Positions 1 to 64,000 of a DNA stretch of 64,000 nucleotides are shown in pieces (the first letter of the stretch is position 1; each line of letters opens with the position of its first letter). The DNA is from Sipunculus nudus (taxonomy: Eukaryota; Annelida; Sipuncula; Golfingiida; Sipunculidae), in NCBI GenBank assembly GCA_026874595.1, contig CM049308.1:43965327-44029326 (forward strand). Reading direction: 5' to 3'. Both the position numbers and the translations under genes were made by a program. Below the pieces are notes generated by a model. That model saw only the letters and a list, made by a program, of their open reading frames with translations, did no database searches and was not told where the DNA came from.

Positions 1-1
1 T

Positions 2-520
2 GCTTTCAGCATTAACGATAAGATTTTGCCAAACAAAGATCATGCTTTAAGAGTTCAGTTTATTGAAAAACTGCATGACAGTACTTTGAGTAATATATTA
101 AGACTTGCTGTTAGGGAGAACCCTAGTAAATCCTTTAAGGAAGTACAGCAACAAGCTTTATTATGGACTGGTGAAGGTTTAGACACCAAACCTAAGAAAA
201 GAGCAGAAGCAGGTTCAGTTGATACACTTACTGAAGTGACGCATACTGTGAAAGATACCAAGGAATCCGAACTGACAAAGAGACTGGAAGAAGTGCTCAC
301 TGTGCAAAAGAAGCAACAAGAAATTATTGAAAGTCAACAAAAGATGTTGGATCGACTGATATCGCTACAGGCGAATGGTATGAACCCTAGTAAAGAGCAA
401 CTCCAAGTACCCCAACAGAGGATGAAGGTCCTTGCTTTCATTGTGGTAAATTGGGACACCTGAAACGTGACTGCTGGATTCTCAGGAGTGAGAGAAAAAA
501 GAAAACTGTAACAGATCCCC
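2..520 (+). pseudogene. Gag C-terminal part with CCHC knuckle (element A)
   Basis: The frame is open from the first bases of the window, so this is the middle of gag and not its start. Residues rich in Lys, Glu and Gln lead into a charged, probably coiled region. The nucleic-acid-binding zinc knuckle CFHCGKLGHLKRDC (C-x2-C-x4-H-x4-C) lies at 433-474 in a different frame from the upstream part, which stops at 463, so a frameshift falls at about 400-430. Gag would package the element RNA in virus-like particles. The knuckle identifies it securely; the rest is by position. Confidence 0.85.
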
Positions 521-639
521 CAAACTGCAGTTAATGATAGTGTACAAGGAGTTTCCAGGAAGGAACAAACTCTAGCAAATCCTGAAGTGCTAGATCGAAC
601 TGTTGCAGACAGAATTACTGTAAATTGTGTTTTCGGACA

Positions 640-1475
640 GGTAACTGTGCCGTGTCTATTATAGACACTGGGTCGCAGGTGACCACCATAACTGAATCGT
701 TTGCCAGAGACCACTTATACATATAAAGGAAGGTGATGTGGTTGATACTAACAACTGGCTAGAGCTGTCAGCAGCCAATGGACTTGAGATGCCTTATGTT
801 GGTTTGATTATTGTCGATGTTCATATTTTTGGTTCAGACATTCTAGAAGTTGGAATATTAGTTCTTAAAGATTCTGTTGTTAGAGACGCTACACACAGTA
901 GTCCAGGAGTAATTGGCATGAATGTGCTTAGGAGATGTCCTGAATATTGGGAAAAACTTAAACAGTTTGGAGCAGAAAAGAAAGAGAGCTCAAGTGTCAA
1001 CCTAGGTTTTGTCAAGGTGACAGGACCACATGGAGTAGTTATACCGCCGAACAGTGTATCTTCTTGTAGGATTACTAGTAGGGTGAAGGGTGGAGTAGCT
1101 GTGGTAGAGCCTCTTAACCATCAGTTACCAGGGAAAGTTCTTGTGGTAAGTACTATTGTTGGTTCTTCGTCCGACCATTTGTATGTGCATGTAGCTAATC
1201 CTAGTTCTAGAGACGTATATTTGAAACCGGGTCAGAGGATAGGTACACTCCAGAAACCTGATGAAATCATAGAGTTAGGCAAGCAAGTAGCCGTAGAGCT
1301 TGTACCTAGTGGTGAACAGGGTAAGGTCAGGGTTCAATGTCAAACTTGTGTTGGAAATGCGTCGGATGTTCCGTCAGTTGATTTATCAAGCTTTCCTGGA
1401 ACCGAGGAAGAGCGTCCATGCCTTACTGAAGAAACACAGTCATATTTCAATGTAAATTGTTCAGAGAACAAGTAA
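640..1475 (+). pseudogene. Retropepsin-like protease and linker (element A)
   Basis: The aspartic protease active site DTGSQVTTI is at 664-690, but this frame ends at a stop at 724. The rest of the protease continues in another frame from about 727, with the Ala-Ala-Asn-Gly-Leu and Pro-Tyr-Val-Gly stretch typical of gypsy proteases and a Gly-Met-Asn motif near 918. A linker of about 150 residues follows. The frame ends at 1475 where it runs into the RT deletion joint. The protease would cleave Gag-Pol; here it is split and inactive. Confidence 0.85.
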
Positions 1476-2925
1476 ATTTTCTGGGTCATGTTATCACCGG
1501 GGAAGGGATTAAGACCGATCCAAAGAAAACTGAAGCTGTACAAAAATGGCCTAGACCACGAACGTTGAAGGAACTCCGTAGCTTTACAGGTTTTGCCTCC
1601 TACTATAGAAAATTTATCAAAGGATTTGCGCAGATTACAGCTCCATTACATCAGCTTGTTGGCGAGTTAGCTGCACAGAAACAAGGAAAGTCAGTGCAAA
1701 TAAAAGAATTGTGGAATGAGTCCCATGAAGAGGCATTTACAAAACTGAAACAGGAGTTCACTCATGCACCAGTTTTGGGATACCCATATTTTGATAAGCC
1801 ATTTATTCTTGAGACCGATGCGTCGCATATGGGTCTTGGAGCTGTATTGTCACAAGAACAAGAAGGAAAGCTTAGAATAATTGCCTACGCAAGCCGAGGT
1901 TTGCGAAAGTCAGAACGTAATCAAGACAATTATAGTTCCATGAAACTAGAGCTTCCAGCTGTCAAGTGGACAGTGGTAGATAAATTCAGAGAATATCTAC
2001 AGGGTGCGTTTTTCACGGTGGTAACTGATAACAACCCACTTACTTATTTAATGACCAAAGCTAAGATAAGTGCTGTTGAGCAGAGATGGGCCGCAGCCTT
2101 AGCAAGTTTTAACTTCCAATTCCAGTACAGAGCAGGGAAGCATAATGGAAGTGCCGATGCCCTTTCACGGTTAACTGAGCGATCTTGGGAAAAGATGGAG
2201 TCAGAAGAATCCTCGTCACAGTTATGTGCAAGAGCAAGTAATTCACCAGCCTTACCAGTTGAACTTCAAGTGGAAATTGGAAGTGAGAGATGTACTGAGC
2301 AGGGTGACAATGCTAGTTTTAATGTTGGACTTGACACAATCGAAGTCGGAGCCACTTCCATGCCTATTCTATCACATGAAGAGATAGCAGTTATGCAACA
2401 TGCAGATCCAGTGATTGGATCAGTCCACAAGTGTTTTGACACAGGGAAGAAACCCACACTAAGAGAGAGAAAGCAAGCTCCAAAAGAAATGCAACTCTTA
2501 TACCGACAATGGGATAGATTTGAAATAGACCAAGGAGTGTTGTATCGTGTTATACAAGATCCGGTTATGGGAAAAGTGAAACAGATAGTGTTACCTCAAG
2601 TTTTGAAACAGAAGATGTTAAAATGTTTTCATGATGATAGAGGTCATCAGGGTGTTGATAGAACTTTAGCGCTTTTGCAAGCAAAATGTTATTGGTCTCA
2701 TATAGAGAAAGAGGTCAGAGACTATATAGGTTGCTGTGAACGCTGTGTTTTGTCTAAAGAGGTCAAAGTTCATACACCCTTAGGTACAATACAAGCTACA
2801 CGACCACTAGAAGTCGTAGCTATGGACTTCACCATACTTGAAAAAGCTACAGATGGTAGAGAAAATGTTCTCGTTTTAACGGATGTTTTTATGAAGTGGA
2901 GGATAGCCGTTTCCCACTAGAGATC
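1450..2925 (+). pseudogene. Pol: RT thumb remnant, RNase H, integrase N-terminus (element A)
   Basis: The frame opens inside the RT thumb (VNFLGHVIT, then ELRSFTGFASYYRKF). The catalytic palm with its Tyr-x-Asp-Asp box and the fingers are absent, a loss of roughly 190-200 residues by comparison with the family. RNase H follows with ETDAS at 1812, a conserved Glu in KLELPAV, TDNNPL, and the closing ADALSRL at 2155-2175. The integrase zinc-binding HHCC motif is present (HDDRGH, then CERC, about 2632-2742), and the first Asp of the DDE core is in VAMDF (near 2824). The frame ends at a stop just before 2920. Confidence 0.92.
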
Positions 2926-3891
2926 AAAAGGCGGAAACCGTGGCCAGAGTTTGTGTCCGTGAATGGTTTTCCAGATTTGGAGCTCCATTAAGACTTCATT
3001 CCGACAAAGGTAGAGACTTTGAGAGTCGAGTCATTCGTCCACTTTGTAGTATGTATGGAATTAAGAAGTCAAGAACAACAAGTTACCATCCACAATCAAA
3101 TGGACAGACAGAGAGATTTAATAGGACAATGCATAGCCTATTGAAAACGTTGCCACACCAGAAGAAAAAGCATTGGCCAGAATATTTGCCAGAGTTGGTT
3201 TTCGCATATAATACGACACCCCACAGTAGTACTGGATTTAGTCCGTTCTACTTACAAAATTTTTGGACGTGATCCCAGAGTACCAGTTGAGTTACTACCT
3301 AGTGAATATGATGAAACATCAACAGATAATCCTGTAACTTGGGCGACTTTACATCAGCAGAGATTACAAGAAGTTTATGATCATGCTAAACGTAGAATGA
3401 CACAGGCTGCGTGTGAGCGCAAGGAATACGCTGACAGACGAGCTAGAGAAGCCCCACTTCACACCGGACAGAGAGTGTTAGTAAAACAGCATCCAAAAGG
3501 ACGAAGCAAAATACAGGATTCATATGGGCCTCAAGTATACAAAGTAATCCAAAAGTAAGATGATAAGGATGTTCATTGTATAACACCTGCCGATGGGTTA
3601 GGATTACCAAAATGGGTAAACAGATGTCAGATGAGACCATGTCCATTGACAGAAGTACTAAAACCAGAGGATGACCAAGATGATTCTTCAGTTGATGAAC
3701 ACTTTCCACCTCAAGACATAAACCCAACTGATGAGGACGGTTTTGTATTAGTGTTACAACCCACAGTTATTGATGGTCGAGATGTACCAAATGGAGTTGA
3801 TCAGACTTTACTCCGTCACTCAACTAGAGCTGGGGCAGGGAAACACCGTAATCAATTTAGGGAACCTAGATCAGCTTGTTCACGTGACTAA
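2926..3891 (+). pseudogene. Integrase catalytic core and C-terminus (element A)
   Basis: This continues integrase in a new frame. The second catalytic Asp is in HSDKGRDF (about 2998-3021) and the Glu in [10 protein letters not shown] (about 3097-3126), followed by the [10 protein letters not shown] region. A second frameshift at the run of T near 3262 moves the frame for the GPQVYK-type C-terminal barrel up to 3558, where a TAA occurs. An acidic tail then runs to the stop at 3891. Integrase would insert the cDNA; here it is interrupted three times. Confidence 0.9.
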
Positions 3892-4097
3892 TTGGTCATG
3901 AAATAGTTTCTACTGTATTGTATTAAATTTAATGTCAAGTTTATGTGGCTAGTGTGAGGCTAGTTGATTATTCTGTTCATATTGTTAAGGGACAGGAGGT
4001 TATATTTTTCCTCATGTTGATTGTTCAGATATGTGCATAGTTATGAGTAACAATGCTAAATTCTACCCGTGCTCGAGATTAAAGGGGGAGGGGTGGA
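3892..4097 (+). other. 3' untranslated region and polypurine tract (element A)
   Basis: Non-coding spacer between the end of pol and the LTR. It ends in the purine run AAAGGGGGAGGGGTGGA at 4081-4097, directly abutting the TG of the LTR, which is the expected primer for plus-strand DNA synthesis. Confidence 0.8.
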
Positions 4098-4396
4098 TGT
4101 GATAGTGTTGACGCACCAGCTTAGACCGCCACCTGGTGTCAGGGTTTAAATTTAATTTTTGTGTGTGTGCATACTTTACGGCATGCGTTGTAAGAACGCA
4201 TAAAGCTGGCCGACATTGTGAATCAGCGGTAGAAGCTGGGTTGGACGAAATTGGGCCAGTAACCGATAGTGAACCCTTTGTTTTATGAACTGGTACAGAT
4301 TTGAGCATCTGTGACTGTAATTTCCATCAGACTCTCCGTTAATAAACTGATATTCTTAACGAATGGCTCCTTGCTCAATCCCGCATCCCTTACACA
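4098..4396 (+). repeat. 3' LTR of element A
   Basis: It starts with TGTGATAG immediately after the polypurine tract and ends in TTACACA, giving the TG...CA ends of LTRs, about 299 bp. The end could be 4398, because the closing CACACA is ambiguous. A polyadenylation signal AATAAA is at 4341-4346. There is no 5' partner inside the window for comparison. Confidence 0.75.
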
Positions 4397-4795
4397 CAGT
4401 TATACACTCCCATTTTAAGAATCATCAGGTCACCGTCACCATCTCGTGGTTTTCAAGCATATTGGATAACAATATTTGATATAACGTTTCACGTGAACTG
4501 CAAATATACGATTTGCTTCGTGTTTTACCCGTGTCTCTTTTATGACGATCGTATGGCCGGTCAACAATAAAGCGGCACGCATGCATTACGGTCAATCGTG
4601 TGTTGACGTATATGCAATTTTTTTAATGAAGACATAAATAAATACAATGAAATAAAAAAACACCATACAGGTATATATTTTATTTTCTGAAATTGCCACA
4701 TACCTACCTAAATTCCACGGGAACTGGCATCGTTTGGTGTCATGACGGATCTGGTTCAATACGGCTGAGTTTGCAATACATCTATCTGTTTTAAT
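4397..4795. other. Non-coding spacer
   Basis: No reading frame, RNA gene or repeat recognised. AT-rich from 4610 to 4690. The last 20 bases, ending TTTTAATTGCAG, resemble the motif inside the first unit of the adjoining 45-bp array. Confidence 0.5.
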
Positions 4796-7700
4796 TGCAG
4801 ATATGAGCCTAACAATATCCTGTCAGGTAAGTGTTTAATTGCAGATATGAGCCTGAAAATAGCCTGGTATCTGTTATAACCACAGATCTGAGCTTAACAA
4901 TAACCTGCCATATATCTGTAATAAGTACAGATATGAGCCTTACAATAACATGTCAGGTATTTGTTATAACTACAGATTGAACCTAACAATAACCTGTCAG
5001 GTATCTGTATTAAGTATAGATCTGAGCCTAACAATAATCTTTAGGTATCTGTAATAAGTACAGATCTGAGCCTAACAATAACCTGTCAGGTATCTGATAT
5101 AACTATAGATGTGAGCCTAACAATGACCTGCCATATATCTGTAAAGAGTACAGATCTGAGCCTAACAATAACCTACAATATATATGTTATTAATACTGAT
5201 TTTAGCCTAACAATAAACTGTCAGGTAGCGGTCATAAGTACAGATCTGAGCCTAACAATAACCTGTCAGGTATCTGTAATTAGTACAGAAAAGAGCCTAA
5301 CAATAACCTGACAGGTAACTGTAATAAGTACAGATATGAGCCTAACAATAACCTGTCAGGTATCTGTAGAAAGTACAGATTTGAGCCTAACAATAACCTG
5401 TCAGGTATCTGTTATAACCACAGACATGGGCCTTACAATAACCTACCATATATCTGTAATAATCACTGATATGAGCCTAACAATGACCTTTCGGGTATCT
5501 GTTATAACCACAGATCTTAGCTTAACAATAACCTGTTATATACCTGTACGTAATAAGTACAGATATTAGCCTAACAATAACCTGTCAGACGTATGTAATG
5601 AGAACAGGTCTGAGCTCAACAATAACCTGCCATATATCTGTAATAATTGCAAATATGAGCCTTACAGTAACCTGTCAGGTATTTGTTATGATTACAGATA
5701 TGAGCCTAACAATAACCTGCCATATATCTGTAATAAATAGGTATGAACTTTACAATAACCTGTCAGAAATCTGTTATAACTACAGATCTGAGCTTAACAA
5801 TAACCTGTTATATACCTGTAATAAGTACAGATATCAGCCTAAAAATAACCTACCATAGATTTGAAGGCCAAATAACAACAAATATGAGCCTTACAATAAC
5901 AATCCATCTATATGCAATTATTGGAGATATGAGCTTAAAAATAACCTGTCCGGTATCTGTTTTAACCACAGATCTGAGCCTAACAATAACCTGCCATATA
6001 TCTGTAAGAAGTACACATATGAGCCTTACAATAACCTGTCAGGTATTTGTTATAACAACAGATATGAACTTTACAATAACCTGTCAGAAATCTGTTATAA
6101 CTACAGATATGGGCTTACATATAACCTGTTATATATCTGTAATAAGTACAAATATGAGCCTAACAATAACCTACCATATATCTGCAGGCAAAATAACTAT
6201 AAATATGAGCCTTACAATAACAAGCCATCTATATGTAATAATTGCAGATCTAAGCCTAACAATAACCTGTCAGGTATCTGTTATAACTGCAGATCTGAGC
6301 TTAACAACAACCTGTTATATATCTGTAAAAAGTACAGATATGAGCCTAACAAGAACCTACCATATATCTGCAGGCAAAATAACTATAAATATGAGCCTTA
6401 CAATAACCTACAATATATATGTAATAAGTACAGATATGAGCCAAACAATTACCTGTCAGGTATCTGTTATAACTACAAATATGAGCCTAACAATAACCTG
6501 TCAGGTATCTGAAGTAAGTACAGATTTGAGCCTAACAATAACCTGTCAGTAATCTGTGATAACTACAGATGTAAGCCTAACATTAACCTGCCATATATCT
6601 GTAGTAAGTACAGATTTGAGCCTAACAATAACCTGTCAGTTATCTGTGATAACTACAGAAATGAGCCTAATAAGTAAGATCTGATCTAACTCTGTTCTAA
6701 CTACAGATCTGAGCTAAACAATAACCTGTTATATACCTGTAATAAGTACAGATATGAGCCTAACAATAACCTGCCATATATCTGTAATAATCACAGACTT
6801 TTCAATAACAATGACTTTTCGGGTATTTGTTATAACCACAGATCTTAGCTTAACAATAACCTGCCATATATCTGTAATAATTGCAAATATGAGCCTAACA
6901 ATAACCTGTCAGGTATTTGTTATGATTACAGATATGAGCCTAACAAAAACCTGCCATATATCTGTAATAAATAGCTATGAACCTTACAATAACCTGTCAG
7001 AAATCTGTTATAACTACAGATCTGAGCTTTAAGATAACCTGTTATATACCTGTAATAAGTACAGATATGACCCTAACAATAACCTACCATAGATCTGTAG
7101 GCCTAATAACTACAAATGAACCTTACAATAGCAAGCCATCTATATGTAATAATTGCAGATATGAGCCCAAAAATAACCTGTCAGGTATCTGTTATAACAA
7201 CAGATCTAAGCCTAACAATAACCTGCCATATATCTGTAATAAGTACAGATATGAGCCTTACAATAACCTACCTTATATATGTAATTAATACTGATTTGAG
7301 CCTAACAAAAACCTACCATATGTATCTCATTATTACTGATTTGAGCCTAACAATATCCTGTCAGGTATCTGTAACAAGTACATATATGAACCTTACAATA
7401 ACCTGTCAGGTATCTGTTATATTACAGATATGAGCCTAACAATAACCTGTCAGGTATCTGTAATAAGTACAGATATGAGTCTTACAATAACTTGTCAGGT
7501 GTCTGTCATAAGTACAGGTATGAGCCTTACAGTATCCTGTCAGGTATCTGTAATAAGTACAGATATGAGCCTAACAATAACCTGACAGGTAACTGTAATA
7601 AGTACAGATATGAGCCTAACAATAACCTGTCAGGTATCTGTAGTAAGTACAGATTTGAGCCTAACAATAACCTGTCAGTTATCTGTGATAACTACAGAAA

Positions 7701-8190
7701 TGAGCCTAATAAGTAAGATCTGATCTAACTCTGTTCTAACTACAGATTTGAGCTAAACAATAACCTGTTATATACCTGTAATAAGTACAGATATGACCCT
7801 AACAATAACCTACCATAGATCTGTAGGCCTAATTACTACAAATGAGCCTTACAATAGCAAGCCATCTATATGTAATAATTGCAGATATGAGCCCAACAAT
7901 AACCTGTCAGGTATCTGTTATAACAACAGATCTGAGCCTAACAATAACCTGCCATATATCTGTAATAAGTACAGATATGAGCCTTACAATAACCTACCTT
8001 ATATATGTAATTGTAATTAATACTGATTTGAGCCTAACAATAACCTGTCAGTTATTTGTAATAATTACAGATATAAGCCTTACAATAACATGTCAGGTAT
8101 TTGTTTTAACTACAGATATGAGCCTTACTATAACCTATCAGGTATCTGTTCAATAATACAGATCTTAGCCTAACAATAACCTGCATTGCA
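4796..8190 (+). repeat. 45-bp minisatellite, array 1
   Basis: About 75 head-to-tail units of 45 bp. The typical unit reads GATATGAGCCTAACAATAAC, then CTGTCAGGTATCTGTAATAA, then GTACA. Each good unit holds two palindromes: ACCTG-T-CAGGT, and TATCTGTA with TACAGATA around a 5-base loop. Variants carry GCCATATATCTG and GTTATAAC. Higher-order structure is visible: a block starting about 7094 recurs near 7821 (about 726 bp apart), and the block at 6668-6705 recurs near 7708. Because 45 is a multiple of three, frames such as MSLTITCQVSVISTD repeat for up to 270 codons. I treat these as by-products. Confidence 0.97.
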
Positions 8191-8426
8191 ATATAATGCA
8201 TAATGTTGGTCAGACAGGTGATGGGAGGGTGGGGATGTTGTGATCCTTCTAATATCGCTCACCCGGTAAATGAATTGTGTTAAATGCCTTTGATTTCATG
8301 ATATCATCACTACCGGTCTTTTTGTACTGAAAAGTTAATACAAAGCAAGGACAAATAGTCTTTGAAGCGTGAACTTGGTCTAATATCACACGTACGTGTC
8401 GTGTACGGCGATTATCTTTTTTTTTT

Positions 8427-9078
8427 ATTGTTTATTAAAATCAAAAGTATTCATATTCATATATATATATATACAAACAATATATACATACATCCTACCA
8501 CATAATGATAACAATACCATGCACATGCAAATGCAAACATAAACATGCAAACATGCATTCGACCTGAACTATGCTGAACCCCAATATTAATGAAACAAAG
8601 AAATCCTAATACAGAAATGATAAACATGCATGGGGGGGGGGGGGGGGGAAGACACACACACATAAAACTTAATCAATAACTGATAACCATAAGATATCTG
8701 AAGCCATATACGTGCGGTACATGATGCCCAAACCTGCATCAAATGTACAAGCAGTATTGTATATTCAAAAACAAACAAAACCAGCAAAATCAAAACTCAC
8801 CAAATCTAACTTAAATCAATCTAGACTATAACATAGAGAAAAGAAAAATGAAATTATAAGTTTAACTAACAATTCACCAAATAAAATCCTATAAATTTTC
8901 ACGTACCTTTTCACAGCGTCAGAACATCTATAATCAGCTGTACAACCTAATGGAAGTGAAAATCAAATTTAAAGAAAACCTAGAACAAACATGCATATCG
9001 CCCTCATAAAAACAAAATCAAACCACAAAATCCATCAGATTATTTAACATATCTCCAAGACACCCCTTACCCCTGAAA
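8427..9078 (-). other. LINE 3' untranslated region with poly-G/C run
   Basis: Lies between the ORF2 stop (about 9079) and the A-tail. It contains a run of 17 G at 8632-8648 (C on the coding strand) beside a short CA repeat, and a short TA run at 8459-8474. The AATAAA signal on the minus strand lies a few bases before the A-tail. No coding content. Confidence 0.7.
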
Positions 9079-9558
9079 TCACATCAAAATGAAGAGTTTA
9101 AAAGAACCATCTACTTTACATAATGCTTCATTAAATCCCCAGGTATTCTTAAACCGGTCCTTCTCTCTCTCTCCTCTATGTAAGCTAATGTAGTATTCCT
9201 CTTTAATACGGCTGATAATTAAATTTCTCCAAAAACATACTATATGCAATGGTGCAGAAACAATACTCTTATTCCGGTTGGTCCACAATACATATCTTCC
9301 TGTATACAACATAAAATTTAACAAACTAATACAATTCTCAGAAAGTTCCTTCCACTTGTGCCCAAACCCAAAACAAATAGAATACAAATTTAATTTATTT
9401 GTTTTTTTACCTGCAACTTTCCTGAACCCATATATTAACTTCCTTCCAAAATTTAAAAGCCACAGGACAATCCGAAAAAATATGCAAATTTGTTTCCTCC
9501 GAACTACACATGCTACAAGTTTTATCTGTTAAAATGTCACTTTACTAGAAAATCCTTA
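9079..9558 (-). pseudogene. LINE ORF2 C-terminal zinc-knuckle region
   Basis: The minus strand reads a cysteine-histidine motif with the spacing C-x2-C-x7-H-x4-C (CSMCSSEETNLHIFSDC, about 9470-9525), characteristic of the ORF2 C-terminus in the L1/Tx1 group. It is followed by the region with TNRNKS and a Trp-Arg-Asn pattern to the stop at 9079. A frameshift separates the two parts near 9400, and another lies between the knuckle and the insertion boundary. The motif is thought to bind element RNA. Confidence 0.8.
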
Positions 9559-11417
9559 GGTCAGACTTTTTTAATTTTTCGGTTTACAAACCCGCCGACC
9601 TCCGATATCCTCATTTCAGAAAAAAAATAAAAATTGGCATTTTGACTTTTTTCCCTTTTATATTGCGTCGCTGAATCCAACACGGTTTTTGACAAATGAA
9701 ATGTTCAGTGACCGTGTGTATTTGATCACCTCAAACGTTAGAACTCTTATGATTGGCTAATAAGGTCACTTTCGTAATGACAGATGGTGGGTTAAAGCCA
9801 ATCACAATAGGGTATCCTTTGGCCATAAATGCAATTGATTGGCCATCAAGTAGTCAAAAGATTCAGCAGGGAAATTGAGAATTCTTGGAGAGTTTTCAAA
9901 GTTCGTTTTCTGCACTACAGTACATTTTTAAACCAGCGTTTATGTCATATTTACCTCTTTAAACATATTTGTTTTAGATAGATGTGAATTAGAAAAGAAA
10001 ATTAGTTTGGTTGCATAGCGGCTTTACCAGCTTGCCACTGTTAATAACTTGCTGGATATACAAACAAATTTACTTCTAAGACTAATTATTGCACTCAAAG
10101 TCAGACGCTATTTATTACTGCAAATTGGCTAAGTTTCACAAATTTACTCTTTAAAAATATTATAACTTGTCAAAAGTTAAAAACGTAGTCTTGTAACGCT
10201 TTTAAGAAAATTACCGAACAGATGAAATTATATACTGCACGAGGTCGTCATGTATTCTTTGAAAACTCCAGGAATTCTCAGCTAGGGTTTCTGCAGGATT
10301 TCCGACTATCTGTATAGTGTTAGTGGCGCGGGTTTACGTGATGCGTAGGCTTTGCGGGTATTTTTAAAGTCAATACAAAAGCAAGCTAAAATGAAAGCCA
10401 TTTAAAATGCAGAAACTTTGAAAGGATTCATTTAATTGTTCCAAACGGATGTGATGGAAGCTTTGATGTGTATGGATGCCTCTAAAGCAATACCGGACTG
10501 ACACTTGACAGTGGCCAAGTGACGGCATATTAATTTAATTGAGTACGGTACGTGCTGTCACGGCCGTGGTAAGAAATGCAGATCTTTATTAATAAATAAA
10601 GATTATTAATACTTTTTAAACTTTTGAAATAGTTGAATTATTCAATGTGATCTCCAATGGAAACGTCACTTTATTAGCAGTTTTTGTATATTCAAATGTG
10701 ATCTCCAATGGAAATGTCACTTTATTAGCAGTTGTATATTCAAAGGACTATCAAACATGCGCAACACAAAAAAAAGGAAAGGTCATGGTCATGAATCAAA
10801 CCACTCCGACTCCGAGTTCCATGTTGTTGACATTTGATAATATAATAGGCGAATAACTGCAAGTTGCATATTGTCATTGATATTGTCATTCACGACTGAA
10901 AAATAAAAATTGCAGTCTATCATGCTAGCAGTGAATATTTAGTTTTCTCCTTGCATATATGACAAAAATATATTATTTTGTATTTGTATAAGTATTTGAC
11001 TGGTCTTTAATTTGTAAATCTTTATAAAATAGGCAAGTCACTTGGCAGGGACAGTGACTGAAGTTTTATTTCAGGTGTGTATGAAATCATATATAACTTA
11101 ATAAGTTTTACTGTTTAAACTTTTTATTTGTCATTATTTTACCTTCGCTAACATTTGAATGGCTTGAAATAACATGGCACACGCATAATTCATGTGGAAA
11201 ACTCAAGAGGATGATAATATTTTAATTTTTATATATTATTTATATATTTTATATAGGTTTATATAGTGCCATTTAAAAATGAATTTTATAACCCAACTGT
11301 ACAATACAGGATTCACGAACACCAGTATCCAGGTTTGTTCCATTTTTTTTTTCCTACCTCCTATCTAACACTTTTGTCAAACATGTTCGTAAACCAAAGA
11401 ATTAAAAAAGTCTGGCC
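9559..11417. mobile_element. TIR DNA transposon inserted in the LINE (Harbinger-like by TSD)
   Basis: The left end GGTCAGACTTTTTTAATT and the inverted right end GGCCAGACTTTTTTAATT match over about 33 bp with 4 mismatches. Both ends are flanked by TTA (9556-9558 and 11418-11420). Removing 1,859 bp plus one TTA rejoins the LINE frame, which independently supports the boundaries. A 3-bp TTA target duplication fits PIF/Harbinger but also other superfamilies. No transposase frame is visible, so it is non-autonomous. Confidence 0.8.
10643..10745. repeat. Two-copy tandem duplication inside the TIR element
   Basis: A block of about 52 bp containing GTGATCTCCAATGGAAA and CACTTTATTAGCAG is present twice in a row with one or two changes. 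It has no coding meaning beyond a short accidental frame. Confidence 0.85.
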
Positions 11418-12572
11418 TTAGTTGGTAATGCCAAATGTAAAAAATTCCAATTCATGTCTAGTTGATACTTGTCATTCAGCTGTTTGTAACAATGCTTGAA
11501 TATATGTTTACATCCTACATCATGATTAAAAATTTCTTGCCACTTATTGACACAGTTTGGTACAATAATATCAATCAAAATATCATACAATTTTTTTACA
11601 TTTAAAACAATTAATATTTATGAAGTCATTATGCTTTGCAAAGCCAAACTCATATTTAACCTCCGACTCTCTTCCCCTACGTAATATAGAAATCCATGAC
11701 TCTGGCACTGATTTTATCAATTTACAAAACTTACTTTTTAACCGAGAGGTGTTACTAATCCCATACCGTGTAGTTATCTCTTCAAATCTACGAAAGAATC
11801 CCACCCGTCTGTCCCATATATCTCTGATCTTCCTACATCCTTTAATAACAAAATCATGCAATACTATAGGTTTCCCTTGGATATCTACAATCTCTGAATT
11901 CAAAAACCAAAATTGATCTAATACAGCCGTTTTATTAAACGGAACTACACGGCGGCGTATATTAATTTTCTCCCAAGATTTAAACAATGTTTCCCTGTAG
12001 ATTAAAGGTTGATCCTTACAGTTCTTAGCATTAATATCCAAAACACAAGATAACACATCTCTCCCCAACTTTAAACCTTTATAACTGCCAATAAAATACT
12101 CTGCCAAACACTTACATTTATGATCCATATATATAACCTTAGATAACCAAAGCGCCCTCTGTGCAATTATTTGGAACGAACATCCACTAGATTTTGTCCA
12201 CCTTTATCTCTTGGCAAAATGATAACCTCCTTCCGAACCAAGTGTTTCTTAAAATTCCAGAAAAATTCCAATAAATGTTTCTCAATTTTCTTAACAACCC
12301 ACGGTGGTACATATATAAGATTAGAGAAATACCAAATACCACTACTTACAATACAGTTTGCAACCGTTACCCTTCCGGTATAAGTTAAATTACGAAGTGA
12401 CCAAAAATAAAGCGTATTTTGAAACTTCTTGATTTTCGGTTCCCAGTTCTCTTTAATTGTAATTTCCCAATGTAAAACCCAAAACTTTAACACTATCTGA
12501 AGACCAATTTATATTGCACGGTTTATCAGCCCTGCCAAATAAACTTCCAAGCCACAATATTGACTTTTGCCC
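11418..12572 (-). pseudogene. LINE ORF2, post-catalytic reverse transcriptase region
   Basis: Read from 12572 down, the minus strand shows the RT thumb region typical of L1-superfamily ORF2: NWEPKIKKF, then LRNLTYTGRVTVANCIVSS, then a Trp-rich stretch and the GGQNLVDV motif near 12180. A frameshift leads into a frame from about 12150 to 11583, and another into the segment ending at 11402, which has the Leu-Pro-Thr-Lys motif at the insertion site. The catalytic Asp-Asp box lies further 5' and is missing. It would encode part of the enzyme that copies the element at a nicked target. Confidence 0.85.
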
Positions 12573-12913
12573 CGCACGCCCCCTGAAAAACGATTATCAC
12601 ACTTGTCCGCCGCTTCACCGCAGTGTATGAACGTGCACCGTTCTTTTAATGTTGCCGCTCTGCTCCACATTAGGCTGGTTCCCTCCCCTCTTTCTCTCCC
12701 TATCGTCGCGTCCTCGAAAGAGGCTAAATATACGTCAAGTTATTGGACACGGGAACCAGTTTATGCTCCACATACGTTAGCTGTGACGTAGTTCACATAT
12801 GTGCTCATACATATTAATGATCAACTCCATATTAGGTGAGGTTATTGTTATTAATTTCCGGTTTTACACCGTGGTTGCTGAGGATTTTTGACTATATAAT
12901 AGACTGGTACCCA

Positions 12914-12987
<74 letters not shown>

Positions 12988-13151
12988 TCAGGGCCTCGAG
13001 GCTTGCGTACTTAAGTTCATAGCTGATGGTTTGTTTATCATACATTATGGTTGCTGCAATTTTGCAGCGCTGACATATATAGTAAACAATGATCAATATC
13101 ACGGATAAATGGAGTCCGTACGTGGAGGGTTAACGTTATGGGAGGGTGTAT
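12573..13151. other. Spacer with (TA)n
   Basis: No gene recognised. It holds the TA run at 12914-12984. At 13099-13128 a segment with ATAAATGGAGTCCGTACGTG recurs inverted at 34941-34975. The piece TAGACTGGTACCC at 12898-12912 matches the end of the small MITE at 35897, so a MITE relative may have been here. Confidence 0.5.
12914..12984. repeat. (TA)n microsatellite
   Basis: Uninterrupted TA dinucleotide run of about 35 copies. The Tyr-Ile frame it makes on the minus strand is an artefact. Confidence 0.98.
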
Positions 13152-13154
13152 TTA

Positions 13155-13505
13155 AACCCGGAGATCTCCGGCCGGAGATCAAAATAAAACCCGGAGATAG
13201 CGATATCTTAATTAATAAGGCAGCAATTCGTATTAAACCTTCCCCTTAACACTTTCTGAATGACATCCGCATCGAATATGGTACTTAATTTGCAAGTGCA
13301 CAAAGTATTTATTCAGTTATCCACAGAAACCTCACCCGGAGATCGTCCGGAGACCGCCATCTTGCCCGGAGTTCAGCCAATGTGTGCTTCCCACTGATTC
13401 CCACTCGCCACAACAGATGCCGCCACATACATGTCTTACTTCCCCGCTCTGATATGTTATATCGTTTACGAGTCTAATTGATTGGAACTGTCACTAAAAT
13501 ACGTA
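13155..13505 (+). repeat. Left terminal inverted repeat of the 4.7-kb transposon
   Basis: It carries at least four copies of CCGGAGATC near the end (13157 to 13205 and 13333-13345), plausible transposase contact sites, and the motif CGCCATCTTG at about 13357. The partner is 17496-17847. Confidence 0.9.
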
Positions 13506-13759
13506 AAGCTTCTAACTGGAATGTTAATTCATATAAATTTTATTTTCCGAAATTAACGATATTAAATAAAATGATAAACGCTGGGGTTTTAGCCACTGCT
13601 CGCGGGTCAGCTGAGGTCATACTACCCTATGTTGTCCAGCCAGTCACAGGGCTGCGTGGAACACAGGGCTGCGTGTAAATTTGACCAATATTCCAGAACC
13701 GACAATAGCTTCAGGACACACAGACACTGCTTTTGCTTATTTTGAATATATTTTCCTCC

Positions 13760-13795
13760 TACTGATTAAGATCGACGCCAAAATGGTAAGCGCCA
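13760..13795 (+). other. Possible first exon: ATG followed by splice donor
   Basis: GACGCCAAAATGGTAAGCGC has a good initiation context, with the ATG immediately followed by a consensus donor GTAAGC. A pyrimidine-rich acceptor TTTCTTTCAG lies at about 14142-14152. Splicing these would give only five codons before a stop, so the exon partner, if any, is elsewhere. It sits just inside the left inverted repeat, where an element promoter would be expected. Weak evidence. Confidence 0.25.
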
Positions 13796-14739
13796 ATAGT
13801 TTACTGATTTTATAGTGTTTAGAGAGAGTATCACCTTGTTTGTAACCTAGTTTATTAACATTTAGCCACTGCATGATGCGGACCTGTGATCTGTCCACGC
13901 TTCGAAAGGTCAGCCATGATGGCCAGTCGATTGTTGTTTCATATTTAAGTGGACTGAAAATCTAGTCAGTTTTATGTCAATGCATAGTTTATGATTTCGG
14001 TCGAAAGTAGATTAAAGTTCTAATCGAAGGGCTAACATGTTAATTAAGAAGATATTAATTTTGTGTATGTGTGAGGCCATAAACTACATTTTACATTTGA
14101 TAATATCATAATATGTACTGTAGGTAATGTATATGTAAATGTTTCTTTCAGTCAGGCAGTGACTGAGGTTGACCTGAGGCAACATCTTTAGATGCAGGCC
14201 GGGGAAGCTCCACGGCTAACGGTCTTCCTCGATGACCAAGGAGCCACTACAACCGACGGGACTTAAATATTCAATATGTGTAACATAGAACTAAAAGCAC
14301 AGGCTACCTCATGCTCTACTATATCTGTGATCTAGATTATCCCAAGATCTACTCTCAGATCTTGGGGCAATCCAGCCCTTTGTTTTGAAAAACACTGTTG
14401 ATTTTTCAAAACATTAAAAAAAAAATGCATTAAATTCAAGTTCAGACTGGATGGAATGATATTGAAAATGTAGAAAAAAATACACATTTATTTCAACATT
14501 CAGGCATGAGAAATTTCAGGAAAGTAAAAATTAAAATCTATTGGCAGAATTCTGAAATTTAAGGATATTCGTTTCAGAAATTTTCATTAATTCTTAATTA
14601 TTGTGTTTTCTCTATCGCACATGAAACTGGCTGAACCAATATACTTTTTTCTCTTGGCCATCTCTCATGGCAGAATTTTGCATTATCAATATCTTTCCAC
14701 CAAACCTGAAGGTTGCATTTAAGTGTATATCTTGTTTTT

Positions 14740-14965
14740 CATGTCTTGAGCTAAAGTGGATATCAGAAAAATATTTTATTAATCAGTTCTAATGGCAACA
14801 TTTTTATATAAATGTATATTTTTTAATATTTGGCACCTCAACAGTATTATGCAGTAGTATTTAGAATAACTTGCTTTACATGTATTATGCTACAGTGGAT
14901 CTCAGAATACCTTTTTAGTTGCCAATGTACTTATAGCAACATTTATTTGTAAATGTATATTTATC
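14740..14965. repeat. Two-copy imperfect tandem repeat
   Basis: The block containing GTGGATATCAG and AAATGTATATTTT at about 14755 recurs diverged at about 14893 (GTGGATCTCAG, AAATGTATATTTA), a period of about 138 bp. Non-coding interior of the transposon. Confidence 0.6.
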
Positions 14966-15229
14966 TTTGGAATCACAATAAATGTGTAAATGTAACGTAT
15001 TATGTTGTATTTATTCAAAGGTGTATCCACATAACGATGACCATAAATCTTCCACCCGATGATGACTGCAAAAGTTTGTTATACTAACATTCCCGTGCTC
15101 GGTGAATTTCTTTGGGACATATCATGCACATATGCAGAAGTCAGCATTGGGTGTACACTACACATATCTAACCCGTACATGTACTCAAAGCAGTTTTGAA
15201 AACCCTAGACCTGTCTTCAAGGCACCACT

Positions 15230-15420
15230 AAATACCCTAGACATGTCACTTAGCCAATACCCCGGTGTCTTAAACAACCCCTTCGTAAAGCCTTTACAGA
15301 AGACACTGGTGTCTTCCCAGAAGACAGTAGACGTGTCTTCTCTAAAGACATTAGACGTGTCTTCTAAGTGTTACATTTAGGGGTATTTAAATAAGACATG
15401 TCTAAGCCCTTTTTTATTTA
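15230..15420. repeat. Cluster of short palindromes around AGACATGTCT/AGACGTGTCT
   Basis: Repeated motifs such as CCTAGACATGTC, AGAAGACACTGGTGTCTTC, TAGACGTGTCTTCT (twice) and AAGACATGTCTAAG form overlapping inverted repeats over about 190 bp. It may be a small foldback element within the larger transposon. Confidence 0.6.
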
Positions 15421-15678
15421 CAGTGTACGTATCTTTGAATCCGATGATTTCTGGATATTGTTTTTGTCAAATTATTTGCGCAGTACGGATATGCTTATCA
15501 GAAAGCCAAGAATCGTTTTCTATTTCTCTTTTGTTTTGAACTGTTAGTCCGAATTCATGCAGCCAATACCTCGCTCGGCATGCACGTCTCTTATTCTGGC
15601 GAATTATGTACTAAAACTGGCGATATCGGATTTGCCTTTCTCTTTTTAACTGAAACGTTGCTTTCTAATGTTGGCAAT

Positions 15679-16362
15679 TTATTTCGTTTTAGCGATAGTC
15701 GATTTTTTTTTTTTGTTTTTGTTTTTGTTGGTGTTATCTTCGGGGATTACTTTACGAATATCGCTTAGCGGGCGATTACATTCGTTAGAGGTCACACAAT
15801 GTTCCTGGGTTATTTTATTTGTGGTCTGTTTTGGTGTAGAGGATGCACTTATTTCAAAAGATTGTGTATCGATAATGCTTTCCGGCATCCTTACTGGACT
15901 ACAATGAACTGTCGTCTTTACTTTTTTCTTTACTGTTATACTATCACTCTCGCAAAAATAAAGTCTAAGTCTCACTCGTTTCCGCTCTGAATTTTTCAAA
16001 ATTGATTTCGGTGTTTTTTAACTTTAACATTATTTAATGGTGTTTTGGCTGGGGTAGCTTGTAACTTTATCAACAGTACCCTGTTTAGTTTTTTGTTTCG
16101 AAACGGGGACCGGGTCATCTAGCTCGGAAGATTGCAGAGTTCCATCTCTAGGCGAGGTTATCATGGAAACATCGGTATCGGGAGCAGCTTCAAATTCGTA
16201 CACGAAATCTGATTTTCTCTGCTGTTTTCTACCCGTTTTTCTAGCCACCCTTTTCTTACTACGCCGAGACATTAGTGAAACATTTAGTTTGCGTTTTTGA
16301 TCGATTACATCCATACCATGTCCCATTGTTTTCCAATGAATAATTATCGCAGCGCCAATCAT
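15679..16362 (-). pseudogene. Unrecognised broken minus-strand frame, basic and Ser/Thr-rich
   Basis: Two blocks of about 106-110 codons are in the same frame (16362-16030 and 15999-15679), separated by three TAA codons within 30 bp. The first block has a dense basic patch (SRRSKKRVARKTGRKQQRK), like a nuclear localisation signal. The second is Ser/Thr/Lys-rich and ends in poly-Lys. Just upstream on the minus strand a pyrimidine-rich tract ends in CAG directly before the ATG, resembling a 3' splice site. No family recognised. It may be a captured host exon, a transposase remnant or chance. Confidence 0.3.
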
Positions 16363-16504
16363 CTGGAACAGATGCCTTGGAGGAAAATACTTGTAATATA
16401 AAAAATATAAACTGGTATCTGGTGGGATTTAATTTTTAACTATATATGCTGTGCTTCATATCACACATTAACATAATTGCATATATTTAGGTAAACATAT
16501 TTAG

Positions 16505-16655
16505 ACTGTATGTGTGTGTGTGGGTGAGAAAGAAAGAGAGAGAGAGAGAGGGGGGAGGGGGGAGAGAAAAAGAGAGGAGAATTAGAGATGGTAGGACATA
16601 TAGGGAAGCACATTCAGATTGTGTGTTGGAGTAAGGGAGAGAGAGAGAGGTTACA
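16505..16655. repeat. GA-rich low-complexity tract
   Basis: GTGTGTGTGTG followed by AGAGAGAGAG, GGGGGAGGGG and more GAGAGA runs, a purine-rich microsatellite on the plus strand. Confidence 0.9.
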
Positions 16656-17495
16656 CTATTAATATGACTACAGAAAGCAAGAAAGTGGAACTACTTATAT
16701 TTTTAACTTAAGGGGTTTCGTTAGTGGGCCCTACGATCAAAGGATAATAGGAATACAGTACTTCAAATAGCTACAAAGGATAAATTACCCTGCTGAGGTC
16801 TCTTGGTCATCACTGTCCGTATATAAACAATATTACTCCGTAAATGAATTCATTTATCTTCATCAGTGCGCAACGGAAATTAATGAGTTTAATTAGTTTA
16901 TTATAAAACAGCCAAATTGGCCATGTCTCTAAATGAGCCACACCGTTAATGAGGCTTGCCCGTAATAACCGTGTACACACCAGCACCTGCCTGAAAGCCC
17001 AGGCACGCCGGGAAGAGAATCCATAATTTATTAATCATTTAACTTTGATGGGGGTATCCTCCGCTGCCCCTTTTTTGTTATTATGTTTTAAACCCGTTAA
17101 ATTCTGGTCTCAGTGCCGAATGAGTAAACCACAATTTTGACATAATTTTTATATGTTTTATAATTTCAATATTAAGTAAACCACATATTTGACATACTAT
17201 TTTATATGTTTTATAGTTTCTATATTTCCATATTTCATGCATACCTTTTATACCATTAATAAATAAAGGATAGTTGAGGTTACGATAATTTCAATATTTA
17301 AATATCAAATTAAACTTTTTTTATATGTTATCGCATATTTTACTATAAAATTTTTACTAAAAGAAAATATTTTGTATAATATGCAAGAAAATATAATTAG
17401 TTATAAACATATTACAAACATTCAAGAGTTTTCAGAAATAGAAAATTGGTAAAGAGAATATTTGATTAGTTTATTAAGCAGTTTTTTAAACAATA

Positions 17496-17847
17496 TACGT
17501 ATTTTAGTGACAGTTCCAATCAATCAGACTCGGAAACGATTTAACATATCAGAGCGGAGAAGTCAGACATGTATGTGGCGGCATCTGTTGTGCCGAGTGG
17601 GAATCAGTGGTAAGCACTCATTGGCGGATCTCCGGGCAAGATGGCGGTCTCCGGACGATCTCCGGGTGAGGTTTCCGTGGATAATTGAATAAATATTTTG
17701 TGCACTTGCAAATTAAGTATCATATTCGATGCGGATGTCATTTAGAAGTGTCAAGGGGAAGATTTAATACGAATTGCTGCCTTATTAATTAAGATATCGC
17801 GATCTCCGGGTTTTATTTTGATCTCCGGCCGCGGAGATCTCCGGGTT
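17496..17847 (-). repeat. Right terminal inverted repeat of the 4.7-kb transposon
   Basis: Inverted copy of 13155-13505. It includes AAGATGGCGGTCTCCGG at 17639, a good match to the YY1-type motif AAGATGGCGGC, and ends CTCCGGGTT before TTA. Confidence 0.9.
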
Positions 17848-17959
17848 TTAGATAGGCCTACACCCCAAACGTATTGCAGATTATAGACAGATTATGATCC
17901 AGTGACATGCATATAACGAAGTCAGTTACACGGTTGATGGGCTACTTTTGGTTTTCTTC

Positions 17960-18480
17960 AGAAGCAGTTTCATCGCTCAACTCTATTGACCTATGGTGAT
18001 TCAAATAAACTCAAAATTTACAATGTGCATGGGGTATATTTCCGTTTATATGATTTATATCAGTTTGAGCAGAGTTTAATCAACAGTAAATACAGAATAG
18101 GGGCGCCGTTTACTTCACATAAAAATACTCATTTATGGAGAAAATTAAACATCGACTTTACAAATATATACATTATATTTACTTTATAATAAACTCAATT
18201 AAGGTTTACATTTTGGCGTATATTTTAGGTTTATATCAGTATAAGCAGAGTTTCATCGAAATTAAGTAAACACAAAATATGGGAGCCGTTTATTTTACAT
18301 TAACATGCATCTTATAAGGAGAAAATTTAACATCGGGTTTACAAGCATGTACTTTATATTTACTTTGACGAAAATTTGAGGTTTACAGTTTGGGTAATAT
18401 GTCATGTATGTATCAGTTTTAGCTGAGTTTCATCAAAAGTAAATACAGAATATTTTTTGCCTTTTACTTCACATTAAAAT
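17960..18480. repeat. Three-copy tandem repeat, about 180-bp period
   Basis: Copies begin near 18045, 18225 and 18405, each with TATATCAGT, AGCAGAGTTTCATC (or a close variant), GTAAATACAGAATA, GCCGTTTACTTCACATTAA and AAATTTAACATCG. A partial copy precedes at about 17958. Diverged, therefore old. No coding content. Confidence 0.7.
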
Positions 18481-18484
18481 TCAC

Positions 18485-18990
18485 CATTTAATGTAACGTA
18501 AACCTTACGTTAATTTGGAATATAATGTTACGTAAACCCAAATTAAATATGACGGAAACCGAAAGTATATATATATATAAGTTTAATGTAACGTAAACCC
18601 AGTGTTAACTTGGAATTTAAGATAACGTAAACTCAGAGAAAACTCCGAAACTTAAGTGACGTATACAACCAGAAGAAAAAATGGTGTATAAGGTGTCATT
18701 TACCCGACTTAAAGTTTTAGTTTAAGTTGACTTCACCACACAATAAACTTAAAGTATATTATTAAGTATATCAAGCGTAAAAGTAAACTTTAACTCAACG
18801 TAAAATTGAAGTTTATATGGTATGGCAAACTCAACGTAAACCTAGAATTTAAGGAAACATGAACAATTAAGCTGTTGTTACAGATAATGAAATCCGAAGT
18901 AAACTTAAGAGTTTCAGGTAACGTAAACGCAAGGTAAATTAAACGCAAACGAGGCGTAAACTTTAAGATTCATGTTGAGTAAACGCAAAG
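18485..18990. repeat. Degenerate AACGTAAAC motif cluster
   Basis: About 15 occurrences of AACGTAAAC or close variants at irregular spacing, on both strands at the start (GTAACGTAAACC and TTACGTTA). A short TA run lies at 18568-18580. It resembles a decayed satellite and has no telomeric regularity. Confidence 0.6.
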
Positions 18991-19995
18991 TAAATTCTGA
19001 AATTGTGGGTAATGCATACAAGAGATTTGCAATTCAGTTGTACAACTAATATATTCAGTATTTTAAACTTACTACATTTAGCACAGGTTCTTCAATTCTA
19101 CATGACATTCAGTTATAATGATGTTTTAATTCTTTTTTAGAGGGAATGATTGGTGTTTACGTTTGTTACACCAAGCAGTGACACCAATTTAAGTGTTCTG
19201 CCTTAGAGCTTTCAGGTTAAACATAGATCATGCTGGGCCGACTACAAAATAAAGGTTCAAGATTTATGTAATTTTCATTAAATAAAACATTTTTGGACAA
19301 GGAAACATTCGTTTATTCTTTTGTTGCAACTCAGGCATAATAATATATGAATAATATGTGCTGTTTAAGTAGGGATATTAATCAGAATCTTATTTAACAT
19401 ATAATAAAAATAAATGAGAGTAAGCTTGCCATCTTGTGTTCATGGCAAAAATGCATGTGAGGTATTTTTTTGGTTGTGTATATATGACAAAGACCTATAT
19501 AGAATAATATAAATATAATATAAATATAATAATATTTCTCTGTAATAAAACATAAATATAATATTAAAAAATAAAACTTTAATTATAACGTTCAGTTAAT
19601 ACTCTTTAAACAAATGGAACCATACACAAGGGAATAATGACAGTTTAAAAAATATAATATAATATTTTTTATAATATTTGAAAAATAAAATAATAATTAT
19701 AACATGACATTTTATGAGGTCTCACCGAATACTTATAAGGTCATATATAAGGACACTTCGCCGAGCACAATTGGACACTGCCGAGCATACTTGGACACTT
19801 CGCTGAGATTGCCGATTGGTAACTTCGCCCATGTCGGCGAAATGGAGATCCGGCGAAGTGATCTGTTACGAGGACGACTGATCCACATTTGGTAGGAACC
19901 AATCACAGTATACAGTTAACATTAGTGGTGTCATACGGGCGTGTTCTTTCCTTATTGCCAGCGGGCGTATTATTTCGCATTTTGTTTTAGGTCTT
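18991..19995. other. AT-rich spacer
   Basis: No gene found. AT-rich runs of TAATATAAA type lie at 19500-19700. At 19730-19860 short motifs GGACACTTCGC and GCCGAGCA repeat three or four times over about 130 bp, perhaps a small repeat, with no further assignment. Confidence 0.5.
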
Positions 19996-20153
19996 AGTGT
20001 ATAGGCTCATTTGTAATTTCGTGGTTTTTTTTGGTAAAAGCAAAAATTCCCTTGATCTTGAAAGAAGGTATCATAAGCTTCAAGAAAAATTAGTGGCATT
20101 TTTTCTCAACATTCTAAGGGAATTAAATCCAACATGGCGTCCAAAATGGCAGC
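19996..20153 (+). repeat. Left terminal inverted repeat (Academ-like element)
   Basis: Matches the reverse complement of 25760-25917 from the outer AGTGTA...GGCTCATTTGT to the inner ATCCAACATGG, with diverged stretches between. It contains CCAACATGGCGTCC and AAAATGGCAGCC. Confidence 0.85.
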
Positions 20154-20602
20154 CGCACACGAATAAGTACATATGATACAATTACAAGTAAGGTGTCCAA
20201 ATATATGTTTTTTCAGACAAGGAAACTAATGGAATCATCAAATGAAGATTATATGCATGATCTACCTGCCAAATTCCAAGATGACACCAGAAATGATCGC
20301 CAAACACTCATAATTGTTGGCTATACCTTTGCAAACATTACTGAGTCAATACGATGTTGTAATTACAAAACCAAATATCACTTGAAATCATGTATTTATC
20401 TCAAAGAATACATAATTAGCAAGTCAACAAACATATCCAAATAAAATGAAGCAATCTTATTACATTTCAATCTTGTTAAAGTCCTTTAAACACGAAAATA
20501 CAGTAAGTCGTACTGAATATCACTTGTCTTTTAAGTAGTAGTTTTTACCATTGGACATCAGTTGAGTTAATTGAATTCATGAATGTCATAGAAGATAACT
20601 CC

Positions 20603-21893
20603 TCAATCTTCACAGTCCTCATCTATGCCTGGCTGAATAGCTTTGTTGTTGCAACTCGAAGGCCAGCATCCGCAAACTTCCGTACATGGGATATTGTTCT
20701 TGCGACAGCTGCATCTTCCTTCGCATCCATGTTTGCACCCACACTTTATGAGGTGCAATACTCCTTCAGGAGCTGGCGTTTTCAAAACAGGACAGAAGTG
20801 ACTTGAACCTGCATTAAATGTCCAACCAAATGCAGCTGGTCCTGGGAGACGTGGGTGATTTTCAGTAGCCTTTCTCCAAATCATGGATACGTATAGTGTG
20901 CCCGTCGAATGTGTAAGTCCAGCGAACCAGAAGTTGGTGGGAGGTTTTCTGCTTCAGCTGCACGATTGGAGTTAAGGAACCAACGGAGCTCATTTACTTT
21001 TGTGTAGATTTTGGATCGATACAAAATACAGACAAAGCGTTCTAACTGAGGGCATGCATCAGTAGGGAGATCGTTGTCACTCCCGAGCATTGCTAGTGCA
21101 TCCATGATCTCATCATCACAGGACATGAATGCTTTGAAGCATGTGTCTTTGGTTCTGCCAGTGCCAGCAAATTTCCCAGACATATCGGAACCTGTCAGAG
21201 CATGAAAACCCAACTGTCCAGAAACACGCTTTGGTCCCAAGTTGTTGTATATGCTCTGCACAGAGATGTTCCTCTTCATGCCTGCCCTTTCCTGTGAGAA
21301 AGGTTGTACATATTGGCTGGATACATGTAGACAAGCAACAACAAGACGTCCGTGTCTGGCGAACTGACAACAAGCTCTGCATCATTGGGAACATAAAGAG
21401 CATGCAGTACAAGCAAAGTGTCTGCTTCTTCTTGGCTGTGATAGAGGAGTTAACATGGAATATCAACATTGCCCTTGGTTTGTGTTCCTGATGTCACCAT
21501 TAGTTTTTTCAATCTGTTGTTGGGCTCTTGCTGTGACGTACAACCTTGTCAGCCGAATACTCGGTCAGTTCTCCTTTGGTCCGGATATCTGAGAGAAAGT
21601 CCTTCAGGGAAATATTATGGATTAAAGTGGTGTCTTTCACGTGGTAATATGTTGACTTTCCCTTGGTCCTCTTTGTTCTCATCTGTTCCTTGAGTGATGT
21701 TCTTATGTACCGGTCGAAGACCAATCTGACCTCATCATACTGTGCTGCCATGTTACAGATTATCTGCAGAAAGGCAACTGCAAAGTTTTGGCATGTTTTC
21801 ATTTGTACTTTGCATGTTTTCATTTGTTCTGTTTTGGTAACTGAATTAACTACAGCCATTCCATCAATGATGATCACTTTGTGTGATGATGAT
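20603..21893 (-). pseudogene. Transposase C-terminus: XPG/PIN nuclease plus CXC motif
   Basis: Minus-strand motifs in order: IIIDGMAVVN (about 21855-21885), matching the first acidic loop of PIN/XPG nucleases; HSQEEADTLL (about 21420-21450); SSPDTDVLLLL (about 21345-21380); and HALTGSDMSGKF plus GTGRTK (about 21170-21215), matching the Gly-Ser-Asp helix-hairpin part of XPG/FEN1. A tesmin/TSO1-like CXC stretch then follows: CGCKHGC, CSCRKNNIPC, CGC (about 20640-20720). The gene stops at 20603. Frameshifts lie near 21510, 21280 and 20882. The nuclease would be a metal-dependent flap-type endonuclease; its role in transposition is unknown. Confidence 0.75.
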
Positions 21894-22956
21894 TTACCTG
21901 CTGGATCTACATGTGCATGTTCCACTGTTGTGTCCAGTTGCCCCGTTCCTGTCATCTTGGACCTGTTGTGTTGTATCCAGCTTCTCGAGATGATGGAGTA
22001 CTGAAGCCTTATCATATGCCAGCAGGAGGGATCCATCTGAAGCAAACAGAGATCGAGGCACCACACCAAACTCATAAGTACCAATGCACTCCTTGAGGTC
22101 TAGCTCTGGTCGACTTCTGGAAATAACAATAAAGCGTTGGAAAAGTCCTCGCTCTTCTTTGATTTTGACCACCTTGTCTCCAATTCTAATTTCGGACATT
22201 GCATTAGCACTTTTGAAGGTTCTCAATTTCTTTTTGATCATTTTGTCCCACACAGAGAGTTTTCCTTCTGTTAGGCGTCCATTGACAAAAATTTGAAACA
22301 TCTGTTGTCCAATCTCATCACGCTGAATGATATCGTTGGTAGCAGTTTCAGTCATAACTGCTTTGGTGAGCAGGTTGTATACCTCATCCTCATCAGAGGA
22401 TTCAAATGGGTTTCCGTGCTCATGAAATACTGTGGTGAGTCTGACTGCGTTTTGTGTTAATCGGGCGAGTTTTCCCCTTGTAAGCTCATGATGCTGTGTT
22501 CTCTTCTCTTTGTTGCTAGTGCAGTACTGTCTCTCAAATTCTTGTTGTACATTCGAAAGTTCAGGGGCGATGAGAAAGTATTTGTCCAGTGATTTTTCAT
22601 TCTGCGTGATTCCAAAAATGCCTCCAATAACCATGAGTTCACGATCCTTTGGTGACACGAAAATTCCCCTTCATGAACTCTGCCCAGATCTCAGGATACT
22701 GCTGTTCTGTCTGTTGCATTGTGGAAATGTACAGTGGTAGAAGGCGCGCATAGTTTAAATGATCATGGGCAAAGAAGTACTTCACTAGTGATTCCAGACT
22801 CTGCATTTGTAGCAATAGATCGCGTTGTCCAGTGGCTCGCATAAATTGGAGGATGGTCTCGAACTGCTTCATGTAGTTTCCGATGAAACGCTGAATTTTG
22901 TCTTCAGTACCTTCAGATTGTTTGATTTTTCGGAAGATGTCCCTAGATTCGAACAT
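21894..22956 (-). pseudogene. Transposase middle region (Academ-like element)
   Basis: Two overlapping minus-strand frames, 22956-22639 and 22658-21894, are joined by a frameshift at about 22650. They encode a helical, Gln/Leu-rich block and then a charged region with WDKMIKKKL and VVKIKEERGLFQRF. I recognise no named domain, but the block lies directly before the nuclease and keeps codon-like continuity, so it belongs to the same protein. Confidence 0.6.
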
Positions 22957-23074
22957 TTCGATTGTTTTCGTAACGGCATCACTGAGATTGTGTCTGCTTC
23001 CTGAGTCAGTATTGATGTCTTGCTGATACGCTTATCCCAAAATAGTGGACGTTTCCTTCAAGAAAGCTTTTTCA

Positions 23075-24658
23075 TCAGGCAGAAGTTCCAGGAATTTTCG
23101 GAAGTACAAACTGTACAAAGCGAGCAAGGTAATTGTATGAGCTTCCAGTGCTCAATATATGTGTTTCCCGTTGAGTATTTGTGTTACTGTTGTAGAGTGA
23201 GTAAAGTCTAGCTTCGACCCATGCCTGGTCAATACCACTGCCTTCCACATATTTTCCCAAGGCAGCCAGAGCCCAGAACACGATGTGCAGCTCACCAGGG
23301 CAAAAATAAAACTGTTTCTGGATGTCCTCTCTCTTCATCCACAACTTCATGGCCATGTCGTATAGCTGAAGATCAAGAGTCACAACTGTGATAGCTTCTG
23401 GTCCCATGGCACGAGTAGCGATATCACGTGCTCTCATCAAACCTGGGAACAGAGTGTCATAAACTTTTGGTGGTAAGCGTATTAAAGGTGGTACTTAGGC
23501 AATTTGTCTTGAGGCCAGACGGAGACAATGGAGAGTTGAAGGCGCCCCATGTTCCTGGAGAAGTTGAACTTGGTTTTAATTCTACTTCGCTTTCGTAAAA
23601 CTCCAAACAGCCCTTCGCTTTCGTAAAAGTCCAAACAGCCAATAATCTATGCCATATCCTTCTTATTTGGCTCTGTGCTGGACTTGCAGGAATTCAATGT
23701 GCAAACACACTTTTTGTTTGTTGGTACTGGTTTGTCACATGATAAGATTTCACATGGAATAGCAGCCTCCAATGTTTGAGACCTTGATGACCGATCGATG
23801 TCAAGTGGTGTTCTATGGGAATTGTCAGATTCACTCTGGTATACAGCAGTGGCAGTGCCATGGAGTGTATTCATGTCACAAGGTGTTGATTCAGGAAAAA
23901 TCTATGTTGTCCAGCGCAAACCAAACAAACATGTCATTCACCAACCAAGGTGGTCGATAAACACCTGCTTTGGATTTAATCTTCTCAAAAACAGTACTTG
24001 CGATGGCAGTCTCTATCTCCATAACCTTTTTGTACGGAACGGTGGGGTCTAGTTGGCTTAGCTTCTCTACAAGGGACTTGGACCTGGTGTTTTTGTGCAC
24101 ATGTAGACCTAAGCCGACGCTAAGGGGAGTTTCAGTGCGGTGTTTGAAAGCGACGTCTTCATGTTTAGTTTCATATGAAACCTGCCGATCGGATTTGTAT
24201 GCAGACCCAAAATATTCTGCCAGCACAGATGAACTCTGTTTCAGGGATTTGGCCCTGATGGTCGTTTTAACCTGATGTAAACCATGGGTAGCATATTTGC
24301 AGAAGAGTTGAAGCAAAGTAGGTGGTTCATAATTATCAAATGTTCCTTCGAACTTCCACGGTGTTGCACTTGCAATGTCTCTTCTCAATATTTTAGCTGC
24401 TTTCAAAAGGATTTTCAAATCTTCTTTTAGGCTTTTTGTATCTGTGGCCTAAGCACCAGCTAACAGGGTTTCTTGGGCTTTGGTAGAAAGTACTTGCTCA
24501 GGTTTGGTTTTGTCTGGAGGCCTGGTGAAGTGCACATCAGGGATGTTGTCTAGAATCAGTTCCTTTAAGTATGGATTGTATCGTGGATTGTTGGGTAAGG
24601 CGAACCCATTGGTTTCTAGCAAACCAAGATATGATTGTCCAATGTCGTTCATACTCAA
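23075..24658 (-). pseudogene. Transposase central region, broken (Academ-like element)
   Basis: Minus-strand segments 24658-24449, 24418-23891, 23874-23647, 23642-23457 and 23440-23075 follow one another. An in-frame TAG lies near 24447 (frame unchanged after it) and a one-base slip near 23885. A direct duplication of about 27 bp occurs at 23583-23640 (CTTTCGTAAAA, TCCAAACAGCC). The last segment has LDLQLYDMAMKLW and the Pro-Gly-Glu-Leu-His motif followed by GSGIDQAW, a pattern I associate with large repeated invertebrate proteins of this kind. The Asp residues there are candidates for a catalytic core. Confidence 0.6.
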
Positions 24659-24753
24659 AGCAGGGCTGGGTCATTGATTTCAGTTTCCACCATGTCAAGT
24701 ATCTCCAGGTCAGACACTAACCGAGAAATTGAATCTGTTGTTTTGGGAGTCTG

Positions 24754-25422
24754 TTAGCTTTTTCTGTCTCGTGTTGCATGGCTTAAGCACAGAAGATGAT
24801 ATTTCATGTCGTCAGCAACTGCTGTAAGGAGATCGGATGAGTCTACAACATTGCTCAATCTGACTTTCAGAAGGGCATTGTTTGTCTGTTGGCCAATGAC
24901 TTTGAGTTGAGCTCCTATATTTTCAGTTTCAACATCGTGCAATTTGACTGCTTTATCTTCCTGACAAATGACACACTTTTCCTTGTCAAATGTCTGACTT
25001 CTCGTAGATCGCTGTGACGTGGAAGCACTTTCAGATGCAGCATCAGATTTTGGCGGCCGTCCTTTTGTCTTTTGTTTTACATAACTGGCACTGCCTGTCG
25101 CTTGTCCTTTCTCGTATCTGATCCTAGCTCGTTCAATGCATGTTTTATGTGCGAGATCCTTATAACATGTCTTGTGGTAGGAAATACCATTCTGTAACAG
25201 TTCATCGGCAAACAAACCTTTAATGCGACACTTCAATGCAGAGAACTCTGTTTCCCCATATGAACATCGAACATTAGTGGTTGTAATTAGTTTCTCTACT
25301 GAAGGCAAAGAAGGATGAAGCACATAGTTTGTAAAATCTGTTTGCTTGCTGCTCAACTGACAAATAAAGCATAGCGCTAATTCCACCCTTTTTGACTTCT
25401 TGTTAGATGCTGACTCTGCCAT
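24754..25422 (-). pseudogene. Transposase N-terminal region, cysteine-containing (Academ-like element)
   Basis: Starts at ATG 25422, about 340 bp inside the right inverted repeat, the natural position for the element gene. It has paired cysteines (LCFICQLSS near residue 18 and KCVICQED near residue 150), a conserved YHKTCYKDL at about residue 80, and a Ser/Thr-rich basic linker (KQKTKGRPPKSD). The Cys pairs suggest a zinc-binding module. It ends at a stop, and the frame changes downstream. Confidence 0.6.
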
Positions 25423-25759
25423 TTTGCTTAATTTGAGGCCTCTAAGCTATGTTATCATTGGTTATGGTTGCTGTGGGTACTTGTAGCCTGCAAAATAAGA
25501 AAATAATATATTTGTATAAACACCATAAAATTGACAAAAGGAACTTTAACCTAATGCGAACAATCACTGCCGATGACTGAATTCGAACATCAAGTTCCGG
25601 GCAGCCATATTAAAATAGCAGCCTTTGTCTGAAAGTGTGCAAAATAAAAGATTAGTAGTCAGATGAAAATTATTGTTACCATGGTCACCTTTATGTACAA
25701 TTTTCCAAACAGTATATATGCTGAAAAAAAATTTAGCTTCAAATTTATGCCTTTTTGCT

Positions 25760-25917
25760 ATTGTGGCGGCCATCTTGGATTTCAGGCCGTTAGAATGCTA
25801 AAAAAATGCCACCCTATTTTTTTAATGTTTATACTATCATCTAACAAAATCAATTGAGTTTTTGCTTTTACCAAAAAAGTACACAAAGTTTTTTTTCATG
25901 ACAAATGAGCCTACACT
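25760..25917 (-). repeat. Right terminal inverted repeat (Academ-like element)
   Basis: Inverted partner of 19996-20153. Its inner end has, on the minus strand, CCAAGATGGCCGCC, resembling the YY1 site, upstream of the gene start at 25422. Confidence 0.85.
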
Positions 25918-26110
25918 GCAGTAAAAACAGGTATGTTGGAGGCCAATATTTTGGTCCGGGAACCGGAACGTGCAGCCCAGTGGTAAAATGACATTTATCT
26001 TGACATTGCTTCCCAATAGCTTGTTTAAATATAATAACTCAACTTTTTTATTCATGTTTGTTATTGACTCATTGTTAAAAAATAGTTTGTACATCTAATA
26101 AGTTTTTTAT

Positions 26111-27017
26111 TGAATCCGCCAAAACGAAGTTTTGCGGATACTATGTTTTTGACCGGGTTCCGCCGCCGCCGCCGCGTTCGTTTCTGGAGAACTCCTCTGA
26201 GACTACTGGACGGATTTTTCCGAACAAACACAAATTATCGGGTCACATGTGAACTGGTGCCTAACCAAGTGACCTTGACCTCTGACCTTTCCTCTCTGCC
26301 CAGCGTCCGTTTGTGCGTCTCTTTCCACACATAAACCCACATATCTCGGGAACCGTTTGACCGATCAGGAAAAAATTTTACACAAATGTAGCCCTTGGAT
26401 ATCTTTATAACATACACAAAAAATGGTGGCGTCACCTGCAACCGTGTTTGCACAGTGTCCATCTGTTTGTCTGCCTTAGGTTAAAATCACTCATATCTCT
26501 GCAGTGGTTTGACTAATTCACCTGAAATTCAGCATGCCGATACATCCTGGATACCTTTCTTGATTTTATGACAGGTGTCGCCGCCTACATTCACGTTCAC
26601 GCTGCAGACATTAATGCATATATTTCTGGACTCTTATGACCAATCAGGAAAAATATTTACACAAATGTAACCCTTGGATAGCTTTATAACATACACAAAA
26701 ATGGTGGCGCCACCTGCAGCCATTTTTGCACAGCGTCCATCTGTTTGTCTGCTGTGGGATAAAATCACTCATATCTCTGCAGTGGTTTGACTTTTCCACA
26801 TGAAATTTTGCATGTGTATACATCTTAGATAGTTTCTCGTTCAAATAACAGGTGGCGCCACCTACAATCATGTTTATTTGGCAGAGATTCATTCTAATAT
26901 GTAACACATGTATCTCTATTTCCCCTTGCCACTCAATCCATGCCTCACTTCACCCGTCCTTCTCTGATTTAGGCGGATACACGTAGTCGCTTGTCGACTA
27001 CCCGTATTCTAGTTTTA
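26111..27017 (+). repeat. Dispersed inverted-end element, copy 1
   Basis: Begins ATCCGCCAAAACGAAGTTTTGCGG and ends near GGCGGATACACGTAGTCGC and TCGACTACCCGTATTCTAG. The same sequence lies inverted at 43869-44660. It carries CCGCCGCCGCCGCG, then CTCCTCTGAGACTACTGGAC, and an internal duplication of about 279 bp (TCAGGAAAAA near 26367 and 26645, each followed by the GGTGGCG and CTGCAGTGGTTTGAC blocks). No protein. The short ATCCGCC/GGCGGAT ends suggest a non-autonomous DNA element. Confidence 0.75.
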
Positions 27018-27329
27018 AATATTATAATATCGCTCACATGTACGTATAGACACCGAGTTTATGTTTGGTGCGATATGGCGTTGACGAAATTGTTTGTTGG
27101 CGAGAGTTTCGCTGGCGATATTGTTTTGTGGCTGAGCATAGTTTCATATATCTTGTCTGTATACTACTCATGTAGCTTTTTTTATATACCCTGCACGTAA
27201 GTTTCGTTTATCTGAATTGCTTGTTTATCAGAATTAGCACTCCTGAATCCTAATAGCAATTTCCCCCCAAGTGTTTTGCTTAGTTATCTGAAGTAGCAGT
27301 TGAAGCAGCAAATTCCTCGCATTAAAGGC
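27018..27329. other. Spacer, no gene recognised
   Basis: A frame of 69 codons is present (26991-27200) but its start is inside the preceding element and its composition is unremarkable. Nothing else seen. Confidence 0.4.
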
Positions 27330-27680
27330 GACAGTGTGCGACACTCATCCCAGGATATATCCTACCTGTGCAACAGTGCAACAGTGTGCGACAGTTAGCT
27401 ACAATCACAAGCTGACACGCGACAATTAATACAGATGCTGCGACAGTGTGCGACCCTAACCACAGGAAATACCTGACAACTTCAACAATATGCGACGGTT
27501 AGCCACATCATCAAGCTGCAAAACCCTCTACCCTTTCGCCAGCAACAAACACTCCAGAATATATCCTACCTGCAACGGTTAGCTACAATCTCAAGCTGAT
27601 ACGCGACAAATAATACTACTGCTGCGACAGTGTGTGACACGCACCCCAGGATATATCTTTCAACTGCGACAATGTGCTGT
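27330..27680. repeat. Degenerate tandem repeat around GCGACAGTGTGCGAC
   Basis: Motifs GCGACAGTGTGCGACA, CCCAGGATATATC, GTTAGCTACAATC and CAAGCTGA recur in the same order three times with gaps. The relevant GTTAGC positions are near 27395, 27500 and 27575. Old, diverged tandem array. Confidence 0.7.
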
Positions 27681-28002
27681 CCTTTGTCCTTCCTTCCGTC
27701 TGTCCCTTAAACTGGCATGTTTTGAAACAGTTGGACCTATGAATCTGAAATTCTGCATACAGTTAGATGTCCCCAAAATCTCCTACCATACCGAAAATTG
27801 GGTCACTAAGACTTTGTTCCTTCGAGATATTAAGGAATAACCTCCGTTTTCCATTAAAAAAAAACCCATTGTTACACTTCAAGACTGCCTAACATCAAAA
27901 CCACTGATTTTTTTTGTATCCATATTTTTCCATACATTTCCTAAGTACATACCAAAAATTACGTCAGTATTGCGTAATTTGTTGAAGTTTTTTAAAATTA
28001 TT
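27681..28002. other. Left flank of the inverted 45-bp block
   Basis: No gene. The stretch 27925-27990 (CATATTTTTCCATA, AAGTACATACC, ACGTCAGTATTGCGTAAT) resembles 34215-34300 on the same strand, so related sequence flanks both sides of the satellite complex. Confidence 0.5.
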
Positions 28003-28575
28003 ACAGATTCCTGACAGGATTTTGTTAGGCTCATATCTGCAGTTATTGAAGATACCTTACGGGTTATTGTTATGTTCATATCTGCACTAATTACAGATAC
28101 CTGACAGGTTATTGTTAGGCTCATATCTGTACTAATTACAGATACCTGACAGGTTATTGTTAGGCTCATATCTGTAGTAATTACAGTTACCTGACAGGCT
28201 ATTGTTAGGCTCATATCTATACTTATTACAAATACCATACAGGTTATTGTTAAGTTCATATCAGCAATTATAACAGATATATGGCAGGTTATTGTTAGGC
28301 TCATATCTGTAGGTATTACAGATACCGGACAGGTTATTGTTAGGCTCATATCTGCTGTTCATACAGATACCTGACAGGTTATTGTTAGGCTCATATCTAT
28401 ACTTATTACAGATAACTGACAGGTTATTGTTAGGCTCATATCTGTAGTTTTAACAAATACCTGACAGGTTATTGTTAGGCTCATGTCTGTAGGTATTACA
28501 GAAACCTGACAGGTTATTGTTAGGCTCATATCTGTACTAATCACAGAGACCTGACAGGTTATTCTTAGGGAGATA
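28003..28575 (-). repeat. 45-bp minisatellite, array 2 (minus orientation)
   Basis: About 12 units, reading GGCTCATATCTGT and ACCTGACAGGTTATTGTTA on the plus strand, i.e. the same unit as 4796-8190 inverted. The array is more homogeneous than array 1. It ends abruptly at 28575 (TTATTCTTAGG). Confidence 0.96.
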
Positions 28576-28745
28576 GGCGGGGAACTGTCGGTTTTCGGTA
28601 GCGGCCTGTAGTTAAGCTTATGGGACTTTTCGATTTTTCGCAGGCAGTTTCTCCTTAGTGCCGGCGAGGGGGGGGGATGGGGGGGGGGGGGATGGGGGAT
28701 GGAGGGGGGGGGGGGTGGAAGCTTTGGCAACCTGTAGTACCCTAA
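28576..28745. other. Junction segment with G-runs
   Basis: Non-repetitive start, then GAGGGGGGGGATGG, GGGGGGGGGGGG, GATGGGGGATGGA and GGGGGGGGGGGGG at 28667-28717. These runs of G could form quadruplexes on the plus strand. It joins the 45-bp block to the second satellite. Confidence 0.8.
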
Positions 28746-31700
28746 AAAAATTGGGAGGGGATAAAATTTATAGAAGCATCGCATTAATGTTAAGCTTGCC
28801 GGCAGGGTGAGTGGCATGTGAGCGGCCAGCCACAGGGGCCCCATGAATGGCACGCGCAAATAGCAGCTATTTGCTACCCTAAAAAATTAGGAGGGGGTAA
28901 AATTTATAGTAGCATCGCATTCAGCGTTACGACTGCCGACTGGGGAAGTGGACATGAGTTCGGGCAGACAGAGGGGGCCCGATAAATCGCACGCGCAAAT
29001 AGCAGCTATTTGCTACCCTAAAAAATTTAGGAGGGGGTTAAATTTCTGGTAGCATCGCATTGAGAGTTAAGATTGCCGCCAGGGGGAGTGGACTAGAGAC
29101 AGAACTGCCACAGAGGCCCTATGAATGGCACGCGCAAATAGCAGCTATTTGCTACCATAAAAGGTGTCAAGACTACCGCCAGGGGGAGTGGATAGCTCAG
29201 CAACCTGCGGAGGGTTCCCCATGAGTCGCAAGCGCAAATAGCAGCTATTCGCTACCAGAAAAGGTGTTAAGAATGCCACCAGGGGGAGTGGAGATCTCAG
29301 AGGCCTGCCACAGGGGCCTCATGAATCGCACGCGCTAATAGCAGCTATTTGCTACCATAAAAGTTGTCAAGACTGCCGCCAGGGGGAGAGGAGATCTCAG
29401 CGGCCTGGCAGAGGGGTCCCCACGAGTCGCAAGCGCAAATAGCAGCTATTTGCTACCATAATATATGTCAAGACTGCTGCCAGGGGGAGTGGACATCAGA
29501 GTGGACAGACAGAGAGGCCCCCATGAATCGCACGCGCAAATAGCAGCTATTTGCTACCCTTAAAAAATTAGGAGGGGGTAAAATTTCTGGTATCATCGCA
29601 TTGAGTGTTAAGACTGCCGCCAGGGGGGGAGGGGTGGACTAGAGAGCGGGCAGACAAAGAGGCCCCATGAATCGCACGCGCAAATAGCAGCTATTTGCTA
29701 CCATAATATATGTCAAGACTGCTGCCAGGGGGAGTGGACATCAGAGTGGACAGACAGAGGGGCCCCCATGAATTGCACGCGCAAATAGCAGCTATTTGCT
29801 ACCCTTAAAAAATTAGGAGGGGGTAATATCTCTGGTAGCATCGCATTGAGAGTTAAGATTGCCGCCAGAGGGAGTGGACTAGAGACAGGACTGCCACAGA
29901 GGCCCTATGAATCGCACGCGAAAATAGCAGCTATTTGCTATCAGAAAAGGTTTTAAGACTGCCACCAGGGGGAGTGGAGATCTCAGATCTCAGAGGCCTG
30001 GCAGAGCGGTCCCCATGAGTCGCAAGCGCAAATAGCAGCTATTTGCTACCATAAAAGGTGTCAAGACTGCCGTCAGGGGGAGTGAATAGCTCAGCAACCT
30101 GCGGAAAGTTCCCCATGAATCGCAAGCGCAAATAGCAGCTATTTGCTATCAGAAAAGGTGTTAAGACTGCCACCAGGGGGAGTGGAGATCTCAGATCTCA
30201 GCGGCCTGGCGGAGGGGTCCCCACGAGTCGCAAGCGCAAATAGCAGCTATTTGCTACCATAAAATATGTCAAGACTGCCGCCAGGGGGAGTGGACATGCG
30301 AGTCGACAGACAGAGGGGCCCCCATGAGTTGCACGCCCAAATAGCAGCTATTTGCTACCCTTAAAAATTAGGAGGGGGTAAAATTTATAGTAGCATCGCA
30401 TTGAGCGTTATGACTGCAACCAGGGGGAGTGGACATGAGTGCGCGCAGACAGAGGGGCCACCATGAATCGCACGTGCAAATAGCAGCTATTTGCTGCCCT
30501 AAAAAATTTAGGAGGGGGTAAAATTTCTAGTAGCATCGGAGTGGACTAGAGACAGGACTGCCACAGAGGCCCTATGTTTTGCACGCGCAAATAGCAGCTA
30601 TTTGCTACCATAAATAGATTCAATACTACCGCCAGGGGGAGTGGATAGCTCAGCAATCTGCGGAAAGTTCCCCATGAGTCGCAAGCGCAAATAGCAGCTA
30701 TTTGCTACCAGAAAAAGGTGTTAAGACTGCCACCAGGGGGAGTGGAGATCTCAGATCTCAGAGGCCTGGCAGAGGGGTCCCCATGAGTCGCAAGCGCAAA
30801 TAGCAGCTATTTGCTACCAGGAAAGGTATTAAGACTGCCACCAGGAGGAGTGGAGATCTCAGAGGCGTGCCACAGGGGCCCCATGAATCGCACGCGCAAA
30901 TAGCAGCTATTTGCTACCATAAATGTTGTCAAGACTACCGCCAAGCGGAGAGAAGATCTCAGCGGCCTGGCGGAGGGGTCCCCACATGTCGCAAGCGCAA
31001 ATAGCAGCTATTTGCTACCATAAAATATGTCAAGACTGCCGCCAGGGGGAGTGGTCATGCGAGTGGACAGACAGAGGGGCCCCCATGAGTTGCACGCCCA
31101 AATAGCAGCTATTTGCTACCTTTAGGAGGGGGTAAAATTTATAGTAGCATCGCATTGAGCGTTATGACTGCCACCAGGGGGAGTGGACATGAGTGCGCGC
31201 AGACAGAGGGGCCACCGTGAATCGCATGCGCAAATAGCAGCTATTTGTTACCCTAAAAAATTTAGGAGGTCATAAATTTCTGGTAGCATCGCATAAAGTG
31301 TTAAGACTGCCGCCAGGGGGAGTGGACATGAGACAGGACTGCCACAGGGACCCTATGAATCGCACGCGCAAATCGCAGCTATTTTCTACCATAAAAGGTG
31401 TCAAGACTGCCGCCAGGGGGAGTGGACATGAGAGTGGACAGACAGAGGGGCCCCCATGAGTCGCACGTGCAAATAGCACCTATTTGCTACCCTAAAAAAT
31501 TTAGGAGGGGGTAAAATTTCTGGTATCATCGCATTGAGTGTTAAGACTGCCGCCAGGGGGAGTGGACTAGAGAGCGGGCAGACAAAGGGCCCCCCATGAA
31601 TCGCACGCGCAAACAGCAGCTATTTGCTACCGTAAAAAATTTAGGAGGGGGTAAAATTTCTAGAAGCATCGCATTGAGTGTTAAGATTGCCGCCAGGGGG

Positions 31701-32165
31701 AGTGGACTAGAGACAGGACTGCCACACAGGCCCTATGAATCGCACGCGCAAGTAGCAGCTATTTGCTACCATAAAAGGTGTCAAGAGTGCCACCAGGGGA
31801 AGTGGAGATCTCAGAGGCCTGGCAGAGGGGTCCCCATGAGTCACAAGCGCAAAAAGCAGTTATTTGCTACCAGAAAAGGTGCCAAGACTGCCTCCAGGGG
31901 GAGTGGATATGAGACAGGACTGCCACAGGGACCTATGAATCGCAAGCGCAAATCGCAGCTATTTGCTACCATAAAAGGTTTCAAGACTGCCGCCAGGGGG
32001 AGTGGACATGAGAGTGGACAGACAGAGGGGCCCCCATGAGTCGCACGCACAAATAGCAGCTATTTGCTACCCTAAAAAATTTAGGAGGGGGTAAAATTTC
32101 TGGTATCATCGCATTGAGTGTTAAGACTGCCGCCAGGGGGGGGGGGTGGACTAGAGAGCGGGCAG
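28746..32165 (+). repeat. Second satellite, about 29 units of about 100 and 137-145 bp
   Basis: Every unit has the perfect inverted repeat GCAAATAG-CAG-CTATTTGC preceded by GAATCGCACGC or GAGTCGCAAGC, and then GACTGCCGCCAGGGGGAGTGG. Two length classes alternate. The short form has ATAAAAGGTGTCAA between these parts. The long form has AAAAATTTAGGAGGGGGTAA and GGTAGCATCGCATTGAG instead, about 40 bp longer. Units with related internal text (such as ATCTCAGATCTCAG) recur at intervals, so blocks were duplicated. Open frames over it (such as 31596-32039) are accidental. Confidence 0.96.
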
Positions 32166-32455
32166 ACAAAGGAACTTGTTAGGCTCACATCTGCAGTTAA
32201 TACAGATATATTTAAAGAGATTCTTGGGCTCATACTTGTAGTTATTACAGATCATTGGCAGGTTATTGTTAGGCTCATATCTGTAGTTATAAGAGATACC
32301 TGACAGGTTATTGTTAGGCTCATATCTGTAGTTATAACAGATACCTGACAGGTTATTGTTAGGCTCATATCTGCAGTTTTTACTGATACCTGACAGGTTA
32401 TTGTAAGGCTCATATCATTACTTGTTATATATATTTGACAGGTTATTATTAGGGT
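32166..32455 (-). repeat. 45-bp minisatellite, array 3 (minus orientation)
   Basis: About six units in the same orientation as array 2. Left joint is at GACAAAGG/AACTTGTTAGG; right joint is at TTATTATTAGG/GTATTTTTCATTTC. Together with array 2 it encloses the second satellite. Confidence 0.95.
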
Positions 32456-32965
32456 ATTTTTCATTTCAATCATTACAATGAAAAATAAATAATAAAATAA
32501 AATTATTGTTTACTATTAGGGATTATATGAAGCAAGATAATGATAGACAAGGGTGCAGTTGATTATATTAAATTAATATAAATTTCCAGGTCTTTCCAGG
32601 TGTTTAATTTGTTGGTTTAAATTTATTACAAAATTAAAAAATAATAAATATGTCAAAAGTTTAAAATAGTACTCAGACAAGTTCTCATTAAAGATGTCAA
32701 TATGTTTGACTGATGACATTAAGACTAATGGCTGTATCAGCTGTTACATGATACTGGCTAAATAATGAAAATTTATATTACTGATTCCTTTATTTAAGTT
32801 AATAAAATCAAACATTCCCAACTCCAGTTTGCTCCTTGTATAATATATTGGGTATTTTGATCCTTGAATTATTTTTAACACATGTATTAGTTTCATAGCT
32901 GAGAATACTTTTTTTTCTGATATGAAAAAAATAAATAAATAAATAAAAATATTCAAATTTTTCAT
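32456..32965 (-). repeat. Dispersed repeat F, copy 1
   Basis: The reverse complement matches 46885-47390 along its length: TTTTTCATTTCAATCAT, TTTACTATTAGGGATTAT, AGATAGACAA.G.TGCAGTT, TTGATTATATTAAATTAAT, TGTTGGTTTA, CAGCTGT and CTCCA.TTTGCTCC.TGTAT. Non-coding, AT-rich. Here it directly abuts array 3; the other copy has no array at that point. Confidence 0.75.
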
Positions 32966-34727
32966 CTTAGTGCTATGGATTTAATTTTCACAGCATATAC
33001 ACATAAGCATTTTATCTGTTAAAACCTGAAATTTGAAACCAATTGATCAAAAACTGTAGATATCATTCAAGTTTTCAAACATCATGTCTTGATTGTTTAC
33101 ATCAAGTCAGTATAAATGCAGTGTTCTAAGCTGTTACATAACACTATTAGTTCTGGCCTACTGCTTCCGTGAGTGTCTGGGTCAGGCAGTAATACCAGAG
33201 AGCCCCTCTCTCTCTCTCTCTCTCTCTCCCTCTCTCTCTCTCACCTAAATGCCTCCCTTCCTCCCTCCATCCAATTCTGTTGACAGGTACTAAAACCAGA
33301 TTAATTAGCTATAAATGTTGATGCAATTTAGAAATGTGAATCAACTGAAATATATACAATCACATATGTTATACCATAAATGTAACATTTTTAAACCTGG
33401 AAAAAACGATGTAATGAAAAAAAGGAATTAATGCAAATATTGTTAACATTTTTTTCCTGGCTCAGAAGAACGAGAAAAAAATGATTTGCTTTGTTTCTCC
33501 ATCTTTCTGCTTGTTTTAAATATTTAATGTTTATGAATAAACTGTTTTTCTTATAAGCAATGTTGAATTAAATTTCAAATTCTGTATGTATATGCAAGGG
33601 TCTTGTACCTCCTACCATCCCCTTCTTCACCCCACTGAGTCCTTGCTCCTTGGCACTGTGAACAATTGTTCTTTTTCTGTAGCATAAAATTTAATAATTA
33701 AAGAAAATATCTTCAGAGAGACAGACCTTGTAACTCCCATCATAACACCACCACCACCCCATCCCCCATCAAGTCATTCGACATGTGGAGTGGAGATGTT
33801 ATGGCAACTGTATACATATCATAAAACTGAAAAAAAAGGTTTATTAAATAAATTGGATCTCAATAGACTAATGTGTAAACTGTTGAACTGTCAACAGCTT
33901 ATCAAAAAGGTTACCAATGGAAAAGCAAGGTCAGATCTCAAAATATTATTTGCAAAAATTTCTTAAATCATATCAACCATCTATGGCCTAGATTACCTCA
34001 TCCTCTCAAACTTTATCTACATTTCATTACATTTTAGATTTTAACCCTCAAGGTGTTTAAGTACTGTTGAATGCTCCATCCCCCCCCCCCCCTCTCTCTC
34101 TCCTTTTCTCTACATCCAGTCCTCCTTGCTGCCCTCACTATTCACTTCTCCGAACCCTATCCCAATGTCAGTCTCAGTTAACAAGAACAAGATGAATAAG
34201 ATATATTCATATTTTTGTATTTTGTTTAAATATTTGTCCATAGGTACCTATGTACATGCCATAAATTATGTCAGTATTGTGTAATAAGTAGAAATGGTGG
34301 GCATCAAAATAATGTATGTCAATACCGAAGAGATATCATGTCATACAGTCACAAATTCATAAATCCCCTCATCAGCATAGTTTATCATTACATTATATCT
34401 GTCAAATTGAAAACTTGCAGACTTCCATACACTTTATATCCTTCAACATATAGCCTTATCATCATTCTAAAACTGCTTAGTATACTCTCATTGCATTCAT
34501 ATTTGCTCAAATAAATTGCTTTTTTTCGACCCCTCCCAAAAAAATAAAAAATAAACTTCTATATTTTACTCCATATTAATCCATCAGTCAGGTTAATTCA
34601 TATTTATCATTTACTTACATGTTACATTTTATTCCTTTTTAATAGCCCAACATGTCCATGATATCCATGAGCTTTATCGGCTCAATATAGTATCACAATA
34701 GTAATACATTTATAGTCCAATCATGAT
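32966..34727. other. AT-rich spacer with microsatellites
   Basis: No gene recognised. Contains a CT run at 33203-33241 (with CCTCCCTTCCTCCCTCC after it), a C run at about 34080-34092 followed by CT repeats, and the 34215-34300 segment resembling 27925-27990. Otherwise featureless. Confidence 0.5.
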
Positions 34728-34872
34728 CAGCTGAGCACCGTGACCCATGGGTCCCTTGTTTTTAAAAGGTAGGAAATGTTTTTTTTTTTGGTACAACATG
34801 GGAAAAGCCTCAACTATTTTCAAAGCACCCAAGGTTTAAAAAAAGGGACCCATTGGTCACGGCGCTCAGCTG
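34728..34872. mobile_element. 145-bp palindromic MITE
   Basis: The left end CAGCTGAGCACCGTGACC continues as CATGGGTCCCTT. The right end is its inverted copy with three or four mismatches, giving arms of about 38 bp around a core with a poly-T run. No clear target duplication. No protein. Confidence 0.75.
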
Positions 34873-35839
34873 TTATTTATAATCATAAATATGATTTAAA
34901 AGAAGGGGTAGACAAATGTTGGTTTGGTGTAGTAATTAGTCCGCCACGTACGGACTCCATTTATCTGTGATACGGAGTCCGACCGTCTGGCGGTGAGAGT
35001 TCACCCTGCCGTTCATTGAAGGACCTGTAACATGAATTACCACTGCTTGTTGTGCGATAGAGAAACAATCTTGTATTTATATATAGAAATAAACTTTTTA
35101 TGTATCAAATTAAATCGAAATATCACCTTTATGTGCGCCTGTAAATGTTTTTTTATCCTTTGAACTGCCGGGGTTCAGATGTTGCATGCCAACTGGACAC
35201 AGCCGGAAAAGGAATCCCATGCAAATTAGGTGGGCAATCTATGCAAAAGATGAATTCAGGGGGGCTTTTCCCAGTAATGCCAGTGCCGTGCACTAGGATA
35301 GACCATATTTTCATAAGCATCCTTCCCATCATACATCGCTTGTTGTCAATGATGCTAAATTCCTATTGGTTGTTCCAACCGGAAGGCGCCATCGGCCAGA
35401 CGGAGACGATGCAATATCTGACTTCATCCAGAGTAAGTGCCCATACTTTATTAATGCTGATCATCCAGCAAATTTTTTGGTCCCAACGGAGTCTAAGCAT
35501 CTGTAACAATTATAATATGTGGGGTTTGTTTGGTGTCCTCACGCTTCACAAGGCATATACGTGTCTGAGGGTCTGTACGGATCCGTACAAACTTAGATAG
35601 TATAGACTCTCCCCGCCAGAGGCTGCAGCGCTTGTATTGTTTACTATGTCAGCGCTGCAAGACTGCAGCAATGTAGTAATATAAACGGATTTATGAGGAT
35701 GTTGGTGTTCAACTCAAGTTAAGTAAAGATTTTGATAAAATTCCTTGGAGAGGGAAAAGGACTGGTCATTTATATTATTAACATTTGGAAAAGGACTGCT
35801 ATTTGTAACAGTATATGTGTTTTACGACATGACGTAAAG
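34873..35839. other. Unassigned segment upstream of element B
   Basis: No recognised gene. A hairpin at 34951-34980 pairs GGACTCC with GGAGTCC. An open frame of 151 codons (35145-35600) has no recognisable motif. Within it an ATG near 35408 is followed by AGA and GTAAGTGCC, a donor-like site, so a first exon is possible but unsupported. A short inverted pair GCGCTTGTATTG and GCGCTGCAAGACTGCAGC lies near 35628-35665. Confidence 0.4.
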
Positions 35840-36058
35840 TGTCATAACGAGATCGAACCACCTTACGGCATTCAGTGTGCCATGCTCATGTAGTGATAGA
35901 CTGGTACCCCGCTCTATTATGGCCACACATGCTCTAGGTCTATGCTTGGCTGAGGGCCTTAATAGAGCAGGGTACCAGTCTAATGTAGTGACAGAAGTGA
36001 CATTAAACTGGACTTTAAACAAGCCAGGTGTTGTGTTATTTGGCCACATCACATGACA
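35840..36058 (+). repeat. 5' LTR of element B, with MITE insertion
   Basis: Bounded by the inverted pair TGTCAT and ATGACA, the TG...CA ends expected of an LTR. The last 58 bp are nearly identical to 43543-43600 (one difference seen, GGCCAC against GGCAAC). Its own length is about 124 bp without the 86-bp MITE and 9-bp duplication. Start chosen by the inverted terminal hexamers. Confidence 0.7.
35897..35982. mobile_element. 86-bp MITE with 9-bp target duplication
   Basis: Ends TAGACTGGTACCCCGCTC and the inverted copy with one mismatch over 23 bp (28 bp with two mismatches). Flanked on both sides by ATGTAGTGA (35888-35896 and 35983-35991). A 9-bp duplication fits Mutator-like elements best, though the superfamily cannot be settled. 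Almost the entire element folds as one hairpin. Confidence 0.88.
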
Positions 36059-36078
36059 TGGTGGCAGCGCGGGATCGG
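36059..36078 (+). promoter_or_regulatory. Candidate primer binding site (element B)
   Basis: TGGTGGCAGCGCGGGATC follows the LTR end with no gap, the usual place where the tRNA primer pairs. The matching tRNA was not determined. Confidence 0.6.
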
Positions 36079-36252
36079 GTAACAGTTGTGGAGTTTAATG
36101 ACTGATACCATTTCGCTGTCGTAAGTACCTTAAACGCTAGCGCACCCGTTTTTGCCGGACTTTTCTCGCCGTGAACGAACCGCCATAACTGTTACAATAG
36201 TTTGACTGTTGACCCACAGGGGTCTCTACTGTGCAATACAATAGCCTAGCAT

Positions 36253-37058
36253 ATGCCACAAATGGACTGGCGCTCAAGTAACGTAGCTGAGTGTTTTAAG
36301 ATATTTAAGCAGCGCTGTGAATTGTATTTTAAGCTAAAAAAACATTCAGGGCGAGACAGCTGTTACGCACATTCTTCTCGCTGTAGGAGAGGAAGGTCTT
36401 CGTAGGTATAACACCTGGGACTTAACAGCTGATGAAAGACGTGACCCGGCAGTTATATGGGCGAAATTTGATGAACAGTTAGAGCCTACGGAAAACTTTC
36501 GTATCTGTCGTTTGAAACTGCTCCATTATAAGCAGAACAGGGATGAAACTCTTGATGATTTTATCACCAGATGTCGCCAGTTGTCACTAAAATGTGAATT
36601 TACCCCTGAGGAGCTAGACGAAAGGCTGGTAGAGCAGATAATTGCCAGCACGCCTATAGTTGACTATCAGAAAGAACTTTTAGCAAAGCCAAATGGATAT
36701 TCCTTGGAGGAAACTCTGCAGCTTGGTCGGACTTATGAGGCTGCTACTGCTCATTTCAAGCAGCTCCATGAAATGGAGTCACCTCCATCTGCTGTTGTTC
36801 ATCATATGAGATCTGAACCAACCAGATCTAGGAAAGGTTGTGTTTATTGTGGTGGATTTCACAAATCTCGACAGAGAGATAAATGCCCAGCATACGGAAC
36901 CACATGTCGCGCCTGCGGAAAAAAGATCACTGGGCTAAAGTATGCAAGAGCAGCCGTAGGAGCAGCCATAGACGACAACGTAGGGGTGGCTCTAGACCCA
37001 GGTACAAAATGAAAGGCATAACTCCACAAATCAACAAGCAGAGGTACACGCTGTACAG
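36253..37058 (+). pseudogene. Gag of element B, cut by element C
   Basis: Starts at ATG 36253 (MPQMDWRSSN). A frameshift near 36350 leads into the long open part, with the pattern FDEQLEP and LKLLHYKQNRDETLDDF common in invertebrate gypsy Gag. Two consecutive cysteine clusters end it: CVYCGGFHKSRQRDKC (about 36837-36886) and CRAC with a following Gly-Lys-Lys, His and Cys in the next frame. A frameshift at about 36930 leads into an Arg-rich tail. The sequence is broken at 37063 by the nested element and resumes at 41073. Confidence 0.85.
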
Positions 37059-37063
37059 CACAC

Positions 37064-37879
37064 TGACACAAATGTGCTACCCGCCTAGTGTATGTCAAGT
37101 GGAATTTAATAAAATAATGAAATAAGTTAGGGAAAACATAATTTCTATGGTGCATTAACAGTTTATATTAAATTGGAATATCAGGTCATACAGTGTAGTT
37201 GGAGAGACGGAGTTAATAATATTTGGTAAAGTTGTCAGCTGTTGTTGTCATCCTGTTTGTTTACATCGGTGCCGACGACGCTGGTGGATTATCTCATAGT
37301 ATATTGTATATTATGTAAGTAAATGGACTTACTGTACCATGATTTATTATAATTAGATGACAGAAGGTTCTAGAGAATTCAGGCAATGTGTAATTTCCAA
37401 TAGGTAAATTATAGAAAATCCCGTAGGTGCTAGTCTTAACAAGAAACGACTTGATTATTCTAGAGACTTCTAGAAGTTTCGGTTACCCAGGTATAAATAA
37501 GGCGGTGTCAAGGCCGGTCAGGGAGGAAGAGAAGTGAATGAATTTGGAAGTTACCGTCAACTGGTGACAGGTCGTTTTATGTCAACGACGGATTAGTAGA
37601 ACACCGAGCGGGGTGTGTTATAAATTCCGCGAGGACAGTATTAGTCCTGGAGAGAATATAGATAGTTGTAGCCGGTCAGGGCGTCAGAAGATATACGTGA
37701 TTGGTATTTGTTGAAGACGTTGTTATAGTGAGATTGGAGCCAGTCAACGACGACGGTGGCCAATTGTTGGATGTTACCGGAATAAACCGTGTTCTTCAGT
37801 TCAGACAACGAGTGGTATTTTGGACTTTTCAGTGTGAAAGAACTCGGGAATATATGTCCGCTGCGTGTGTGGTGTGACA
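37064..37879 (+). repeat. 5' LTR of element C
   Basis: 816 bp, starting TGACACAAATGTGC and ending GGTGTGACA. It holds TATAAATA at 37492-37499 and AATAAA at 37781-37786, placing the promoter and polyadenylation signal in the usual order. About 98.5% identical by eye to 40253-41067. Confidence 0.95.
37492..37499 (+). promoter_or_regulatory. TATA box in the 5' LTR of element C
   Basis: TATAAATA, about 290 bp before the AATAAA of the same LTR; conserved in the 3' LTR at 40681-40688. Confidence 0.7.
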
Positions 37880-37887
37880 TATATAAG

Positions 37888-37905
37888 TGGGGGCCCGTCC
37901 GGTGA
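37888..37905 (+). promoter_or_regulatory. Candidate tRNA-Pro-type primer binding site (element C)
   Basis: TGGGGGCCCGTCCGGTGA starts 8 bp after the LTR end. The first 15 bases resemble the 3' end complement of tRNA-Pro used by many retroelements, with one difference. Assignment is from memory of such sites. Confidence 0.6.
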
Positions 37906-38050
37906 CAGACAGCGGAAGAAATCAAGTGGAAATTCAACAGATCCAAGTGTGGATTGGGCGATAATCGGCAAGATACGTAAAATCCAGAGGTACTTTTGCC
38001 AGAAGTCGGTATCATTCCTATAGTAGCCAGATCGACTGTGCTGCAACAAC

Positions 38051-39317
38051 ATGGCAACTACAGTCCAGCAGTTGATTAAAGTTGGCCTAGAGTTGGGATA
38101 CGAAGGCCCTGCATTGCTAGAATTTGTGAAGGAACAGCATGCCGCCGACAGGGAAGAAAGGCAAAGAGAGAGAAAAAGAGAGAGGAAGAGAGAGGAAGCG
38201 CAAAGACAGAGAGAAAGAGAGGAGGCTGAGAGACAGAGAGAGAGGGAACAAGCAGCCAGAGAAGAGAGAGAGAGACAGAGGGAAATAGAAGAGAGAGAGA
38301 GAGAGACAGAGGGAAATAGAAGAGAGAGAGAGACAGAGAGAAATTGACGAAAGAGATAGACAGAGAAAAATTGAAAGTGAACAAGCAGCAAGAGAAGAAA
38401 GAGAGAGAGAAAGACAACATGAACTCCTCATGTTGGAAAGAAGACTCCAGCTGCAAGAGAGGACTGCTCAGCCCCAGAATCCTGTGATGACAGCAGATGT
38501 TCGCTGCCCTGAATTACCTAGATTCACCGAGAGAGATGACCTAGACAGCTACTTGATGAGGTTCGAAAGATTTGCTGAACAAGCCAAGTGGAAAAGAGAT
38601 TCATGGTCAACTCGTCTATCAGCTCTTCTGACAGGCAAGGTTTTGGACTGTTATAGTCGTTTATCCAATAGTCAGTGTTTAGATTACGATGTTGTAAAGA
38701 CAGCCTTGTTAAATAGATATGGGTATACAGAAGATGGTTTCAGGGTTAAGTTTAGAGAGTGTAAGCCAGAGGACTCTGAGAGTCCAGGTCAATTTATTGT
38801 GAGACTGCAGGGTTATTTGGATAGATGGGTAGAGTTGTCTCATACAAAGAGTACATTTGAGGAACTCTGTAACTTAGTAGTAAAAGAGCAATTTATTAAC
38901 TCTTGTCCCAGTGATTTAGCTGTACACTTGCGTCAGGAAGCCCCAGCTTCTTTGTCAGATTTGGCTGGTTTGGCAGAAAATTTCTTAGTTGCGAGGAACA
39001 GACAACTTGCATGTAAACAACAACCTGTTAGGTGGAATGTAAATCGTTACCCACCGAGTGGCCAGACAATGTCAAACAGGCCGTTACATTGTAATGCAGT
39101 TAGGATTGTAGGTCAAGAAGTATCTGACCGTAAAGTGAAGGATAAAGAGATCCGTTGTTACAAATGTGGGAAAATTGGTCATGTAGCATGGAGGTGTAGA
39201 AACTGTTTTAAATGTGGGAGGCCTGGTCATATAGCACGGAATTGTAAGGGGTGCTATAATTGTGGAGTAATTGGTCATCTTGCACGAGATTTGCAAGAAA
39301 TTGTCTACACAGGATAA
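38051..39317 (+). pseudogene. Gag of element C: coiled-coil, capsid-like region and zinc knuckles
   Basis: Starts at ATG 38051 (MATTVQQLIK). A Glu/Arg-rich coiled coil of about 100 residues encoded by a GAGAGA-type tract follows (38150-38415), with a frameshift at about 38345. The next block has the pattern [20 protein letters not shown] and [17 protein letters not shown], resembling the SCAN/capsid-type Gag of some vertebrate and invertebrate elements. Three knuckles follow: [28 protein letters not shown], and [13 protein letters not shown], in which the last Cys is lost because an extra T near 39290 shifts the frame. Confidence 0.88.
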
Positions 39318-39784
39318 TGAGAGTGATGAAGATAAAGTAAGCCAGAGAAATACTCAGGCTGTGATTCACTCAGGTGTTGCATGTATAAGTGTAGATGAGA
39401 CTGCGGAGGTTCAGTCTGAAGGTCAAGTACAAGTAGCCCAGGGTAGAGTGGGCGATAGTGATGTTAAAGGTGATGAGAGACACCGGTTGTGATGGTGTTA
39501 TTTTAAGGAATGGTCTGGTAGGTAAAGACCAGCTGTTAAATAAGGACATTCGTGTCATTGGTTTTAATCGGCGTGGGAGTGTACATCGTATGGCGAGGAT
39601 AAACATAGACACACGGTACTATGTAGGTAGTGTAGAAGCCGCTTGTGTCGATGATCCCATGTTTGATTTGATTATTGGTAATGTTGAGGGGGTACGTGAA
39701 GATCCAGACCCTAAGTGGCATGTCAGCGGTGTAGTGACAGGGCCAGAGATAAGACGTAAAACCAAGAAGAGGAAGAAAATCTAA
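39271..39784 (+). pseudogene. Protease region of element C
   Basis: Continues from Gag after the shift (to 39492), then in a further frame from 39458. Active site MRDTGCDGVILRNGLV at about 39473-39520, and DLIIGNVEG at about 39667-39693 forming the second conserved protease element. A basic stretch (RRKTKKRKK) closes it. Asp-Thr-Gly-Cys is a variant of the usual Asp-Thr-Gly-Ser/Ala but retains the catalytic Asp. Confidence 0.8.
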
Positions 39785-39884
39785 TTTGGTTAGATGTTAC
39801 AGGAATTGATAAAATGTGAAAATCAATTCAAGGTAGTAAAAACAATGCAGCTGACTTCTTAAGTCGAGTTGTGTAGGTAGATCT
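39785..39884 (+). pseudogene. RNase H C-terminal tail of element C
   Basis: GSKNNAADFLSRVV followed by a stop matches the closing Ala-Asp-x-Leu-Ser-Arg block of gypsy RNase H. It lies less than 100 bp after the protease, so RT, connection and most of RNase H are deleted. Confidence 0.75.
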
Positions 39885-40252
39885 GAAACAGATAGTGTAA
39901 TCTGTAAACAGAGGTTAAACATGTTACACTATGTATATATGACTCATGAGATGATGGTGCTGTGTTATGAGTATTATGAGGTTGCATTACGTAATTGTAT
40001 GTATGTTTCATGACGTTAAAATATTATGAGAGCATATTGTTCTACATGCGTTGAGTAGTTACAAATAGCAGAACCATTATTTGGGTACACACATGTAAGC
40101 AATGTTATACTGAGGATACAAGGTCATGAATGTGTTTAATGGAAACTTGAAATTTACATGATGATGCATTTGATGTGTAACAGTACACATTTGTGTTTTT
40201 GTTAGGTACTGGAAAAATATCTTTCAGAGATTTTTCTTAAGGGGGGGGCGTG
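39885..40252 (+). other. 3' untranslated region and polypurine tract (element C)
   Basis: Non-coding, with no integrase remnant detected. Ends in TTAAGGGGGGGGCGTG directly before the LTR start at 40253. Confidence 0.75.
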
Positions 40253-41067
40253 TGACACAAATGTGCTACCCGCCTAGTGTATGTCAAGTGGAATTTCATA
40301 AAATAATGAAATAAGTTAGGGAAAACATAATTTCTATGGTGCATTAACAGTTTATATTAAATTGGAATATCAGATCATAAAGTGTAGTTGGAGAGACGGA
40401 GTTAATAATATTTGGTAAAGTTGTCAGCTGTTGTTGTCATCCTGTTTGTTTACATCGGTGCCGACGGCGCTGGTGGATTATCTCATAGTATATTGTATAT
40501 TATGTAAGTAAATGGACTTACTGTACCATGATTTATTATAATTAGATGACAGAAGGTTCTAGAGAATTCAGGCAATGTGTAATTTCCAATAGGTAAATTC
40601 TAGAAAATCCCGTAGGTGCTAGTCTTAACAAGAAACGACTTGATTATTCTAGAGACTTCTAGAAGTTTCGGTTACCTAGGTATAAATAAGGCGGTGTCAA
40701 GGCCGGTCAGGGAGGAAGAGAAGTGAATGAATTTGGAAGTTACCGTCAACTGGTGACAGGTCGTTTTATGTCAACGACGGATTAGTAGAACACCGAGCAG
40801 GGTGTGTTATAAATTCCGCGAGGACAGTATTAGTCCTGGAGAGAATATAGATAGTTGTAGCCGATCAGGGCGTCAGAAGATATACGTGATTGGTATTTGT
40901 TGAAACATTGTTATTGTGAGATTGGAGCCAGTCAACGACGACGGTGGCCAATTGTTGGATGTTACCTGAATAAACCGTGTTCTTCAGTTCAGACAACGAG
41001 TGGTATTTTGGACTTTTCAGTGTGAAAGAACTCGGGAATATATGTCCGCTGCGTGTGTGGTGTGACA
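40253..41067 (+). repeat. 3' LTR of element C
   Basis: 815 bp with the same ends as the 5' LTR, TATAAATA at 40681 and AATAAA at 40969. Differences from the 5' copy include AATTTCATAA for AATTTAATAA and a short indel near 40903. Confidence 0.95.
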
Positions 41068-41072
41068 CACAC

Positions 41073-42459
41073 AACTCAGGAGAATGACTTTGATACATTC
41101 ACTTTTGCTAGTGTCAACACATCGGACAGTCAAAATCGCGATGAAGCATACGCTTCAGTTTAGATTAAGGTGTCAAGTCTGCCAGGGATACACAACCTAA
41201 GGCTTAAAGTCGACACTGCGGCACAGGCCAACACATTGCCGTTTAGAATATTCAGACGCATGTTTCCAGACCAGCTGGCACCAGACGGATACCCGAGAGT
41301 GACTAATCAAGAGCAGCCACCGCAGACAAAGCTTACTGCTTACAATGGAACTGACATTCCATGTTACGGTAATACCACAATTGCATGTCAATATGAATCA
41401 AGTGACTGGCATGATGCCAACTTTTTCATTGTCGATGTTGAGGGACCAGCTGTGATAGGATTGCCTTCATGTATCCAACTTCACTTAGTGACACTTCATT
41501 GCGCCATTTCAACCGGTCCACCAGTGACAAATGTGAATGATTTAGTTAGCATGTACCCTGACCGTTTCGATACGATTGGATCATTCCCCGGTGAAGTGAA
41601 GCTCACTGTGGATTTGTCTGTGCAGCCACATGTTGACCCTCCGCGTAAAACGCCTATAGCCTTGAAAGAGGACATTGAGAAAGAACTCAACTATATGGAG
41701 TCAGCCCAGGTTTTCCGCAAAGTAACAGAACCAACAGACTGGGTATCTAGTTTGGCGTACTCCAGAAAGAGCAGCGGTGCTCTACGGATCTGCTTAGACC
41801 CACGACATCTCAACCAAGCGCTCAAACGGCCATACCACAAAATCCCTACAGTAGAGAAACTGACGTACAAATTCAGTGGAGCAAAGTATTTGAGCAAACT
41901 AGATGCACGATCTGGCTATTGGTCCGTCCACTTGGATCCAGAATCACAATTGCTAACCACATTCCAAACGCCTTTTGGCCGGTATTGTTTTAACAGATTA
42001 CCCTTTGGCTTGTCTGTGTCACAGGACATTTTTCAGCAACGAATGGATTGTATTTTAGATCAGTGCAGAGGGGCCATAGGAATATCGGACGATGTTGTGG
42101 TTTACGGCAGCACAAAGGAAGAACATGATAGCAATTTACATCAACTCATGCGTGTCGCTCGACAGAATGGTCTTGTGTTCAACTCGGACAATCACAAATG
42201 TGCTATAAAACAGTCAAGTATCACATTCTTCGGCATGGTTTCCAGTGCTGATGGGGTAAAGCCTCATCCTGACAGAGTCGAGGATATAGTGAACATGCCA
42301 ACGCCAACAAACAAAAAACAGCTGCAGGAGTACCTCGGGATGGTGACATATTTATCCCCATTCATCCAGAACTTGTCAAAGAATGCAGCTACACTGCGCG
42401 ATTTGCTCAAGGACAGTTTAGAATTTATTTGGGATGCTAACCACCAAGAAATGTTTTGA
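41073..42459 (+). pseudogene. Protease and reverse transcriptase of element B
   Basis: The protease active site reads KVDTAAQANTLP (about 41203-41238), in which the second residue after Asp is Ala, not the invariant Gly. The RT has LDARSGYWSVHLD (about 41905-41940), LPFGLSVSQDIFQQRMD (about 41998-42049) and the catalytic ISDDVVVYG (about 42082-42108), then ITFFGMVSSADGVKPHPD in the thumb. It is open for 429 codons from 41170, and the frame ends at a stop after a shift near 42450. RT copies the element RNA; this is the only RT palm that is intact in the window. Confidence 0.93.
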
Positions 42460-43173
42460 TGCTCTGAAGGACCTTATCACTAAAGAAATAACATTGCCGT
42501 ATTTTGATGTGATTAAGACGCCAGTATTACATGTTGATGCAAGTACCCTTGGACTTGACGCAGCTTTGGTACAAGACAATATCCGATAGCCTACGCATCA
42601 AAGAACCTATCAGCTGCTGAGAAAAACTATGCGTGCATTGAGAGGGAGCTACGCGCAATTGTTTTTGGCATTCAGCGCTTCCACACATATTTGTTTGGCA
42701 GGAAATTTGTGGTGCTAACTGGCCACAAACCTTTGGAGATGATATACCGCAAACCGCTGACCTGTGCACCGCCAAGACTCCAAAGAATGTTTCTGAAAAT
42801 ACAAGGCTATAACCTTGATTTGCAATACAGACCAGGCACTGAAATGACACTTGCAGATACACTGTCACGTTTGCCAAACGCTTGCAAATCCGAGCCTATT
42901 GATCTTGACATACGCGTAGACCTGGTATGCTTCAGCAGAAACAAATTACAGAAACTTCAGAATGCAACTGAAGCAGACTCCGTTCTGGCTAAGTTATCGC
43001 AAACAATAACAACTGGATGGCCGAGCCGCATGAAAGAACTACCAGAGTTGCTCCGCCAGTTCTGGGCATACCGTGATGAGCTTTCAGTTGAGAACGGTTT
43101 AGTGCTCAACGGATCGCGTATAGTCGTACCAGCATCTGAGCAGAGTGAAATTCTAGACCAATTGCATTATTAG
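42440..43173 (+). pseudogene. RNase H and linker of element B
   Basis: After the frameshift near 42450 the frame has VLHVDASTLG (about 42527), IAYASKNLSAAEKNYACIEREL and TGHKPLEMIY, then ADTLSRL at about 42855. A frameshift lies near 42580 (between AALVQDN and IAYASK). It would remove RNA from the RNA-DNA hybrid. It ends at a TAG at 43171-43173 inside the integrase zinc finger. Confidence 0.9.
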
Positions 43174-43548
43174 CATCCAGGGACAGAAAAAATGAAATTG
43201 CGGGCTAGAGACACTGTATTTTGGCCAAAGATCAACAAAGACATTGACATAACACTTATGCAATGCACTACTTGTCAACGGCATAAACCCTCACAGCCGT
43301 ACGAGACACTCATGCCACATGATATTCCCAGTCGGTCCTGGGAAGTTATTGGTACTGATCTCTTCCATTTTGATGGTAGCGAATGGCTTTTGATCGCTGA
43401 CTCTTACTCCAAATATCCGATTGTGAAAAAGATGCCGTCGCCGTGCACCAGCAATGCGGTAATTTCATCAACAAAGCAAGTATTCAGTGAATTCGGCATA
43501 CCTAGCAAAGTTATGAGTGACAATGGTGGTCACTTAGAGTCACATTAA
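43174..43548 (+). pseudogene. Integrase of element B, truncated after the second catalytic Asp
   Basis: The zinc finger His is split by the TAG (QLHY stop HPG), with the Cys pair in CTTCQRHK (about 43267-43290). The core has the first Asp in IGTDLFHFDG (about 43351) and the second in MSDNGGHLE (about 43513-43539). There the sequence switches to LTR (CACATTAAAC) at about 43543. The catalytic Glu and the C-terminal domain are missing. The joint has short microhomology with the LTR (AGTCACATT against AGTGACATT). Confidence 0.9.
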
Positions 43549-43600
43549 ACTGGACTTTAAACAAGCCAGGTGTTGTGTTATTTGGCAACATCACATGACA
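43543..43600 (+). repeat. 3' LTR fragment of element B
   Basis: 58 bp matching the final 58 bp of the 5' LTR (36001-36058) with one difference noticed. Confidence 0.9.
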
Positions 43601-43868
43601 CTATTGTCCCACAGGTTTTGCCTTGGCCTTATAACTAGATCTACCTTGCAGCAGAAGTATTTGAAAAAAAATGTCCACTATCAGTCATGTTAATGATCAT
43701 GCTTTTTACTAACAAGTGAACTGTTACCCAAAAGTGGCACTAGCACCTATGATATGAGAGTTTAACTATTAATTAAAAAATAATTGAAATTATTGGGCTA
43801 AATATAATTTTAATTTAAAATACTAACAATATCATCTGAAAAGATTTTTTTTTCCATATCGCAATTGA

Positions 43869-44660
43869 AACTAGAATATGGGTAGTCGACAGGCGACTGT
43901 GTATCCGCCAAAATCAGAGTAGGATGGGTGAAGTGAGGCATGGATTGAGTTACATATTAGCATGGATGTCTACCACGTAAACATGATTGTAGGTGGTGCT
44001 ACCTGTTATTTGAAATAGAAGCTATCCAAGATGTATACACAGGCAAAATTTCAGGTGAATAAGTCAAACCACTGCCGAGATATGAGTGATATTATCCCAC
44101 AGCAGACAAACATAAACGCAGTGCAAAAATAGTTGCATGTGGCGCCACAAGTTTTGTGATCAGGAAGATCTGTCAAACCAGTCCGGAGATATTAGCATGG
44201 AATTCTCCAGCGTGAACATAAATGTAGGTGGTGCCACCTGTCAGAAAGCTATCCAGGATGTATACACATGCAGAATTTCGGGTGAATTAGTCAAACCACT
44301 GCAGAGTTATGAGTGATATCCCAAGGCAGACGAACAGTTGGATGCTGTGCAAAAATTGTGTATGTTATAAAGCTATCCAAGGGCTACAGTTGTGCAAAAT
44401 TTTAGCCTGATTGGTTTAAAACGAGTCCGAAGATGTGTGGGTTAATGTGTCAAAACATACAAACAGATGGACTCAATGGAGAAGAAAGGTCAGAGGCCAA
44501 CGCCAAATGATTAGGCACTAGTTCAATTGGGTTTAGTTTCGGAAAATTCTGTCCAGTAGTCTCAGAGGAGTTCTCCGGAAACGAATACGGCAGTGGTGGT
44601 GGCGGCGGCAGAACCATGTCGAAAACATATTATCCGCAAAACTTTGTTTTGGTGGATACA
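43869..44660 (-). repeat. Dispersed inverted-end element, copy 2
   Basis: Reverse complement of 26111-27017 with divergence and internal gaps. It shows GGAGAACTCCTCTGAGACTAC (read inverted near 44560), the GGTGGTGCCACCTG blocks, and the GTCGAC and CTAGAATA end near 43870. The GC-rich CCGCC tract appears as GGTGGTGGCGGCGGC at 44596. Confidence 0.75.
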
Positions 44661-44762
44661 ATAAATTATTTTTAAAACAGTATTATAAAATGTATTTATG
44701 AATACATTCATGAATACATTTTATAATATTATTTTTAAAATAATTTATTGTATCCACCAAAG
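44648..44762. repeat. Long palindrome at the end of copy 2
   Basis: The left arm TTTGGTGGATACAATAAATT continues for about 50 bases and is mirrored by the right arm ending AATTTATTGTATCCACCAAA, around a short centre (ATGAATACATTCATG). Small mismatches lie near the middle. It may be two element ends joined head to head, or a hairpin-capped end. Confidence 0.85.
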
Positions 44763-44906
44763 TATTTGCATACACATTCAAATACTTTTTTTTTACCTGT
44801 ATCAGAATTTATATTCATTTCCTTGGTCGAATTATTGAATATTTGTATTCATATTCAAATACAATTGTCAGAGGCGGATCCAGAGGGGGAGCTTTGGGGG
44901 CTGAAG

Positions 44907-44929
44907 CCCCCCCCCCCCCCCCCCCCCCC
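44907..44929. repeat. Poly-C run
   Basis: 23 consecutive C, preceded by GGGGGCTGAAG, so GGGGGC can pair with part of the run. Confidence 0.98.
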
Positions 44930-45279
44930 AGCTTGCAATGGAATCATGTCTTTTCTATATTTATAAATTAATTAGATAGGCATTTTCCAACACTGGTTAC
45001 AAACATTAAAACTTGCGACCAGCATGTTCTCTAAACTCCGACTTTCTCAAGTATATCTCAAGCGATTTTGGAGTTCCTTTAGACTTTTATATATTATCAT
45101 GCTTGTGAACATGAATGATTAAGCATTTAATTAAAAAGAGGATATCCTTTTTCACCTCGCTTTATCGTAAAAATAACAAGTCGTGTATGGGTCATGCTGA
45201 ATTTGACATAAAGGGGAACCATGCATTAATTATTAATGTTATGATCTAGTGAAAAATATTTTATTAGCAACCTTGAACA

Positions 45280-45830
45280 ATGGGTAGAAAATCATACTTT
45301 TTGGTCATAGGCCTTAAAAAATTGGGCCAGAGTGACCTTATGTATTCTTTCCAAGAAGATTTTACCAGGAACTGCCTTGATCTTAAGTTAGAAGTTTCTA
45401 AGTCCAACTGCTACAATTTGTGCCCATCTGACTAATAGAGTGCAAAAGGTCATGTTCTTTGACATAGCTCAAAGAATAGGTCACAGTGACATTATTTCAG
45501 GTTTCCAGATGGGATTATTACAGGAACCTCCCTGGATTTTAATCATATTAGAAGTTTCTAGGTCAAGCTGTAGCAAATCATATACAAATGATAATTGCTC
45601 AAATCATGTTCTTTCATACATCTTGCAGAATGTAGGGTACAGTGTCAATATTTTATATGTACTCGGAGACTCTACAATGATGTGCCCAGAACCTCCTTGG
45701 ATGGTGCCTCAGAAGATTCTAGGCCTCACGGATACAATTTGTAAACACGCCTGACTCATTGGACACTATAAGTCATGTTTTCGGCCCGTAGTTCACAGAA
45801 TATAGGTCACAATGACCTAGAATATTTGCC
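45280..45830. repeat. Imperfect repeats of about 160 bp
   Basis: Three to four copies of a block with AATAGGTCACAGTGAC (or variants), AGGAACCTCCCTGGAT, TTAGAAGTTTCTAGGTC and GCTCAAA-type pieces near 45310, 45470, 45630 and 45800. Non-coding. The frame at 45440-45754 lies across it and looks accidental. Confidence 0.6.
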
Positions 45831-46139
45831 TAAGCCTTCCCTGGATGTACAGTTAGAAGTTTATAGGTCTAACGGTTACGGTTTTTTTTTTGTTTGTGCT
45901 CTGTCAACACCCGGGCTGCTTCATTTGAAGGTATAAAAAATGCATAAATAATAGTAGCGCCACCAGTTTTCAGGAACTGTTGAAACACTCTTTGGTCTAT
46001 ATGCATGTAAAGAATCATGACAATCAATGTATTTATTATTCGGATACTGAAGCTTTTATATCAAATTTTTGGGTGGGGTGCAATGACAGGCCCCGTTATT
46101 GTTTCCATTTTTTTTCCAATGCTAGAAACGGCAGTAATG

Positions 46140-46545
46140 GACCAAAAAAAAGAAAGGGAGAAAAGAAAAAGAGCTAGAAAGGTAATTTGGTATAACCCAC
46201 CATACAGCAAGAATGTCAAAACAAATGTCAGAGCACAGTTCTTAAAACTGATAAAAAAAGCATTTATCCCGGATAACAAACTACTCAAAATCTTTAACAA
46301 AAACGCAATCAAATCAGCCACAGTTGCATAATAAGATGCAAATAATAACATTCTGAAACAAAAAAAAATCACTGCAAAAAACAACCAATCGAAAAAAAAA
46401 CTAGAACAGTAGAGAGAAAAACCCATGACCCTTAGACGGTAATTGCCTTGTCAGCAATATTGTTTATGAAGCAACGGTCAAGGCAGAATACCAATGCGCT
46501 CAATACATTGGATAAGCAAGTGCCAAGAAGAAGGTCTGTGGCAGG
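46140..46545 (+). pseudogene. Penelope-like element fragment (linker and GIY-YIG start)
   Basis: The frame ends in RARKVIWYNPPYSKNVKTNV, then FLKLIKKAF and IFNKNAIK (46165-46320), a pattern I know from the region between RT and endonuclease of Penelope-like elements. After stops and a frame change, 46438-46530 encodes GNCLVSNIVYEATVKA and QYIG followed by a stop, matching the beginning of the GIY-YIG nuclease domain. Both RT (upstream) and the rest of the nuclease are absent. Assignment is by remembered family motifs, with good agreement at two separate points. Confidence 0.7.
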
Positions 46546-46884
46546 TGGCTGCACCCTTATGTATGTATGTATGATTATGCAAAGTATCCACTAGCCTCCC
46601 CCTTGCTCAATCCTGGATCTGCCACTGATTGTAAGTATTCACTCAGTATCCCATATTTATTCAGTTTCAGTCAACTGAAACTTTTGAGTATCCAGGATAT
46701 ACAAATTTAAATAACCATCATAAGTACCTGGTTTTATGGCTTTAATTTATATTTAAAAAAAAAACATTCACTTCTGAATACTGTCACATCAGTCTACACA
46801 CTAAACATAGCAAGACATTTATGACAATTATTAACATTATAGACATCATAATGAGAATTTGTCTGATTTTTTTTATCACATTTG

Positions 46885-47390
46885 AATATTTTTATTTTTT
46901 TTTAAACGTATCAGAAAAAAATAAAAGTAATCTCTGCTATGAAAATATACTTGTTTTAAAACTAACCCGAGGATCAAAACGCAGAATATATTATACATGG
47001 AGCAAAGTGGAGTTGGAAATGTTTAATTTTATAAACTGATAAAAAGGAATCAGTACTCTCAATTAATTTACCTAGTATTATGTGACAGCTGATAGAGCCA
47101 CAAGTCTTAAATGTCATTAGTCAAACATTGACATCTTTAATGAGCACTTGTCTGAGTAATATTAAATTTTTTTTTATATATTCAATTTTTTTTTAATTTT
47201 GTAAGAAATATAAACCAACAAATTTAAACTCCTGGAAAAGACCTGTAAATTTAGATTAATTTAATATAATCAACTGCATCTTTGTCTATCTTTAATTTGC
47301 TTAAAATAATCCCTAATAGTAAACAGAAATTTTATTTAATTATTTATTTATATAATTATCATTTTTTATGATTGAAATGAAAAATACCAA
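46885..47390 (+). repeat. Dispersed repeat F, copy 2
   Basis: Inverted homologue of 32456-32965. It ends at GATTGAAATGAAAAATACC, the exact point where the other copy meets the 45-bp array. Non-coding. Confidence 0.75.
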
Positions 47391-47392
47391 AT

Positions 47393-47640
47393 GGTGACTG
47401 CATAGTGTCGTTTTGAAATCATTTTCTGTCATCTATAAAAGAGCCATACATCATCAGTAATTGCAAGGGTGTCTGTTACTCGTTAACAATAAATTTTTTT
47501 TCCATTTATTTTTCTTGTGACTGCATATTGTCGTTTTGAATTCATTTTCTGTCATCTATAAAAGAGCCATACATCATCAGTAATTGCAAGGGTGTCTGTT
47601 ACTCATTAACAATAAATTCCTTTTCCATTAATTTTTCTTA
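47393..47640. repeat. Two-copy tandem repeat, about 122-bp period
   Basis: GTGACTGCATA.TGTCGTTTTGAA, CATCTATAAAAGAGCCATAC and GGGTGTCTGTTACTC appear twice (about 47395 and 47517) with few changes. Confidence 0.9.
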
Positions 47641-47922
47641 AAGTTGTAATTATAAACAAATAAATTCTTTTTAAATTATTGTTTATTGTTATGTTTTGGA
47701 CCAAAACAACTACCAGAGTGTTGGAGTGGGTTTGGACAGTTAGATCCAGGTGTGGCCATGCACCCAAGAGCTGGCTGACGGCAGAGTATGCCCTGCTGCC
47801 AGTGTGCATAAATGGCCTGAAAGATCAACATGGGGACATATAGAGGGGCTTCAGTATAGCCCAGGTGTGACATGGTCTCATTAAAACTGTAATAATTGCT
47901 AGTTTATTACTATGCTATGTAG
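47641..47922. other. Spacer before the SINE
   Basis: No gene recognised; no repeat relation seen inside the window. Confidence 0.4.
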
Positions 47923-48160
47923 GTCTGGACAGCTGAGTGGTAAAACGCTTGCCTCTCTCCGCTGGCGACCTGGGTTTGATCTCTGGCGTGGCTATGAGAG
48001 TGGGTTGTAGTTGCCCTTTCAAGGCCTGTGGTATTCCCCGGGTACTCCGGTTTCCTCCACCCCTGCAGACTACGGAACGCCATCACCGGAGCCATGGAGA
48101 GTGCTTCGATTAGTTGTAATAACTATATGTACAATCCATGTAAATTAAATAAGTTTAAAT
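47923..48160 (+). mobile_element. tRNA-derived SINE, MetaSINE-like core
   Basis: The head resembles a tRNA gene: GGACAGCTGAGTGGTAAAAC carries the A box and GGGTTTGATCTC (47972-47983) the B box of an RNA polymerase III promoter. The sequence does not fold as a functional tRNA. The body contains CCCCGGGTACTCCGGTTTCC (about 48036-48055), resembling the conserved core of MetaSINEs described in bivalves and other animals. An AT-rich tail follows to about 48160. The core assignment is from memory. Confidence 0.7.
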
Positions 48161-49170
48161 TTAAATTTTAGTTTTTGGTCAATTACTGTCAAATTTCAGA
48201 ATTTAGAAGCTGAAATCCTAACGTGTTTATGATATGAAAATTAAATCAACAGTGCTTACAGGAAAAACAGGCCATGGCCAAAGTTGGGCAAAATTTAAGG
48301 TATTGATTTTATATAATGCTAATAATTCGGTATACAATAAATCTTGATGAAGTGCAAGTTGGATCCCTAAAACTAGGGACCTATGGGCCTCAAAGCTCAG
48401 CTGAATTTGTCTTTAAGGATATTTTATGAGGTTTTCCAAAATGTGTGTCCTGTGACTTTAACCAATGACCTTGTGACCAAAAAATCTGAGAACTTACTAT
48501 CCTTGAACTTACAGCATTTAGGTTATCATAACAATCTTTTAAAAAAAAGTGGATCCAGTGACCTTGACCTCTGACCGGGTAACCTCAAAATCTACAGATT
48601 TCTTCCACTTTGGGCTAGTAAGCGGTGTGAAAGATGGTAAGTTTGGGATGAAAAGTTGATTTACAGTGCATCCAAAATCCTTTTAAAGATGAGGCTCCTG
48701 TAACCTTCACCTTTTACCCCATGACTCCGAAACTAAAAATGTTCCTTACTTAATTGATGGGTCATACATATATCAAATTTGAAGCCAATCTAACCAAACT
48801 AGAGTTATCATCTGGAACTAACTTGTGGACAGATGGACCCTGTTCCCTTGACTTTTGACCCCTTATTCCTTTATATTCTGGCAGGTCAGCTATATGTGCA
48901 AGACTGAAGGTTTGGAATGAAAAGTTTGGCTTAAAATGTAGCCATTATCTTTATAAATAATTGGGTCCCATGATCTCATGGCCCTAAATCGACAGAAGTC
49001 GAGTTTGAAATCCATGTCAATCCAACCTGGTGTTATCATCTGGAAACAAATTTGTGTGGATGGATAGATGGACACACAGACAGACAGATGAGCAGACGGA
49101 CTAACAGAGTGATTAATATATAGCATCCACTTAAGATCAATAAACACACCAGTTTTCGGGTCACCAGATG
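48161..49170. other. Spacer with old dispersed repeats
   Basis: No gene. Pieces such as GACCTTGACCTCTGACC, GGAATGAAAAGTTTGG and CCAATCTAACC recur imperfectly at intervals of about 260 bp (near 48560, 48640, 48900), resembling decayed repeat copies. AGACAGACAGATG lies near 49080. Confidence 0.4.
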
Positions 49171-49174
49171 AAAC

Positions 49175-50074
49175 GAAATCCTATCAATCTATCTTATCTT
49201 ATCCTGTGTGACCTTGTCTTATTATCTCAACTTTCTCATCTAATCTCATCCCAATCTATCTAACTAATCATTCTATCTACCTGTCTTATCTTATCCAATC
49301 TAATCATATCTAATAGTATCTAATCTTATCCTATTATCTTATCCTATATTATCTGATATTATTGTAATCAATCTTATCCTATCTAATCTTATCTTATTTT
49401 GTTCTACCTAACTTATACTTTCCCATCTAATCTTATCCAGCCTTATCCTGTGTGACCTTATCTCATTATCTTATCACATCTCATCCTTTCATCTTATCTT
49501 ATCCAAGATATCTCATCTTATCTATCTGATCATATCTGCCTCGTCTTATCTATCTCACCTCATCTTGTTTCTTCTTATCTATCTTATCTTTCTTATCTAA
49601 TTCCGATCCTTGCCTATCTATTATATATATCTTATCTAATATTATCCTATTTAATCATATCTTATCTATCCCATTAATCTATATCATCTTAAGTCTCATC
49701 ATATCTTATCTTTTCCATCTTATCTGGTACGTCTCGCCTTATCTTTTCTGTCTCACGTTATCTTTTATGTCTTATCTATTTAAATGAATATTAATTAGTT
49801 CATCTTATGTTATCTTTATCATTCTATCTATCTTATCTATCTCTTTTTTTCTGTCTCATTCCATTTAATCTATCCAGTCTATCTTATCTGATATAATCTG
49901 ATCTAATGTTATCTTATATAATGTTATCTAATATAATCTTTTACTACCTTATCCTGTCTTATACTATCTAATCTTATCCTATCTAAGCTTTTCCTATCCT
50001 ATCTAATCTTATTCTGTTCTATCTTATCTTAACATGTCTCATCCTATCTTATCCTGTCTCATCTCATCTTATCC
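49175..50074. repeat. Degenerate (ATCTT/ATCCT) simple-repeat tract
   Basis: About 900 bp of CTTATC, CTATCTAATC and TCATC words with a strong pyrimidine bias on the plus strand, few G, and no fixed period. It runs directly into the left end of the large 45-bp array. Confidence 0.93.
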
Positions 50075-50918
50075 GGTCAGGTAAGTGTTTAATTGCAGGT
50101 ATGAGCCTAACAATAACCTGTCATGTGTCTGTTATTAGTACAGATATGAGCCTAACAATATCCTGTCAGGTAACTGCAATAAGTACAGATATGAACCTTA
50201 CAATAACCTTTCATTTATCTGTTATAACTACAGATGTGGGCTTAACAATAACCTGTTATATATCTGTAATAAGTACAGATATCAGCCTAAAAATAACCTA
50301 CCATAGATTTGTAGGCCAAATAACTACAAATATAAGCCTTACAATAACCTGCCATATATCTGTAATAATCACTCATATGAGCCTAAGAATGAACTTTCGG
50401 GTATCTCGTATAACCACAGATCTTAGCTTAACAATAACCTGCCATATATCTGTAATAATTGCAGATATGAGCCTTACAATAACCTGCCATATATCTGTAA
50501 TAAATACAGATATGAACCTAACAATAACCTATCAGAAATCTGTTATAACTTCAGATCTGAGCTAAACAATAACCTGTCAGGTATCTGTTATAACCACAGA
50601 CATGAGCCTTACAATAACCTACCTTATATATGTAATTAATACTGATTTGAGCCTAACAATAACCTGTCAGGTATCTGTATTAAGTACAGATCTGAGCCTA
50701 ACGATGAATGTCATCTATCTGTTATAACTACAGATGTGAGCCTAACAATGACCTGCCATATATCTGTAATAAGTACAGATGTGAGCCTAACAATAACGTG
50801 TCAGGTATTTGTTATAACAACAGATCTGAGCTTTATAGTAACCTGTCAGGTATCTGTTATAACTCCAGATGTAGGCTCATAATATATAACCAGTTACATA
50901 TCTGAAATAAGTACAGAT

Positions 50919-53900
50919 ATGAGCCAAACAATAACCTACAATATATCTTCAGGCAAAATAACTATAACTATGAGCCTTACAATAACAAACCATCCATATG
51001 TAATAATTGCAGATCTAAGCCTAACAATAACCTGTCAGGTATCGGATATAACTACAGATCTGAGCTTAACAATAACCTGTTATATACCTGTAATAAGTAC
51101 AGATATTAGCCTAACGATGAATGTCATCTATCTGTTATAACTACAGATGTGAGCCAAAAAATGATCTGCCATATATCTGTAATAAGTACAGATATGAGCC
51201 TTACAATAGCCTACCTTATATATGTAATTAATACTGATTTGAGCCTAACAATAACCTGTCAGGTATCTGTAATAAGTACATATATGAACCTTAAAATAAA
51301 CTGTCAGGTATCTATATCATTATAATAAAGATATGAGCCTAATAATAACCTGTCAGGTGTCTGTTATTAGTACAGATATGAGCCTAAAAATATCCTGTCA
51401 GGTAACTGTAATAAGTTCAGTTATGAACCTTACAATAACCTGTAAGGTATCTGTTACAACTACAGATGTAGGCTTAACAATAACCTGTTATATATCTGTA
51501 ATAAGTACAGATATCAGCCTAAAAAAACCTACCATAGATTTGTAGGCCAAATAACTACAAATATAAGCCTTACAATAACCTGCCATATATCTGTAATAAT
51601 CACTCATATGAGCCTAACAATGAACTTTCTGGTATCTCTTATAACCACAGATCTTAGCTTAACAATAACCTGCCATATATCTGTAATAATTGCAGATATG
51701 AGCCTTACAATAACCTGCCATATATCTGTAATAAATACAGATATGAACCTAACAATAACCTGTCAGAAATCTGTTATAACTTCAGATCTGAGCTAAACAA
51801 TAACTTGTTATATACCTGTAATAAGTACAGATATGAGCCTAACAATAACCTGCCATATACCTGTAATAATCACTGACATGAGCCTAACAATGACCTGTCG
51901 GGTATCTGTTATAACCACAGATCTTAGCTTAACAATAACCTGCCATATATCTGTAATAATTGCAGATATGAGCCTAACAATAACCTGTCAGGTATTTGTC
52001 ATGATTACAGATATGAGCCTAACAATAACCTGTCAGGTATCTGTTATAACCACAGACATGAGCCTTACAAAAACCTACCTTATATATGTAATTAATACTG
52101 AATTGAGCCTAAAAATAACCTGTCAGGTGTCTGAAATTAGTACATATTTGAGCCTTACAATAACCTGTCATGTTTCTGTAATAAGAACAGATCTGAGCCT
52201 GACAACAACCTACAATATATATGTAATTAATACTGATTTGAGCCTAACAATAACCTGTCAGGTATCTGTAATAAGTACAGATGTGAGCCTAACAATAACG
52301 TGTCAGGTATTTGTTATAACAACAGATCTGAGCCTTATAATAACCTGTCAGGTATCTGTTATAACTCCAGATGTGGGCTCATAATATATAACCTGTTATA
52401 TATCTGAAATAAGTACAGATATGAGCCAAACAATAACCTACAATATATCTTCAGGCAAAATAACTATAACTATGAGCCTTACAATAACAAACCATCCATA
52501 TGTAATAATTGCAGATCTAAGCCTAACAATAACCTGTCAGGTATCTGATATAACTACAGATCTGAGCTTAACAATAACCTGTTATATACCTGTAATAAGT
52601 ACAGATATTAGCCTAACGATGAATGTCATCTATCTGTTATAACTACAGATGTGAGCCAAAAAATGATCTGCCATATATCTGTAATAAGTACAGATATGAG
52701 CCTTACAATAGCCTACCTTATATATGTAATTAATACTGATTTGAGCCTAACAATAACCTGTCAGGTATCTGTAATAAGTACATATATGAACCTTAAAATA
52801 AATTGTCAGGTATCTATATCATTATAATAAAGATATGAGCCTAATAATAACCTGTCAGGTGTCTGTTATTAGTACAGATATGAGCCTAAAAATATCCTGT
52901 CAGGTAACTGTAATAAGTTCAGTTATGAACCTTACAATAACCTGTAAGGTATCTGTTACAACTACAGATGTGGGCTTAACAATAACCTGTTATATTTCTG
53001 TAATAAGTACAGATATCAGCCTAAAAAAAACCTACCATAGATTTGTAGGCCAAATAACTACAAATATAAGCCTTACAATAACCTGCCATATATCTGTAAT
53101 AATCACTCATATGAGCCTAACAATGACCTTTCGGGTATCTGTTATAACCACAGATCTTAGCTTAACAATAACCTGCCATATATCTGTAATAATTGCAGAT
53201 ATGAGCCTTACAATAACCTTTCATTTATCTGTAATAAATACAGATATGAACCTAACAATAACCTGTCAGAAATCTGTTATAACTTCAGATCTGAGCTAAA
53301 AAATAACTTGTTATATACCTGTAATAAGTACAGATATGAGCCTAACAATAACCTGCCATATACCTGTAATAATCACTGACATGATGGTTATAACCACAGA
53401 CATGAGCCTTACAATAACCTACCTTATATATGTAATTAATACTGAATTGAGCCTAACAATAACCTGTCAGGTATCTGTAATAAGTACATATATGAACCTT
53501 AAAATAAATTGTCAGGTATCTATATCATTATAATAAAGATATGAGCCTAATAATAACCTGTCAGGTGTCTGTTATTAGTACAGATATGAGCCTAAAAATA
53601 TCCTGTCAGGTAACTGTAATAAGTTCAGTTATGAACCTTATAATAACCTGTAAGGTATCTGTTACAACTACAGATGTGGGCTTAACAATAACCTGTTATA
53701 TATCTGAAATAAGTACAGATATGAGCCAAACAATAACCTACAATATATCTTCCGGCAAAATAACTATAACTATGAGCCTTACAATAACAAACCATCCATA
53801 TGTAATAATTGCAGATCTAAGGCTTACAATAACCTGTCAGGTATCTGATATAACTACAGATCTGAGCTTAACAATAACCTGTTATATACCTGTAATAAGT

Positions 53901-53920
53901 ACAGATATTAGCCTAATGAT
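50919..53920 (+). repeat. Higher-order repeat, about 1,502-bp period
   Basis: The segment beginning at 50919 (GAGCCAAACAATAACC, then TCTTCAGGCAAAATAAC) recurs at 52421, and 51333 recurs at 52835, both 1,502 bp later and nearly identical. A shortened third version follows from 53541. Confidence 0.9.
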
Positions 53921-56900
53921 GAATGTCATCTATCTGTTATAACTACAGATGTGAGCCAAAAAATTAAATGCCATATATCTGTAATAAGTACAGATATGAG
54001 CCTTACAATAGCCTACCTTATATATGTAATTAATACTGATTTGAGCCTAACAATAACCTGTCAGGTATCTGTAATAAGTACATATATAAAACCTTAAAAT
54101 AAATTGTCAGGTATCTATATCATTATAATAAAGATATGAGCCTAATAATAACCTGTCAGGTGTCTGTTATTAGTACAGATATGAGCCTAAAAATATCCTG
54201 TCAGGTAACTGTAATAAGTTCAGTTATGAACCTTACAATAACCTGTAAGGTATCTGTTACAACTACAGATGTGGGCTTAACAATAACCTGTTATATATCT
54301 GTAATAAGTACAGATATCAGCCTAAAAATAACCTACCATAGATTTGTAGGCCAAATAACTACAAATATAAGCCTTACAATAACCTGCCATATATCTGTAA
54401 TAATCACTCATATGAGCCTAACAATGACCTTTCGGGTATCTCTTATAACCACAGATCTTAGCTTAACAATAACCTGCCATATATCTGTAATAATTGCAGA
54501 TATGAGCCTTACAATAACCTTTCATTTATCTGTAATAAATACAGATATGAACCTATAAATAACCTGTCAGAAATCTGTTATAACTTCAGATCTGAGCTAA
54601 AAAATAACTTGTTATATACCTGTAATAAGTACAGATATGAGCCTAACAATAACCTGCCATATACCTGTAATAATCACTGACATGAGCCTAACAATGACCT
54701 GTCGGGTATCTGTTATAACCACAGATCTTAGCTTAACAATAACCTGCCATATATCTGTAATAATTGCAGATATGAGCCTAACAATAACCTGTCAGGTATT
54801 TGTCATGATTACAGATATGAGCCTAACAATAACCTGTCAGGTATCTGTTATAACCACAGACATGAGCCTTACAATAACCTACCTTATATATGTAATTAAT
54901 ACTGAATTGAGCCATACAATAACCTGTCAGGTGTCTGAAATTAGTACATATTTGAGCCTTACAATAACCTGTCATGTGTCTGTAATAAGAACAGGTCGGA
55001 GCCTGACAACAACCTACAATGTATAAGAAATTAATACTGAATTGAGCCTAACAATAACCTGTCAGGTATCTGTAATAAGTACAGATGTAAGCCTTACAAT
55101 AACCTGCCATATATCTGTAATAATCACTGATATGAGGCTAACAATGACCTTTCGGGTATCTGTTATAACCACAGTTCTTAGCTTAACAATAACCTGCCAT
55201 ATATCTGTAATAATTGCAGATATGAGCCTTACAATAACCTTTCATTTATCTGTTATAACTACAGATGTTGGCTTAACAATAACCTGTTATATACCTGAAA
55301 TAAGTACAGATATGAGCCTAACAATAATCTACCAGAGATTTGTAGGCCATATAACTACAAATATGAGCCTTACAATAACCAGCCATCTATATGTAATAAT
55401 TGCAGATATGAGCCTGAAAATAACCTGCCATATACCTGTAATTCGTACAGATATGAGCCTTACAATAACTTGTCAGGTGTCTGTTATTAGTACAGATATA
55501 AGCCTAATAATATCCTGTCAGGTAACTGTAATTATTACAGATATGAACCTTACAATACCCTGTCAGGTATCTGTTATAACCACAGATCTAAGCCTAACAA
55601 TAACCTGCCATATATCTGTAATAAGTACAGATATGAGTCGTACAATTATCTACCTTATATATGTAATTAATACTGATTTGAGCCTAACAATAACCTGTTA
55701 GTTATTTGTAATAGTTACAGAAATGAGCCTTACAATAACATGTGAGGTATCTGTTATAACTACAGATTTGAACCTAACAATAACCTGTCAGGTATCTGTT
55801 ATAAGTAAAGATCTGAGCCTGACAATAATCATCAGGTATTTGTCATGATTACAGATCTGAGCCTAACAATAACCTGTTATAAACCTGTAATAAGTACAGA
55901 TCTGAGCCTAACAATACCCTGCCATATATCTGTAATAATCACTGACACGAGCCTAACAATGACCTGTTGGGTATCTGTTATAACTACAGATGTGACCCTA
56001 ACAATAACCTGTCAGGTATCTGTAATAAGTACATATATGAACCTTAAAATAACCTGTCAGGTATCTATATCATTATAATAAAGATATGAGCCTAATAATA
56101 ACCTGTCAGGTATCTGTAATATGTACAGATATGAGCCTATCAATAACCTGTCAGGTAACTGTAATAAGTTTAGATATGAGCCTAACAATAACCTCTCAGG
56201 TATCTGTGATAACTACAGATGTAAGCCTAACAATAACCTCTCAGGTATCTGTGATAACTACAGATGTAAGCCTAACAATAACCTGCCATATATCTGTAAT
56301 TATCACTGATATGAGCCTAACAATGAACTTTCGGGTATCTGTTATAACCACAGATCTTAGCTTAACAATAACCTGCCATATATCTGTAATAATTGCAGAT
56401 ATGAGCCTTACAATGAACTGCCATATATCTGTAATAAATACAGATATGAACCTTACAATAACCTGTCAGAAATCTGTTATAACTACAGATCTGAGCTAAA
56501 CAATAACCTGTTTTATACCTGTAATAAATACAGATATGAGCCTAACAATAACCTGCCATATATCTGTAATAATCACTGACATGAGCCTAACAATGACCTG
56601 TCGGGTATCTGTTATAACCACAGATCTTAGCTTAACAATAACCTGCCATATATCTGTAATAATTGCAGATATGAGCCTAACAATAACCTGTCAGGTATTT
56701 GTCATGATTACAGATATGAGCTTAACAATAACCTGTCAGGTGTCTTGTTATTACCACAGACATAAGTTTTACAATAACCTACCTTATATATGTAATTAAT
56801 ACTGAATTGAGCCTAACAATAACCTGTCAGGTATCTGTAATAAGTACAGATGTAAGCCTTACAATAACCTGCCATATATCTGTAATAATCACTGATATGA

Positions 56901-59900
56901 GGCTAACAATGACCTTTCGGGTATCTGTTATAACCACAGATCTTAGCTTAACAATAACCTGCCATATATCTGTAATAATTGCAGATATGAGCCTTACAAT
57001 AACCTTTCATTTATCTGTTATAACTACAGATGTTGGCTTAACAATAACCTGTTATATACCTGAAATAAGTACAGATATGAGCCTAACAATAATCTACCAG
57101 AGATTTGTAGGCCATATAACTACAAATATGAGCCTTACAATAACCAGCCATCTATATGTAATAATTGCAGATATGAGCCTGAAAATAACCTGCCATATAC
57201 CTGTAATTCGTACAGATATGAGCCTTACAATAACTTGTCAGGTGTCTGTTATTAGTACAGATATAAGCCTAATAATATCCTGTCAGGTAACTGTATTTAT
57301 TACAGATATGAACCTTACAATACCCTGTCAGGTATCTGTTATAACCACAGATCTAAGCCTAACAATAACCTGCCATATATCTGTAATAAGTACAGATATG
57401 AGTCGTACAATTATCTACCTTATATATGTAATTAATACTGATTTGAGCCTAACAATAACCTGTTAGTTATTTGTAATAGTTACAGAAATGAGCCTTACAA
57501 TAACATGTGAGGTATCTGTTATAACTACAGATTTGAACCTAACAATAACCTGTCAGGTATCTGTTATAAGTAAAGATCTGAGCCTGACAATAATCATCAG
57601 GTATTTGTCATGATTACAGATCTGAGCCTAACAATAACCTGTTATAAACCTGTAATAAGTACAGATCTGAGCCTAACAATACCCTGCCATATATCTGTAA
57701 TAATCACTGACACGAGCCTAACAATGACCTGTTGGGTATCTGTTATAACTACAGATGTGACCCTAACAATAACCTGTCAGGTATCTGTAATAAGTACATA
57801 TATGAACCTTAAAATAACCTGTCAGGTATCTATATCATTATAATAAAGATATGAGCCTAACAATAACCTGTCAGGTATCTGTAATATGTACAGATATGAG
57901 CCTATCAATAACCTGTCAGGTAACTGTAATAAGTTTAGATATGAGCCTAACAATAACCTCTCAGGTATCTGTGATAACTACAGATGTAAGCCTAACAATA
58001 ACCTCTCAGGTATCTGTGATAACTACAGATGTAAGCCTAACAATAACCTGCCATATATCTGTAATTATCACTGATATGAGCCTAACAATGAACTTTCGGG
58101 TATCTGTTATAACCACAGATCTTAGCTTAACAATAACCTGCCATATATCTGTAATAATTGCAGATATGAGCCTTACAATGAACTGCCATATATCTGTAAT
58201 AAATACAGATATGAACCTAACAATAACCTGTCAGAAATCTGTTATAACTTCAGATCTGAGCTAAAAAATAACTTGTTATATACCTGTAATAAGTACAGAT
58301 ATGAGCCTAACAATAACCTGCCATATACCTGTAATAATCACTGACATGAGCCTAACAATGACCTGTCTGGTATCTGTTATAACCACAGATCTTAGCTTAA
58401 CAATAACCTGCCATATATCTGTAATAATTGCAGATATGAGCCTAACAATAACCTGTCAGGTATTTGTCATGATTACAGATATGAGCCTAACAATAACCTG
58501 TCAGGTATCTGTTATAACCACAGACATGAGCCTTACAATAACCTACCTTATATATGTAATTAATACTGAATTGAGCCTAACAATAACCTGTCAGGTATCT
58601 GTAATAAGTACATATATGAACCTTAAAATAAATTGTCAGGTATCTATATCATTATAATAAAGATATGAGCCTAATAATAACCTGTCAGGTGTCTGTTATT
58701 AGTACAGATATGAGCCTAAAAATATCCTGTCAGGTAACTGTAATAAGTTCAGTTATGAACCTTATAATAACCTGTAAGGTATCTGTTACAACTACAGATG
58801 TGGGCTTAACAATAACCTGTTATATATCTGAAATAAGTACAGATATGAGCCAAACAATAACCTACAATATATCTTCCGGCAAAATAACTATAACTATGAG
58901 CCTTACAATAACAAACCATCCATATGTAATAATTGCAGATCTAAGGCTTACAATAACCTGTCAGGTATCTGATATAACTACAGATCTGAGCTTAACAATA
59001 ACCTGTTATATACCTGTAATAAGTACAGATATTAGCCTAATGATGAATGTCATCTATCTGTTATAACTACAGATGTGAGCCAAAAAATTAAATGCCATAT
59101 ATCTGTAATAAGTACAGATATGAGCCTTACAATAGCCTACCTTATATATGTAATTAATACTGATTTGAGCCTAACAATAACCTGTCAGGTATCTGTAATA
59201 AGTACATATATGAACCTTAAAATAAATTGTCAGGTATCTATATCATTATAATAAAGATATGAGCCTAATAATAACCTGTCAGGTGTCTGTTATTAGTACA
59301 GATATGAGCCTAAAAATATCCTGTCAGGTAACTGTAATAAGTTCAGTTATGAACCTTACAATAACCTGTAAGGTATCTGTTACAACCACAGATGTGGGCT
59401 TAACAATAACCTGTTATATATCTGTAATAAGTACAGATATCAGCCTAAAAATAACCTACCATAGATTTGTAGGCCAAATAACTACAAATATAAGCCTTAC
59501 AATAACCTGCCATATATCTGTAATAATCACTCATATGAGCCTAACAATGACCTTTCGGGTATCTCTTATAACCACAGATCTTAGCTTAACAATAACCTGC
59601 CATATATCTGTAATAATTGCAGATATGAGCCTTACAATAACCTTTCATTTATCTGTAATAAATACAGATATGAACCTATAAATAACCTGTCAGAAATCTG
59701 TTATAACTTCAGATCTGAGCTAAAAAATAACTTGTTATATACCTGTAATAAGTACAGATATGAGCCTAACAATAACCTGCCATATACCTGTAATAATCAC
59801 TGACATGAGCCTAACAATGACCTGTCGGGTATCTGTTATAACCACAGATCTTAGCTTAACAATAACCTGCCATATATCTGTAATAATTGCAGATATGAGC

Positions 59901-62900
59901 CTAACAATAACCTGTCAGGTATTTGTCATGATTACAGATATGAGCCTAACAATAACCTGTCAGGTATCTGTTATAACCACAGACATGAGCCTTACAATAA
60001 CCTACCTTATATATGTAATTAATACTGAATTGAGCCATACAATAACCTGTCAGGTGTCTGAAATTAGTACATATTTGAGCCTTACAATAACCTGTCATGT
60101 GTCTGTAATAAGAACAGGTCGGAGCCTGACAACAACCTACAATGTATAAGAAATTAATACTGAATTGAGCCTAACAATAACCTGTCAGGTATCTGTAATA
60201 AGTACAGATGTAAGCCTTACAATAACCTGCCATATATCTGTAATAATCACTGATATGAGGCTAACAATGACCTTTCGGGTATCTGTTATAACCACAGTTC
60301 TTAGCTTAACAATAACCTGCCATATATCTGTAATAATTGCAGATATGAGCCTTACAATAACCTTTCATTTATCTGTTATAACTACAGATGTTGGCTTAAC
60401 AATAACCTGTTATATACCTGAAATAAGTACAGATATGAGCCTAACAATAATCTACCAGAGATTTGTAGGCCATATAACTACAAATATGAGCCTTACAATA
60501 ACCAGCCATCTATATGTAATAATTGCAGATATGAGCCTGAAAATAACCTGCCATATACCTGTAATTCGTACAGATATGAGCCTTACAATAACTTGTCAGG
60601 TGTCTGTTATTAGTACAGATATAAGCCTAATAATATCCTGTCAGGTAACTGTAATTATTACAGATATGAACCTTACAATACCCTGTCAGGTATCTGTTAT
60701 AACCACAGATCTAAGCCTAACAATAACCTGCCATATATCTGTAATAAGTACAGATATGAGTCGTACAATTATCTACCTTATATATGTAATTAATACTGAT
60801 TTGAGCCTAACAATAACCTGTTAGTTATTTGTAATAGTTACAGAAATGAGCCTTACAATAACATGTGAGGTATCTGTTATAACTACAGATTTGAACCTAA
60901 CAATAACCTGTCAGGTATCTGTTATAAGTAAAGATCTGAGCCTGACAATAATCATCAGGTATTTGTCATGATTACAGATCTGAGCCTAACAATAACCTGT
61001 TATAAACCTGTAATAAGTACAGATCTGAGCCTAACAATACCCTGCCATATATCTGTAATAATCACTGACACGAGCCTAACAATGACCTGTTGGGTATCTG
61101 TTATAACTACAGATGTGACCCTAACAATAACCTGTCAGGTATCTGTAATAAGTACATATATGAACCTTAAAATAACCTGTCAGGTATCTATATCATTATA
61201 ATAAAGATATGAGCCTAATAATAACCTGTCAGGTATCTGTAATATGTACAGATATGAGCCTATCAATAACCTGTCAGGTAACTGTAATAAGTTTAGATAT
61301 GAGCCTAACAATAACCTCTCAGGTATCTGTGATAACTACAGATGTAAGCCTAACAATAACCTCTCAGGTATCTGTGATAACTACAGATGTAAGCCTAACA
61401 ATAACCTGCCATATATCTGTAATTATCACTGATATGAGCCTAACAATGAACTTTCGGGTATCTGTTATAACCACAGATCTTAGCTTAACAATAACCTGCC
61501 ATATATCTGTAATAATTGCAGATATGAGCCTTACAATGAACTGCCATATATCTGTAATAAATACAGATATGAACCTTACAATAACCTGTCAGAAATCTGT
61601 TATAACTACAGATCTGAGCTAAACAATAACCTGTTTTATACCTGTAATAAATACAGATATGAGCCTAACAATAACCTGCCATATATCTGTAATAATCACT
61701 GACATGAGCCTAACAATGACCTGTCGGGTATCTGTTATAACCACAGATCTTAGCTTAACAATAACCTGCCATATATCTGTAATAATTGCAGATATGAGCC
61801 TAACAATAACCTGTCAGGTATTTGTCATGATTACAGATATGAGCTTAACAATAACCTGTCAGGTGTCTTGTTATTACCACAGACATAAGTTTTACAATAA
61901 CCTACCTTATATATGTAATTAATACTGAATTGAGCCTAACAATAACCTGTCAGGTATCTGTAATAAGTACAGATGTAAGCCTTACAATAACCTGCCATAT
62001 ATCTGTAATAATCACTGATATGAGGCTAACAATGACCTTTCGGGTATCTGTTATAACCACAGATCTTAGCTTAACAATAACCTGCCATATATCTGTAATA
62101 ATTGCAGATATGAGCCTTACAATAACCTTTCATTTATCTGTTATAACTACAGATGTTGGCTTAACAATAACCTGTTATATACCTGAAATAAGTACAGATA
62201 TGAGCCTAACAATAATCTACCAGAGATTTGTAGGCCATATAACTACAAATATGAGCCTTACAATAACCAGCCATCTATATGTAATAATTGCAGATATGAG
62301 CCTGAAAATAACCTGCCATATACCTGTAATTCGTACAGATATGAGCCTTACAATAACTTGTCAGGTGTCTGTTATTAGTACAGATATAAGCCTAATAATA
62401 TCCTGTCAGGTAACTGTATTTATTACAGATATGAACCTTACAATACCCTGTCAGGTATCTGTTATAACCACAGATCTAAGCCTAACAATAACCTGCCATA
62501 TATCTGTAATAAGTACAGATATGAGTCGTACAATTATCTACCTTATATATGTAATTAATACTGATTTGAGCCTAACAATAACCTGTTAGTTATTTGTAAT
62601 AGTTACAGAAATGAGCCTTACAATAACATGTGAGGTATCTGTTATAACTACAAATTTGAACCTAACAATAACCTGTCAGGTATCTGTTATAAGTAAAGAT
62701 CTGAGCCTGACAATAATCATCAGGTATTTGTCATGATTACAGATCTGAGCCTAACAATAACCTGTTATAAACCTGTAATAAGTACAGATCTGAGCCTAAC
62801 AATACCCTGCCATATATCTGTAATAATCACTGACACGAGCCTAACAATGACCTGTTGGGTATCTGTTATAACTACAGATGTGACCCTAACAATAACCTGT

Positions 62901-63631
62901 CAGGTATCTGTAATAAGTACATATATGAACCTTAAAATAACCTGTCAGGTATCTATATCATTATAATAAAGATATGAGCCTAACAATAACCTGTCAGGTA
63001 TCTGTAATATGTACAGATATGAGCCTATCAATAACCTGTCAGGTAACTGTAATAAGTTTAGATATGAGCCTAACAATAACCTCTCAGGTATCTGTGATAA
63101 CTACAGATGTAAGCCTAACAATAACCTCTCAGGTATCTGTGATAACTACAGATGTAAGCCTAACAATAACCTGCCATATATCTGTAATTATCACTGATAT
63201 GAGCCTAACAATGAACTTTCGGGTATCTGTTATAACCACAGATCTTAGCTTAACAATAACCTGCCATATATCTGTAATAATTGCAGATATGAGCCTTACA
63301 ATGAACTGCCATATATCTGTAATAAATACAGATATGAACCTAACAATAACCTGTCAGAAATCTGTTATAACTTCAGATCTGAGCTAAAAAATAACTTGTT
63401 ATATACCTGTAATAAGTACAGATATGAGCCTAACAATAACCTGCCATATACCTGTAATAATCACTGACATGAGCCTAACAATGACCTGTCTGGTATCTGT
63501 TATAACCACAGATCTTAGCTTAACAATAACCTGCCATATATCTGTAATAATTGCAGATATGAGCCTAACAATAACCTGTCAGGTATTTGTCATGATTACA
63601 GATATGAGCCTAACAATAACCTGTCAGGTAT
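53386..63631 (+). repeat. Higher-order repeat, 5,123-bp period, two copies
   Basis: Every landmark recurs 5,123 bp later: 54136/59259, 54637/59760, 55042/60165, 56086/61209, 56807/61930, 57851/62974 and 58301/63424. Only three differences were seen by eye: an indel at about 54085, T/C at 54264/59387, and G/A at 57530/62653. A third copy starts at about 63632 and runs off the end. Confidence 0.93.
55042..58571 (+). repeat. Nested higher-order repeat, 1,765-bp period
   Basis: 55042 recurs at 56807 and 56086 at 57851 (1,765 bp). Copy-specific marks, such as a Val/Asp codon change in the fourth unit, are retained in both 5,123-bp copies. The 1,765-bp duplication therefore came first. Confidence 0.9.
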
Positions 63632-64000
63632 CTGTTATAACCACAGACATGAGCCTTACAATAACCTACCTTATATATGTAATTAATACTGAATTGAGCC
63701 TAACAATAACCTGTCAGGTATCTGTAATAAGTACATATATGAACCTTAAAATAAATTGTCAGGTATCTATATCATTATAATAAAGATATGAGCCTAATAA
63801 TAACCTGTCAGGTGTCTGTTATTAGTACAGATATGAGCCTAAAAATATCCTGTCAGGTAACTGTAATAAGTTCAGTTATGAACCTTATAATAACCTGTAA
63901 GGTATCTGTTACAACTACAGATGTGGGCTTAACAATAACCTGTTATATATCTGAAATAAGTACAGATATGAGCCAAACAATAACCTACAATATATCTTCC

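Follow-up and report, generated by a model that had tools for sequence, protein, structure and literature searches.

The closest precedents for the locus described here are two transposon families, Tm1 for composite ends built of repeats together with a Mutator-type transposase, and Tetris for the growth of a satellite from such ends. Tm1, a Mutator/Foldback family of root-knot nematodes, possesses composite terminal inverted repeats with variable numbers of short tandem repeats, as do the elements found here; it generates 9-bp target duplications (8–10 bp in 45 of 53), and the transposase of its autonomous members is similar to Mutator-type proteins (PMC3169594). In Tetris, a Drosophila virilis foldback transposon that its authors place in the Mutator superfamily, target duplications are 8–10 bp, and the tandem repeats in the inverted ends have expanded into satellite-like arrays, again as at the present locus (PMC4079207). 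Target duplications of 8–10 bp or 9 bp, comparable to those observed here, also characterize the Phantom and Rehavkus MULE clades, and in aphid Phantoms and in Rehavkus a minisatellite follows the transposase; the inverted repeats given there for mollusc MULE groups are 48 and 296 bp or none (PMC6446971). MULEs were present in all mollusc genomes analyzed by PMC10294476, whose passages on them make no mention of arm arrays. Galileo of Drosophila likewise has long inverted ends that contain tandem repeats but belongs to the P-element superfamily; two of the four tandem repeats in its end hold transposase binding sites, and the same source describes such binding as untested for Foldback and Phantom (PMC3688188). 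Cg_HINE Helentrons of the Pacific oyster are likewise mobile elements that spread satellite-like tandem arrays, but their repeats are central, whereas here the arrays form inverted arms and 9 bp of the target are duplicated upon insertion (PMC7492417).

The present elements deviate from both closest precedents. Tm1 has an internal motif of ∼14 bp, and its quoted BAC copy is 1,080 bp long (PMC3169594), whereas here the unit is 45 bp, the arms extend up to kilobase length, the elements reach 43.5 kb, and one arm is a higher-order satellite. Tetris has a 220-bp unit in arrays of at most 66 copies, and the part of the source describing it reports that no autonomous copy was found (PMC4079207), whereas here the genome also contains copies with a MULE transposase, and nested higher-order layers are present in the expanded arm. 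Mutator/foldback elements (Tm1) and foldback-born satellites (Tetris) were already known; what is new is that both are joined in one genome, together with the higher-order layer. Among the papers listed in a largely title-level survey of the literature, none was on a mollusc Mutator/foldback element with arms of satellite repeats.

The window analyzed is a 64-kb stretch of the 1.43-Gb Sipunculus nudus genome, C3:43,965,327–44,029,326, in which TRF detected one 45-bp array at 50,096–63,986 (306.5 copies, 73% matches, score 11,208). With flanking DNA added, the array was found to extend past the window edge to the window-equivalent position 68,842 (413.5 copies), giving 18.7 kb in total, with other DNA beyond its end. 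In 20 composition-matched order-1 Markov controls, the best TRF scores were 35–65, and the array is therefore not a product of chance. It is very probably the right arm, i.e., the subterminal inverted-repeat domain, of an old non-autonomous foldback-type Mutator-like transposon, and probably grew in place later.

Evidence for such an element comes from related copies elsewhere in the genome. A terminal domain of ∼344 bp lies outside each array of two copies on C10, and the similarity between copies stops at GGAAAGCACTT / AAGTGCTTTCC. These two copies (C10A and C10B) are readable whole and carry the terminal domain and an array at both ends, so that long terminal inverted repeats, a MULE trait, are present. 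A search with the domain and tip revealed seven paired elements of 2.85–43.5 kb among the matches listed, as follows.

C10:144,657–154,694, C10A: paired tips, 9–10 bp perfect direct repeat (by eye)
C10:8,325,442–8,338,299, C10B: paired tips, flanks matching at 8 of 10 bases
C10:9,863,768–9,866,616, 2.85-kb element: paired tips, no target duplication
C6:30,490,866–30,498,939: perfect direct repeat by eye, with the right tip taken 9 bp farther out
C15:7,037,313–7,055,205, 17.9-kb element: perfect direct repeat by script
C15:29,201,760–29,241,730, 40.0-kb element: perfect direct repeat by script
C11:67,180,807–67,224,314, 43.5-kb element: perfect direct repeat by script

Perfect direct repeats of 9–10 bp thus flank five of the seven tip pairs (three by script, two by eye), and fall within the 8–11 bp given for MULE target duplications in PMC6446971. 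The arrays inside the elements showed a strict orientation: among the 44 array matches listed there, all 12 in left halves were on the minus strand and all 32 in right halves on the plus strand. These 44 come from five elements, each with minus arrays on the left and plus arrays on the right; inverted arms of tandem repeats, the foldback-type trait, are therefore present in five of the seven tip-delimited elements. The C6 and 2.85-kb elements gave no array match in the best-candidate search with a 1.2-kb array query. The absence of an array match in these two, the flanks of C10B matching at only 8 of 10 bases, and the lack of a duplication at the 2.85-kb element speak against the element, and the decreasing divergence of the nested layers described below supports it. 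Merged array spans in tip-delimited copies reached ∼6 kb at most among the matches listed, which makes the 18.7-kb arm at the window exceptional.

The interior of the 40.0-kb C15 copy contains exons matching the ZSWIM1-3 RNaseH-like, ALS2CR8, MULE, and SWIM models (Pfam PF21056, PF15299, PF10551, and PF04434). Joining four exons in frame through GT/AG splice sites introduces no internal stop, and the last exon runs on to a stop codon; the gene's 5′ part was not recognized. The joined exons scored 46.3 bits for PF21056, 21.2 bits for SWIM, and 32.9 bits for PF10551, the cut-off of the latter (27.6) being passed only after joining, as the single exon scored 26.3 bits. A MULE-type transposase, often accompanied by a zinc finger, is the mark of autonomous Mutator-like elements. 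Three motifs of the C15 protein located by eye, LLDATYKTT, MVDFCEAE, and NNGIERQN, contain what we take to be the candidate catalytic D, D, and E. Comparison of the first exon with solved structures gave no match. The 43.5-kb C11 copy was 100% identical to the 40.0-kb C15 copy over 1,120 bp of the transposase gene, including an intron, and the two carry different target duplications, a combination that points to recent movement. Of the transposase matches listed across the genome (at least 46), 16 fall within the seven elements, which together make up 135 kb of tip-delimited DNA: six in the C11 copy, six in the 40.0-kb C15 copy, and four in the 17.9-kb C15 copy. The remaining 30 lie outside, showing that related transposase genes exist elsewhere. 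The transposase presumably moves these ends, as the co-location of transposase and arms suggests. A search of the C3 region, C10A, and C10B for transposase remnants gave a single hit, which was at chance level (E 0.89) and lay outside the window.

The window itself holds an old decayed member of the family, with the left arm at 27,998–32,453, the right arm at 50,075–68,842, and the right tip at 88,769, accompanied by a second broken copy. The parts of the decayed member within the window are the following.

27998..28569, minus strand, outer array piece of the left arm (TRF), inverted relative to the right arm
28570..32175, no strand assigned, GC-rich ∼100-bp satellite (TRF) splitting the left arm between its two array pieces
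32176..32453, minus strand, inner array piece of the left arm (TRF), an inverted match to the C10A arrangement
32457..33550, plus strand, 1.1-kb interior block inside the left arm, 85.8% identical to C10:146,162–147,281, which adjoins the C10A minus array
34111..34763, minus strand, interior block common to the C10B copy (82% identity)
38430..43173, plus strand, retroelement gag/pol-like ORFs in the element interior (Pfam zf-CCHC and RVT_1 hits)
49188..50070, plus strand, TATCT-rich block inside the right arm, 86.7% identical to C10:150,501–151,364, which adjoins the C10A plus array
50075..64000, onward to 68,842, plus strand, 45-bp array of the right arm (TRF), plus arrays lying in the right half of every array-bearing tip-delimited element

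The order of blocks (minus array, interior, TATCT-rich block, and plus array) is the same as that of C10A. The TATCT density of the 49188..50070 block was 57.8 per kb, compared with 1.9 at 8.5–27 kb, and the first ∼0.5 kb of the 32457..33550 block matched 46,882–47,384 in inverted orientation (80%). The right terminal domain, broken into three pieces, lies outside the window and terminates at 88,769 with an exact 19-nt tip; one interruption, 69,624–79,037, has an exact 8-bp duplication, GTGTCAAG, on its two sides. On the left, no minus-strand terminal-domain match was found beyond 27,998, hence no target duplication, and the copy was classed as decayed because the right tip is present and the left one was not found. 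tRNA and Rfam scans of the 64-kb window gave no hits. The second broken copy comprises four plus-strand pieces.

4783..8183, plus strand, 45-bp array of its right arm (TRF), followed by the terminal domain
8185..8416, plus strand, first terminal-domain piece, 83–89% identical to the C10 terminal domains
12595..12670, plus strand, second terminal-domain piece, by similarity
12764..12854, plus strand, third terminal-domain piece (90–97% identity), with the last ∼9 bp of the tip unmatched

The arms might alternatively be passengers, a pre-existing 45-bp satellite having been captured into MULE ends without being a working part of them. Consistent with such capture are the two tip-delimited elements without an array match and the lack of a clear derivation of the 45-bp unit from the terminal domain: in the shuffle test of this origin, proposed for Tetris, 2 of 200 shuffles were as good on one strand and 80 of 200 on the other. 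Derivation of the unit from the TATCT block was not indicated either (166 and 198 of 200 shuffles as good). Capture does not readily account for mirror-oriented arrays lying just inside the terminal domain in both arms of five of the seven elements, and we regard it as unlikely.

Self-comparison of the array, read here as the arm of a transposon, resolved its higher-order layers as listed.

50761..53029, plus strand, 1,502-bp layer (50,761–51,527 against the stretch 1,502 bp onward)
53387..58509, plus strand, first copy of the 5,123-bp higher-order repeat
55029..58506, plus strand, 1,765-bp layer (55,029–56,741 against 56,794–58,506)
58510..63632, plus strand, second copy of the 5,123-bp repeat
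from ∼63,633, leaving the window, plus strand, partial third copy of the 5,123-bp repeat

At a lag of 5,124, 53,387–54,087 showed 0 mismatches, and at a lag of 5,123, from 54,090 onward, 2 mismatches were found (54,264 and 57,530). The 5,123-bp copies differ by 2 substitutions and one 1-bp indel, which bears out the first-pass annotation, where about three differences over 5.1 kb had been estimated by eye. With DNA outside the window included, the match covers 7,150 bp (701 + 6,449), the 2 mismatches unchanged. The other layers are more divergent, with 12 mismatches in 1,713 positions for the 1,765-bp layer (0.7% different) and 9 in 767 for the 1,502-bp layer (1.2% different), and these two are older than the 5,123-bp layer. 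TRF and self-comparison agree that the 45-bp unit was amplified at several nested scales, as had been read from the sequence at the outset, and the near-identical 5,123-bp copies support the very recent amplification suggested then as one option, by tandem growth at nested scales. An assembly duplication of a single 5,123-bp copy would also yield as few as two substitutions and one indel over 7,150 bp. However, the repeat boundaries fall within the array, and the partial third copy has a differently phased duplication of its own, 1,411 bp long (1 mismatch in 1,424). An array of the family on C15 also has layers of its own, with 22 mismatches in 897 at a lag of 1,080 bp and 1 in 405 at a lag of 405 bp, so that layering is not peculiar to C3. 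An assembly artifact is, on this evidence, improbable.

Higher-order repeats had been taken in the first-pass annotation as typical of centromeric satellites, and a structural satellite, centromeric or other, with no tie to a transposon would explain the layers, which are real; the locus lies at 44.0 of 97.9 Mb of C3, where a nearby centromere is conceivable. The abundance of the family argues otherwise. Near-exact 29-mers of the array unit (≤1 mismatch) numbered 150 in the whole genome (reversed control, 0), and 39 of the 59 exact ones lie at the C3 locus. The 1.2-kb array piece gave at least 74 matches, many of them minus/plus pairs on C2, C10, C11, and C15, in a search that scored best candidates, as did those with the terminal domain and the transposase; the query's own array is absent from the list, which is thus incomplete. 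Among the array matches listed, 30 of 74 lie outside the seven tip-delimited elements, 8 of these being at the C3 locus and 7 next to a left tip on C2 for which the search gave no matching right tip. Abundant arrays common to the centromeres of most chromosomes, the centromeric hallmark, were not seen in these searches, the long matches lying in transposons. The centromeric claim is unsupported because the 45-bp family has few, dispersed members, which away from this locus make up the inverted arms of a Mutator-type transposon flanked by target-site duplications, at tips in scattered places (e.g., C10:0.15 Mb); the array at the window is just 18.7 kb. A structural satellite of this kind is highly unlikely.

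Helentron/HINE insertion is not known to create a multi-base target duplication. An element akin to Helentrons, with satellite repeats at its center, of the type that carries satellite-like arrays in the oyster Crassostrea gigas (PMC7492417), has a negligible chance of being correct in view of the inverted tips, the 9–10 bp duplications at five of seven tip pairs, and the MULE-type transposase. Next to no weight can be given to a repetitive protein encoded in the open frame of the unit MSLTITCQVSVISTD, since stops per unit (0.063, compared with 0.074 predicted by column-independent variation, in the 158 indel-free of 185 units) do not support coding constraint, despite open frames of up to 269 aa in 45-bp arrays and somewhat more variable third codon positions (0.185 vs. 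0.132 and 0.140).

Folding of four 90-nt array stretches against shuffles gave z values of −5.8, −6.1, −2.8, and −1.45 (non-array control, −0.89). Pairing across units clearly exceeded shuffled columns in one of six tests (11 of 1,000 shuffles as good), and two-sided changes did so in none of the six. The unit has small inverted repeats without clear covariation, and no conserved hairpin is claimed.

Taken as a foldback-type Mutator-like transposon, the complete element would consist of a ∼344-bp terminal domain ending in GGAARRCACTT and two arms with a 45-bp array each, in minus orientation in the left arm and plus orientation in the right, around an interior. The intron-containing MULE-type transposase gene of the two largest copies would presumably encode the protein that recognizes the ends, excises the element, and inserts it so that 9 bp of the target are duplicated; by analogy, it may also bind the 45-bp units. 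The copy at the window, with no recognizable transposase, would have lost its left tip and been split by other insertions. Its right arm probably grew to 18.7 kb in place and after insertion, with the 1,502- and 1,765-bp duplications first and those of 5,123 and 1,411 bp later. Such rounds of segmental tandem duplication, most simply explained by unequal crossing-over, would have produced a young higher-order satellite.

The finding links a young higher-order satellite with one particular transposon family, candidate autonomous copies of which occur in this genome with intact target duplications. It also sets right the centromeric interpretation that such arrays are likely to receive. More tentatively, and by analogy, the 45-bp arms may act as multi-site transposase-binding arrays and hence as seeds of higher-order satellites, each insertion planting two inverted minisatellites, one of them able to run away into a layered satellite. 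If the arms bind transposase, the birth of a satellite from transposon ends becomes directly testable. If the seeding itself is true, the genome would hold its stages together, in recently moved candidate autonomous copies, short-armed non-autonomous copies, and a decayed copy in which one arm has exploded.

The right arm of the second copy, the broken element at the left of the window, is represented by plus-strand array pieces at -4,159 to -3,879 (window-equivalent) and 4,783-8,183, which lie on either side of a retroelement pol ORF at 1,457-2,920 with Pfam matches to RNase H and integrase zinc-binding domains. Given this placement, the retroelement was probably inserted into that arm. The terminal domain of the window copy, a decayed Mutator-like element, is interrupted beyond the window by a 9.4-kb insertion (window-equivalent 69,624-79,037). 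Its ends are similar and inverted, and an exact 8-bp duplication, GTGTCAAG, flanks it; in appearance the insertion is a DNA transposon from a superfamily other than that of the element itself.

The left arm of the window copy contains a GC-rich satellite with a unit of ~100 bp (28,738-32,077). The unit includes CTGCCRCCAGGGGGAGTGG, which we take to resemble the CTCF core motif. The 19-mer, matched exactly, occurred 1,990 times genome-wide (966 + 1,024), with no occurrence of the reversed control, and among the places listed many of the occurrences formed kilobase clusters.

Other features were also observed within the window. Six ORFs of 121-254 aa lie side by side on the minus strand at 20,881-25,422; none had a Pfam match at E 0.01, and they are possibly a single broken gene. 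An inverted pair of 354 bp (13,154-13,505 and 17,496-17,848) shows 94% identity, and two copies of a 123-bp unit, with 95% matches, are present at 47,394-47,639.

Elsewhere in the genome, a terminal-domain match was found at C7:41,798,012-41,798,084, and 6 kb from it, at 41,803,678-41,804,568, lie transposase matches with stops. The locus is a possible additional decayed copy of the element. The three larger elements carry older transposase pieces in their left-arm zones:

C15:29,205,451-29,206,597, minus strand, transposase matches in the 40.0-kb C15 element
C11:67,187,019-67,188,253, minus strand, transposase matches in the 43.5-kb C11 element
C15:7,040,904-7,042,140, minus strand, transposase matches in the 17.9-kb C15 element

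The protein identity of these pieces is 89% at best, and several contain stops. Owing to the presence of these older pieces, the three larger elements may be nested composites, mobilised as one unit.
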